From NCBI GenBank assembly GCA_949317995.1, contig OX439039.1:75464002-75528001 (forward strand): a stretch of 64,000 nucleotides of DNA. Direction: 5' to 3'. Position 1 is the first letter of the stretch. Every line of letters begins with the position of its first letter. Position numbers and translations under genes: made by a program. This document shows, piece after piece, positions 1 to 64,000 of this stretch. Source of the stretch: Acholoe squamosa (taxonomy: Eukaryota; Annelida; Polychaeta; Phyllodocida; Polynoidae). A model generated the notes under the pieces. It worked only from the letters and a program-made list of their open reading frames with translations. It had not been told where the DNA came from and did no database searches.

Positions 1-24
1 ATCGTGACGATGTAATTGGTTGAG

Positions 25-416
25 TACCGTAATCTCCCGCGTAGAAGACGCATTGCGTGTATAAGACGCACCCCAAACTCAGCACATGCATTTTCGCGTA
101 TAAGACGCACATTTTAATGCTGATATTTGTAAGATTAGTACTGTTCTTTAGTAAAATTACCCCTCGTATAAGACGCACCCTGAACTGTGTGGATGTAGAT
201 AAGGTTGGAATGTTATTACATCCGTGTACCTTATGTCACAGAGTTCCATGGGAGGGAGTAGGGTTGGTAATAGCCTATGGATCCTAGTTCCTGTTGGGGA
301 CACAGGAGATTATTGAGTGTAGATCGTGGGCAGAGCTTAGGCTTTATATGGCGAAGAGACTCCCCAGCATTTTGTTTGGCGTAGAGGACGCGTCTTATAC
401 GCGGGAGTTTACGGTA
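25..416. mobile_element. MITE-like element, GCGTATAAG family, copy 1
   Basis: The ends are inverted repeats: TACCGTAATCTCCCGCGTA on the left and, read on the other strand, TACCGTAAACTCCCGCGTA on the right. Inside, the word GTATAAGACGCAC recurs several times near the left end. It has no coding capacity. Shorter relatives lie at 1065-1420, 3621-3881, 32575-32789 and 44014-44229. The superfamily is not recognised. Confidence 0.6.
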
Positions 417-603
417 CATAGGATTTTCCATGATTTTAGGGATTTTCAAGTCTTTAAAACCCACACCTACACAAAAACTATATTAAGGGGGTTCCTTTTG
501 AGCATTTCAAGTGCATATTTTTTTCTTTTAAGCTTAATCAGTCTCATCCCCAATCAAAGCATCTTGCGCCCCTTGAGGCGCTATGTTTTATACCTAGGTA
601 TTA

Positions 604-934
604 AGGCCACACCAAATCAAATAGTTGGTCTATGGATTTCCCGCATCATATTTTCAGAAATACACATTTTTATTCTTTTTTGAAAATTATTTTGTCTATG
701 GATTGTGCCTGCACCATTTTCTGCAAAAAATTGTTTTTTTTGCCATAATACTAGCTTTAAAAACTGGCCAACTCCTCGCAACTCCTTTCCTGGGAAAGCT
801 TTGGTTATAAAAAAAAATCGCCCTCTCCACATCTGTGATGTGCAGAATCCATTGACAAAAAATAAATTGCGCCCTCCCTCTCCATTTTTTCAAAATGAAA
901 ATCCATAGACCAACTTTTTGATTTGGTGTCGCCT
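604..934. mobile_element. MITE, AGGCCACACC family, copy 1
   Basis: 331-bp non-coding element with TIRs of about 33 bp that start AGGCCACACCAAATCAAA on the left and AGGCGACACCAAATCAAA on the right (opposite strand). Both continue into AGTTGGTCTATGGAT. A second copy with the same ends is at 17230-17534. Confidence 0.7.
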
Positions 935-1064
935 AAAGTGTGGTTGTTTATTTTTGATCGTGTAGATTGGGGCCCTCTTCTGTGACCCGTTAATGACGTC
1001 AAGCGGGCTACTTAAGGTACCGTCCAACTACGTCAAGAATATCTACAGGTAAGTTAAACATGTC

Positions 1065-1420
1065 TACCGTAAAACTCTGCACTTAAACTGTGACATATAA
1101 ACCATTTCAGAGGCCTACTGTGGCTTATAGATATACCTGAACTCAGGTGCAGGGGTTTTCCATCATAGAGTAGAGTATTCAGGCCCCAGGCGTGGCTTAG
1201 GTGAGAGTGCGGCTTATACATAGAGTTATATGCTAGGAGCTATCATTAAACAACAAATTTAGCCAAACCCTTACCTTGTAGACTTGCTATCATATGAGCT
1301 GCACCCAGAGTCTGAAAACTGATATGAAGTTAGTAAAGTAATTGAGTATAAAACCCTTCTATAAACTGTTATATTTGGAATCAAATGAAAACTCATGGAA
1401 CTGCATGGGATTTTACGGTA
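1065..1420. mobile_element. Degenerate relative of the GCGTATAAG MITE family
   Basis: Starts with TACCGTAAAACTC and ends with the inverted form GATTTTACGGTA. The inside contains GTGGCTTATA-type words like those of the better preserved copies, but the ends are short and diverged, so the assignment is weak. Confidence 0.35.
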
Positions 1421-1776
1421 GCTGGCAACAGGTGCTGTAATTAAGCCCCGCAGAACCAGGTGTCAGAATATTAATTAACACGATCAAGAACACCTGAGCA
1501 ACAGTAACCTGAGCACATATAAATGGATCTTATTACTTATTGCTAAATGGTTTCCATATTTCTATAACCTTGACCTTGCCTCCCCCCTTCTCCTGTTTCT
1601 TGTATAATGCCTTATTACTCATGTAATGTGCCAAATCAGGCCAATTAACCATGGCCTGGGTATGTATTTCTGTACAGTTCCAAATAGCGATCGTGACATT
1701 TTAATTTATAATTGAAGTCATGGAAAACTAGGGGACTCTTTCTTGGTACAGATGTATGTTTAATTGTTATTTAGAG

Positions 1777-1892
1777 AATAGACAACGATCTTCTTCACAT
1801 CGAGACTGTCTGTTGTCCTATAATGCACAAATGCATCTGAGTGCATTATAGGATGACAGGCAGTCAAGATGTGAAGAAGGAGTTGTCTATTG
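1777..1892. repeat. Long imperfect hairpin (arms about 50 bp)
   Basis: Arm 1777-1826 and arm 1842-1892 are reverse complements with few mismatches, separated by a loop of about 15 bp. The stem top is CCTATAATGCA paired with TGCATTATAGG. It may be a foldback MITE or, less likely, a microRNA-like precursor. No flanking gene context decides between them. Confidence 0.7.
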
Positions 1893-2690
1893 TCTTTATA
1901 AAACATTGTACATTTCCTTCTAATCAATCAAGTACCCGATCAAGGTATTCCTACACCAATTAATGACACTTGACTGTTTTACAGCTATGGTGACCTTGCT
2001 GAGGTGTGCACTGTACTCCTATAATGCACTCAAGGTCACTTTTATCGTAAATCAGAGCACTGCCCTCCGTTTTATAAAATGGTATAGTAGAGAAGTCAAA
2101 AGGCCAGCATTCACCCTACAAGTAGTACAATACATGTGCCCCAATTCGATCTCATTAGTATTCATAAAGTTCTGAGAAGAAATCCCGGGGAAGAAATTCA
2201 CAAAAATGATAATGCTTTTTGATTTACACTGTAAAAACCCTAACAATGGTCTGATTCAAAAGTCATAAAAAAGTCTGCATTAACACCAGACATTTGAGCC
2301 GGCAGTCCGACAATTTCTGTTGGCCCTAGAGCCATTCTGTCGGATATAGCCAATGTCCGCCATTTTTTCACAAAGACTGCGATCTGTCATAGACCCCTGC
2401 ATGTATACCGTGCCTTATCATGAACCAAAGCCCAGGTATAGCTTATAGGCTATACTAGCATCAGCCTAAAGATGGGTGCGGCTTACAGTATTTAGCAATG
2501 AAGTCTATAATGCTGAGATAAAACTGCAATTTTGTAGGCTCAAATGCGGCTAATGGTACCTTCCAAAGTCGGGACTGCAGCTGTTACGTGGGCATTTACG
2601 GCGCTCCCTCTCGTTGATCAATTTGTAGGTCCTATATGTTGATTAATTGTTTAACTAGTTGATTGAATGATTGATTTTTGCTCCATACAG
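1893..2690. other. Non-coding, intron or upstream sequence
   Basis: No exon, RNA gene or clear repeat was recognised. The exon that should precede 2691 in the phospho-lyase was not found here; it probably lies left of the window. Confidence 0.4.
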
Positions 2691-6173
<3,483 letters not shown>

Positions 6174-7452
6174 ACGACTTATCTAAAAATCATCCTCATT
6201 TTCATCATGCATACTCACACAGATAACATTTCATATATTTATACAATCCATCCATATATTTTTACTTGGCTGCTTGGTGAATTATTTGATTTATAGGGAA
6301 AGCTGGTATATTTACCTGAACCAGGGCTTAGGAATGACTTGTATGTAGGAGAATATGTATATGGTCTATTCTCATGAGTTTGGTCAAAATTTAATTTAAA
6401 TAATAATGTTAAGATATAGGTTTTATTATTTTAGTATTACCTTTTTGCATAGGTGATGGCGTAATGTAGAATTACACAATTAAAAACCTTTAGATAAGAT
6501 TAGGAACAAAAAAAAACTATTTGATTTACATTTTCCCCATAGAGTGATCTGGTAGAGTAGCAAAATGATTTAAATGATTAAGAGAGAAGCAAAGTTTTAG
6601 CCAAACTCTTGAGAACCGACCATATCTGAGTAGGTCTAGGTCATGTTAGTTGAATAGTGGCAGTCATTGAATGCATGACAGGTTGTTGAGAAAATAGTCA
6701 AATGTGCATGCCTTTGATGGAATATGCCATTTTAACAGAATGGTGCAAGTTTTAATAAAGTGCCATCGTAAAGCTATCAGACTCAAAGGTATGTTTAGTT
6801 AGTATTAGTTCTGCATTTTGGCACTGTATAATCAAAGATTAGATTAGTAAAACCCTAGTTAGCGCTAGGCCTTTTGAACTCTGATTTGAAGAAATATTTT
6901 TGATGGAAGAAGAGGAGAGAGAAATAAGGACAGAGGACCTTTTCAATAGGGAATACTCTATTCATCATTTGTTCAAATATACAGTATTAGCATTTAAGCA
7001 TTTGGTTTTCATTCTGTACTTGCTTTCCTTTCGCTGAATACTGACAGCTGATGATATTGATTGCCTATGGGTTTATTTACCTCAAGCTTAATATCATTGG
7101 AATTTTTTTTGTATGCTACTCTTTAGTTTTTATGGTAGATTATAGCAAGGGGGGATTCCCATGTCTTCTCTATGAACACAAGTGAGACTCAAAGCCTTGA
7201 TGAGGGGAAATCCTTTCACTAGTGTTACATTCATACATCGATTATGGCGGAGGCGACCAATGTCAGAGAATGTCATTAGTGACCTCAAATAGCTAGACAT
7301 TATGGGTATCAGATAATCATGTTAACACGCTATAAGAAGTCCCCACCTGAATATCATATGTCCTGATACTAGTGATAGACGTGTTCTAGGGTAAAACGGT
7401 AGCACTCCTACAAGACTGGTCTATTTTAGTGTTGAAGATAAGTTAAAATAAA
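6174..7452 (+). other. 3' UTR of the phospho-lyase with poly(A) signals
   Basis: AATAAA occurs at 6754-6759, about 580 bp past the stop, and again at 7447-7452. Either could end the transcript. Nothing else recognisable lies in this AT-rich stretch. Confidence 0.5.
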
Positions 7453-8661
7453 TGTATTTAAGAAAATGCCTCGCTCCTGGTGCTTTTCAGTGTACAGATC
7501 CCGTGAATATTAACACTCATGCTAAGGATTTCATATATGTGTTACCGGTATATGTTATTCCTCGATTACATGATCCCCTAGAGGTACTGGTTTTCTTTAT
7601 AGCTTCAGAATGTGTGTGAAAAGATAGTTGACTGGTGCCAATTTGTTGAGTTGACGTAGCCTGTGGGTCCGTTTTTTGTCAATTTGGATTGATTTTTCCT
7701 CAGGAAATATGATATTGAGAATTTTCCAGTATTTTCCTACTGTTAAAAGCTCTCCTTCCACATCCTCAATTGATGAATATTTTGTAATATTATTGTGCAT
7801 TACCTGCTGCTTGTTATCTTTTAACCCTTTAATCTATACCTCCTAGCTAATACCTCTTGACTACGATTATAAGTTATAACTCGGTCCGTTTATACGTAAG
7901 CATAAAACAAACAGATTGTGAGGCGTACGCCCAGAGAAGTATTCCCGTCAAAATAATCAATGAGAATATCAGGAATATCACGGCCCACGGGAACCCGATA
8001 CACTGACATGTGTGTGAGTGTATTCTCTGTTATTTTCCGCGTTAACCCTTTAAGGATGGTATAATGCTATGATATGATGCACCCTTGTGTCATATCGATG
8101 CATATACATGTATTACTATTATTGTCGCCTTAATGCATAAAGGTTGTAACTGCATTTTGCAAGTTATACAGGAGAGGCAAAAGAAGTGTTCCAATTACTA
8201 TAGCATCAAGTTGGCAGAACTATATTGCACTGGTGCCTGTATGCACACATATCATAGACAGAGCTTCAAAGTAAATAAATCCGGGTCAATAGATGTTAAA
8301 GCAGAAGAAATCTCAATTTTGTCAAAATGTCAGTTACAACCTTGTTGCACTGAGGTACTCGCCAGTGCTGCATTTCATGCATCATTATGACTCTAGGATC
8401 GATAAGGTCATGAAGTACATAAAGCATTAGCGTCCTTCCTAAGGGGTGAACATGACCTAAGATCCTGTTTGTGCTTACTCAGAATATTAATTCAATCAAG
8501 ACCGAGATTAAAAATGTTGATACTTTGCTCCATGGAGTGAGCATTATTCACTCACCTCAGATTATCAGTTAATTTGTTGTTTTTGTTTGCAGGGAAGGTA
8601 GATTTATTATCATATTGTTGAAAAAAAATTGAATTTTTTGTGTTATTGTAGTAGACATATA
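7453..8661. other. Intergenic, non-coding
   Basis: No gene was recognised. TTAACCCTTTAAGGATGG at about 8041 resembles the TTAA-flanked CCCTTTAAGG ends seen at 61584, but no partner end was found. The open frame at 8085-8390 has no recognisable domain. Confidence 0.4.
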
Positions 8662-9130
8662 CAGAGGCGAAGGAAGCAAATCTTCATTGGGGGGGGCTAG
8701 CGGGGTCTCCACATCGACCATATTGAATTGTCAGCTCAAGCGCAACAGCGCCTGTACATACCTATATAAAATTTGTAAAGAACAGTAATTTTTGATGAAT
8801 TTTAGATTTTATTTGAGGCCCAGGCCTCCATTTTCCCTACACCCCCAGACTGCGCGACTCTATTTACAGCACAATGCAATGTATTTTTGGAAAACACTAG
8901 CACCTGCTGTAGTACAAATCCATAGACCCTACGGTAGATTGTCATGTACCCAGTACAGTGGTATTTGCTGCCAATTTACAATTTTGGCTGAGAGTGTATC
9001 CCATTACTATATCAATCTAATTTGAGATTCAAAGTGTTAGCTTCTTGTTCAATTCATTATGAATTCTCGGCAAATCTTGAGGGGGGGGGGGCTAGACATA
9101 CTCACCCCCCCCCCTTTTCCTACGCCCCTG
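8662..9130. mobile_element. hAT-like MITE, CAGAGGCGAAGG ends
   Basis: Left end CAGAGGCGAAGGAA; right end, on the other strand, CAGGGGCGTAGGAAA. Ends of the form CAG-G-GGCG are common in hAT-type non-autonomous elements. Long C runs occur near the right end. No clean 8-bp target duplication is visible, so the class is tentative. Confidence 0.5.
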
Positions 9131-9413
9131 ATATATGAGCCCTATCAGACTGGAGATATTTCATAATTGTTAGGACCATTCATATGTACTGGTAGCATAT
9201 ATATCTGAAAGGGGAGAATAATCCGTATTGACAAATTTAGAATACAAAAGCAATGTTGCCCTCGAGATAGTAGCGATAAGTCATACGACAAGTTTAGGGT
9301 TCCATCTTTGGTATATATAATTGTTGAAACCCCTTGTGTAAATGGATGACTAGGTGTTACATCCTTTCATTAGCTGACCCATACTGAATATATTATGAAC
9401 AGCATATACTGTA

Positions 9414-9548
9414 CAGTGGCGGATTTTTGTTAGAACTTAAGAGTTTATCTGCTTATTTTGGACTTCAAAATTTGCTCAAAAATAGGGGGGTGCGCCCCCT
9501 CCTTTTGGACTGCGCCCCCTCCTTTTTCAAATCCTGGATCCGCCACTG
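9414..9548. mobile_element. hAT-like MITE, CAGTGGCGGAT family, copy 1
   Basis: 135-bp element. The left end starts CAGTGGCGGAT and the right end is its reverse complement within CCTGGATCCGCCACTG. Inside are two GTGCGCCCCCTCC-type blocks. Relatives lie at 33852-34038 and 62443-62592. Confidence 0.65.
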
Positions 9549-10407
9549 CAGTAATACTGGTAGATTATAACTTCAATTGAGATGTGATGATATAACGTTA
9601 TTTGAATGTGCTCATTTGGAAGGAGACTGGGGATGGGGTGGATAGGAGCTTGTCCGATGATTTTAACCTTTTCAGCGTCCCATAGGGAATAAATCCTTTA
9701 ATAATAGTCTTCAAGATTCATGAATGCAGCCCTGGAGAGTTACTTACTTGGGCTGTATTCTTAGTGAAATGCATCTCTGTGGCATTTGTATCTTGCCGTT
9801 ATATTGATACTGAGTACATTATAAGTTATATTAGTTCTATGACACATATTTTAACTTGACATCGTTATTGTTATTACATATTGTGTTCATCAAGACTGGA
9901 AATACATGTATATATATGCACCGGTCGAGGACTATTTTTCTAAACATTGAATTAAACATTGGAAGTAAATGTTCGCTGTTGTTATGGTTGATGTTTGTCC
10001 TAACTTGTCCAGTGTATTTATGATACATTGTACATTTGGTCCCCCCACCAGTTCCCCCAAATTAAGGATTTAGTCAAAATCTTTGTTGTGTGTTGAGATT
10101 TAGTCAAATTTACAAGAATCGACCCAAAATGAATGCCTACATATTCCCTTGTAGGACTAGTTGTTATGATATCAGCAGAAAGATATGAATTCCCAACTTG
10201 GCATCGTCGTCATCCTAGGCTCATTAGTGATATAGAATTTTCTTTTTGCCAGAAATAAATGCAAATCTGTGGTAGTTGGTCGACTATTGAAGGAATCGTC
10301 GCAAGTAAATAAGCTAAGATTAAGGAAGAGCTAGAATAACTCAAATATAGACCAACTGATGAACTAACTTTATTCCTCCATGACAGTCTAACATGGAATA
10401 AGTATTG
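9549..10407. other. Intergenic, non-coding
   Basis: Nothing recognisable on either strand. Confidence 0.4.
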
Positions 10408-10588
10408 GCCACTAGCTGGTCTGGAGCTGGTTCCGGCGACACACACTGATAAGAACTGATAAGATGGGACCAGCATGTCCCTGGAAGTGGGACAAGGTAC
10501 CCATCATGGTATGTGTTATCAGTGGGTTTTACCTCAACCAGCAAAATTCAAAATGTCAGCTCCACTAAGCCTCCATACTGAGTCCTAT
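10408..10588 (+). repeat. Dispersed repeat (GGACCAGCATGTCCCT family), copy 2
   Basis: Runs from GGCCACTAGCTGGTCTGGA to ACTGAGTCCTATTG. It matches 13282-13475 in the opposite orientation nearly end to end. Confidence 0.7.
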
Positions 10589-11164
10589 TGAACTTTGTGC
10601 TTCTCATCCAACATATTTCATTTTCATCCTCAAGGGCATACTTTCTAAATGTACAATAATCTTTAATTTTATTATTTACGACACTGAAACCAACCAACTT
10701 ACAGACGTATCTTAAGCACAAAATGGCCACCATATTACACTGAATAAAACTCCTAATCGATATATTGTTTAAAACAGAGATTAATCACAGCACGAAATAT
10801 TACTACATGCTATTTTGATGCCATCTAAGCTAAACATGAAAAGAAATAAAAATTACTCATAAGAACCTTTCACATAGACATATAGGTTGTAAGGTTAAAT
10901 AAAAAAAATTGGTTTACTGTGCTACATCTTCAAGTCTCTGGCTACATGTATTGTGTATTGAGTCCTCCGCTATTCAACCATAAGGCCCCGCCTTTTGATT
11001 GCCTTCTGTCTTTTCAAGTTCAAAATTCAAGACATTTCTATCGCCCATATTGAGAGAAAAAAAAGACTTCATTTTGGTATTGAGACTTACACGAAGGTAC
11101 GGTGCACCTAGGTATTGGCACTCTTAGAAGCTGTTCGCAATGTAATGGCTAAAGAAACATCGAC

Positions 11165-11375
11165 GTGCGTGGTGAAGATTTTTCAGTTCCCCCTCAGAGG
11201 GGTCTGAAAATTTTCTGCCCCCCCCTCTTATTCATTAGTGACACACGGGCTTTTTTCGCTCAAAAGGGACAAAAATATTTTTGTACCCCCCCTAAGAGGG
11301 GTCTGATTTTTTTGCCCCCCCCCAAACCCACCAGCCCCCCCCCCCGTTGTTAAAAAATGACTACTCCCTAATGTC
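11165..11375 (+). repeat. C-rich dispersed repeat (AGAGGGGTC-AAAATATTTT family), copy 1
   Basis: Alternating GAGGGGTCTGAAAATTTT blocks and C runs, closing with GTTGTTAAAAAATGACTACT. Related copies at 18995-19140 (opposite strand) and 21630-21775 (same strand) share the GTTGTTAAAAAATGAACACT end. Non-coding and of unknown class. Confidence 0.6.
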
Positions 11376-11484
11376 TCATTTCATAGAGGCCTCTTTCTAC
11401 ATTTCACCAAAGGATATAAACCCTTGACACGCTGTCCTCACCAATATCCATATATTCACCAGCTCACATTAAGGCCCATAACTT

Positions 11485-11655
11485 AGGCCAAAAAAAAAGG
11501 TTTGTTTCCTTTAACCCGACCGACCTCAACTCAAAGGGGTTGAGGTCGGTTTCCATATCCCACCTTGGATACAAAAAAAAAATAAAAAATTCCGACCTAC
11601 TGACCTCAACTTTTTTTTGACTATGTTACCGGAAACACAGCTTTTTTTTTAGGCC
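11485..11655. mobile_element. Small TIR element with AGGCC-poly(A) ends
   Basis: Left end AGGCCAAAAAAAAAGG; right end on the other strand AGGCCTAAAAAAAAAGC. Both arms continue into GTTGAGGTCGG/GACCTCAAC blocks. A partial relative with CTGTTACCGGAATGC is near 61270. It lies in the 3' flank of the ammonium transporter. Confidence 0.45.
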
Positions 11656-11750
11656 TTATACATGTAAATGGACGTCATCCCTGATAAATTGATGATTACA
11701 AAACAGTTATTTGGCGATTATGTATTAATCAATTAACGATATGAAACACT

Positions 11751-12461
11751 TTAATTACACATACTGTCAATGCTGATATTAGACAAGACAAGCCCATCAC
11801 CATTATTCTCCAACATGGTATTAGTTGTAGACTCACTAACAATATCATGTCCCTCATTAGGCTCATTCCGACTGGCGTTACCATTATTACTACTGACAGA
11901 CTTTTTAAATGTTGATTTTCTAATTTTCTTTCCCACTGAAAACGTCATGGAAGCAAATGTCTTTTTCCCTAGTCTACTCCCCATCGTCCGGGTGCTTCTG
12001 CTGCTAGCTCGTGAGCTATAAGCCTGTATCCGCTCCTTTTCTATTTGATTTCCATCAAATTTGAAACTATTGTTTTTGGAGCGTCTCCTTTCGACGTGAC
12101 GTAACAGCGACGCTGGTTCCAATGCCTCCGTTTCTGGTGGCGCCCCCTGTGGCCGTTCCTCCGCACTAAGACCAACATTGGGGATGTTATGCTGTAGAAA
12201 ATCACATGCATCACATGTATGGCCCATTTTGGTTGGTACTTTGTGCCAAGTGATTTGATTGGTCACCTTGTCATAAGAACACTCTCCTGATCCTACGCCA
12301 TGTTCCACGAGATCCGCACCCAGTGCCTCATGCTCTGCAGAGACTCTGAGGCCTACAATTAATTCTATGCCTTTGAGCAATATACATGATATGGCAATAG
12401 TCCAACCAGTGATGGAAACACAGGCCAATACCTGGATGCCTAGCAGATAGCCACCTCCACC
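11751..12461 (-). CDS. AMT: AMT exon 9: last membrane helix and long cytosolic tail
   Basis: Residues 426-661, after an acceptor TATATTCCAG. Begins [20 protein letters not shown], then a hydrophobic helix and [19 protein letters not shown]. The remaining tail has CDACDF, a basic stretch ([19 protein letters not shown]) and many Ser/Thr, and may be a regulatory phosphorylation region. TAA is at 11753-11751. Confidence 0.94.
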   Translation of the reverse strand, partial: GGGGYLLGIQVLACVSITGWTIAISCILLKGIELIVGLRVSAEHEALGADLVEHGVGSGECSYDKVTNQITWHKVPTKMGHTCDACDFLQHNIPNVGLSAEERPQGAPPETEALEPASLLRHVERRRSKNNSFKFDGNQIEKERIQAYSSRASSRSTRTMGSRLGKKTFASMTFSVGKKIRKSTFKKSVSSNNGNASRNEPNEGHDIVSESTTNTMLENNGDGLVLSNISIDSMCN

Positions 12462-13127
12462 CTGGAATATATAAAGTATATGTAGGCTGCATGTAAGACC
12501 ATTTAGACTTTTAACAGAAAATTAACAATATATGTCCTTTCATTTAGATATGCACCAAATGATAGATTAACGATTTCTTCACCATTATATCTTGGGATAT
12601 ACAAAGCGACATTCAACATCCAGCTCAAACAAGTAGGATGTAACACTAATGAAAATGTGAACATGATGTTCTTTCCATGGCAATATGTTTTAAAACATGA
12701 TATATGCCCTAAATCAAATAATGATTAAAACCTTTTGATAAGACCTTGCTTAAGCTAGAAACTGTGAATAACCATTTGACAAACCTTGAAGAGTCCATAG
12801 TTAATAACATTTTCGTTGATGATGGACATACTGATGACGTCACGAGGGGTGAAGAGACCCCCAGCAACCAAGCTCCAGATTCCGCCTACCGCATGCACTC
12901 CAACGCACCCTGTTAATGTATAGATATCAGAGATATTGACATTAAAACTGAAAAACCATCTTTGAATGTATAATTATAGTCAAGTGAAAGGTGGAAACCA
13001 TAGTCCTATAGGTATGCAGTTTTGAGTCTTGGAAAGTTTTATTGACAAAACCATGGTACATAGTGTATCCTGCTCGGGCCATGCCAAATACAGTCATTAA
13101 CACATATACAAGTAAAGTGTTGTTTGA

Positions 13128-13206
<79 letters not shown>

Positions 13207-16143
13207 ATATACAATAACAAACTCAGGGTTACATGTCACCCATAAACATTTTCATGTAGATGATGTTTTCGTTCATTTATATAGGACTCAGTATGTTGGC
13301 CTAGTGGAGCCGCCATTTTGAATTTCACTGGTTGAGGTGAAACCAACTGATAACACATACCATGTTGGGTACCTTGTCCCTGGTTAACAGCAACTTCCAG
13401 GGACATGCTGGTCCCATCTTATCAGTTCTTGTCAGTGTGTGTCGCCAGAACCAGCTCCAGACCAGCTAGTGGTCAGTATATCAAATTTAGTAACTTGTAC
13501 ATATATTACATAATAGTTTGCCTTGACATCCAAAACAAATGGATCAGGGACACGTAATGTTTCATGAGTATAATATCTTAGACAACGGTTTTATATTGAT
13601 TCATCACAAATTTGCTCTACAGGGAATGAGCATCATAAAGCAACATCTTGACATCTTCTAAATGCCCACATACATGTTTCACAGAAGAAAGTTGATCACA
13701 CTCACAAAGACAATGGGAATGTGACACATAGATATAACATGTTGCTCCTATTTAACAGCCGATATGAAAACTCGCTGGACAAAGGCCTTTGCCGACAAAA
13801 TCACTGCTGGGCCCGTGGACATTGTCACACTGCAGGACTGAACATCCCAGGGTACTCTTGGGATCTTGGGGTATATTTTGGTTTTAACGGCTTGCAATTT
13901 GCACCATTATCAGGGTTTTTACCGCCTAAAATAAAAGAAATTGCTGTTTAATCAGAATGATTAGAAGGTGTTCGGTCCTGCGAAGATCAATCCCGGCCTG
14001 TGGAATAATTAAATCTGTGGGACCCAAATGCCTGTGAGCCTAAAAGGTTTTCGTATAGACTGCTGTTATTGAATTTAGATGGGATTGTCTAAATATTTAG
14101 TCATCAGAATTGTTACAATGCAAAAAGGAAAGAGAAATCACAAAAGAAAAGCAATGGAAGGTCCTTCTATCAGTCCTCTTTATAATGAGATCTTATCTCT
14201 AGATATGAGGAGCTGAGGCTGATTGACCATTGACTGAATACCCACACCTACCTACTGGGTCGTCTATGTGTAGTTTGTCCAGAAGGTGAATGCTACCAAG
14301 GCACAGGAGAGCTCCTATACCCCCAATGATGATGGCCTCCCATGGCTCAGCCAGGGCGCACAGGCCTGCAAGTAGAGAATTGTTTGATATATACTTTAAA
14401 GAGTCCTCCTACAGAGAGTTCCTAATCCCCCAAGATAGGTACTATCGTGCTACATCAGATACCATCAAGTAGTTCCAGAATGTAATGTTAAACTAAATCA
14501 CATTAAGTTTTGTTAGTCAATAATATCACAGCTTGCTGGCACTCGTCTTAATACCAGCCAGATCAACATATATGAAGCAATATATATCACATATACACAA
14601 CTCAAGAGTAGTTCTTTCAGTGGTACAATATGGGTTTCCATGCGGTCCTGCCTTGGGGTAATTGCCCAAGTGACTGCCCAGAAGCTGCCCAAGTGCCAAT
14701 AAGAGATCTGGAGCTTGTTTCAATAGTGTCTATGACAGGTTCAGGCCCCTATGACTTGAGAAGGGCCAAATCTTACCAGGTGATCTTAGGATTTTGGCCA
14801 TAGTGACTAAATAGCTGGCTTCATTACTGGATGATCGTTCTGCCTGCTGGCTAAATAGCCACCAGAGCAGTGACTCTGGATCGTGTTTCAATAGTTTCCA
14901 CGACAGGTTCAGCCAGCTACGACTGGAGATGGGTCAAATCTTAGCAGGTGATCTTAGGATTTTGGCCTTGGTGACTAAATAGCTGGCTACATTACTGGGT
15001 GATCGTACTGCCTGCTGGCTAAATAGCCAACACAGCAGTGCTTCAATGAGGGACCCTGGTATGACAACCCTCTGTGTGAATAATTAGTGGGTAGCCTTAG
15101 CTGCTGCCCTCTGCACTCCTTTGCTCAAATGTATCCAATCTGGGTTCTTCACACTACTACCTATAACCCTGTGGCCCGTGCCTTTGACTCTGGGATGGCA
15201 GGTTTATTTCTAAAGAATAAAATATCATTTGGAAAAGTGTGGTGTTTCACCTAAGAATTGAGCATTACTTCCACACATGGGCCAACTATGTAGTTACTAG
15301 TATGCAGTGGTGTAGATAGAGTACTAGGCCTTACAAAGCTGTCATGCCTGTCATACCTAACCCTCACCCACCATGGCTTTCTAATAAAATTACAAAGGAT
15401 TTCACACCTAGCTGACACCTCAGCCCTACTATTAAGAAAGAATAACAGCATACATTGTTTTAGATACAATTAGGTCATTAGATATAGATCTATCAGATGT
15501 AATTTGAAAGGGAATTACGTAGAACAATGATACATCATCATGTCTTCCTAAAACTGGCCCCACCAGGCCCCTATTCAAGGCCCGGCCCCTATTTGACACC
15601 GATTTGACAGCCCTCTTACCCCGGCCCCTATTCAAGGGAGGCTGCTATTCAAGGCCCGGCTCCTATATGAGACATTATGGTAGTTACTGCAGCCCTATGT
15701 TCATTTGAACACAGGAGTGCATACTAGACCATGAAGGAGGTATGACTGGTCACTATGTAGCCAATAGTGGCCCCTATGACTGGGTGCTATGACTTCATAG
15801 TGGTGTGTATTGAGCCAGTAGTTGAATAAATAGCAGCTGCTATTTTGAGGCCTCTACTGGAGCTCACTATGTAGTCAATGGTATTGAGTCATTTCTTACA
15901 CCTCCCACTACGATTTGAGGGTGTCCAGTCGTGGAAACTATTGAAACACGATCCAATAAGGGACCCTGGTATGGCAACCCTCTATGTGAATACATAGTGG
16001 GTAGTCGTAGCTCCTGCTGTCTGCACTCCTTTGCTCAAATGCACCCCACCTGTACTCTTTCCTCTGTAACCATGATTGTACTCTATATAATTTATGTAGA
16101 CTAATGCCCTGACCTCAGGCCACTCATAGAGGTTGATTGGCCT

Positions 16144-16217
<74 letters not shown>

Positions 16218-19200
16218 AGGTGTTGAGGAGGCTATGTATCTTCAACCTCCTGTTGAAGGTAGAGGAACCTGCTGCCAAATAGAAGCTTTCTGTACAATTA
16301 TGATATATGTAGGTATATTTGACCACCTTTAACAATATGATCCATTTTCATGATAATTGACCATGTGTGTACCCTTGTAACCAGCTGGGATCACCTATAA
16401 TGATATAGATACTGTAGCCCTATGCTCATTTGAACAGTAGAGTACAAACCATACTATGGGGGAGGTACAACTTGGCACTATTTAGCCATTTAGTATGGGT
16501 GCCTGGCCTGTACGACTGGGTGCTATGACTTCATAGTGGTCTGTATGAAGCCAGCAGTTGAATACATAGTAGGGCCTATTTTGAGGTCTGTACTGTAGCT
16601 CATTATGTAGTCATTGCTATGGGGCCATTTCATACACCTCCCACTATGATCTGTGGGTGTCCTGTCGTGGACACTATTATGGGTGTGGACCACTAAAATC
16701 GACATGGTGACATCGGCTATTTTAGGCTTAATGACATGGGACATGAACAATTTCTTAAAATTGACATGGTGACATGAACAATTTTAAGAAATTGACATGG
16801 TGACATAACCATTTCTTAAATTTGACATGGGGACATGACCATTTTATAAAATCGACATGTGACATGGGGCCCCCATCCACACCCCCACTATTGAAACAAG
16901 GTCCAGCTCTAAACACTAAGTAATCATACGTGCTTGAAGGGAATCTAACAATGGTAAATCTAATCAGACTACATTGATAGTACAAACGTCTAAATTATGA
17001 CAATTTTCACTCTCATATTTTCCACAGCCATTGATTTTTAGGAAAATGTTTGGTTAATTAGACTTAGCCTATAGGGTAACGTCCTATACCCTCACTGTTG
17101 TGTGTAGTTTATTCGTTTATCCCATCTATGTATACAGGGTATTCCAATATGGCTTCATGCAAAGGTTGCATCATGGTCTCACCTAATTGTAGTCATCGTA
17201 CCCTTTATGATACTGCCGCCCAATGGCTTAGGCCTCACCAAAAGAATTAAGTTGGTCTACGGATAACCCTCTCCATATTTTCGGAAATACATTTTTTTTC
17301 TTTGAAAAAAATCTTGTCTATGGATTTTGCTCGCTCCAGTTTCTACAAGTTTTCTCTTTGTGATGTTTGGCAAAATTTTAAAAAAGAATTTGTTCGCTCG
17401 CCTCACTTTTCCAGCAAGGAATACATTGGACGCAAAAAAAATGTTAAAAGAAAAAGAAAGAAAAGAATTCGCTCACTCACACCATTTTTTTCAAAACCAA
17501 AATCCGTAGACCAACTTATTTTTTGGTGTGGCCTTATATGCACTCCTAAATAGTTATCAAAAGCCGGTACACTATATAGGGGTTAGAGGTTTAGCTGGTA
17601 ATATATGAACTTTCTGCATGCAGGTAAGAAAAAAATCGTGGTGGTCTGACTCTCTTGCAAGAGTCTAACATAACGACAAATTGACTCTCCTTGGCAAAGG
17701 GTCAAAGGGGTCAGTCAAAACTGAACCATCTCAGCATTCCCTAAATCTCATTGAAAGTAGTGGAAGCACTTTTGGGCATCTCTTAAAAGAGAGTCATCTT
17801 GGCAACATGCTTAAATCTAGTGTGAGAGTCATGCTAATGCCTCCCTTTCTTCTTTTTATGGGTTTGGACATCGGCGTCAGTGCATGTTCCTGTCCCACAT
17901 TTCATCCCTCAATATATCACTGTATGGGTCGAGTGCGTGCACAGATAACCAGTGTCACTGTCATCAGGCCAAATGGTTAAATGGGTTAGTTTCCAGGAAC
18001 TATCTCTGAAAAAGAGACCTGGGATTGGTACCCGGTAGGTCAGATAGCCCCCCCCCACACACACACACATTCCTTATAAAAGGAAATGTATTGTGAAGGT
18101 GTTTTGTGTACCTTCTTTGACGATGCAATTAAATGAAACAAAGGTGATTTGAAATGGTGATTTTTCCTTGGAGAAAACTGAATTGAGAATTTAGGATTGG
18201 TTTTTCTATAGGGTCAGTTTGGTGAATAGAAACATCTTACTTTTCAATTTGGCCTCAGCACCACCCCTTATCCTTCAGTCCAGACCACAACAGGCGTGTA
18301 TCTCTTAGGATATTAGTGTTAGATGGACTGGTTATGGCCCTAATCTACCCCAAACCCCTCTACCCATTACTCTTCATGGACCTCAGATGATACCTTGGGC
18401 ATTTTGCAGATATAATGCTGGTATATGGCTAGAAGACATTGCTTATCGGAGGATGGTGGGAGAAATATATAGCCCTCACATAAAGGCACTGTTATAAACA
18501 TACATATTGCAGGTACTATAGGCTGAAAGGGTAGCCTGTGCTCCCGTTCATGGACTATCGATTCTGCCATCCTGCTTACTGAATCCCAACAAATGCCCTC
18601 CCATTGTTTTCAACTCTCTTTCTATGTTTTTTTTGCACACACAGTACTGAAGGTAATACAATACATAGAGATGCATGTTGTTAGAGAGATGATGACTGCA
18701 CATCAACGTGCTTTTCATATATTTATCTCACGGTATTAGCATGCATGCCTTTAAGTTATGGCATTTACATTATGTTTTTGTATGTGGTTATAATTTTAAG
18801 TTCAAGGTCTCTAGGTAAAAGAAAAAGCCTTTGTCTTCTTAGAGCTGACACTCCCACAGCGTAGAAACCGCCCTTCAGCTATTTAACTGGAGATCTATTA
18901 TTTTCTTATCACAGGCCACCAATTTACTCCTAAGGACAAAGCCACGATCACATGATAAAGGTACATTAGTCTTTATTGCAAGCCGTCTCCAACGGCACTA
19001 CGTTTCCGAAGGGAGTGTTCATTTTTTAACAACAGGGCGGGGGGGGGGGTTGGTGAGTTTTCATTTTGACCCCTGAAAATATTTTCCGCCCCCCCCCTTT
19101 GAGAGGGGTCAAAATATTTTGCGCCCCCCAACATCGAGTTGTGTTGCACCACATTGTACAGCATCATATCACACTCAATTGTATTGTTTTACTGAAGTAT

Positions 19201-22200
19201 AAGATAAAAGGTCACTTACCAGAGTTATTATCATTATTATTAATATTATTCTATTGGAATGCAAGAAATTGAAAAGGGGGTTCCACTTCACACAACCAAT
19301 TTCATCAGTAGCTGCAGTGTGAGTCACACACTACTTAACCTTATGTCTTTTGTTTGAAAAGGAGCCAGGACAAGCTAAGTATAGGGTGGTCTTGGGGCAT
19401 CACCCGCCCCAGCCAAACAGAGCCTAAATTCATGCATTCTGGTGGTTTTTGAGGTTTCCCGATACGCTCTGTTTAAAATTCTTCTATAGGGACACTTCAT
19501 ACTAAATGTTAGAATGGGATCTCATTGCATGGATCTGGATGAATCACAAGATTGATCTCTGTGGTCTTAGGTTAAAGCAAGCAAGCAAACTGTATTTGAA
19601 GGATCTGAACCAACTTGTTGCAGACACACATGAGCCCTTATGACTCTTAACTATAGGGAATGTTTTAACACAGCATTTGGAAATTTTGTTTGGGGGAGGG
19701 GGGTAACCAAAGCAATCCAAACCTGAAAATAAAAAACTTTACCATTTATATGGGTTGGGGGTTTGGGGTTTCTGATAACGTCTGACCCCTTCATGTATGA
19801 TGGATATCTTGCTATCCTAATGAAAATTTCAACCCTGGATACCAGAAGATTGCTGAGACATAAATTGATGTGCCTCTAGCCTTTCAGTTACTTGATTCTG
19901 CTGTAAAGTACTATCCGCAGATTTGTTCTCCAGGGAAATTTGGAAAATCTAGACATAATATCATGCATTGTCAGGTCAATTTGTGAGCAAGTGGCCAGGC
20001 CAACTCTAAGTATGTGCATACTGCTTTTCAAGAAAAATGTTTAAAACTCTTGGGCATGTTTTTTTTTATTGTTAGTGTGATTATTGTGTGATAAAGAGTA
20101 AGAATCAGATGGGGGTCCCCCAGGAAAATCTTGAATATTGAGAAGTCAAATGGTGCATTTTGGTGAGGTATGACTGCAGGGGCACATATCCCACCTGTCC
20201 CCAAGGTTTTACTACCCCTGCATCATCAATACACTGTTTTTGGCTCAGGGAACCTAAGGGTATATGGAGGTTGGAGTGAAGATTTTGATATTTTTTATTG
20301 AAATATTGGTTTTAATTTTGAGGGCCTTTAATTTCAGCTCAACTGAAATGAGAATTATGTTCATCAGATCTTCATCTCGAATGATTTTCAAAAGTAGGTT
20401 CATTCTAGGTTCAGTAGATAAAAAAAAAGATATCAGAATTCAATTTTAAACTCCATAGACTATTATAGGAATCTTAAATAGCCACACATTTTGTCCACAA
20501 AATAACACACTATGCTCTATGGAGGGGTCAGTTTGAGATGCTTCTTTCAGACATTTTCGCTAGCATTGCTCCCATGCCTCTAGAGGACTACAGATAGGGC
20601 AAGGGTGGGGGTTGGGGTCGGGGGGTCGTCTGGTCTGGTCCGTGTCTGGGTCGGCTTTATCCTGGTCAATTCCATGTCGTATGGGTCTGTATGGTCTGGT
20701 TCTGTTCAGTCTGGATCCATCTGATTCTGTCTGGTCTGGTCTGGGTCCCATTGAAATCTTGACTGGGTCTGTTGTGGTAGGTTCAGTCCAGATCCATTTG
20801 GTCTGGTCCGGGTCAGTCCAGTCTGGGTGAGTCTGTCCAGGTGGATCTGTCCGGGGGCAGTCTGGCTGGCTCCAGGTCGGGCCATCTGGGTCAGGCCATC
20901 CAGGTCAGGTCAGGCATGTCTTGCTAGGCCCACTCCAGATGAGGGGAGGAAAGGCTAAGTAGAGAGAGAACAGACCATGACATATATGCAAATTCCAGAT
21001 GCGAAAAAAAATTGAGGCATTAAAAGTAAAGACTCTTCTTTGATTTGTCATTAATAGGTTAAAATGGGGCAGAAAATTTTGAATATCAAGAAGTCAAATG
21101 GTGCATTTTTGGGCTTTTTGAGGGTGGCTGATGCCCTTGTATCCGAATCTTTCTAAGACCCCACCATATATATAAAATGGTAAAATGATATCTCATGGGG
21201 TCTGGACAAAGATTGACCATAACAGATCTTAGAATAACAGAGAAAACTGAAAAAATGAGGGGTTTGCACGTATGCATGAGCCATCTGTGACAGGTGTCAC
21301 ACATACAACAGAGTTCTCATGTTCTAGTGGAGCCAAAGAGCGTGACTTTTCCCTGATGCTTGGAATTTTCTTAAGTTTCCGAGATGCATTGAAATAAATG
21401 CAGTTCCAAGGGGTTTGGGGGTATGAGTGTTGGGAACTCTGCATACAATCTTGTTAGAAGTATGATACTCCTGAAAAATTTTGAAATTTTATAAAGAAAA
21501 TGGTGCATTCTGATGCATTGTAAAATTATCAGTATAAACTTTCTTCTTCTGCAAGTAATATATTGAGATATTGCCCCACTACTTATCAAATTGGGTATTC
21601 ATGGCAAGTCACGTCAATTCGCACCTCATCGAGAAGGGTCTAAAAATTTTATGCTGCCCCTCAAGAGCAGTCAAAATATTTTTTGCCCTCCCCTCAGAAG
21701 GGGTCAAAATATTTTACGCCCCCCCCCAAACTCACCAACCTCCCCTGTTGTTAAAAAATGAACACTCCCTAAGAAAAGACTGAAGGAAAAGAAAAATCAG
21801 GTGTTCACAGGCTTTACTTTGCCATCTTGATTCCTAACTATTTGTCCTTTATTATGTTTTTTGCTGCCCTGGTAACCATTTCCAATTTTAAACTGTAACA
21901 GAAACTGGGTCTGTTCATTTTAGGATGATTCGTCATTTTCTTTTGTCATGCTATGGATGGTGGTTGCCATGGCAACAAAAGGTAGAAATTTTGAGAATCG
22001 ACCTCTTCCTTTGGATTCTACATCATTATATTGATAAAGAAGAATAGTACCATAATTCTTAGAGTAAAATGCCACTAGGCCATGGATATTCTGGATATTG
22101 GTCGTGACTATATTTAGGCCAGACTGTCATTTATTACCACCTCTACCAGAAGTGGAGAATATTGTAGAAAAGAAAGAAAAAAAATCTTCCACTTACCTGT

Positions 22201-24593
22201 AACTGATACCAGAGCACTGAGGACGCCATTGATGAGGCAAGGCACGTCAAATTGTTTCCTTTTGGTAAAATAACTGTAAAAACATAGAGAAATATGAGAT
22301 TTTCTTCCACTGTTATGAACAGTACCAAATGTGATTCAAGGAGACCAAAATAAAGTAAAAGTAGACATGGGTACAATAAACTTTAACTTTTAAGGTTACT
22401 AGTGCCTTCGGTACTAGTGCCTTCGGTACTAGTGCCTTCGGCACTAGTGTGGAGGGGGAGCAAAGTGCCACAGCTTTTACAGAGTTTACTATAGGTCTAC
22501 ACTGAGTGTGTAGGCATACTTGTCAGAGCTATCTATTCCCATTATATTTTGTCACCGTTAGTCTATAGCTATGTTATTTCAGTGCCAAATTAGAATGGAG
22601 AATGATGGCGGATTTTTGTGAAGTCTTCGATCCCTTGTTACCACTGTTTATGAGAGTATGGTAGTGAATGGAAATTTTCTCTACTGATGTTTGATCCTCG
22701 AGAATTAACCCTTCAAAAAAGAATGGGTATTAAAAAAATATGAGTTCAGAACATCATAAATGTGAAAATCGAGGGGAAAAATTGAATTAACTTTGAATAA
22801 AGTACATACTTTGATCTAACCTCTTTTGGTTTAACTGTTACTGGCAAGCAGTTAAGCTTATTTTAATGGGGTGGAGATCAGCGACGAACTAATGCCTTTT
22901 CATATATAGGGTAATAACAAAGTGAGTTATAGGAATTATTTGTTGTAATTGATTTATAGATAAAAACGATATGTTGGTTAATTTATGATTAAATAGTGTT
23001 ACTTCCAAGTTTGTTTTACCAATGATCTCTGTAGAATATTTCTGGAACTTACCTAATACCTAGTCCAATCATACCACCAGAAAAAGATGCACAAATAGTG
23101 GCTACAGCCGATCTACAAGTAGAAAGAATGCTTGATGGATTATAGACAACATAATGTACCAGAAAGTGGTGTAATATCAGTTATTTTATCCGTAGTTCTC
23201 AATATAGACCAATGCACCAAAAATTATGACCTTTCCAGGGTGTTGTTGATAAAATCTTCATGCATTTGCAAAAATGCCTTTCGCAACGTAGTATATAGAG
23301 GGAATTAATATATGCAATGCACATTTCGAAAAAGCATAATGCCAAAAGGTTGATAACATCCTTATTAGGGTTTTACCTTGCAGCCAGTTTCCATTTCAGA
23401 CCTGAGATACCAAATGTACTCCCGCAATTGAAGCCCAGCCAGCCCCACCTAAATATGACAGAGATAACATTGTGATGAATATTCATGATGATTCATGACT
23501 GATTGCTTCGCCATATCATTCATTCTGAAACCAACCTTAAGTTGATGGGTACATCAGAGGTATTGGGCTGATAGTGACTCATACATAGAGATCTAATTAT
23601 GAGCTTTAGCGGAAGTCCTGATCAATACGATGGATGACATATACAAAATATCAACACAGCTACGCTGATCTTACTTCAAGGGTTGTAGGTCCCGAATTAG
23701 ATTACGATTACCTATATAGCAGCTTGATATTACATTCACTTATATTCCATGATAAAGTAAATAAAGGAGCGCTGCTCATTAAAAAAAAAAAAAAGATTAC
23801 GATTACCTATGTACAGGTGGGCTAATCTTTGACTATGCTATCGGATGGCATTAGTGTATTCTGTGGAGAGGTTAAATACGGGATTCATTCTCTATGCTAA
23901 TTGTAAATATGCAAAACGGTTTAAAAGGCAATTGTACGAATTGTCTATTTATATAGGGTGTAGATGTGTTGTGTTGTATATTTTCCCAAATAGATTTGCG
24001 ATGAGGTGCCCATCACAAACACTGGGTATTTGGGTGATCTGTACAATATTAAGATTAAACCTACCATAGCATGAACATGCCTAGGATTGCATTGCTAGGT
24101 GAACCCATGGGAGGCAGGGCCGTTGTCTTAAAACGATTATTCCTTGGTTTTAACATGAGGGTGGCAACCAGTCCTGTGACTCCTCCCACGAGATGCACAG
24201 GCCCCGCCCCTGCAATGTCAATCACGCCCATCCGGGCGAGCCAACCGTTGTTAGCCCACACCCAGTGGGCGGGGATACAGAAGACGAAGGTGTTGACAAA
24301 GGAGAAGATGATGTAGGATTCCAGCTTGGTCCTCTCTGCCATGGCTCCTGTAATTAGGGATTAAACTGAAGCTACTACAGGCCAAAGTAGATCATTGTCC
24401 ATGGACAAGACATGTATTTTGACATTAAATGCTATAGAATATTTTCGTCAAGATAAAATCCTTTCTTCGTCGCAATGACATAGTGTAATAATTTTTGCAA
24501 CGTTACCCTTGTGATAGTGTAACACCAGCATTAATTTGTTTAAGAAATAGTAGCTTCTGATGGGATCCAATTGAAGTCATTTCTACAAGGTCA

Positions 24594-24646
<53 letters not shown>

Positions 24647-24769
24647 CTCTCTGCCTACCTGGCTGTCTGTCTCTGTCTCTGTCTGTCTTTGTCTCTGTCT
24701 GTCTCTCTGTCTCTGTCTGTCTGACTCTGTCTCTGTCTCCCTCTCTCTCTGTCTCTCCTCAACTATCCA

Positions 24770-24814
<45 letters not shown>

Positions 24815-25217
24815 CCAATAATATTGTAACAGTGTTTGGTTGCCTAGGGGAAATGACAACAAGACAGCTACACGAGTACGGTTGACAAACAGAGACGGCT
24901 GTCCCTTCTTTTCTGAGAACAATAACTAGTGGTACAATGAGTCGACGACTCATGAAACGATCATCTATTAAACAGCAATTGGTCATCTATTAGTCATCAA
25001 GTTTGCTTCTGGGATCAATGCCCAATGTCCTTCCTATAGCCGTGGCTCTACCAGGTAGGCTGGTCCGACCTGTGCCTTTTGGAGCCTAAGTCCCAACTGA
25101 GGGGCCGCTGCCCCGCGGTCACGTTATATAGTGGCCGCGGCCAACGCGTCCCCTAGTGGCACCTGGCCGAACCAACCGTCCCCCAGGGCCCCGCAGTAGC
25201 GGAGCGCCACCCCTACA

Positions 25218-25251
<34 letters not shown>

Positions 25252-28200
25252 TTTTCTATTTATCTATTCCATCACCTACCCGAGACAATAGTGGTGGCTG
25301 TGGTAGCAAATGAAGCCTGGAAGAAGAACTTGGAGTAAACCCAGCCAAAGTCACGTGCATTATCAGAGACTAGAAAGTCTCCCCAGCCACAGAAGGGATT
25401 ACTCAGGGGTTCTTCTCCAAAACTCAACCCAAAGCCAAACATCCAGTAAGAGAGACCCCCAAAGATGACGTCCACGGCGTTCTTCACCATGATACTGACC
25501 TCGTTCTTTGTGGACACTGAGCCACTCTCCAATAGGCCAAATCCTGGAAAAAAAAGAAGAAAAAAGAAAATCAGATCACGATAAGGTTTTCTTGCATTTC
25601 TACATGATGAATTAAGACATTCTCTTACTCCAATAATCATATTTTTTAAAGGCCAAATCCCACAACGCGAAAATAGTTAGAAAATCCTTGTGATGTAGGA
25701 TATGTTGTTATTCAGCCGGTATTTAGGATGGTATTATCGTCCAAGGAAGTCCAATAACAGCTACGAACCCTTGCCAAAGTGTTGTTATTTCAGGAGTGGA
25801 ATACATCAAAAGTTTTTGATATTTTTCTCACAAGAGGCCAGAAATCTCTGTGATATAGGGAAATTCCCTGTGATTTAGAGGAAAACAAGAATCTTTAGTA
25901 AATCACAACAGGTCTGTATATTTTTCATAAATCAGGACCCAAGTCCCACACACTATAGCCATAAGAATGTTGTACTTGTGAATCAAAGTAGCAACTAGTC
26001 AGTTCAGAGATGAATATCACAGACATTTCCCTTCCCATAGTGGCTAGTAGTGGGGTTTGAGAAAGGTAGGAGTGGTATGAGAACCCTTGTGAATTTTGTT
26101 TTTGACAAGACTCCAAGGCTGCCGATATCCAGAATCACAGGCGTTTAAGACCCATTTTTCGTGTAGTGGAATTTGGCCTTTAGGTAGCAAAAACATCCAC
26201 ATTTTCCAAACTGTGTAAACAACATTTAGACAAATTTGGGAATGCTGATCAGGTAATCATGTAGCCTCCCATTAGAGTGATGGTATGGGATGATGGAAAA
26301 TATTGTTGTATAATGAACAAGTAATTAATGGATAATTCATGACGGCTTAATCCTGCTTTTCTATACAGAGCTTAAATGTAGGGTATTAAGAGAGTTCTTC
26401 CTTATAGTTACAAAATATCATTTCTTCTTTACCCATAGATAAAACACTAAGCTGTTCCGTGTTAGTTTCCATGTAGTTCCTCTTGATAATATTTTCAATG
26501 CTGTATGATATGAAAGCCAATGGACAACCAAATTCACAAATAACTCGGTTCATGGAGCATCGTGCACAATTTTGTCTCATTTATATGCATCACTGAGCAA
26601 CTGATCAATGATCTGATTCTAAGGGCTGACAGATATGGTGGCAACTGGCCAAGGAATATCGCGGTATTCTATTTCTGAGTTGTCATTTTGAATGAAACAT
26701 TCATTAGGTTTTATCTATAAAAGCCAGATTCTGAGATAGGACCCAGCCCCGTAGTTCTAAATAGATACAGGATATTGATTGGCTGCCCCACCCTATCCAC
26801 CATTTAGTCTTGCCTTCGCAGATCTGTGTATCACTCATTAGTGATGTAATTAGATCTAGCCTAATTACAAAATATCTGGAAACAATCATATATGTGTTCT
26901 GGAACTGTTTTCCCTCAGGCCATAATTCCATGCATTCCTATGATTATAACACTAGATTTCGCAAGGGTAGGATTGTTGGAAGGAGAGTTCTTCTGGTGCA
27001 TGCATTGTTTATTTAACTCCAAATTTTCATCTGTGCAGTAGTTCATCCCCTTTCCTTCCTAGCATTTTATAAGAGAGCTTTTGGAAGAGATTTTATCTTT
27101 TCTATCCAAAGTACAAAAAAGATGATCTATGACCCCACCAAATGCCTACCATTCTGTATATTTTCGGTCTAGTTCAATTGGTACACTTTCATCCACAATA
27201 GCCCACAGTCCGTTATATTTGCCATATATGGCATATATGCAGACACTGGTACTTATATTTCCAGTATTCCACATACATATCTTCAGTATGGGATTGCCAG
27301 AAATGAGACCGCATATATCTTCTTCCACTCACGAAAAAGGAATTGGCTTCGGAGCAATGTCATTCTGCTCAATGAAAATCGATTGTGGCAACTAAATTTC
27401 TGGACACTGGACGTTTAGCCCTTAAAGCAAAGAGGGATGCATCTAAAGAGCACTCAACTTTGGCATTGGATAGAACATCTCTTTCATTCCTTGTTAATTC
27501 ACATGTACTTCATCTGAGTAATAAACCAAGTGCCATATGAATGCCAAACAGTAGCATCTAAGATGACCAATAACTCGCCTTGTGGAGCCCATATCCATGC
27601 CAATAACCATCCTTATCAGTCACCCATTGCCTGCCTGCCTTACCCCTGGGCCAGCACATGATTGCCTGGAGGGTGTTGCTCCTATTGTAAAAAGAGCTGT
27701 GAGTATGTGCCCTCTTTTCTAAACAAGCCGTGCACTACTTCACCTAAGTACTTGCACTCACCACATTAGTCTGATAAGTCACCTGCCTTGTTTTAAATAG
27801 AGAAAGAGCTGCACTACCAGGTACCTACTCATGTCACACGCTCTATAGTTTATCATACTGACTGACTTCTCCCAACTAGGTACCTACTCAAACCCTCCTT
27901 TTTTAGCACCGTACTTGAATGACCACTTGTGAGCAACAAAAGGGACAAGTCATAGCTACATGGAAAGAAAGGACTGGAAAAGAGGGCATTTTTAGCCAGC
28001 TCTTCCTTTTACTATAGGAGCAACACCCTCCAGCACAACTAACGGTCAATCAACATGAAGGACACTGACCGACTTTGGCATGGATCCGAGTGCACTCTCC
28101 TGGATATAAGGGAGCCTGCCAACGTAAGCTCTACTTCAGCAGGAAGTGCACTCTCTAGGGCAAAGAAAGAATATCCCTAACCCAGCCACATCGAGAAAAA

Positions 28201-31200
28201 GGCAATGTGAGTGATCTAATGCTGATGGTTCATTTTAGTGTCAGCCATACGTTGTAATACATGTCAAGCAGATTTGAGCTCATATCTCAGTATCTGTTAT
28301 CCTACTGTTAAAGTTGTGTATTGTAAATCCTTGCTTCTATATCAACAACAGTCTAGTTCTTAGAGGTCATACATGAAATGCTCAATGAGAAGATATATAT
28401 GTAATTGACCCCATATTATAGACCTTTGGCATGCCATGTCAGATATCTGCATGTAGGGCTAAACCCCCTGCAATTATAGAGGCATAGGGAAGCTGTAAAA
28501 TGTACATTAAGATAAGAAGCCTATGATTACCCTGCATAATGCTATGTAGAACCTTGATAGACGTTATTCCGGTGCAGAGAGTGGGGTATCTAGATATAGC
28601 AATACTCATTCATTGCAATGAACATAATATTATTGCTTGCTCGTACTAGCAAACGTACAAAGCAACGACAATCTATTACTGATACCCTGTGCACTAAGGT
28701 CTTGAGATGTGGATAATTCTCACAGGTTTGGGCAAGATTTATCATCAGGCTTCAACGTTACTCCATTGATCAAATACATCTCTCGAAGAGGAAATCATGA
28801 ACCAAGGTCATGGCTATTCCATTGATGCCTTCATACCCGTTACAAGTTGCATTTTATAAGATTTTGAAAAGCTTGAAATGTCTGTTTGACGAGGGTCCAT
28901 GACACTGACTCATTGACGCTAACTATATGATTGATTTTAGAGGTCGGCTGAGGTTAAGGTAAGGAGACCTATCCTGAAACTTAAGTCTTCTCTTAAAGTT
29001 GGCACTGGATTACAGGTGTAGTGATCAAGTAAATCCACATTGGCCTCCTACTGGTTGTCAGCTGCTCGTCCCATATGTAGAGCTGCTCCTGGTCTGCATG
29101 TGCTGATTGAGCAGCTCACCTGCCGCCATCTGACCTTAGATATATCAGTCCTCACTGATGTATCCGTCCTCACTGAGCCCTAACCCCTTTACCTGCTCAT
29201 ATAACCCTCCTCACTGACCCAGCACTGTGTTCACCATTTAAGGACTGCATGCTACATTTACAGCAAGGGCTCTGGATCTACTGTATGTGCAGCCATCTTG
29301 CCACTCATCTCGCGAGAATTAATCAGGAACAAGTTTGTTTCAGAGATTAGAGCCAACAGTCACTTGTTTCACTCTGCAATTTGCACGTCAAGGGACCGGT
29401 TCCATTCAAATGACCACAATAGGTTTACTCGCATTCCTGCTATCATGCTGACCCTGCCAGACATCATAGGTTTGAGATTACTCAGTAATGGATTCAGACT
29501 AGGAGTGCGCGGCATGTGCCCCCTTCGTTTTGTCTGTAAGGAAGGGTCTCTCTGGTTATGTTGAGGCCCAAATTATGATAGAAATATAGAGGATACAGAT
29601 CCCCATTTTGGGTTGGGTCTCCTCCTTTAACACATATTGGATCTATCCGCCAGGAAGCCCAGTGTCAAATCGCTCACCCTGGCTACATCAATATATCATG
29701 ACGACCAAATGGCAGAGTGTATTCAAGTACTCTGTAGCCATTAAAGGGTAAGGGTTATACCCTTAAGTACCCTCCTTACCCTGCCCTGCCCTGCCCTGTC
29801 ATGCTATGCCACTGAATCCCCGCCCATCGTGGTTTCAATCCATTAATCCTTCCATAAGAATGTAAATCCATCAGAGTCATACTGGGCCTATCCTCTTTTA
29901 TGTGGCCACCCAGTGGGTATAGACTTTAGGTCAACCTTGAACCCATCTTTCCAACTGACTTATCATTGGTGATCAGCCATATATTAATGTTCATTCAAAG
30001 TTCCATTGGTAGATTCAAAAGTTACTTTTTACAGTGTTCAGGAATGAGCAATTTAGGAAAGAGAGCACCCTGAATGAGTATGTATTACCAAAGATTTGTC
30101 AAACTGACATATGAAATGTTCTATATAAATAACTGCAGAGACCTGAGTTTGAACATGTTCATCGTTTTAACTATTACCCTGTTGGCATTATAAAGGGAAT
30201 AAATGTGTTTCCTAATGTATTGGTTTGTCTCATTTTTAACTTAAAGAATGTTGTCATTTGCCTTCCACCATCTAAGGTATTGACCTGTCAGATCCTAATC
30301 TCCCAACCCTCGTTGAAAGAAAAACAAAAGAAAAGATGAATCACCCATTGACCCATACTTGCCTCCTACGCCTTGCTTCCCAAGTCTGTTCCTGCTAAAT
30401 TATTCTGCTTTTTGATTCCAAAGGCATTGGCGATCAAGAAGGTACTCTATCTATTCTTGGTTAACTAGATATCTTGGTACGATGTCTTCATGATTTCTCC
30501 AGGTTGTCCATTGGTCGGCATGAAGCACCACTGCATTGCTGATGAGATTTTGTATGCATCATACAAACCTTTATTGACGTATCAACCTCAGATGATATAG
30601 CTAGATATATGATCGTACTGAGTATTCATTCATTAGATTCATTACCAAGCCCATTATACATTTATACAATATGAGGCCCCTTAAGGGTTAGAACCAAAGA
30701 GCGAGTTCTTTAGGACATCCTTAACACACTACGACTGCTCTCTTCCAGTCATACCGAAATTGCCATAGAAATATACCGCAGGTCCAGGTTATCCAGTGGA
30801 GACGCCATTGCTTGCTCTAGTAGCCTGAGAGATAAGCACTGATAACAGCCAGCATGATGGGTATCGGGTATTAGGTAATGCCCACTTAAAAGTCTCAAGT
30901 GAATGAAGGGAATTTTCTCATTGATTGTTAATACATCCCGCTAGCTCCATTTTATGGAATTTGCAGTCGTAGTGCTTTGTGCAATCGAAGCACTTTAAGA
31001 AAATGACCTCCAGCTGTGGGTCTGGAATGAGGAAGGGCACCATGGAAGCCTCCTGTTCCTAGCGTACTTAGAGTCTACAGGCATCTGGTGGCCCTTAAAG
31101 CAGGTCTGGCTTAATTATTTGACAGATTCTATTACTAAAACGCTCAATTGCCTTCCACTGGGGTAAAACAGAAACTGGCCCTTTTCTATTGAGATGTAAT

Positions 31201-34200
31201 CTTAAAGTATCTGGGAAATGACTTTTGATATATTTTTATGTGACACGGATGAATGTGCTCAGGAAATATACCATCTAAAGTGTTCTGTGAAACTAGGGCT
31301 GATAAATGAAATGTGAAAATAGGAATATGAACAAAAGAAGAGAAATTGGAAACACACCAGCACGAGGAAGAATGAGCAGCTCTTTATTTTTTAAACATTT
31401 CTTTGTAGAAAGATTTGTATCACAAAACCAGACACAAGGAATCCAATTCAAGCATTTGTATATGGCATGTTTTTTTTTCTGCGACAGTACAAGAGTTTAT
31501 AGAAATGGATTAAGATGTTGGGGGTGGGAATCAGGGAGGACCCCAGTTTTAGGAGAAAAAATGAGTCTGTTTTTACCCTGGGTAAGCGTTCCACTTTTCA
31601 GTACTTTCGTGCTCAGTTAGTGAACTGCACCCCCTTGTCAGGTTTCTGGGTCTTATCCTGGATTAATAACCCCAAATTAACTATCAAGGCATGTGTCTAG
31701 AATGGTTACTCTATCTGTTTTAGATCTTAAGCCTACCACCCTATAATTCATATTGCCATAACATTTTCCCAAGCCCATAATTTTCTCCAAGGTACAGCCA
31801 CAGGTTTACCACTTCCACTTGCATAGAGGAGTGAGTGAGTGAGTAATAGATGTATAACGCCATTCCGACAGATAAGGTCATATTCATGGCGAGAACTACA
31901 TAACCATTTCACAGAGGAATGTGTCAGTGCCCGCACATATGTGCACCACACACATCCTGAGGGGATATAGATAAGAGGAGAAATAGACCCCTTTAGGTTG
32001 GCTAGGGAAGCCCGACTTGCATAGAGGAACCAGTGTCCAAACACATCTACCATCTAGCTTTACTATAGGAAATTTTAGGTCCAAAGGATCCGCTGGGAGA
32101 TCTGTTTCTGGGTACAGATAGGTTAATAGTGCCAGCGCACGGTTTCACCAAAGATTGAAGAGTGTGAGAGACTGTCGCCAAGCAGAGGCAATCCTAGGCA
32201 TAGTAGTAGTAAGAGGGAATGAAGGCTCTAGTCCCCAGTCTCCTTTGCCACCCGTGAAGGGCCTAGGATCAAAGAGGGGTACCTCAGTAACCAGCTCTTG
32301 TCCCCAGTCTCCTTTGTCCACCTGGGGTGCCAATGCACAGGTAGAAAATTGGGGGAACCAGCAAACGCAGGTTCACCCTCTGACCTTACATATAGAAGTA
32401 AACAGGAAGCCTCACCGGAAGCAGGACTGACCTCGTGTGCCAGCTTGCCGACGGAAGCTGATAACAGCGCATGCGCGAAATGTTGTAGTCACGTGCAGTC
32501 AGGTCACGTGGGTTAACATGGAGTTTCTAGGGCCCCTGGTGGAATGTTTGGGAACTTTGTGGGTGGGGCATATATACCGTAATTTCTCGCATATTAGGTG
32601 CTCCCCATGTATAAGATGATTGTAACCTTAATTCAGTAACATCCTATAGGGCACAGCTGAAGTTAAGTCATCTCGGTACTCTTCAGCTGGAAATCCTCAC
32701 ATGTAAGGCACACCCCTAACTTCGCCTGCTTCTATAAGGCACATCTTTCCTCACGTATAAGTTGCATGTTGTATGGGGGTATTACAGTGTAATATTATGG
32801 AGGCTGTTGTGAAAAGAATTGGGTTCGATTTCTCATTGTAGCTATTTGATCTTCCAATTCTCTGCTCTTCCTCACCCTGAGAATCGACTTCCCCAGAGAA
32901 TTGGTTCCTACTTGAGAAATACACCCTGACTCTGGAGGGTGTTGCTCCTATAGTAAAAGGAAGAGTTGCCTCAAAATGCCCTCATTTCTAGTCCTTTCTT
33001 TTCATGTCGCTATAACTTGTCCCTTTTGTTGCTCACGAGTGGTCATTCAAGTACGGTGCTAAAAAAAGGGGGATTTGAGTAGGTACCTAGTTGGGAGAAG
33101 TCAGTCAGTATACTATAGAGTGTGTGACATGAGTAGGTACCTGGTAGTACAGCTCTCGTTATTTTAAACAAGGCAGGTGACTTTTCAGACTAATGTGGGG
33201 AGTGCAAGTTGAATGGTAAAGCAGTGCATGGCTTGTTTAGAAAAGAGGGCACATACTCACAGCTCTTTTTACAATAGGAGCAACACCCTCCTGGACCACT
33301 CCTTTACAGATACTCTGACTGATTCCCTTTTCGCAACACACAAGGGAATCAATTCCCTGCATGAGGTGAGTGAGTTCTGTTTTGGGAATTGCACCTCCAA
33401 CAGAACGAGTCCGAATCCTTCCACAACAGCTCCTGCAAGGGGATGGTAACTGCAATAAAGGCAATGGAACTGCCATAAGTAATATGGAATAATGCAGCTC
33501 TAGCAGGTGGGGGTGGGGCAGCTTTGGTGATTGGCCCTGGTGGCCAACCCATCACATACCTGAAGTAGGCTATCTGTGGCATATTTCTCTGAGTTCTCAG
33601 AGATTATCTACTGAAGGTCCAATTTAGCAGGATTAATTGGAATGAGATGGCTCTTTGAGTGCAGCATGGCTGCCATGGGTTATGAATGACCTTGACAGAA
33701 GTAGCAATGGGTGGGGTAGAATATGATATGGAACATATTGGCACTTGAGGTTATATAGGGAAATCTTCTCTTTTGAAATTGTCAGAGCCCACTTCCCTTT
33801 ACGTGATACATAGATGGTGATAATATTATATGTATTTGTTCGCAAATGCTACAGTGGCGTATTTAGAGGAGGGAGGGCAGGGCGCACACCCCTCATTTTT
33901 GTGTGCAGTTATTTGCCTTTATCATGCTTAAAGCTTAGTCCCCCCACCAAAAAGAAATAAATAAAAAAGGGACTTCGCCCCTTCTTTCCAAGAACAAGGG
34001 TGCGATCCCTTTTTTCACAACTACTTGACCCGCCACTGGCAATTCAAGGTGAAAATGGACCGTGTGTCATGGTATCTAGAACTGACACTTACGATGTCTC
34101 ACCTTCATTTTATTTCCATATTTCTGCCTGACAGAACCCAGCAAATTGTCGTCATCTGTCGCCATGATTGGTCATCAATGGTGACTCCTTTTTGAGTGAT

Positions 34201-37200
34201 AACTCATTCCGTCATCTTTCGCCACTGTGTGTTAGACTCACATGGCATAGCAATTGCTATTCCTGGTGATCTTGTGCTATAACGACGTCGTGTTCCATCT
34301 AGCGACATGTGTGAGCCACTTCACACAGGTTGACGAGGACTCACGACAATTTGCTGGGAAGGGATCTCGCACTGCCTATATGTATATAAAATGCTCTCTT
34401 AGAAGTTCAGAAACGTGCACCTAATGGCCTTCACGTCTATAACAAGTCATTCTTAAAGCTGCATCCTCATTAGTTCAATAACTGGGGATATTGCAACTTC
34501 CGGTCCTTATCCAAAAATCTGAAAAGGTGTTCCTACCTGCCTTAAGGTTTCATACGTATTATAATGCCCCTTATTTATATAAACAGGGATAGACTCAGCT
34601 GCTCATAAGACTTGGCCAAAGTCAGGGTGTGTCATGTAAGCTGGTAAAAATATGTTGACCAGAATAGCAGGGAGAAGGGTAAACACATAATATATATACC
34701 CTCCTCTTTAGGGGGCCTATAGTGAGTGGGACACCATTAAAATGTGATTTGACCTGACTTCCGGCCACAGCCTTTTAGTAAATAGAAAATAAGAAACTAA
34801 AAGACACTGAAATGAGAGAGGTGATGCTCTTTGAACCTCGCTGTGTCAAAGTTGCATGTTTGAAGCTCTTTGTTCTGCAGCGTTGACAGAAATATGGGGC
34901 ACCCGATCTGAGATCTGAAATCGTCTTTGAATCTTTGCTGAGCAAGCATTGCAAGTTATCATCAAAGCTTTTACGCACCTTTTTGAAAAGTTGCTTTCTA
35001 CTGCAAAAAGAGGAATTAAAGAGAACAGAGAGGAGGGGGTTGCTGGTTGCTCTCACTGAACACACCCGGACCTTATTATCGACAATATTTGGGGTATTTA
35101 ATTCAAGTACTCAAAAATGCTTTACACATGTATAATGCTAGGGCCCATTGAGGTTGGTCTGAGATGCTTGGCTAAATTTGGCGGCAAAGGATTTAGATAT
35201 GCGTTAGTAGTTATGGCTAGGTAAAAAGAGTAAATTTCACAACAATTTTACTGTACATGATGGTAAAATACAAAATCATTCTTTCTATCAATGATTTGTG
35301 ACCGACTATCTGTTACCGACATGTGTGGATATCCAAAAACTTGTTACCTATTGCTGACGATTGTGTTTCCTTATTAGTTCTATATTCTCTTGCGTCCTTC
35401 CCTTTTCCATAATTATTACAGGCTGTTACTATCCATTGTTATTTTCCTTTCTGTTCTATACCATATATAAAATAAAACAGGCTCAGCATGGAGACATGCA
35501 CATTTCTGGAGCAATATGAGCTTACCGGAGATACTTGGATTTCAACCAAACTGTAGTTTGTTGTCATGCAATGTAAATGACTTCTTTCACATTGAAGGAC
35601 TGTCATAATGGCCGTGATATTTCTAGCATTTAAATCCAACTTTCCTCAACAAACTAAAAAGTTGTGCTCCTACTGCGTTTTAGGTTAGATAGGTTAACTT
35701 CCTTTAGCTGGGAGGTGCTGAAGGATACTAATTTTGTCAGATAAGAAAGCCATCAAAGGTAAGATGCCACCAGTTTGGGGTTGGTACCCCTTACTCCCTT
35801 TGCTATCTTATGTGATAACATTCCTCAACCTCTTCCACCTGAAACCCTAGCCTCATAAACATGATAAGATAACCACCAATCCTGGTATTCAGAGACAACA
35901 TGTATAGGGACGTTTCTGACAAATAATATTAACTTTGATCTTCCATAAATCAGATCTAAACAAGACTAACTGATAAACTAAAGGTGTATCTGGAGGCTGT
36001 TGCAAAAAGATTTGGAAGTCAATTCTCACTGTAACTAATGCATCTTCCAGTTCCTCCCGACTCTCCACCCAGGGAGACCAATTTTAAGGTCGGCAATATG
36101 ACTCATGAGTAATTATCGTATAGTCAAGGTGTCAAGTCATGTTGAAATTGGATTAGTTCCATATATAGCACAGTTGTAAATTATGTGTCATTTATGACCT
36201 TCATAAAAGTCTGCTTCTTGCAAGTAAATGAGTTTAAATGAAGCAGTTTGTTTAAAACAGCGTGTGACGAACTGGATGTGGCATCTGTCTGGCTACCATG
36301 AGGTTGTTGCAAAAAGATTGGGAACTGGATTCTTACCATAGCTAACTCATCATTCAGTTCTCCACAATTCTCCACCCTGAGAAGCCATTTCCAACCTTAT
36401 AAATACTGTAATAAAATTGACTTCTTCTAAATCACCCTGTGTTGCAAAAGGTTGGGGGGACTGGAGCTATGATTGGTTGCACCTGAATGCTTCCCATAGT
36501 AGGTAGGCCAAGGAATTGGAGGAAGGAACTAACCAGGAATTGGTTCTTATTTGGAAAATATTCACCAATTCAGCACCACTCCTGAATAACCTGGAGGCTG
36601 TTGCGAAAAGATTGAGTTGTTACTTTTCAGGGTAGGTACCTCACTTCCCACGTCCCTCCTATACTTAACCACTCAGAATCACTTCCGACACAGTAGTCCA
36701 GAAGTAGTCACTTTCCTACAAATCAAACTGTGTTGCGAAAAGTGGTCACACCTGAGTGCTTCCCAGACTGTCCATGCCTACATACTTATGTGACAAAGTG
36801 TAGGAAGCAACTTCCAGTTGAGGGGTTGTTTCTAACCACTTCCCAACCACTTCTGTTGGGAAGTGATATTTCACAATGCAATAGAGAAGAGACTACCAAA
36901 GATGAGTGCCTTCCATTTTTGGAAGTACACCTCAGAGAGAAGTGACTTCCAATAGTTTAGCAACAGCCACCTGCCTGGCCTCAGATAATTGATTCTCTGA
37001 GGCCAGTCAGTTCCACTTTGCGAAAAGCACCTCTGACAGAACACAATTCCTATCCTTTAACAACACCCCCCTGAGCACATATACGATTGAATCTCGTTAA
37101 ATGTAAAGTGTCCTCAAAATATTCCATAGGTTATCAAGACCATGATGATGCACTGTAGAAAATAACTGTGGATGTGGATACTTGTAAAACTTAACAGTGA

Positions 37201-40200
37201 ACCACCGTAATCATTAAGCAGGGGATCAGTGTAGAACCCCCAGGTTGCAGTGTGATGCTACAAGGATTCTCTGTGAAAATAACGACATCTCTGTGAAAAT
37301 AACAACGGATCTCTGGCAACTTTGGGACGAGGAATTATTCGCTATTTTGACAACATCTTTTTTACAATGTTGGAAAGGGCAATACATATAGGATGTTGCA
37401 CATACCTCCATAAATTGGATAATACACACAGCAGATTATTCCATTCTGCTACATTTGTATTCCAATTTACTGATTTACAACAACTTCTAATTTCCCATAG
37501 AACACTATAGTTTCTTCTACAACAGGACGTTGTCTTTATAACGAAAGAAGATGCTGTGGCCTGCTTACCTGAAAGGGTAGACATGAATCGATACGCCATA
37601 AGTCATTTTTTGTTGTTGTTTAAAGCCACACCCTTTTTTATTAGCAATTTCACCATTCACATCAACGCCCACACGCTCATTCATAAATCTTACACCCCTA
37701 AGCTTGTCCTTGGTCATTTACAATCTTTATTTCGGGTTAGACTGTCCAAGAGTCGACCGCTCAGAGACAAAGGAAAACGGGGAGGCAGGGAGGCCTGCCC
37801 CACCCCCCTTCCCCCGATCAGAAATGAGGGGGGCTAAATATGTCTATAGCGTCCCCCCAAATATGACAAGACATTGAAATAAAATGCAGAAAAATCATAG
37901 GCAAACGTGTCTATATACTAGCATCATATAAGAAGAAGAAGATTATGTTGTGGGAAAGTGAAATGGAAAAGTAGGATCTGTGCCTCAAATCAAATAACCA
38001 AAGAGTACTTTTATCACACAACGCCTATGTGGGCATAACATAGCCATCTGGGTGCACAAGCCGATGATTCTAGTTGGTCAGTTTCCACCCCCCCCCAAAA
38101 AAAAAAAAAATATATATATATATCATTTAATCATACTCGCAGTTTGTGGAAACTTCTTGTCTACAGGTGGAGTGGTCGCCCTCAGATATCTGGGGTATGT
38201 TTCAGAAAGATTAACTATCATCAAATGGCCCTACTACCACCACTTTCAGATTCTAGTAGGAATGAAACCATCTAGATGATGACCAACTATCTTGTACAAA
38301 TCAAATCGAACAAAGTGATTGTACAAATATGCCTATACAAAGATGTACAACATCACTACTCATTCTCCAGCTTTATACCACTATTCTGGCACTTCCGGTG
38401 GTTTTATATGCGATATATACGTGGTATATTCTGCATATGGGTCATTCTCATGAACTGTTGGCAAATGGCCTGAGGGTGACCTGAAAAGGGCTAATTTTTA
38501 GATCTATGATCAGATAAAAATCCTTTTGTCTTAAAATACTATGGGTCTTGGCCTACTCATATACCAAATTGGGAACATCAAATCAGAAAACTGTGGCTAT
38601 GGCACCTGGCTAAAGACACTATATTAATTATTGTAAGACTGCATGAGGCGTTGACTAACGCATTTACTATTTTAGGCACTACAAGGGTTTATTTTTTATA
38701 ATATAGGTATGTTATACCTTTGGAGTTAGTTACTCTAGGTAGGGGAGGGGCTATGCCTCATATACACAAAATTTTCCTTCATATTATCATGTGCTGAGTT
38801 GCATTCTTTATATATTCTTTATACAGGTGGTTTTGTGCTATCTTTGTTTGGTTAAGAGAATAAAGTAATCATTTTATTGTAATGTCTTCCAAATAGGTAC
38901 ACAAAGTGGAATTCCACAAAAAAATTTCAATTCTAACATGAATGTATAAAGAGACTATCCTATTTCCAATGGTGGGTGGGTCTTGGGCCTTTTGTACTCT
39001 AAATACCTGTGAAGTAGCTATAAAGATGTGGTTCATAAATGCGTTAGTCAACGCTTCATAGACTATACAAGAGCAGATTTTACCTTATTTTCAGAAGCAG
39101 GTGAGCTATTCTTTTGCTTTTTATTCAAATTTTTTTTTCAATTCAGTATCTTTGTAATTATTCGAAAGTGCTGACTTCAGATTGTATGAGGGACTTAGTT
39201 TTCAGTTAGGAGTGCCATTGATATGCAATCTATTTCAATGATGATTATCACTATTACAATGGTGATATTTCAAATAAATCGATATTCAGAAAAGAATCAT
39301 AGGACAAAAATGAAAGGACTGGTAGATTATAATTCCATTCCCACTCCTCAGCTCCTATATGAGTACAAGTGACAACTGATCATCATCCTAGGGCAGTGGC
39401 CAAAAGTGATATCCCACTTTTCAGACCTGAGGTATTTTCAGCCACCAGGCAGTTGACTCATGAATATTCTATATTATCAATGGATATGGATTCCAAAATT
39501 GTCTTTGGCCATAACTCTAGTTCTATTTGGAACAATTTTAAAATTCTTTCACGATTTAAAAGAGCTTGTGCTTGGGATAGCGGCGCATATCATATTATAT
39601 CAATGTAATGCTTTGATGCGATAATCATGAGTCCAGAAATGCTGATACATCAATTCTATTGGTATCAATGACACTCCTATTTTCAGTACCGGTATATACT
39701 CAATATTTTCACTGAAAGGAAAGTAGGAAACAGGTATCTTGATTGCACTATTAATACGGATATCAAACACCCATAAGTAGTATAATTTAGCTGTAGGTTA
39801 ACATCACCCACTGTACCATGACCATTTCACTTGAAAAACTGTGTGCAGCAGACTTATCTTTTATTTGTTATTTTCTTGATGATGTGGCAATTCATGCATC
39901 AAATGATTACCACAACATTATAGCTGTAAGCTAACCTCATGTTTACATGGACTATGACTTTGAAGGGAATACGTTGACCTACATAAACACAATTTAGATG
40001 TATTTTTTTTTCTCTATATAAGGTAATACTTGAAAAGCCTGACCCATAGCCCAATTGTGAGCATGTGGTAAACAATTGACTTCAATGATAAATAGACATC
40101 AAAATTTCCAAAAAGAAATTGTATGTAGTTGAGGGTTTAAGGTAGTTAGATTTATACAGAGCACTGGAACTGTGTAGCTCTACATGACTTTGTTGCGTTA

Positions 40201-43200
40201 GTCAACACTTCAGAGAGATTAAAGTGTCAGTTAACATTACACACCATGCTGCATGGATTTATGCCGCCCATTATATAGAGGAACTCTCTTGATTAAGTAT
40301 TTTGTTCTATTGATTGAAAGAGATAGTTTATGTGCAAAATAATGATGTAAATGCACACAATATGGGTGCTGTGTAGATATTTCTTCTTTTTTATGCGTTA
40401 GTCAACGCCTCGAGAATTTTGCTGTTAGTCAACATTACATGCAATGTACCTTTGATCTATTATCTTATGTATGTATAGCACATCTCTCTCGTTTCAATAT
40501 GTTGCTTACATTATTACAAAGAATATCTATGTGTAAAATGAAAACTTAAATATGCTTAACATGGGGGATTATAGAGATAAATAATTTTGTTTCTGGGTTA
40601 GTCAACGCTTCTGGAATATTACACAAATATACCATGAAAATGTTTGATTGGCTACAGAGGCAAGTGTTTTCCATATTTTCCCAATTCCTTTTTAATACAT
40701 ATGTGTATAGGTAGAAAGTGTTACATAGTAACCTATAGACAACATTTATTGTAATTTTGGCAAAAGCTATAGGGGTTCTTTTTTCATCCATTTATGCATT
40801 AGTCAACGCTTCAAAAAACTACACAATCTCATTTTAATGCCCACTTCCTGTATTTTAGGAACTAATGAGAGGTTTAAAGCACTCCAGCATTTCATTCATT
40901 GTTTATCTATGTGAAAATAATGAAATTGGCTGCATTTTCTTTCCTGATTAAATTTTTTTGTGCCATAGAGCATTCTCTTACTAAGGAAAAATACCTAAAA
41001 ATATGCCATTTCCACCTGGTTTTTGTTTCTCATGCAGTTAATATTGTCCATAGAGAGGCAAAACTATATACCCAAATGTAGCCAAACATGTTGTAGACCT
41101 GATAGAATCAGTGAAAATCAATTCAAAGCAATCCTCTGAGATTTATAACATAATAAGGCTAAAATGCTGATCTGCTAACAGTTCATGAGAATGACCCATA
41201 TACCACCCTTGTGCGTCTTTAGAATTTTTGGTATATACTTTTTCGGGGTCAAGTTGGACTTAGAATATTTTTGGAGACGCTGGCGGACATAGAAATTTAG
41301 CCTCGCCATTGTTTCAATGTGAAAAATCGTCCCAACTCGTATGAGGATTGAACCCCGGCCGCAGTGGTGGTAGGCGAAGGCCTTAGCCATAGCGCCACAC
41401 TGAACGGTGAGGAAACCAAAAGCAAAGGTTGAAGACTACTAACCTGATGGTGATAGGTCCGTATGTGCACCCGCATTTCGTATCGAATCCAACCATGAAA
41501 AGTTTTCAAATTAAAACATACATATCCTTAGACATTCTAGATGATCCCTCCATACGTATTATGTCCAATATATTCAAAATAAATAAGAATCCATTGATTT
41601 TCCAAACCGGACCGAAATTTTCGGCGTCTTCCTTGCACGACGAGCGGATGACCTATATCCACATCCGGGCCACTGACACACTTTCGCCGAACAAGGAGGC
41701 GGGTGGGAATGGCAGACCGCGACTCGCTTACGATGGAAAAATCAATGGATTCTTATTCATTTCGAATATATCGGACATATCAAGCATGGAGTACTCATCT
41801 AGAATGTCTAAGGATATGTATGTATTAATTTGAAGACGTGTCATGGTTGGATTCCATACGAAAAGTGAGTGTGAACACGGCGGTACCCCTCCCGGCAAGG
41901 AACAAAAACAATCATGGCTTCGCGCAGAGCGGACACGGGCCGTGTCGCTTGCACTTACAAAATGTCTTCGCCTGGCTATATTCTTTGGATTTCAGGTAAG
42001 AAATTAATACAAAATGGAGGAAATCATGGTATAAACCTATTAGTTCATGGATGTTGGAGCCCACGGGGAGTCTATGCTGGATATACCCTCGCCGCTCCGC
42101 GGCTCGGGTATATCCAGCATAGACTCCCCTAGGGCTCCAACATCCATGATCTATTAGCTTAGTAGATAGTTTGTGGCTGTGTAGTGAAATCAGTACATTT
42201 TTTGTTGTGCAGTTGAAAAACTGATTGTACAATCTTACGCTAGTGATTGTAAAAAGTTTTAAAAAGGACCAAAATGTTTATTGTACTGAAACATACCGAA
42301 GTATATAGCTAGAGATCGGCTCATGGGCGGATTATCCTATGCCCTAGAGTGAAGACCCACCCTTGTATTTGGGATATAACATCTTATATATTTTATTTAC
42401 CTTATACTGCTTGCTTGCAGGCATTGCTGGAATGTATGCTACTTTTCCACACCTTTATCAAAGGCATTGACATCCAATCCATAGATCTGTTGAATGTAGA
42501 TAAAAAAACACACCACAGGCATGGTATGCCATCCTGTGCTGTTTCTTTTCATTTCAAATTGAATAAACCTAGACCTTAAAATGCAACCATCCATCTTAAC
42601 ATCCATAGCCGGCTGGTACCGAGAGTTGACAACCGTATATGTTAAAGTCCTTAAAATGAAAATCTACAGATGACAGATTTGCCCATTTCCTTTACAAGGA
42701 AAATTTGTGCAAAACTAAAATTAATGATATTCCTAGTTTGTGAAAGTGACCTGCAGCTGGCATTAGGTAGTTAGAGTGGTTTTTGGTGTATCACCCTATG
42801 CCCTACAGTCTTGTATTTGGTTACACATTTCATATTGTTATTGACCTTATTCTGCTTGCAGAATATTTTGGAGTATGTCCTATTTTTCTACACTTTCATC
42901 AAAGGTATCGACATCCAATAGGCTATATATCTGTAGAGTGTAGAAATCCCGTCTTTTATATTCACAACTAAGGAATTATACAGGTGTAATTAGCACCCCA
43001 CACCATTACCTTCCTTTCTCTTGTGTCTGCCTGTCTCTGTCTGTCCTCAACTGGAGGAATCTGCCATCCATCTTAAGATAGAACATGACCAATTGGCTCC
43101 AGATACTGTTTATACTCTATATCGGCTCTATTAGTTACTTGAGTGTTTTATCCAGATATTCTACCTGATCAAATTTCTTTCTTTTGATGGTATTCTAGTA

Positions 43201-46200
43201 AATGAGGAGGAGCACTGAAACCCTAGAAGAAAGACTCACATACTTCAGAGGAAGCTATGGGGTACCTGTGTGCATTAATAACGTTTTTTTGCGTTCGAAG
43301 CGAGAATTAGAAGTCTGTGAATTGGCTGTTGTCAATATATAAGAAATAATCTGACGGTCACTAAATAGATTACCCAGGGTAGTCACATTTACGACCCAGC
43401 GATTTGAAGTCTTTTTCAGCATCAGGTTTTCAGTGAAGCTTTCAAGTTGAGAGACACAGATACATAATAGGTATAGCTGGGAACAAGGTCTTGGATGGAG
43501 GTCTATGGCAAGATTTCAAGATTCCTCTTATAAATAAGCTTCATATTTATTGGCAGAGGTGCGCAGGTATTTGTCAAAACAGACTGATTCGTCATTAGCC
43601 AGCGGTATCTCAAGAAGTGTTGGTAGAATGAGATGTGGCCCTACTTTACCTGAGTGATTGCATTCTTTGTTGATCATCAACACTAAATAGCTCCACTAAG
43701 GTATCTTGTACGTTATGAACGATATATGGCACACTGATAAAATAACAATTGTCAGGAGAAATGGTGCTCTGGACCAGAAATAAAAGCCACAAAATAAACT
43801 TGTTATTTGAATCCTGTTATTGAACCAGCATCAGTGCACTTGATTAGGCCAAGGATTCTAATCGAGTGGGATGGGCACTCCCCAGCCAAAATTAATTATT
43901 TGCTTCCATCTGGTCTGCTACACCCAAGTATATCACTAATTTATACCCACACGAGACAGTTTATGGTCATAATGAATAGCAGGACATGTCCTAGTATTTC
44001 CCCGATTTACGTCATTTACCATAAAAACCCGCGTATAAGCCACATCCTGAGTTTACGGATAAGCTATCCGCCACACCTTGGGTCTGAAAAGGTTATTATT
44101 TCCCATATAGTCCATTATAAGTAACACCTTGCATATAAGCCGCATTTTGATTGCAGGGAAATCCAATAAGAGACACCACGAGCCTGAAATGGTCTATAAC
44201 CTGCAGCTTATACGTGGGGGTTTACGGTACCCGTGAGTCTTCCCATACCACCAGCCGCCATTTCATCACATCTACTCTGCCTAATCTATTTTACATGCAT
44301 TCTCATTACATCAGTGTGTATATACAGGGGGCCTATATATGATGTCCATGAATATTGGCTGTTATTGAAAGATTCATGTAATCCCTTTTATGTGTATTGA
44401 CTCATATGAGGAGATATGAGTCACTGGTCCTCGGGCTAGGAATCAAAGTATAAATTAAAAAAAAAAAAACAAAAAAAAAAAACACAAGATAACTCAGAAA
44501 TAAGCATAATTAATAATGCCATTTCATAGAGAAGATACGGCCATTTTATCTTTCTGTGAGGTAAAGATAATCATAATTCCTTGAGATAATGCACTCTGTT
44601 TCTTCTTCTCTTTTATTTTTTATATAAAAAGGGAATTGATAAATTAATGTAATGAATAAAAAAAAAAGATATGAAAAGTAGCAAGAACTACCTATAATGT
44701 CACAAATATGCAGTGCCACTACCTATTACTAGTACATTGACGAATTGGTGAAATCTAGAATGAGATTTCTGCTATCGGGATCCCATAGTTGACACGGCAG
44801 TCTCATGACCGAAAGTGTAGCGAGCTTATGGGATTTATACTTCCGGGGTCTCCTAGGGTGAAGTCCGTAAGAAACCTGGCGGATTGATCGCATGCCTAGC
44901 GTCTGTGGTGATAAGGCCCATCACGAGACGCAGGGGGAGGTGCGTAGGAAGACACGAAACACTAGCTTCTCTCACGTTGTATCCTTTTTTCCTCTCTCAA
45001 AGTTGGCACACTCTGCAATGCTGATGATGGACAATCAGATAGGGAAGATTCCATCTTTCAAAATTGTAAGTCGATCGTTAAAGAATCATTGAAAAAAAGA
45101 CTACTATTCCCTACCCGTATCTGTCTTTGCGGTTCTGCCAAATGAATTGATTCCATCATATTAATGTCATAAGTATCTGGAGCTTGGAGAAGAATGTAAT
45201 ATAAGCTTGTGGATGAACTTGAACTTGGAGAAGAATATTTAGGACCGTGTGATAGAGAGTGAAAATGTAAGAAAAATAGTCCTTGAGGCAGAGACAGAAG
45301 GGGCTTGTACCTATCCTCCAGAGAGCAGAGGATGTACTGGAGGGGTTCATTGAGTAGATTCCTTCACGGACCCCTGCTTGAAACGGCTTTAAACCCTTCA
45401 ACTCCGGCCATTACGGTAATCCCTTTTAAATTTTGCATGGTTCAGGACAAAAGTACATGGGTCGGCAATTCCTTTTTCCTTTATGCATGTTTAGTGCAAT
45501 ATGGGAAAGTCCCTAAAAGCATTTAGCCTATACATAAGTATAAGTTAATGTGTTGATTCGAAGTACCGGTAATAATAATAGATATATCGTTATATTAATA
45601 GAGTACAGTATAACAATAAATATGGAATAATTAAGAAGACATTGGGTTTGGTGAGAATTGACTTTGTCAATATCAATCCTATACATGCCTTTATTAAATA
45701 GACAATAATTTACAATATAATAACATCGGATATAGAAATAACAATATAATACAATATAATATTAATATACACAAATAACAATAATATCACAGTAAGTTTA
45801 AAACTTTTGCACCACCTAGCGCGGTGTATGCTGTCCGAGTATATGAAGCCAATTGACCGTTAGTTCAACTGCTGGAGCTTATATACTGGAGGAAATGTTA
45901 TGTGTGACGTCATAAGAAAATCATGCGCCCCATACAAAGTAGTACCAACCTATCACTCATTAATTATATATATATATACCTGGGAGTATATAGTCCCATT
46001 CTGCTAGGTATTTCTCAACCGCTACAATCTGAGCCTCCCCACTACATATTGCCTACCCCCTACGATTCAGTCGATTCAGTCCATTCGTAGGGAGGTGGAG
46101 TCAGCGACCCAGTATTACCTACAATTGCCTATACTAATGCATGCCTTTACCCTCTATATATACATCAGTCGTAGTGGTTGACCCTGTATTCTCAAGAATT

Positions 46201-49200
46201 CCCTTACGATCCTAGTCAGGTTGGTACGATTTGGGAGTGCCCTAAACTTAGCGTTTGAGAAATGACTTCCTGAACACTCCTGGAGTATCAATCTCTAAAA
46301 GGACATTCATTAAATTGGTGATTAGCGTGATTGAAAAATGAAAGGATATCTATTAATTAAGTATACATTCACCCAAAAAAGTCAATTCTATCTATGGTCG
46401 TCTTCCATTGCTAAGGTCCTGCGGTTTTATGAATCGCCCTTGAGATAACACAGAGGGTAAACTAAACAACCCCATATCTGTGCCTTTAGCACATCTTGTT
46501 TTACATCAAACAGAATATCCAAATGAGTTATTTCTTATCCAACTCCTCTTTGCCCATTACACTACAGTTGGAATGACTGATGACTCTGAGGTTGTGAAGT
46601 GTAAGTCCTCAGAGACAGATTACACTGTCTTCATGGATAATTCTCACTACCAGCTCCTCATTAAGACATCCTAAGAAAAGGTCAATATCTGATGCATCAT
46701 GAACATACAGCAAAAAATGATTTTCCTAAAATCTGAAATTATCCAATGTCATAAATGACTACTTCTAAGATATTTGATTTTCTTGAACCTAGTCATCCCC
46801 CCACGTGAGCTTGTTGTCTCATTTTCTTGAAGTAATGAAAACATTGCTTTGCAGTGGTGTAACCTTGCATGCTACAGGGGTTTTACAAGATGAACCTATT
46901 TGACTCCATGTTCACCCATGTCATGAATGACTTTGGCTGTCTGCTTGCTACATTGCCACTGGTCATGGACTATTTGCACACTGATGAATTGGACACCAGT
47001 GTTGTGGGAGGCATTTGGATCCCCTTCCCTCCCAGATCCCTCATGGCTTATTGGCTTCTTTTGGTACATTGTATCTGATATGAGCAGGTGCATCCTGTTC
47101 AGAAGGAGAATTTACCATACACGAAATAACTTGGCATAATATTTATGGGATGGTATGCCATAATCAATTTGGTATAATGTAAGTGTTATGTCTGGTTTTG
47201 TTCACAAGCTCTTGATTGTTCATGTGGACAATCTTTTTAGAAGGTAAATTCTAGAAAACGTGCCATAGGTTGATACGGTGGACACTTTCTAAACTGTGAA
47301 CACAAAAGGGGAAGAGGGCAGAAATTATCAACCACTGTATCTTTAATGCATATGATCCTTTCTAGCTCATTAGGCCATATATGCATAAAAGATACAGTGG
47401 TTGATAATTTGATTATTTCCTTATATATACCAATCCACCCAAATGATTATGTATGATATATGTAATTGAATTTGGAAGTTCCTATCTTTAGTGGCCTACC
47501 TTGGAATAAAAATCAATCATCCTTGGGGTACAGTACTGAACTCAGAAGTGTCTCTTACCTGTGTATCAAGAGAAGATAGTCACAGATTTTATGTGCACCA
47601 ACATTATTATGAAAGTAATAAGTGCATTCCAAATCATCTGTGGCTATTACATCTGCTAGCAATTTCTCAAATGCTATGATCCTACCCCTCTCCTTCAGAT
47701 TTCAACCACCCCTACGATCCAGTCCAATCGTAGTGATTGACCCTGGGTGATCATGTATTACTTACGATTGCCTATTCAGGTACATGCTTTTTCCCTCTAT
47801 ATCTGTACCACTCATAGTGATTGACCCTGTGTACCTAAGAATTCCCTTACGATCATGGCAAGGTCGGAACGATTTCAGGGGGCTGTAATCTTTGGGTTTG
47901 AGAAATGACTTCCTGGCCAGGAAGTCATTTCTCAAACACTAAGTTTTGGGTACCCCCAAATCATACCACCACCACCTGGTTCGGAAGGGGGTTCTTGGGT
48001 AGACAGGATCAAACACTACAATTGCTGCAGATATAGAGAGAAAAGGCCATGCATCAGGAAGTCATTTCTCAGACACTAAGTTTTGGGCACCCTGAAATTG
48101 TACTGACCTGGCCAGGATCGGAAGGGAATTCTTCATTGTACAGGGTCAATCACTACGATTACAGCAGATACAGAGGGAAATGGCATGCTCCTGAATAGGC
48201 AATCGTAGGTAATACATGATCACCAAGGGTCAATCACTATGATTGGACTGGATCGTAGGGGTGGTTGAAATCAGAGGGAGAGGGGTAGGATCGTAGTGTT
48301 TGACAAATGGCTAGCTGAAAAGCCAATCGTAGGCAATTAGTGCTCACCCACTGCCCCTCACTACGAATGCACTGGATTGTAAGGGGTGGGAAATTCGTAG
48401 TGGGCAGTCTCAATTCGTAGCATTTGAGAAATACCTAGCAGGCCTCTAAAGCTCCCTTTCGTAAGCCTATGAAAGGCTGTTTCTAAATCTTTGAAGTCAT
48501 TTCTGTCAGAGGTGAACTTCACTCACCTTTGTCTCCTGTGTTCACAAAAGCTGCTTCCAATGGTACCTGTTCCAGAAGTGGCCAATAAGTGGTAATCATA
48601 CCTCTAAAGTAACTTCTTTCACTAACCTTGTTTAGGTACATGTAGGTACCTGGAGCGTGTTGTTCCTATGGTAAAAAGAGCTGTGAGTATGTGCCCTCTT
48701 CTCTAAACAAGTCGTGCACTGCTTCACCATTCAACTTGCACTTACCACATTAGTCTGAAAAGTCACATGCCTTGTTTAAAATAGAGAGAGCTGCACTACC
48801 AGGTACCCACTCATGTCACACACTCTATAGTTTATTATGCTGACTGACTTCTCCCAACTAGGTACCTACTCAAATGCCTCTCTTTTAGCATCATACTTGA
48901 ATGACAATTTGTGAGCAACAAAAGGGACAAGTTATAGCTACATAAAAAGAAAGGACTAGAAATGAGGGCATTTTTAGCCAGCTCTTCCTTTAACCCATTA
49001 AGGCCTGATGTTGAGAATACTCAACATCTATGTAGGGGCGGATGTTGAGTCTTTTTAACACCATGTAGGGGCTGATGTTAAGTATAATCGACATAGATAT
49101 ATTATATGGCAGCCATGTTTGGAAATTTGAGATAGACTTAAGTGTTTTGCTATTTTTGGTATGATGATGCTTATTACCTTTTTTGGGGCTGAGGAATTCG

Positions 49201-51054
49201 AATCTGAGAAGTTTACAGTGATGGAGACATTGTACAATGGTTGAAAATGATATCAAAGTCATGGACAGTGTATTATACCTTGCACCCTCCCGCCCCCTGG
49301 TAAATGTACTGCTCAAAATTCAGTCCCCTAGCCTTCCAAAATACTCTCATAGCCAGCCCTTAATGGGTTAACTATAGGAGCAACACCCTCCTGGGTGTGT
49401 TGGGTTATAAAGGGACTACCATGCAGAAGCATCTATTTTAGGAAGGCACTCAGGGGTGACCGAGCAAGGCAGCACTTTGACCAATTTTCACAACACAGTC
49501 TGATTCGTAATGGAAAACCTCTGCAGAGCTGGAGGTTTTGCTATAAAACCTCCAAGGAGGTTTTCTGACTTATACTCCATCCATTGAAGTTTATGTAATA
49601 GTAAAACCATAAATATAAGCATCTTTGACATAAACTGTAGATGCCTAGAAGAGGATTTGAATCTTCTACACTGGCTGTGATACAAAGCTATGATAAATAT
49701 ATGGTGTTCCAGTCTACAATCACCAGCAGTCACAATAGTATAATGGTTAGCATGTCTCTCTTTGAAGCACAGAATGTGGGTTCAAGGCTGCATGGGGAAA
49801 GTGTTTTTAACTTACAAATACAAGGTAAAAGCAGTCTTTGTAAAAGGCCCCCCTGAAGCCCCCTTTATCATTTTGGCAATTAGAGGATGTTCATTATAAT
49901 ACATTATTTTTAGAATTTGTTGCGATAGCATCCATCTTTTTTGGGTAAGGTTCATTTGCAATGACTGACTGAATAGATATGATTCATAAGAAAAACATGG
50001 ATATGTTACACAGGTAAATGTCTGTAACCCTTTTGTTTTGCCATATGTATTTCTGTTGTTGTTGTACAGATAAGATCAGCCATGATTTTTCTCTTTACCC
50101 CTATGGTAAAACCAGGAGGCACCTTTAAGGCTTTCACTGCCTGCTGGCACTGCTGAATTGGGTAAAGCCAAACAATAGTAGCAACACAGAAATACCATCT
50201 GTGCCTCTTGTATAAGCCTATTTGTGAATCTGAGCTATACAATGAAGTGTTACTTTATGGCTTTGTGCTATTGCCACCATAATGTTTTTTTTTATTGCAT
50301 CCTACTAGTCAATAGAGAGGTTAGGATAGCTATGTGTACGGCTACGCCTACGTGTAACGTCATAGGTCAGGTGGGGGGGGATCCCAAGCTAAAAGGTATA
50401 TACAACCTGTAGGCTTGACGTTTTGGACCTGTAGACCCCAATCTACATGTAATGCAGCTATGTGTAGGAAAATGGCTTTGTATGCAGTATACATGTATAT
50501 ATAACCTAATATAATTATACCCTTTTAATTGAAAGGTCTTTAGGTACCTACAATGCATGAAAGTTGTCTGTAGGATAAATATAGCAGAATGTAATTAGCC
50601 CTTATTGACAACTCATTGCACACTCACCTGGAACCATGTATTACAACACTCACATGTCTAACATATGTAGGGTCAATCTTAAACACATTACTTGTACATG
50701 GACTGCTACATGTACTTGTAGTCCTTGGCGTTATTTGTAGATATCCACCCAGCCCAAAATAGGAATATAGAGGGGTGACATTTGCTTGCTTTAAAGATAC
50801 CTTTCCAGCCTATTGAATAATAAATGTGTTTATACAAGCAGTTGTATGTAGAGATCCCTGGGCGCAGACTCTTGGAATCACCCAGTAAATCCACTCCACT
50901 CAGCTGAAGTGAAGCTCCCCACTCATTTTTACAGCATAAAATCGCCTACTCCCACAAAAAGCGATCATTAAAGGATGTGACTCACTCAAGAGGACAGCGT
51001 TCCTAAATGTTAGGAGAAATTTGTTACTGCTTGCGAAAATCATTTTTAAGATTA

Positions 51055-51094
<40 letters not shown>

Positions 51095-54000
51095 TACATG
51101 CCTGAAGAGATTATATATATATATATATATAGTAGCGTTTTTATCGGAGTCAACTATTGCAATGCAGAAGTACCACACAACTCAGCTTCTTTTATTAATG
51201 ACACTTTATTTCCTGGCATCCTCTGCCACACCAGCTAAGTATCTCTGTGTAAATCCTAGCCTAAGGAGGGGAAGCCCGAAGATGTAGACACCAGCACCCG
51301 TAAATCCAAACTGAACTAATGGTGTCGATCCCCTCCTATTTATACGCTTCCTGTTTCTCCAACGCTGGCGTCTCCAACAGAGACCCAGCGTCGGAGGAAC
51401 CCTCCCCCGAACGCAAGGTAAATAGAACGTTTTGGTGTGACTCCGAGGTCGGCGGCTCCTCCGCCCCCGCACCAGGACGGTTTCGGCATCGCCACCGACC
51501 CCTCGGTCTACACCTAAATACATATATGTGGATCAACACGTAAAAGGTATGCCCACGCACCCCCTCACGGGCATACCTTTTACGGTGTTGATCCACATAT
51601 GGTAATAACAGAACATTTGACGTGACTCCGGGGCCGGTGGTTCCTCTGCCTCCACAACAGGACAGCTCCATCACCACCACCGACCCCTCGGTCTACGCCA
51701 CTATATATATATATATTTATATATAAATAAATATATATATATAAGTTAATGTGTTGATCGAGTGTACCAGTAATAATAATAATGAAACATTATAATAATA
51801 CAACAATTAATATGGAATAAATAAGAAGACATTGGGTTTGGTGAGAATTGACTTTGTCAATATCAATCCTATACATGCCTTTATTATTAAGACAATAAAT
51901 TCATGTATACAATAAATGACAATATATACATATAATCACAATATCACAGTACAATATAATAACAATATACATAAATACAATAAGATAATTAAGGTTTAAA
52001 ATTTCCGGCACCACCCAGCGTGGTGTATGCTGTTCGAGTATATGAAGCCAATTGACCGTTAGTTCAACTGCTGGAGCTTATATACTGGAGGAATTGTTAT
52101 GTGTGACGTCATAGAAAATCATGTGCCCTGGATAAAGTGGTACCAACGTATCACTCATTAATTATATATATATATACCTGGGGGTATATAGTCCCATAAG
52201 TTAATGTGTTGATCGAGTGTACCGGTAATAATAATGAAACATTATAATAATACAACAATTAATATGGAATAAATAAAAAGACATTGGGTTTGGTGAGAAT
52301 TGACTTTGTCAATATCAATCCTATACATGCCAACAACCGCCAAACATAATGTAAAACATTCCACATTAAATCATTACATCCAAAGCCAGCAAGCTGTCCT
52401 TAGACTCATGTCAGTATTATAAATAACATTAGATTTCCAATTGGCTCGCCTCATAATATCCTGAACACTCAGACCAGCATTTTTTAACAGAGTTGCACCA
52501 CCATGCCTAAGAGAATGAGTCAAAACTCCATTGGACAAACCACACTGAAAAGCAATAGCTTTTAACTTGGTATTACATAGTTATATTGCAATGGTCTAGA
52601 GTGGATGGAAAATAGAAACATATTGTACCTACAGGCTTTTAAACACTTCTTAATATATCTAGCCGGACATAAGTCAGAACTATCATCTCTTTTAAGATAC
52701 ACAACATAGGAGGACTTGCCAAACTGGTCAGTTTTAGACGAAATAACTTTAATCTCTATACAATCAGAAGAAACCTTAACATTCTTCTTTAAAAAATTAT
52801 GAGGTGAATGTACTACGTGTGCTATCTTGAACACAACTCAGTAACATAACAGTATGGCAGACCAAAATACCACATCTTCCATAGAATCCAAATTAAGTCT
52901 AGATTTAATTTGAACCATATTGCTAGGACTCAGAGGGTAGGTTGTACTACCAGACCTCTTACACATCCTCGCTATACCGTCAAGGGTTTTCTACACCACA
53001 AAATTACTACTATAATTAGTGTAACCTTTTAATTTCTGGTAATACCACACAGCAGACAAATAATTCCTGACTGAAATAGGTTTCATAAAATCAGACAAGT
53101 ATACACAATATAAAGAAGCTTGAGAAGGAGTACAAGGAAGGGGGGTAAAATTAAATCTTTTACAAACTTTTTTGTACCTACTAAACTGCTGCCTTTGAGT
53201 CTTACGAGTGGACTCAGCTACACCCCCATACAAGAATTTTCTCCTTCTCCTCTCCAACTTCTTGAGGTCTGCAATCATAACAACACATGCTATATTCATT
53301 CAAAACTTTTTTGCATTTCTTTGGGATACCCCTATAATTTATCCTAGACAAATGGTCAGCTAAAATGTTGTCCTCTGACCTAATATATGTAGAATATATC
53401 TCAATATTATGAATGAAACATAACCAGAAAATTTCATGTAACCATCCCATGCACAATTTGTTCTTGGATCTACCGGTATTTAACATAGCCAAGACTTGCA
53501 TGTTGTCTGTGATACAATGGACTCTAGTGTTACTAAACTCTTTCAACCAGCGCTTCAGACCCACCATAACAGGATAGAGTTCATATACATTAATATACCT
53601 GTGGTGAATCTTGAGATTATCCAACTAAGGCGCAGGAGTAAAATGACCACCGCAAACTAGCATAGGGTTTGTATCATTCCAAGTACCATAGAGGTAATCC
53701 TTACTGAACCAAGCCCCAAAGCCTTGTGTAGAAGAATCCGAATAAATCGGGGTACATTCATTATCATTTAATATGATATTCCTACAATTGAAAACTCCAC
53801 AAAAATCCTTCCACCACATCAAGTCCTTCTGGGTTTCCTTGTCTAGTCTAATAACACCTCCAGTTTTAGCCCTGGCACAGAGATCAAACAATCTTCCGCT
53901 GAAGGTCCTACCACCACGTACTACTTGTGAACAGAAAGACATTAAACGACCAATTTTTTGGAGAGTCTTCTTAGATACAAACTTCTTTCCTAAGCATTCA

Positions 54001-56363
54001 TTTAGTGCCAGACTCATTTTATCTAATTTCTTTTAGGGTAGACACAACTCCATACTAGTGGAATCAATGGTTATACCCAGGAATACACATATCTGACTAG
54101 GTTCAGTTACCTTTTCCATTGACACAATGAAACACATGTACTCCATACATTCAATAAGGATATTCCTCTTATGTAAACACTCCTCCTCAGTTTTAGCAAT
54201 AACAATAAAATAGTCTAAATAATTAACCATCCTATCAACACCATAGAACTTAGCTACCACAGTTAAAAAATCAGATATTCTATTGAAGATATACGGGGCA
54301 CATTTCAGACCAAAGGTTAAGCGGTTGCTCTCAAAAAATTCTTCTCCATTACCAAAATCCCATCTGAGACCCTGGTAACCTATATGTGGACCATACATAT
54401 TGATACTTCTATAGGCAGATTTTAAATCAACCACGCTCATATAGTCATTCTTATCCAACTGACATGTTACCGTATTTATAGAGTTATAAGAGAAACTTTT
54501 TGATGTAGTTCCCATATAATTGTTAATAGAGATATCTACTGGCATGCTACAATCCGTGATAGGTCTTAATTTACCATAAGACTTTTCTACACCACCTAGA
54601 GAGTGAATACACTTAGGTTTATAGGCTGTCTTTGTGACCAAGCCCTGGGACAACTCGTCCTTGATAATATCACACATTTCGCTATAAAATCTACCTTCTA
54701 CAATAGACATAATTTTTACAGTCATATGCTGTATCACAACCCCGGTCCACTATTTTGAACCCCTCAGTAAAACCACACCATAGAAAATCTGAATCTATCT
54801 GGTTAATACTAATAACATCTGACTGTCTCAGAAAACTAGCTAGTCTGCAAGGTAAAATTTGAGCTTTTCGACCATAAATAAAATGCTCACACCTGCAAAT
54901 ACCATTGACACAACTATCATAAACCCTGATGCTGGGTCTATTAACACACTCCACTGTCAACAGTGGTTCAACCTCGCCCTGTACTGGGCCACTATGGGTT
55001 ATAAAAAGATTCTTGTCATCCACACAAGACTCATTAACATCATTTTTATTATTTTCACCCGAAATGATAGGAACGGGGGGCTCAGGAGGATCTACCGCAT
55101 GTACTATATTAAAATCAGGCACCAATACATCAGACTCTAACGTAGGCCCCTGCCTAAGAACAAAATCCTAATCCCTCTTATTCTTCTGGCACTTATCCTT
55201 GCCATGGTTAGACATGCCACACACATCACAGGCATGTCGATATCTACATGGGTCCTCCTTACACCCCTCTGCCCTGTTAAACGCATAGCAAGTAAGTTTG
55301 GATTGTTTGGATTTGAAATCTTTAGGTTTGACTACACCGGCCTTCTGGGCCTGAACCGTCCCATCATAGGATAAATGCCTAAGAATATCTTCACTCCTTA
55401 CATCACTGAATGACTCTACACCATCAGAATTTGCCCTTTTTTTTACAGATGAATCGTAAGCCACCAAGGCTTTGAGAGTATATATCTTAGTAGAGGATTT
55501 TTCCACAAACACCTCTATGTGCTTCACTACCGCGAACACATCCTCCCCCTCTTCTATCAATTGCTATCAAGTTTCTCTCCGTTTTTAAGAAAATTCTTTT
55601 GATAGAACATACCTCTAGCTCTATGTGCATAATGACGACCATTTCTAGAGGAGATTGAACCTGTAGGTGTTGAGGAATTTGATGAAATGCTACGGTAAGA
55701 CGAAGACCGGCTCGTGGATCCAAGATGGCGCCGCGTTTTCCTGTCGCTATGGAGTCCGCGGTAGTCAGGTGACCATTGTCGGCCACGCCCCCGTTGCATG
55801 GTTACTGCGTCACTAGAAGAATATTAACAAACATCTCCACGTGCACGATCCATCCTAGGCTCGCCACCCGTTGCTGTAGTAGTTGTACGATTTAGCGCCT
55901 GCCCCTCCAATAGGAACTTGATATCAGCCAACTGCTGTTCCATACGAGCAGTACGATCCTCCAACTCTCCAATCGTCTGGTCAACGGCTGAATCCAATGT
56001 TACCCCTGTAGCATTCGTGGAAGATAGCTCCTGGCCACGCCCATTGGATCTCACACCGCTCGAATTCCTCGAATTGGCTATATTTCTAGTTTTTTTGGGA
56101 GATTTCTTGGTCTTAGATCTTGGCCCGCCACCCGAAACTCCTTTCCTACCCATAATGTCAGGGTATGTACGGTATTAACTCGACTAAACTGAAAAATCAG
56201 TTTAAAATTTCCGGCACCACCCAGCGTGGTGTATGCTGTTCCAGTATATGAAGCCAATTGACCGTTAGTTCAACTGCTGGAGCTTATATACTGGAGGAAA
56301 TGTTATGTGTGACGTCATAGAAAATCATGTGCCCTGGATAAAGTAGTACCAACGTATCACTCA

Positions 56364-56399
<36 letters not shown>

Positions 56400-56418
56400 G
56401 GATATATAGTCCCATATA

Positions 56419-56484
<66 letters not shown>

Positions 56485-59400
56485 ATCCATTCGTTTTATT
56501 AAGCATTTATTCACAAAAGTGGTATTTCATTTACAATTTGTAATTTAAAGCTTGTACTATTAGTTCCATATTCTCAAGTCTAGCTTTAATTTAAGTCCAG
56601 TCGACTTACAATAGCTGACTTATCAAAAAGAACAGCTGACCCTGTCAAAATGGACACTTTGATAACCTGCATCAACTTAAGATAAATGCGAGGCTGGACT
56701 ATCCCATAAATTGACAGTTGCTCTTCTTTGATTTGTGCCCCAAAAGCAACACAGATGTTCTGACAGGTATAGACTACTGACAAGATCTACTAGTCAGTCA
56801 AGCTATGAGGGCCGCGGATGCAGGAGTGCATCGTGTCTATTGTTTGGCATGATGCACCAATGATGAGCTGGCGAGAATGCTCGCCAGGACTTCATTGGTG
56901 CATCATGCTGACCTTACTTGTGTATGTCAACCCTGTAAGGCCGACATAATGCTTGAATATAACCCTGGGGATAAAACATAGCTCCGTTGGGAATAGGATA
57001 ACAGGTGGCTATTTCTAAATGATGATATTTTTGAGAAGAAAAAAACACTTCCAGGATAGACCTTTCCCTCCCTTTATCTATCCCTTTAAATTTTTCATTC
57101 AGATATCCATCCTTAGATGAATGCACCTTTATGATGTATAACAGGAAAATACATGTATGTATATACAATCTATTTTATGGTGGATATGACTCCTTCATAG
57201 GTTTAACCAACAACCTGTGTATCCCTTCACCCATAGAATACGACGTGCTTGTATTCCGCGCCCATATCACGTGATCATTTGATGACATAATAAATGGAAT
57301 TCAATGTTGTAATCATGATATAAATGTAAATATCTACTACACTGTAAAAAGAAGGAGCTTAGGTTTTAAACGTGTTGAGGTCTAAACATGTTTAAAGTCT
57401 AAACATATTGAATATGTAGGTGTACTCTTATCAATATGTTTAGGTTTTAAACACATTCATCCTAAATGCCTAAACACCTATGCTAAACATGTTTAGATGT
57501 TTAGCATTGAAACAGTCTGAAGTTTAGGTGTTTAGGATTTTAACATGTATATGTTTAGGTGTTTAGGTATGAAAGACACACTAGATGGCAGCTCTGTGCT
57601 TAAACGAACTTTCTAAAAGGAGTTATACTCTCTTCTCATCTAAAATATGCTAAAGGTTCTTTGTAAATCATTATAGAGGAATTTCACATAAAAGAACACC
57701 AGTATAATAATTCACCATGATGGATTGGTCATTTAGATCCTGTAACGTTTGGATCAATGAGGATTGTTATCCCTAGACACCTTCACTCTGCAGTCCAAAA
57801 ATAGATAAGGCTATATCCATTCAGTCATGCTGTTGTACTATGCATGGGGTTACTCTCTATCATGGATAATGGATGTGATGATATTCCTCGAGAGTACCTA
57901 TGATGAACTCTTTACCTACTATAAAAAATTTAACGCGTGCAATCATGCACGACTGGCCCAGTCGCCCACCATCTACCGTAGGGGACTGTCAATATAGTGA
58001 CAGTGTGTCGAAGACTCAATGCTTAAGGCTATGGAGGATGGACCCATTATCGCTCGCATGTTTCATTGGCGAATAACTCCTCTCCTGGTGAGTTAAGTAT
58101 TGCACAATACCAGCAGGTCTTGAATAAGGATACATATTAATCATACAAACGCACGAGACAATGTAATTCTCCTCCATTTTGTTATAATCCAGAAGTTTCA
58201 TTGCAACCGTGAGTCGATCGTCTCGCTGTCCGCCATTTTGGATTTTGATGTTCTGTGCGCATGCGCGACCCCTCCTTGCCGGAAGTCGCATTTTCGACGG
58301 AGAAATGATAGATAATATCGATTTAACTTGAAATTAATGGCGTTTTGAATATAATCCATGCATGTTTGGCAATATTAATCGAATTGAATCGAATACACCC
58401 CTCAATCTACTGTTATAAAATAAAATCTGAAGACCGGTCACTCTGCGCGCATGTGCGAACTCGCACGAGGATGTCCTGGCTGGAGGGAGAGTGTAAAGAC
58501 TAGTACATAAGGTACATATATATTATGTCAGAGGGCGCACGCAGTAGCTAAGAGATTGAAATAATAAAAGCCTGCATCCTTTGACTATACCATTTCGTAC
58601 ATAGAGTCCCACACTCGCCCCGCCAGAAATGCGATAGGCATAACAAACTTATGGCGGTCTGATTTACAGGATCGGTATATAAACGGTCTTATACCAACTT
58701 TTCCTCAAGCTATCGCGTTACATGGACGGTCTTCCAGCCTTACCTGCTGAAAAAAAGCGTCTTAATTGGACACTTCCCATAGGAACCCATGTGTTATGTC
58801 TATCGCGAAAATCTATCGCACAATGCTATCCTATGGAGCCTCGTTTTCGTGAGAAGGTAGGTTAAATATGTCAGATTTTTTATTCAACTATTTTCATACC
58901 TAAAGAAATTTTTTTCCCAGGAATTGTGCATGTACAATGAAAGACTAGATCCTAAAGAACATGTTTCCATGATTTTTTGTTTAATTATCCCCCAATTTCG
59001 ATGAGCAATTCCCATCTAAAGTTCAGATTCATGACCGTCAGTTTACGACCGCCAAGGCGCCGCCAATGACCCAGCAGGGGCTGGGCCAATAAAGTAGGAT
59101 AATTGAGATGATCTACCAAAGTTCAACATTTATGTATATCATAACTAAACACAATAGCATAATGCTAAACACCTTGACCTTGAAAGATCTAAGCATGTCA
59201 TACCTAAACACATGGGCAAACCTAAGCATAAACATAGTAAACACTTTGCAAACCTGAAATCAGATCTAAACACATGAAAATCTAAGCACAAAGGCTAATC
59301 ACATTATGAGGCTAAATATGTTTAGGTTCACAAAGTGTGTTCAAAAACGGGACAAGAAAATGTTTAGCAAAGTGCTTAGAATCTAAACACCTTTTTTACA

Positions 59401-60050
59401 GTGTACATGAAAAAGCTATAATTATAATGGCTTTGTGGGAGTTCCAGTCCCACTTCGTGAATGAGTGAGTGAGTAATAGATGTTTAACGCCATTTCGACA
59501 GCTAATGTCACATTCATGCTGAGGACTACATTACACGATTTCACAGAGGAATGTAACAGTGCCCACGCATATGACATTGTGCACCACACACATACGAGGG
59601 GATAGGAAAGAGGATAATATAGACCCTTTTAAGTGGGCTAGGGAAGCCCAGTCCCAACTTGGGGAATACGAAACAAAAATATTCCATTGTCGTGGACATT
59701 TGCATTAATGGTTTTCAAACATCGTATTGGGTGGAAAACAAACATAAAAGCAGAAAAAGACACTACCAACCTGATTGCATGGTGAAGACGATGAACGCAC
59801 TGGTAAGAATCCACGTCGCGTCGTCATGCGATCCCATTCCACTTCCGGTTCCGCTGGCCAGACTGTCATTTCCGGTCGCGCCGGAAACGTTAACCGTGGC
59901 GTCGCGGACGCCCCTTGTTTCCTGCTGACTCATAAACGGCATTGTGGGAAATGATCCGGAACCGCCGCCGCCAGGGGTGCTTAGTGCTCCCGGGCAGGAA
60001 CTGCAAGAAGTGGTGACGTCATAATGTGGGTGGATACCTACGGGAGCCAT
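11751..60050 (-). CDS. AMT: Ammonium transporter, AMT family, complete (9 coding exons)
   Basis: Integral membrane ammonium/ammonia channel-transporter of the Amt/Mep/Rh superfamily. Coding exons, in transcript order: 60050-59771, 25543-25280, 24347-24065, 23448-23377, 23112-23053, 22273-22197, 14365-14252, 12909-12785 and 12461-11751. They sum to 1986 bp, 661 residues plus stop, and every intron is GT-AG. The start ATG sits in ACCATGG. Residues 1-75 are an unconserved Gly/Ser-rich extracellular leader with NVS and NDS glycosylation sites. The Amt core runs from about 77 to 463: [15 protein letters not shown] (F172, outer gate), W212, D225, twin histidines H233 ([10 protein letters not shown]) and H389 ([10 protein letters not shown]), and F282 in WLGFNCGS. 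The C-terminal [17 protein letters not shown] (464-480) is the conserved cytosolic helix, followed by a basic, Ser-rich tail of about 180 residues. Intron 1 is 34 kb. All key pore residues are present, so the gene looks functional. Confidence 0.95.
12785..12909 (-). CDS. AMT: AMT exon 8: second pore histidine
   Basis: Residues 384-425. Encodes [20 protein letters not shown] and then [21 protein letters not shown]389 aligns with H318 of E. coli AmtB. Flanked by AACAG and GTTTGT. Confidence 0.95.
13132..13201. repeat. (TA)n microsatellite
   Basis: About 70 bp of uninterrupted TA in AMT intron 7. It creates long spurious Ile-Tyr reading frames on both strands. Confidence 0.95.
13282..13475 (-). 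repeat. Dispersed repeat (GGACCAGCATGTCCCT family), copy 3
   Basis: Best preserved copy. In + orientation it starts AGGACTCAGTATG and ends GACCAGCTAGTGGTC, inverted relative to the copies at 4196 and 10408. Confidence 0.7.
13476..14251. other. AMT intron 7 sequence, nothing recognised
   Basis: No repeat or exon was identified between the dispersed repeat and exon 7. Confidence 0.4.
14252..14365 (-). CDS. AMT: AMT exon 7
   Basis: Residues 346-383. Encodes [37 protein letters not shown]. The DDPV end is the conserved lead-in to the second histidine helix. Flanked by CTTGCAG and GTAGGT. Confidence 0.95.
16146..16215. repeat. (TA)n microsatellite
   Basis: About 70 bp of pure TA inside the intron 6 composite region. 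Confidence 0.95.
16679..16885. mobile_element. MITE with internal 32-34 bp tandem repeats, inserted in the composite
   Basis: Ends GGGTGTGGA (left) and TCCACACCC (right) are inverted. The inside is 5-6 diverged copies of a unit containing TTGACATGGTGACATGA. CACTATT occurs on both sides (16672-16678 and 16886-16892), as expected for a 7-8 bp target duplication. The sister copy at about 15935-15945 is uninterrupted there. Confidence 0.7.
17230..17534. mobile_element. MITE, AGGCCACACC family, copy 2
   Basis: Starts AGGCCTCACCAAAAG, continues AAGTTGGTCTACGGAT, and ends with the inverted CCGTAGACCAACTT and TTTTTTGGTGTGGCCT. Sister of 604-934. Confidence 0.7.
17535..18994. other. AMT intron 6 sequence, nothing recognised
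   Basis: Non-coding. The open frames at 17681-17980 and 18367-18570 have no recognisable domain. Confidence 0.4.
18995..19140 (-). repeat. C-rich dispersed repeat, copy 2
   Basis: Contains AGTGTTCATTTTTTAACAAC, a G run, then TTGAGAGGGGTCAAAATATT and a C run. It is the reverse-oriented relative of 11165-11375. Confidence 0.6.
19141..20611. other. AMT intron 6 sequence with one short direct repeat
   Basis: A block around 20130-20165 (GAGAAGTCAAATGGTGCATT) recurs around 21083-21105, so an old dispersed repeat is present. No gene was recognised. Confidence 0.4.
20612..20900 (+). repeat. G/T-rich degenerate minisatellite (TCTGGTCTGG-like)
   Basis: About 290 bp dominated by degenerate 5-10 bp words such as GGTCTGGTCTGG and GGGTC on the + strand. 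Neither strand codes for a recognisable protein. Confidence 0.75.
21630..21775 (+). repeat. C-rich dispersed repeat, copy 3
   Basis: GAAGGGTCTAAAAATTTTATG, then AAGGGGTCAAAATATTTTAC and a C run, ending GTTGTTAAAAAATGAACACT. Same strand as 11165-11375. Confidence 0.6.
22197..22273 (-). CDS. AMT: AMT exon 6
   Basis: Residues 320-345. Encodes [20 protein letters not shown] and ALVSVTG, matching the conserved Amt loop and helix before exon 7. Flanked by TTTACAG and GTAAGT. Confidence 0.93.
22398..22450. repeat. 15-bp tandem repeat, 3.5 copies
   Basis: The unit ACTAGTGCCTTCGGT is repeated three and a half times with one mismatch, 125 bp upstream (in transcript terms) of AMT exon 6. Confidence 0.95.
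22451..23052. other. AMT intron 5 sequence, nothing recognised
   Basis: AT-rich and non-coding. Confidence 0.4.
23053..23112 (-). CDS. AMT: AMT exon 5 (60 bp)
   Basis: Residues 300-319, [19 protein letters not shown] after the split arginine codon. Short exon with CTTGTAG acceptor and GTAAGT donor. The phase fits both neighbours. Confidence 0.93.
   Translation of the reverse strand: MGCSHYLCIFFWWYDWTRY
23377..23448 (-). CDS. AMT: AMT exon 4 (72 bp, WLGFNCGS)
   Basis: Residues 276-299. Encodes [20 protein letters not shown] and [12 protein letters not shown] is the Amt signature; F282 aligns with the inner gate phenylalanine of AmtB. Flanked by ATATTTAG and GTAAAA. Confidence 0.95.
23449..24064. 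other. AMT intron 3 sequence, nothing recognised
   Basis: Non-coding, with a short A run near 23780. No element was recognised. Confidence 0.4.
24065..24347 (-). CDS. AMT: AMT exon 3: first pore histidine
   Basis: Residues 182-275. Begins [20 protein letters not shown]. Contains PAHWVW (W212, vestibule), D225 in VIDIAGAG and H233 in PVHLVGG, then [14 protein letters not shown] and NAILGMFML. These are the ammonium-recruiting and pore residues of the family. Confidence 0.96.
24597..24811. repeat. Compound microsatellite (TC)n, (TCTG)n and (TA)n
   Basis: Pure TC from 24597 to 24641, then irregular TCTGTC words to about 24755, then TA from 24773 to 24811. It lies in AMT intron 2. Confidence 0.95.
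25030..25215. other. GC-rich island of unknown nature in AMT intron 2
   Basis: About 185 bp of GC-rich sequence (GGGGCCGCTGCCCCGCGG, GTGGCCGCGGCC, GGGCCCCGC) in an AT-rich intron, next to a TA microsatellite at 25217. On the - strand it contains ACTATATAACGTG, a TATA-like word. It could be an old mobile-element fragment or a regulatory element; no family was recognised. Confidence 0.35.
25217..25251. repeat. (TA)n microsatellite
   Basis: Short TA tract beside AMT exon 2. Confidence 0.9.
25280..25543 (-). CDS. AMT: AMT exon 2
   Basis: Residues 94-181. Starts [20 protein letters not shown] and includes [19 protein letters not shown], a loop with NPFCGWGDF, and [13 protein letters not shown]. 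The codon split with exon 1 (TCA-G|GA) is in register across the 34-kb intron. Flanked by TTTCCAG and GTAGGT. Confidence 0.96.
25544..27665. other. AMT intron 1, 3' part: nothing recognised
   Basis: AT-rich intron sequence without exon, RNA gene or repeat that could be assigned. Confidence 0.4.
27666..28033 (+). mobile_element. MITE, CTGGAGGGTGTTGC family, copy A
   Basis: 368 bp. Left end CTGGAGGGTGTTGCTCCTAT and right end its reverse complement ATAGGAGCAACACCCTCCAG, perfect over 20 bp. The body contains AGGTACCTACTCA twice around TGACTGACTTCTCCCAACT. It is nearly colinear with copies at 32932-33293 (inverted) and 48650-49393. Confidence 0.85.
28034..31828. other. AMT intron 1 sequence, nothing recognised
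   Basis: About 3.8 kb of non-coding sequence. Short CCCTG tandem words lie at about 29785-29805. No exon-like conserved frame was seen. Confidence 0.4.
31829..32028 (+). repeat. SINE-like dispersed repeat (GAGTGAGTGAGTAATAG), copy 1
   Basis: Shares with 59462-59655 the start GAGTGAGTGAGTAATAGATG, AACGCCATT-CGACAG, TTTCACAGAGGAATGT, GTGCACCACACACAT, GAGGGGATA and the end GGCTAGGGAAGCCC. Same orientation, about 195 bp. Marine invertebrate genomes often carry GTGAGTGAGTGAG-headed repeats, but this family is not one I can name. Confidence 0.65.
32229..32322 (+). repeat. Short direct repeat, 71-bp spacing
   Basis: The block GTCCCCAGTCTCCTTTG followed by CCACC is present at about 32229 and again at about 32300. 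Confidence 0.7.
32410..32520. promoter_or_regulatory. Promoter-like cluster: ETS, NRF1 and two E-boxes
   Basis: Within 110 bp of intron 1 are CCGGAAG (ETS type), the NRF1 palindrome GCGCATGCGC (32467-32476) and two CACGTG sites (32490-32495 and 32505-32510). They lie just before an ATG at 32518 that opens a 33-codon frame ([15 protein letters not shown]...). Such clusters mark CpG-type promoters in animals. A nested gene or alternative promoter is possible, but no downstream exons were recognised. Confidence 0.35.
32575..32789. mobile_element. MITE-like element, GCGTATAAG family, copy 3
   Basis: Starts TACCGTAATTTCTCGCATA and ends GGGGGTATTACAGTGTAA, with TATAAGGCACA and GTATAAGTTGC words inside. 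More diverged than the copies at 25 and 3621. Confidence 0.5.
32797..32931 (+). repeat. Partial CTGGAGGCTGTTGC-type repeat
   Basis: GGAGGCTGTTGTGAAAAGAA followed by a body with CTCACCCTGAGAATCGACTT. It matches units at 35990-37074 and directly abuts the related CTGGAGGGTGTTGC MITE. Confidence 0.5.
32932..33293 (-). mobile_element. MITE, CTGGAGGGTGTTGC family, copy B
   Basis: 362 bp, inverted relative to copy A. Left end CTGGAGGGTGTTGCTCCTAT; right end ATAGGAGCAACACCCTCCTG with one mismatch. Confidence 0.85.
33852..34038. mobile_element. hAT-like MITE, CAGTGGCG family, copy 2
   Basis: Left end CAGTGGCGTATTTAG; right end in inverted form GACCCGCCACTG. Inside is a purine-rich GGAGGGAGGGCAGGGCGCA block, as in copies at 9414 and 62443. 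Confidence 0.6.
34137..34358. mobile_element. 222-bp MITE with perfect 16-bp TIRs
   Basis: CCCAGCAAATTGTCGT on the left is matched exactly by its reverse complement ACGACAATTTGCTGGG on the right. The inside repeats GTCATC-GTCGCCA-like words. There is one copy in the window and no clear target duplication. Confidence 0.7.
34359..35989. other. AMT intron 1 sequence, nothing recognised
   Basis: AT-rich and non-coding. Confidence 0.4.
35990..37074 (+). repeat. Diverged tandem units of the CTGGAGGCTGTTGC repeat
   Basis: Unit starts at about 35990, 36297 and 36591 share GGAGGCTGTTGCAAAAAGAT and a later GTGTTGC-AAAAG word. Spacings are about 307 and 294 bp. The inverted end (TTTAGCAACAGCCACCTG) appears at 36955-36972 and a weaker one at 37051-37074. 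These look like several overlapping or nested copies of one TIR element. Confidence 0.55.
37075..38437. other. AMT intron 1 sequence, nothing recognised
   Basis: Contains a C run, an A run and a short TA tract at 38090-38122. No gene or element was recognised. Confidence 0.4.
38438..41198. mobile_element. 2.76-kb non-autonomous TIR element with phased internal motif
   Basis: Inverted ends TGGGTCATTCTCATGAACTG, then TTRGCA, on both sides. Each end is flanked by TA (38436-38437 and 41199-41200), as for Tc1/mariner-type target duplication. The inside carries six copies of a GCGTTAGTCAACGC motif: inverted at 38650, direct at 39043, 40197, 40397, 40597 and 40798. No transposase frame was recognised; the longest frames inside are short and featureless. 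Confidence 0.75.
40197..40995 (+). repeat. About four 200-bp tandem units, each headed by GTTAGTCAAC
   Basis: The motif GCGTTAGTCAACGCTTC (with variants) starts units at 40197, 40397, 40597 and 40798, spacings of 200, 200 and 201 bp. Between motifs, blocks such as TTAACATTACA-CA and ATGTG-AAAATGA are weakly conserved, so the array is old but has kept its length. Confidence 0.75.
41201..41405 (-). mobile_element. tRNA-derived SINE
   Basis: Read on the - strand, the head GTGTGGCGCTATGGCTAAGG carries a pol III A-box-like word, and CCGGGGTTCAATCCTC carries a good B box (GGTTCAATCC). An unrelated body of about 130 bp follows. It lies directly against the right end of the 2.76-kb TIR element. Confidence 0.6.
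41474..41864. mobile_element. Foldback element with GC-rich loop
   Basis: Arms 41476-41602 and 41735-41862 are near-complete reverse complements (TCGTATCGAATCCAACCATG against CATGGTTGGATTCCATACGA, through to AATCCATTGATTTTCC). The 130-bp loop is GC-rich, unlike the AT-rich arms. The open frame crossing it is a product of the structure. Confidence 0.75.
42044..42150. repeat. Near-perfect hairpin, 44-bp arms
   Basis: TCATGGATGTTGGAGCCC through GGATATACCC pairs with GGGTATATCC through GGGCTCCAACATCCATGA. The loop CTCGCCGCTCCGCGGCTC is itself GC-rich and partly palindromic. Confidence 0.85.
42330..42955 (+). repeat. Diverged direct duplication (unit about 180 bp, offset about 435 bp)
   Basis: 42330-42510 and 42785-42955 share CCTATGCCCTA, CTTGTATTTGG, CCTTAT-CTGCTTGC, ACCTTTATCAAAGG/ACTTTCATCAAAGG and GACATCCAATA. 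Non-coding. Confidence 0.6.
42956..44013. other. AMT intron 1 sequence, nothing recognised
   Basis: No assignable feature. Confidence 0.4.
44014..44229. mobile_element. MITE-like element, GCGTATAAG family, copy 4
   Basis: Starts TTTACCATAAAAACCCGCGT and ends GTGGGGGTTTACGGTA, with GCGTATAAGCC, CATATAAGCCGCA and CTTATACG words inside. Confidence 0.6.
44230..45539. other. AMT intron 1 sequence, nothing recognised
   Basis: Includes two A tracts near 44460-44480. A GC-richer patch around 44840-44950 has a small hairpin (GCGTCTGTGGTGAT / ATCACGAGACGC). Confidence 0.35.
45540..45999 (-). mobile_element. Ngaro/DIRS-type remnant: A and B split repeats without body
   Basis: Fossil. On the - strand an A repeat (45999-45797) is followed by a B repeat (45690-45540), matching A2 (52196-51995) and B2 (51879-51741) of the long copy nearby. 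The coding body is absent. The sequence differs noticeably from the long copy, so the insertion is old. Confidence 0.75.
46001..48441. mobile_element. Multi-unit foldback element (2.44 kb)
   Basis: Ends are CTGCTAGGTATTTCTCAA at 46001 and its reverse complement ending 48441. It is built from five versions of one roughly 270-bp unit: direct at 46001-46272 and 47653-47916, inverted at 47917-48054 (short), 48055-48315 and 48316-48441 (short). Each full unit carries CTACGATTCAGTCCA-like, TTGACCCTGTGTA-like and GAGAAATGACTTCCTG words. The centre is a perfect 42-bp palindrome at 47896-47937. The 1.4-kb spacer 46273-47652 has no recognised gene. Confidence 0.75.
47322..47410. repeat. Hairpin, about 32-bp arms
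   Basis: AAATTATCAACCACTGTATC pairs with GATACAGTGGTTGATAATTT, and ATGCATAT pairs with ATATGCAT further in. The loop is about 24 bp. It lies inside the spacer of the foldback element. Confidence 0.8.
48650..49393 (+). mobile_element. MITE, CTGGAGGGTGTTGC family, copy C, split by a nested element
   Basis: Left part 48650-48993 and right part 49368-49393 together make one MITE colinear with copy A. The gap is filled by the TTAA-flanked element at 48994-49367. Confidence 0.85.
48994..49367. mobile_element. piggyBac-like MITE nested in copy C
   Basis: 374 bp, flanked on both sides by TTAA (48990-48993 and 49368-49371), the piggyBac target signature. Inverted ends CCCATTAAGG-CTG, starting with CCC as in piggyBac elements. 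The inside repeats GATGTTGAGTAT-like words near the left end. No transposase is present. Confidence 0.75.
49394..49727. other. AMT intron 1 sequence, nothing recognised
   Basis: No assignable feature. Confidence 0.4.
49728..49800 (+). pseudogene. tRNA-Gln-like pseudogene or SINE head
   Basis: TAGTATAATGGTTAGCA is an intact A-box region of tRNA-Gln/Glu type. CTTTGAA fits an anticodon loop with TTG (Gln), and GTGGGTTCAAGGC is a B-box-like T arm. The acceptor stem does not pair, so it is not a working tRNA gene. Confidence 0.5.
49801..51058. other. AMT intron 1 sequence, nothing recognised
   Basis: No gene or clear repeat. Confidence 0.4.
51059..51131. repeat. Two (TA)n tracts
   Basis: TA runs at 51059-51092 and about 51111-51131, separated by a 20-bp spacer. 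Confidence 0.9.
51150..51515 (-). mobile_element. LTR-like sequence (possible solo LTR)
   Basis: Fossil candidate. On the - strand a GC-rich first half is followed by TATAAATAGGAGGGGATCG (TATA-like, near 51346), and about 140 bp later by AATAAA words near 51210 and 51196, the order of promoter and poly(A) signal in an LTR. No internal region or second LTR was found. A related GC-rich block is repeated at 51605-51700. Confidence 0.35.
51524..51600. repeat. Hairpin between two GC-rich repeats
   Basis: ATATGTGGATCAACACGTAA and AAGGTATGCCC pair with GGGCATACCTT and the matching right arm, ending in GTTGATCCACATAT. The loop is about 15 bp. Confidence 0.8.
51605..51700 (-). repeat. Duplicate of the GC-rich block at 51428-51515
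   Basis: Both blocks contain TGACTCCG-GG-CGG, GGTTCCTC/GGCTCCTC, CAGGACGG/CAGGACAG and CACCGACCCCTCGGTCTAC. Spacing is about 180 bp, with the hairpin between them. Confidence 0.7.
51741..51879 (-). repeat. Ngaro split repeat B2
   Basis: Matches B1 at 52197-52331: ATAAGTTAATGTGTTGATCG at one end and CAATCCTATACATGCC at the other (+ strand reading). Confidence 0.85.
51995..52196 (-). repeat. Ngaro split repeat A2
   Basis: Matches A1: TTTAAAATTTCCGGCACCAC, TGGTGTATGCTGTTC and CTGGAGCTTATATACTGGAG, ending GGTATATAGTCCCA (+ strand reading). Confidence 0.88.
52197..52331 (-). repeat. Ngaro split repeat B1
   Basis: Copy of B2 lying directly between the recombinase end of the body and A2. Confidence 0.85.
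56201..56414 (-). repeat. Ngaro split repeat A1 (5' end of element)
   Basis: Near-identical to A2 apart from an expanded TA tract before GGGGATATATAGTCCCA. Confidence 0.88.
56414..56480. repeat. (TA)n microsatellite
   Basis: Long TA tract abutting the A1 end of the Ngaro-like element. Confidence 0.92.
56481..56808. other. AMT intron 1 sequence, nothing recognised
   Basis: No assignable feature. Confidence 0.4.
56809..56915. repeat. Hairpin repeat (GCATGATGCACCAATG family), copy 1
   Basis: GGCATGATGCACCAATGATG and GCTGGCGAG pair with CTCGCCAG and the right arm CATTGGTGCATCATGC. The leader GGCCGCGGATGCAGGAGTGC matches that of the copy at 61588. Confidence 0.8.
57340..59403. mobile_element. 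2.06-kb TIR element with TAAACA-type subterminal arrays
   Basis: Ends CACTGTAAAAA (left) and TTTTTTACAGTG (right), each flanked by TA. Both subterminal zones (57350-57570 and 59160-59395) are packed with ten or so copies of CTAAACA/TGTTTAG words such as CCTAAACACC and GTTTAGGTGTTTAGG. These are the kind of repeated subterminal sites transposases bind. The middle has no recognised transposase. Confidence 0.65.
58225..58270. promoter_or_regulatory. YY1-like and NRF1-like sites inside the TIR element
   Basis: CGCCATTTTGG at 58231-58241 is a YY1-type site and GCGCATGCGC at 58257-58266 an NRF1 palindrome, 15 bp apart. A weaker TGCGCGCATGTGCG lies near 58447. The set resembles a housekeeping promoter, but no transcript can be assigned. 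Confidence 0.35.
59462..59655 (+). repeat. SINE-like dispersed repeat (GAGTGAGTGAGTAATAG), copy 2
   Basis: Matches 31829-32028 over its full length in the same orientation, ending GGGCTAGGGAAGCCC. It lies 115 bp from AMT exon 1. Confidence 0.65.
59771..60050 (-). CDS. AMT: AMT exon 1 with start codon
   Basis: Residues 1-93. ATG at 60050-60048 in a strong Kozak context (ACCATGG). Encodes a leader rich in Gly, Ser and Pro ([16 protein letters not shown]...), N-glycosylation sites at N54 and N61, and the first membrane helix starting [18 protein letters not shown]. No in-frame alternative start is needed. The donor is CAG|GTTGGT. Confidence 0.93.
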
Positions 60051-60760
60051 GGTAACGGGATAAGAGGTTGTTTAAGGGGATGGACTAAGAGAAATAGTTG
60101 TCACTTCTGGTTATTATCTGATGATGAGGACTAGAATCTCTTTTCAGCTGCCACTTTTCTGCATTAACGCATGTGTGAGACTGACTTCCGGTCTGTGAGA
60201 CTGACTTCTGGTTTGCAGCTCTGACACTCCTGAAGCCACATAGGGGTCACCCCCTGGGGACGTATCTGATGGTCCCATTTGGAGGAAGTGGTTGACACGT
60301 GATAGTGTGATTCACTGGAAGGTTTGATGGTGGTCAGCTCTAGGGGCGCTAGGGGTAGCAGGAAAAAAATGCCTAGAGTGTTTGCTGCAAGCTCCCACAG
60401 CCTACGTCCAAGAACAGCACATCGCCACCTACTCTCAAAAAAGAGCTCATTCAGAGACTATAAATAAATCAAAAATAAAAATGACAACGCACTCCAACCA
60501 GGCGGCTGAGTCCACACAGTAGTAAACTTTTTCTACAGCTAGCAACTATGGCGGATTAATCCTATTCCGACCGCTTTACACACATCTGGTAATATCCATG
60601 TATCCTTCCACTACAGCCTGCGACAGCCTCTCAACCCACTACTCAGCTCTGAGCGGCCACTTTATGGGCTGTGAGGGTATGGGGAGCAAAACCAAAGCAG
60701 GTAGCGTTCTTTGAGCGTCCCACAGCGACTGTGGCGCCCTCTACAGACGTGACGTCACGT
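60051..60760 (-). promoter_or_regulatory. 5' flank / probable promoter region of AMT
   Basis: Upstream of the start codon on the - strand. A perfect CRE (TGACGTCA, 60750-60757) lies inside GACGTGACGTCACGT. Nearby is GGCGCCCTCTACAG, weakly CTCF-like. No TATA box was identified and the transcription start is unknown. Confidence 0.4.
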
Positions 60761-61583
60761 TCCGCTTACACCTATCAGTGCTGCTGTGTAGCAAGGACGT
60801 TGTTTATTGATAGTGGAGGGGGGGTGGTGGAATTATTGTGTCATTATCAATACGTCCCTAATCATCTGTCAAAGCCGCTGAGGGGCCCTCCATGATTAAC
60901 ATCATGTTTTTTTTCGGACCATTTTTGACCCCCCCCCCGCTGTCATGCTTTTATGATAAAAATGTATAGGAGGCTTAGACCCCCCCCTCCCCCCGCTGCA
61001 TGACATAATTTATGGACGTCACTGACCACTGAGAACATTACATCCGACTAAGAACAAAACTATGAAACTGAGTGGCCTAATTGTCTTAGCGCTGTCATAC
61101 AAGATATCTGTATAGGCAGTTGGCTTATGGAGAGCAAAAAACAGGAAAGACTTGTTTCTTATCCCGACCGTCAAATCAGCATCAGAATGCACTAGAATTT
61201 ACCACCAGTTGTGAAAAATAATCCTATGAGATTGATAAAGGCGATAATGATAAATAAAAAACTAGCAACCAACCTTTTTTTACTCTGTTACCGGAATGCA
61301 AAACTTCTTTAATGCATAAGACTAAAGAAAACATGATGGCAGATATGATAACAGATCTTTCATGGTGCTGCTGTTATCAGCCGCCATGTCTTTTTCACGG
61401 GGGAACTCAAATTTGATTAGTATCTGAATGTATCAGGGACATAGGGTTACAATAGCAGTAGTACTCTTTACAGAAAATATGATATTACTACATCTACCAT
61501 GTTCACATCATACGTGTACAGCACAGGTGCATATCACAAAGGCCATATCCCGTATAAAACCTAATAGCTCTCTCCAAAAGAGG
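60761..61583. other. Upstream intergenic sequence
   Basis: C runs at about 60930 and 60980. A fragment around 61265 (TTTACTCTGTTACCGGAATG) resembles one arm of the element at 11485-11655. No gene was recognised. Confidence 0.4.
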
Positions 61584-61705
61584 TTAACCCTTTAAGGGCC
61601 GCTGATACAGGAGTGCATCATGCCCATTGGTCGGCATGATGCACTTATGAAGTGCTGGCGATTCTGCTCGCCAGCACTTCATTGGAGCATCATGCCAACC
61701 CTACT
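61584..61705. repeat. Hairpin repeat (GCATGATGCACCAATG family), copy 2, with TTAA-CCCTTTAAGG head
   Basis: Begins TTAACCCTTTAAGGGCCGCT, then AGGAGTGCATCATGCC. A 65-bp hairpin follows (61633-61697: GGCATGATGCACTTATGAAG against CTTCATTGGAGCATCATGCC). The TTAA-CCC head suggests a piggyBac-type end, but no right end was found. Confidence 0.65.
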
Positions 61706-61719
61706 GGGTCGATAGCAGG

Positions 61720-61955
61720 CAGCTCTATAGTCAATGGTAGACAGAGTATTACTTGGGCTATTTCAATATAACTGACAATCCTGAGGGGAGCTGCTCATGG
61801 TGAGCTAAAAATGAGAGAGCTTCTCCCAGTGAGCAGGTCTGCTTGGTCTGGTTTGAGGGCTGAATGAATGAAGTCACAGCAGGCAGCTCTATTAGTCAAT
61901 GGGAGACAGAGTAGTACTGAGGTCTATTTCAATATAAATGACGATCTGAAAATTC
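61720..61955 (+). repeat. Short direct duplication, offset about 165 bp
   Basis: GCAGGCAGCTCTAT, AGTCAATGG, AGACAGAGTA and TATTTCAATATAA-TGAC blocks occur in the same order at 61725-61795 and 61885-61945. Confidence 0.65.
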
Positions 61956-62442
61956 ACTGACGCTTTGTCCATCTTCACGGAGAGGTATGCTGTCATTAGG
62001 GGTCAATTTCAGAACTACTAACGATTTGGCCGGCCTTATTATAGATTTAAACCACCAATGAATTACGATTTCACGAAATACTATTATTGTATGTCTCAGA
62101 TTCTCAACAGTAAACTTTTTGGACATGTTATAAACTGGACTGTATGATGAAACAGAGATATGTGTATAGGCACTTGGAAATAGTTCACAATTTTACCTCC
62201 CATGTGATAGGCCACATCGAATCCCTTTCAGAACATTTTTGATTGTGAGTAGAAGCAAAGAAATCAATGTGAATGTGGAGAGGTTAGGGTAAGGGTTATG
62301 CCTAATGTGTAGTAAACGCCATGAAATTAAAATACATACTGACTGTTTGACTGACATCTAAACAAAATTATACTGGGGATGCTGATTTCCTAAAGGACCT
62401 ACAATAACCTGAAATTTGGGATCGTAGGCCTATTTGGTGATA
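61956..62442. other. Intergenic, nothing recognised
   Basis: No assignable feature. Confidence 0.4.
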
Positions 62443-62592
62443 CGGTGGCAGATCCAGGATTTGAAAAAGGAGGGGGCGCGCACCAAAAGGTGAGGGCACA
62501 CTTCCTGCTTTTGAGCAAATTCTGGGGTCCAAAATATGCAATTAAACTCTTAGTACTGGCAAAAAGAGTACCCCCCTCTAAATCCGCCACTG
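62443..62592. mobile_element. hAT-like MITE, CAGTGGCGGAT family, copy 3
   Basis: Left end CGGTGGCAGATCCAGGATTT; right end in inverted form TAAATCCGCCACTG. Inside are GGAGGGGGCGCGCACC and CTGGGGTCCAAAATATGCAA blocks like those of 9414-9548 in the opposite orientation. Confidence 0.6.
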
Positions 62593-64000
62593 TGATTGTT
62601 AATTGTTCTAAATTAGAGATTCCCCTAATATTGGTCCTCATTGTATACAGATAGGATTGGTACTGCAGTCATAGGACTGTAAGCCTTAGTGACGATTTGG
62701 AGGCAATGTTATCGTCAGCTTTATTGAAATAAACCCCTTAGGTCGAAAATCATAGAAAGTTGGCAGATGAGGCCTCCTGGGGGACTGGGAGGGGCTGGGA
62801 TTAAACAGTGGAGAATCTGAAAGATATTTTTTGTGGATAGTGTATAGGTGATGGGGTAACTACCCACGAAATATTTTTAGTTAAATATGAAATGCATTGG
62901 TATGGCAGCACCCTGAACATATATACCCTGAAATACCTTGAAAAGGTGTCTTACCGAATGACACTAGGGGGCTGTTTTCCCTAAAGTTATGCAAAATTAA
63001 TTTTTTTATGGTTCAGGTTAACTTTTTTGTTAACTTTTCTTGACTACTGTATCTAAGGGTAGGATTCAGGGACAGTATTTGGACTTTTTTCCTAAGCTTG
63101 AATCCTTTTTCTTAGTGTCTGAAATGGCATTTTCACCAGAATCTTGGAATTTTCTTACTCAGGAGATTTCAAATCTTGCAGTTGTAGATGAAAGTCACAC
63201 AGATATAGGTATTCAGTTTTAATTACATCTCACACAATGGCCATAACATGTACTTTCAGGTGGGATATAGTTTAAAGGGGCAAAAAATATGTGTGCCCCT
63301 GTCTTTTTCCTATAGAAAACATGTGAAAATTGCAAATTGTCATTCGGAAAGACATTTTTTCATTAAAATACCATAACATTATCTAGGGTAACTGCCTGCT
63401 TTCACTTCTTCTTGATGGAGATGCTATGAATGGGAAAGTATTTATTTACCCTTGTTTTCATCGTCTCCTACCTCAGAGCAGGCAGAGCAGGCAGGAGCTA
63501 TGTCCTCAGAGTAGGCAGGTGCTATACTAAGTCATTTGCCCAGACATTTCTTTTTGGTATGAGTAATACTATGAAACATGAAGCTAAGTATACTAGGCTT
63601 ATTTGACATCTCAATGCATAATTGTAAGGATTCTTTTTATTTATGTTTGACTTGAACCTAGCTCATTCTTTGACCTTGTAGGTACATATTACTAGCCAGC
63701 CCTGGACTGAAGGGGGGGAGGAGACTGATATGATTTGGGGAGACATTTATTTTAAGTATTGACTATAGACACCACAGTAGCTTTTTGTATACATCACAAA
63801 CATTAAACCAAGCACCTCCGCATCACATCCTGAAGTTTAGTCTTCCTAGCCCGTGTCATACTGTCAGGGAAAATAATCAAAATGGCGCAAAACTTTATAA
63901 CCAAGACGATTCTCATGCCAAATATGGAACATTTCCTTTTTCCTATTGTTTCAATCTATGCCTGCTTCAAGCCTGGGAAAAACTTTTATCTCCTAACGAC
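62593..64000. other. Intergenic, nothing recognised
   Basis: No coding exon, RNA gene or assignable element to the end of the window. Confidence 0.4.

Follow-up and report, generated by a model that had tools for sequence, protein, structure and literature searches.

Non-coding transposons with internal tandem repeats have been described in Drosophila. Tetris is a non-coding element with terminal inverted repeats (TIRs) that, in the relevant part of PMC4079207, is described with internal tandem repeats of ~220 bp and target-site duplications of 8-10 bp, and in Galileo, according to the same part of that source, the internal tandem repeats bear extra transposase binding sites. In slime moulds, Sola2 elements are described, in the section of PMC3627910 that deals with them, as having 4-bp AT-rich duplications of the type AWWT (ATAT, AAAT, ATTT) and short inverted ends of 12-13 or 21 bp.

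Here, we describe an element from the annelid Acholoe squamosa, located in a 64,000-nucleotide stretch of DNA (C5:75464002-75528001, hereafter the window) of a 1.48-Gb assembly. The same window contains exons of an ammonium transporter, a sequence that partially matches a class-III aminotransferase, and a reverse transcriptase. The element is a non-autonomous TIR DNA transposon, as seen from ends shared between loci, a duplication of fixed length, and the lack of an encoded transposase. Comparison with other copies sets the boundaries of the element proper at 38439-41197 (2,759 bp). Its features are given below by position in the window.

38435..38438, no strand: left target-site duplication, ATAT (a 4-bp duplication is present in 33 of 34 two-ended copies)
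38439..38466, + strand: left terminal inverted repeat, GGGTCATTCTCATGAACTGTT..., 28 bp (arm alignment; the end is common to many loci)
38439..41197, + strand: non-autonomous DNA transposon, 2,759 bp (ends, frames, Pfam, genome copies)
38648..38661, - strand: motif copy 1, exact, directed towards the left end (motif scan)
39041..39054, + strand: motif copy 2, exact (motif scan)
40195..40208, + strand: motif copy 3, one mismatch, opening unit U1 at 40195-40394 (motif scan, unit comparison)
40395..40408, + strand: motif copy 4, exact, opening unit U2 at 40395-40594 (motif scan, unit comparison)
40595..40608, + strand: motif copy 5, one mismatch, opening unit U3 at 40595-40795 (motif scan, unit alignment)
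40796..40809, + strand: motif copy 6, one mismatch, opening unit U4 (motif scan, unit alignment)
41170..41197, - strand: right terminal inverted repeat (arm alignment)
41198..41201, no strand: right target-site duplication, ATAT (flank comparison among copies)

The ends are 28-bp inverted repeats that begin GGGTCATTCTC, and their first 21 bases are identical on the left and the right. With the ATAT duplications included, the inverted arms comprise 32 nt (38435-38466 and 41170-41201) and are 94% complementary. An initial annotation of this DNA had described the ends as flanked by TA, but the duplication is the 4-bp ATAT, which was mistaken for part of the ends because it is its own reverse complement; other copies of the element are flanked by TAAT, ACAT, TCAT, AAAT, GTAT, or TTAT. 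A foldback structure with long inverted arms was considered and rejected, as the ends are 28 bp long and the arms, once the motifs are masked, are no more alike than shuffled sequence. In the window's copy, the longest stop-to-stop frame is 81 aa (39363-39605) and has no match among solved structures, and a Pfam comparison at E 0.1 gave no match for the 20 longest of its frames, 49 of which are at least 30 aa long.

The claim that these inverted ends are common to many loci is borne out genome-wide, where a 24-base end has 222 matches at up to two mismatches in the 1.48-Gb genome and none in a backward control. From these 222 matches, 100 places were listed and part of the matches were fetched. 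A 64-base query (38437-38500, consisting of two duplication bases and the first 62 bases of the element) gave 40 scored matches out of 144 candidates, all of them 100% identical, with the window itself among these. An exact 4-bp duplication flanks 33 of the 34 copies that have both ends (ATAT in 23, GTAT, TAAT, and TTAT in two each, and ACAT, TCAT, AAAT, and ATAC in one each), L019 being the sole two-ended copy with mismatched flanks; L013, which has one end missing, and loci with one end only are left out of this count. Among 24 copies that are each contained in one locus, 23 have flanks that agree over 4 bp, and no copy has agreement over 5-9 bp; one of the 34 copies is matched over 6 bp, inside an AT run. 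The apparent NNAT bias of the duplications is at least partly an ascertainment artefact, because the 64-base query began with AT before GGGTC and the 24-base end pattern began with TAT; this bias touches the base frequencies of the duplications and leaves the equality of the two flanks unaffected. Among the listed ends, 20 are partnerless, of which 18 match the family over at least 118 bp, L072 over 34 bp, and L087 over 99 bp.

The 17 full copies differ pairwise by 0.6-6.0% and are grouped into three subfamilies of 10, 3, and 3 copies, with private changes in each copy and L024 as an intermediate. Subfamilies together with private changes form the pattern expected of descent from a few source elements. 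The family is young: its copies are nearly identical, and their 4-bp duplications are clean.

The autonomous partner with the same ends that the initial annotation had suggested looking for did not emerge from a search that was itself incomplete. The 11 bases GGGTCATTCTC, preceded by AT and followed by a different base 12, have 27 matches compared with 17 in the control, with no inverted pair within 10 kb, and the end variants that first differ at base 17 (three matches) or base 18 (one match) all lie in copies of the family itself; this search misses partners with fewer than 11 shared end bases or a first difference at bases 13-16, unless these have at most two mismatches over 24 bases. L089, of which only the last 99 bp match, was considered as an autonomous copy and rejected: the 8 kb compared at this locus contain no second end (at up to six mismatches) and no motif (at up to three mismatches), and the longest stop-to-stop frame is 142 aa. 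In L014 and L021, which are longer copies, the inserts are internal to the element and have no frame above 117 aa, and L062-L064 have no frame above 130 aa over their whole length.

Within the window's copy, the 14-bp motif GCGTTAGTCAACGC, which is near-palindromic (GCGTT-AGTC-AACGC), is present six times, three times exactly and three times with one mismatch, in a scan of the window that tolerated up to two mismatches; shuffled controls have a mean of 0.12 motifs and a largest count of 2. All six motifs of the initial annotation, including the four in an array of about 200 bp, are therefore present, with starts two positions lower than first given, while the pair at 38648 and 39041, described there as facing each other, lies on the - and + strands and is directed apart. 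The starts of the four + motifs of the array are spaced by 200, 200, and 201 bp, and the left motifs stand 393 and 1,154 bp from their neighbours. Five of the six motifs share one direction, and their distance to the nearer end is ~210-1,000 bp. Distances of this size exceed those of typical subterminal sites.

Both the array and its pitch recur in other copies of the family. All six motifs (at up to two mismatches) are held by 18 of the 20 fetched copies, among which L014 and L021 have inserts between the motifs and L029 and L018 have one extra motif match each; the two exceptions are L013 with two motifs and L026 with none. Over the copies with at least four array matches, the window included, the dominant spacings are 200 bp (24), 199 bp (15), and 201 bp (10), followed by 196 bp (3), which is found in all three members of one subfamily among the copies compared. 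Spacings of 202, 203, 170, 587, 796, and 2,370 bp are seen once each; those of 796 and 2,370 bp span inserts, and that of 587 bp stems from the extra match in L029. Genome-wide, a 15-base motif has 687 matches at up to one mismatch compared with 15 in a backward control. The 100 motif places listed form 38 clusters, 31 with at least two motifs and seven with a single one, two of the seven belonging to a single interrupted copy (L064), one on either side of the interruption; judged by eye, the multi-motif clusters among the matches listed mostly have the family's own distances. Among these matches, the motif is largely a signature of the family.

Two copies lack all or part of the array. L026 is a 250-bp deletion copy that is free of motifs and has a correct TTAT duplication; its junction is fully matched at its own place only (one of 40 scored out of 288 candidates), and therefore this copy was not seen to multiply. 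L009 is without the right array, and its duplication is intact. Deletion after insertion would explain the intact duplications of both copies, and so would jumping without motifs. In what was sampled, it is the full form that multiplied and not a short one.

The 200-bp pitch is best read, from the sequence comparison of the units, as the probable period of an old and decayed tandem duplication of a 200-bp unit. When U1 and U2 are compared with their first 18 bases omitted, the local alignment score is 113.5 against a shuffled mean of 53.1, a value reached by none of 200 shuffles, and BLAST aligns the two units at 66% over 232 columns, with likeness across the whole length. Among the remaining five array pairs, z 2 was exceeded only by the pair U1-U4, whose score was reached by 8 of 200 shuffles; for U3 compared with the stretch that follows the motif at 39041, the score was reached by 3 of 200 shuffles. 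In global alignments, which open 10-70 gap columns, every array pair is 64-70% alike in the sequence beyond the motif, and part of this likeness is to be expected from free gaps. The best self-offset in 40000-41199 is 200 (z 3.8), with an offset of 455 near to it (z 3.5). The putative kinship of U3 and U4 to the array is supported by register and motif more strongly than by sequence. The initial annotation had likened the pitch to one nucleosome repeat, and positioning of nucleosomes over the element would be in keeping with a pitch near one nucleosome repeat and with the dominance of 200, 199, and 201 bp in the copies. We regard this as scarcely credible, as a duplicated 200-bp unit would already account for the pitch, the left motifs lie 393 and 1,154 bp from their neighbours, and there are copies with one spacing of 196 or 170 bp, the former in all three compared members of one subfamily.

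The initial annotation was right that conservation is higher in the motif than in the sequence that separates its copies. In pairwise comparisons of the four array units, 12-13 of the 14 motif bases are identical compared with 64-70% of the ungapped sites elsewhere; in the pair U1-U4, the motif is equalled by seven other 14-column windows, and in the other five pairs by none. In a fixed register, identity among the six copies is 0.93 over motif bases 1-10, 0.71 over the next ten bases, and 0.23-0.45 in the other fourteen blocks. In all, 81 of the 84 motif bases fit the consensus (binomial P 8e-10 at 0.70, for six copies that are not independent).

Variation among copies of the element was compared between the motif and the rest of the sequence. 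In the alignment of the 17 full copies, which is without L013, L014, L021, and L026, variable columns make up 14 of 84 in the motif and 449 of 2,617 in the rest, and minor letters account for 1.5% and 2.3%, respectively. After insertion, the motif thus decays in single copies roughly as fast as the sequence around it. Between subfamilies, by comparison, the majority base differs at 1 of 84 motif sites and at 160 of 2,587 sites in the rest (binomial P 0.03; 0.031), and the numbers of private and fixed changes are 9:1 in the motif and 225:160 in the rest (one-sided Fisher P 0.04). With CpG-type sites omitted, the latter test gives 3:0 and 141:101 and is not significant (P 0.20). These tests comprise 16 of the 17 copies in three subfamilies, L024 being left out, and are suggestive only, since the subfamilies were defined on the tested data and the sites are linked by descent. 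The inverted ends have 0 of 56 fixed differences among subfamilies (binomial P 0.028, or 0.17 for each end alone) and one private change. The ends were dropped as a matched control for constraint, given this single private change and the selection of copies by the left end; the left end's lack of change is partly selection, because an exact left-end match was the means of finding 16 of the 17 copies.

The array might be functionless now, its units being remnants of duplication and its motifs alike by chance, by short gene conversion, or by the recent spread of a short piece. The likeness of U1 and U2 across their whole length is in line with this, as is a constraint P of only ~0.03-0.04 that is not significant without CpG-type sites; nevertheless, we find it rather unlikely given that 81 of 84 motif bases fit the consensus against a unit likeness of 64-70%. 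Free decay after insertion combined with little change between sources is suggestive, being what is expected of a cis-acting transposition site, and gives a hint that the constraint acts on jumping and not on use by the host. Of the earlier proposal that the motif is kept for protein binding, the part that stands is that the motif looks kept in source elements, on modest statistics, and binding is a predicted role.

The motif could also be the site of a host transcription factor, the array then serving as a promoter or enhancer for the element's RNA or, by chance, for its neighbours. This is possible, if doubtful. The motif is a near-palindrome in several copies and apparently kept in source elements, and its core TTAGTCA resembles AP-1/Yap-type bZIP sites. 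There is a precedent in Caenorhabditis Helitrons, which are reported to carry heat-shock elements (PMC6927752). Against a host factor, the element contains no ORF of appreciable size that a promoter could drive, and motif loss in single copies is close to the ordinary rate, so that most loci give no indication of host use.

The reading that we prefer, and to which we give roughly an even chance, is that of a young non-autonomous cut-and-paste family that is moved in trans, with the motif as a predicted transposase or helper site that is kept in the sources. A transposase provided in trans would bring the two 28-bp ends (GGGTC...GACCC) together and then cut, and insertion would take place into AT-rich 4-bp targets, mostly ATAT, by a presumed preference of the enzyme. 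A dimer of the transposase or of a helper protein may bind the near-palindromic 14-bp motif, and this binding may promote capture of the element from within. The site on the right arm would have been multiplied early on, when the 200-bp unit was duplicated in tandem, and the units appear to have decayed with their sites kept, presumably because source copies that lost sites jumped less. It is far less likely, and in our view improbable, that mobility depends on the one-sided internal array and that the pitch, with one site per nucleosome, loads transposase or helper onto chromatin. The family is well suited to asking whether repeats within a non-coding transposon serve as cis-acting sites, because changes in its source elements can be separated from changes in single dead copies. 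Binding of the motif by the transposase would explain why a gene-less 2.7-kb form, and not a short one, multiplied.

Searches of the literature for the motif gave no earlier account, in that the 10-base core was not found in full text together with 'terminal inverted repeats' and the 9-base core returned no title on this element. The motif has an 18-base match in one viral contig and two bacterial records, which is the estimated chance level, and the 20-base end has no match among viral contigs. The 9-base end GGGTCATTC also lies inside the Rhodnius mariner ends CGAGGGTCATTC..., which, as they appear in the portion of PMC4678618 concerned, are otherwise different. Among superfamilies, Tc1/mariner was rejected on its TA duplication, as the duplications here are exact over 4 bp and include TCAT, ACAT, and AAAT; piggyBac and Kolobok were rejected on their TTAA duplication, found in 0 of 33 copies; and P/Galileo was rejected on its 7-8 bp duplication, as 0 of the 24 one-locus copies agree over 5-9 bp.

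As in Sola2, going by the description in that section of PMC3627910, 24 of the 33 duplications fit AWWT (ATAT 23, AAAT 1), a fit whose last two positions are biased by how the copies were found, whereas the remaining 9 of 33 fall outside it. Membership in Sola2, to which the element is likened by description only, is unproven, as duplication length alone is no proof; the incomplete partner search brought up no Sola2 transposase and no autonomous copy that would tie the family to it. With Tetris and Galileo, as characterized in the relevant part of PMC4079207, the element shares internal repeats, here at a pitch of ~200 bp; in contrast to those elements, whose repeats lie within long inverted arms, it has 28-bp ends, an array on one arm, and a 4-bp duplication. 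Like MITEs and other non-autonomous TIR elements, it combines a lack of coding capacity with inverted ends, a target duplication, and a high copy number, but at 2.76 kb it is longer than the <800 bp that the pertinent part of PMC5199201 gives for MITEs. The family is new, and its kind is already known.

Two longer family copies that keep all six motifs are each interrupted by an insert, which occupies positions 3359-3951 of the locus L014 and positions 3297-5463 of the locus L021. In both cases the insert's own ends look inverted, and the inserts are therefore probably other elements that arrived later. Remnants of the family adjoin unrelated DNA at two further loci, where 34 bp (L072) or the family's last 99 bp (L089) are left. 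At the locus L027, an identical 36-base stretch lies on either side of the family copy (positions 763 and 5094), which hints at a local duplication around this copy.

Outside the element, the window contains gene matches, a palindrome, and a reverse transcriptase:

3186-3548, plus strand, partial match to a class-III aminotransferase, scoring under Pfam's own cut-off
11754-25676, minus strand, ammonium transporter exons, with Pfam PF00909 matched in three separate frames
41459-41880, a short way right of the element, large imperfect palindrome with 143-nt arms that are 85% complementary
52994-55563, minus strand, reverse transcriptase (PF00078)

The palindrome is perhaps another inverted-repeat element. 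The frames beside the reverse transcriptase are ones that we take to resemble a DIRS-type retroelement.
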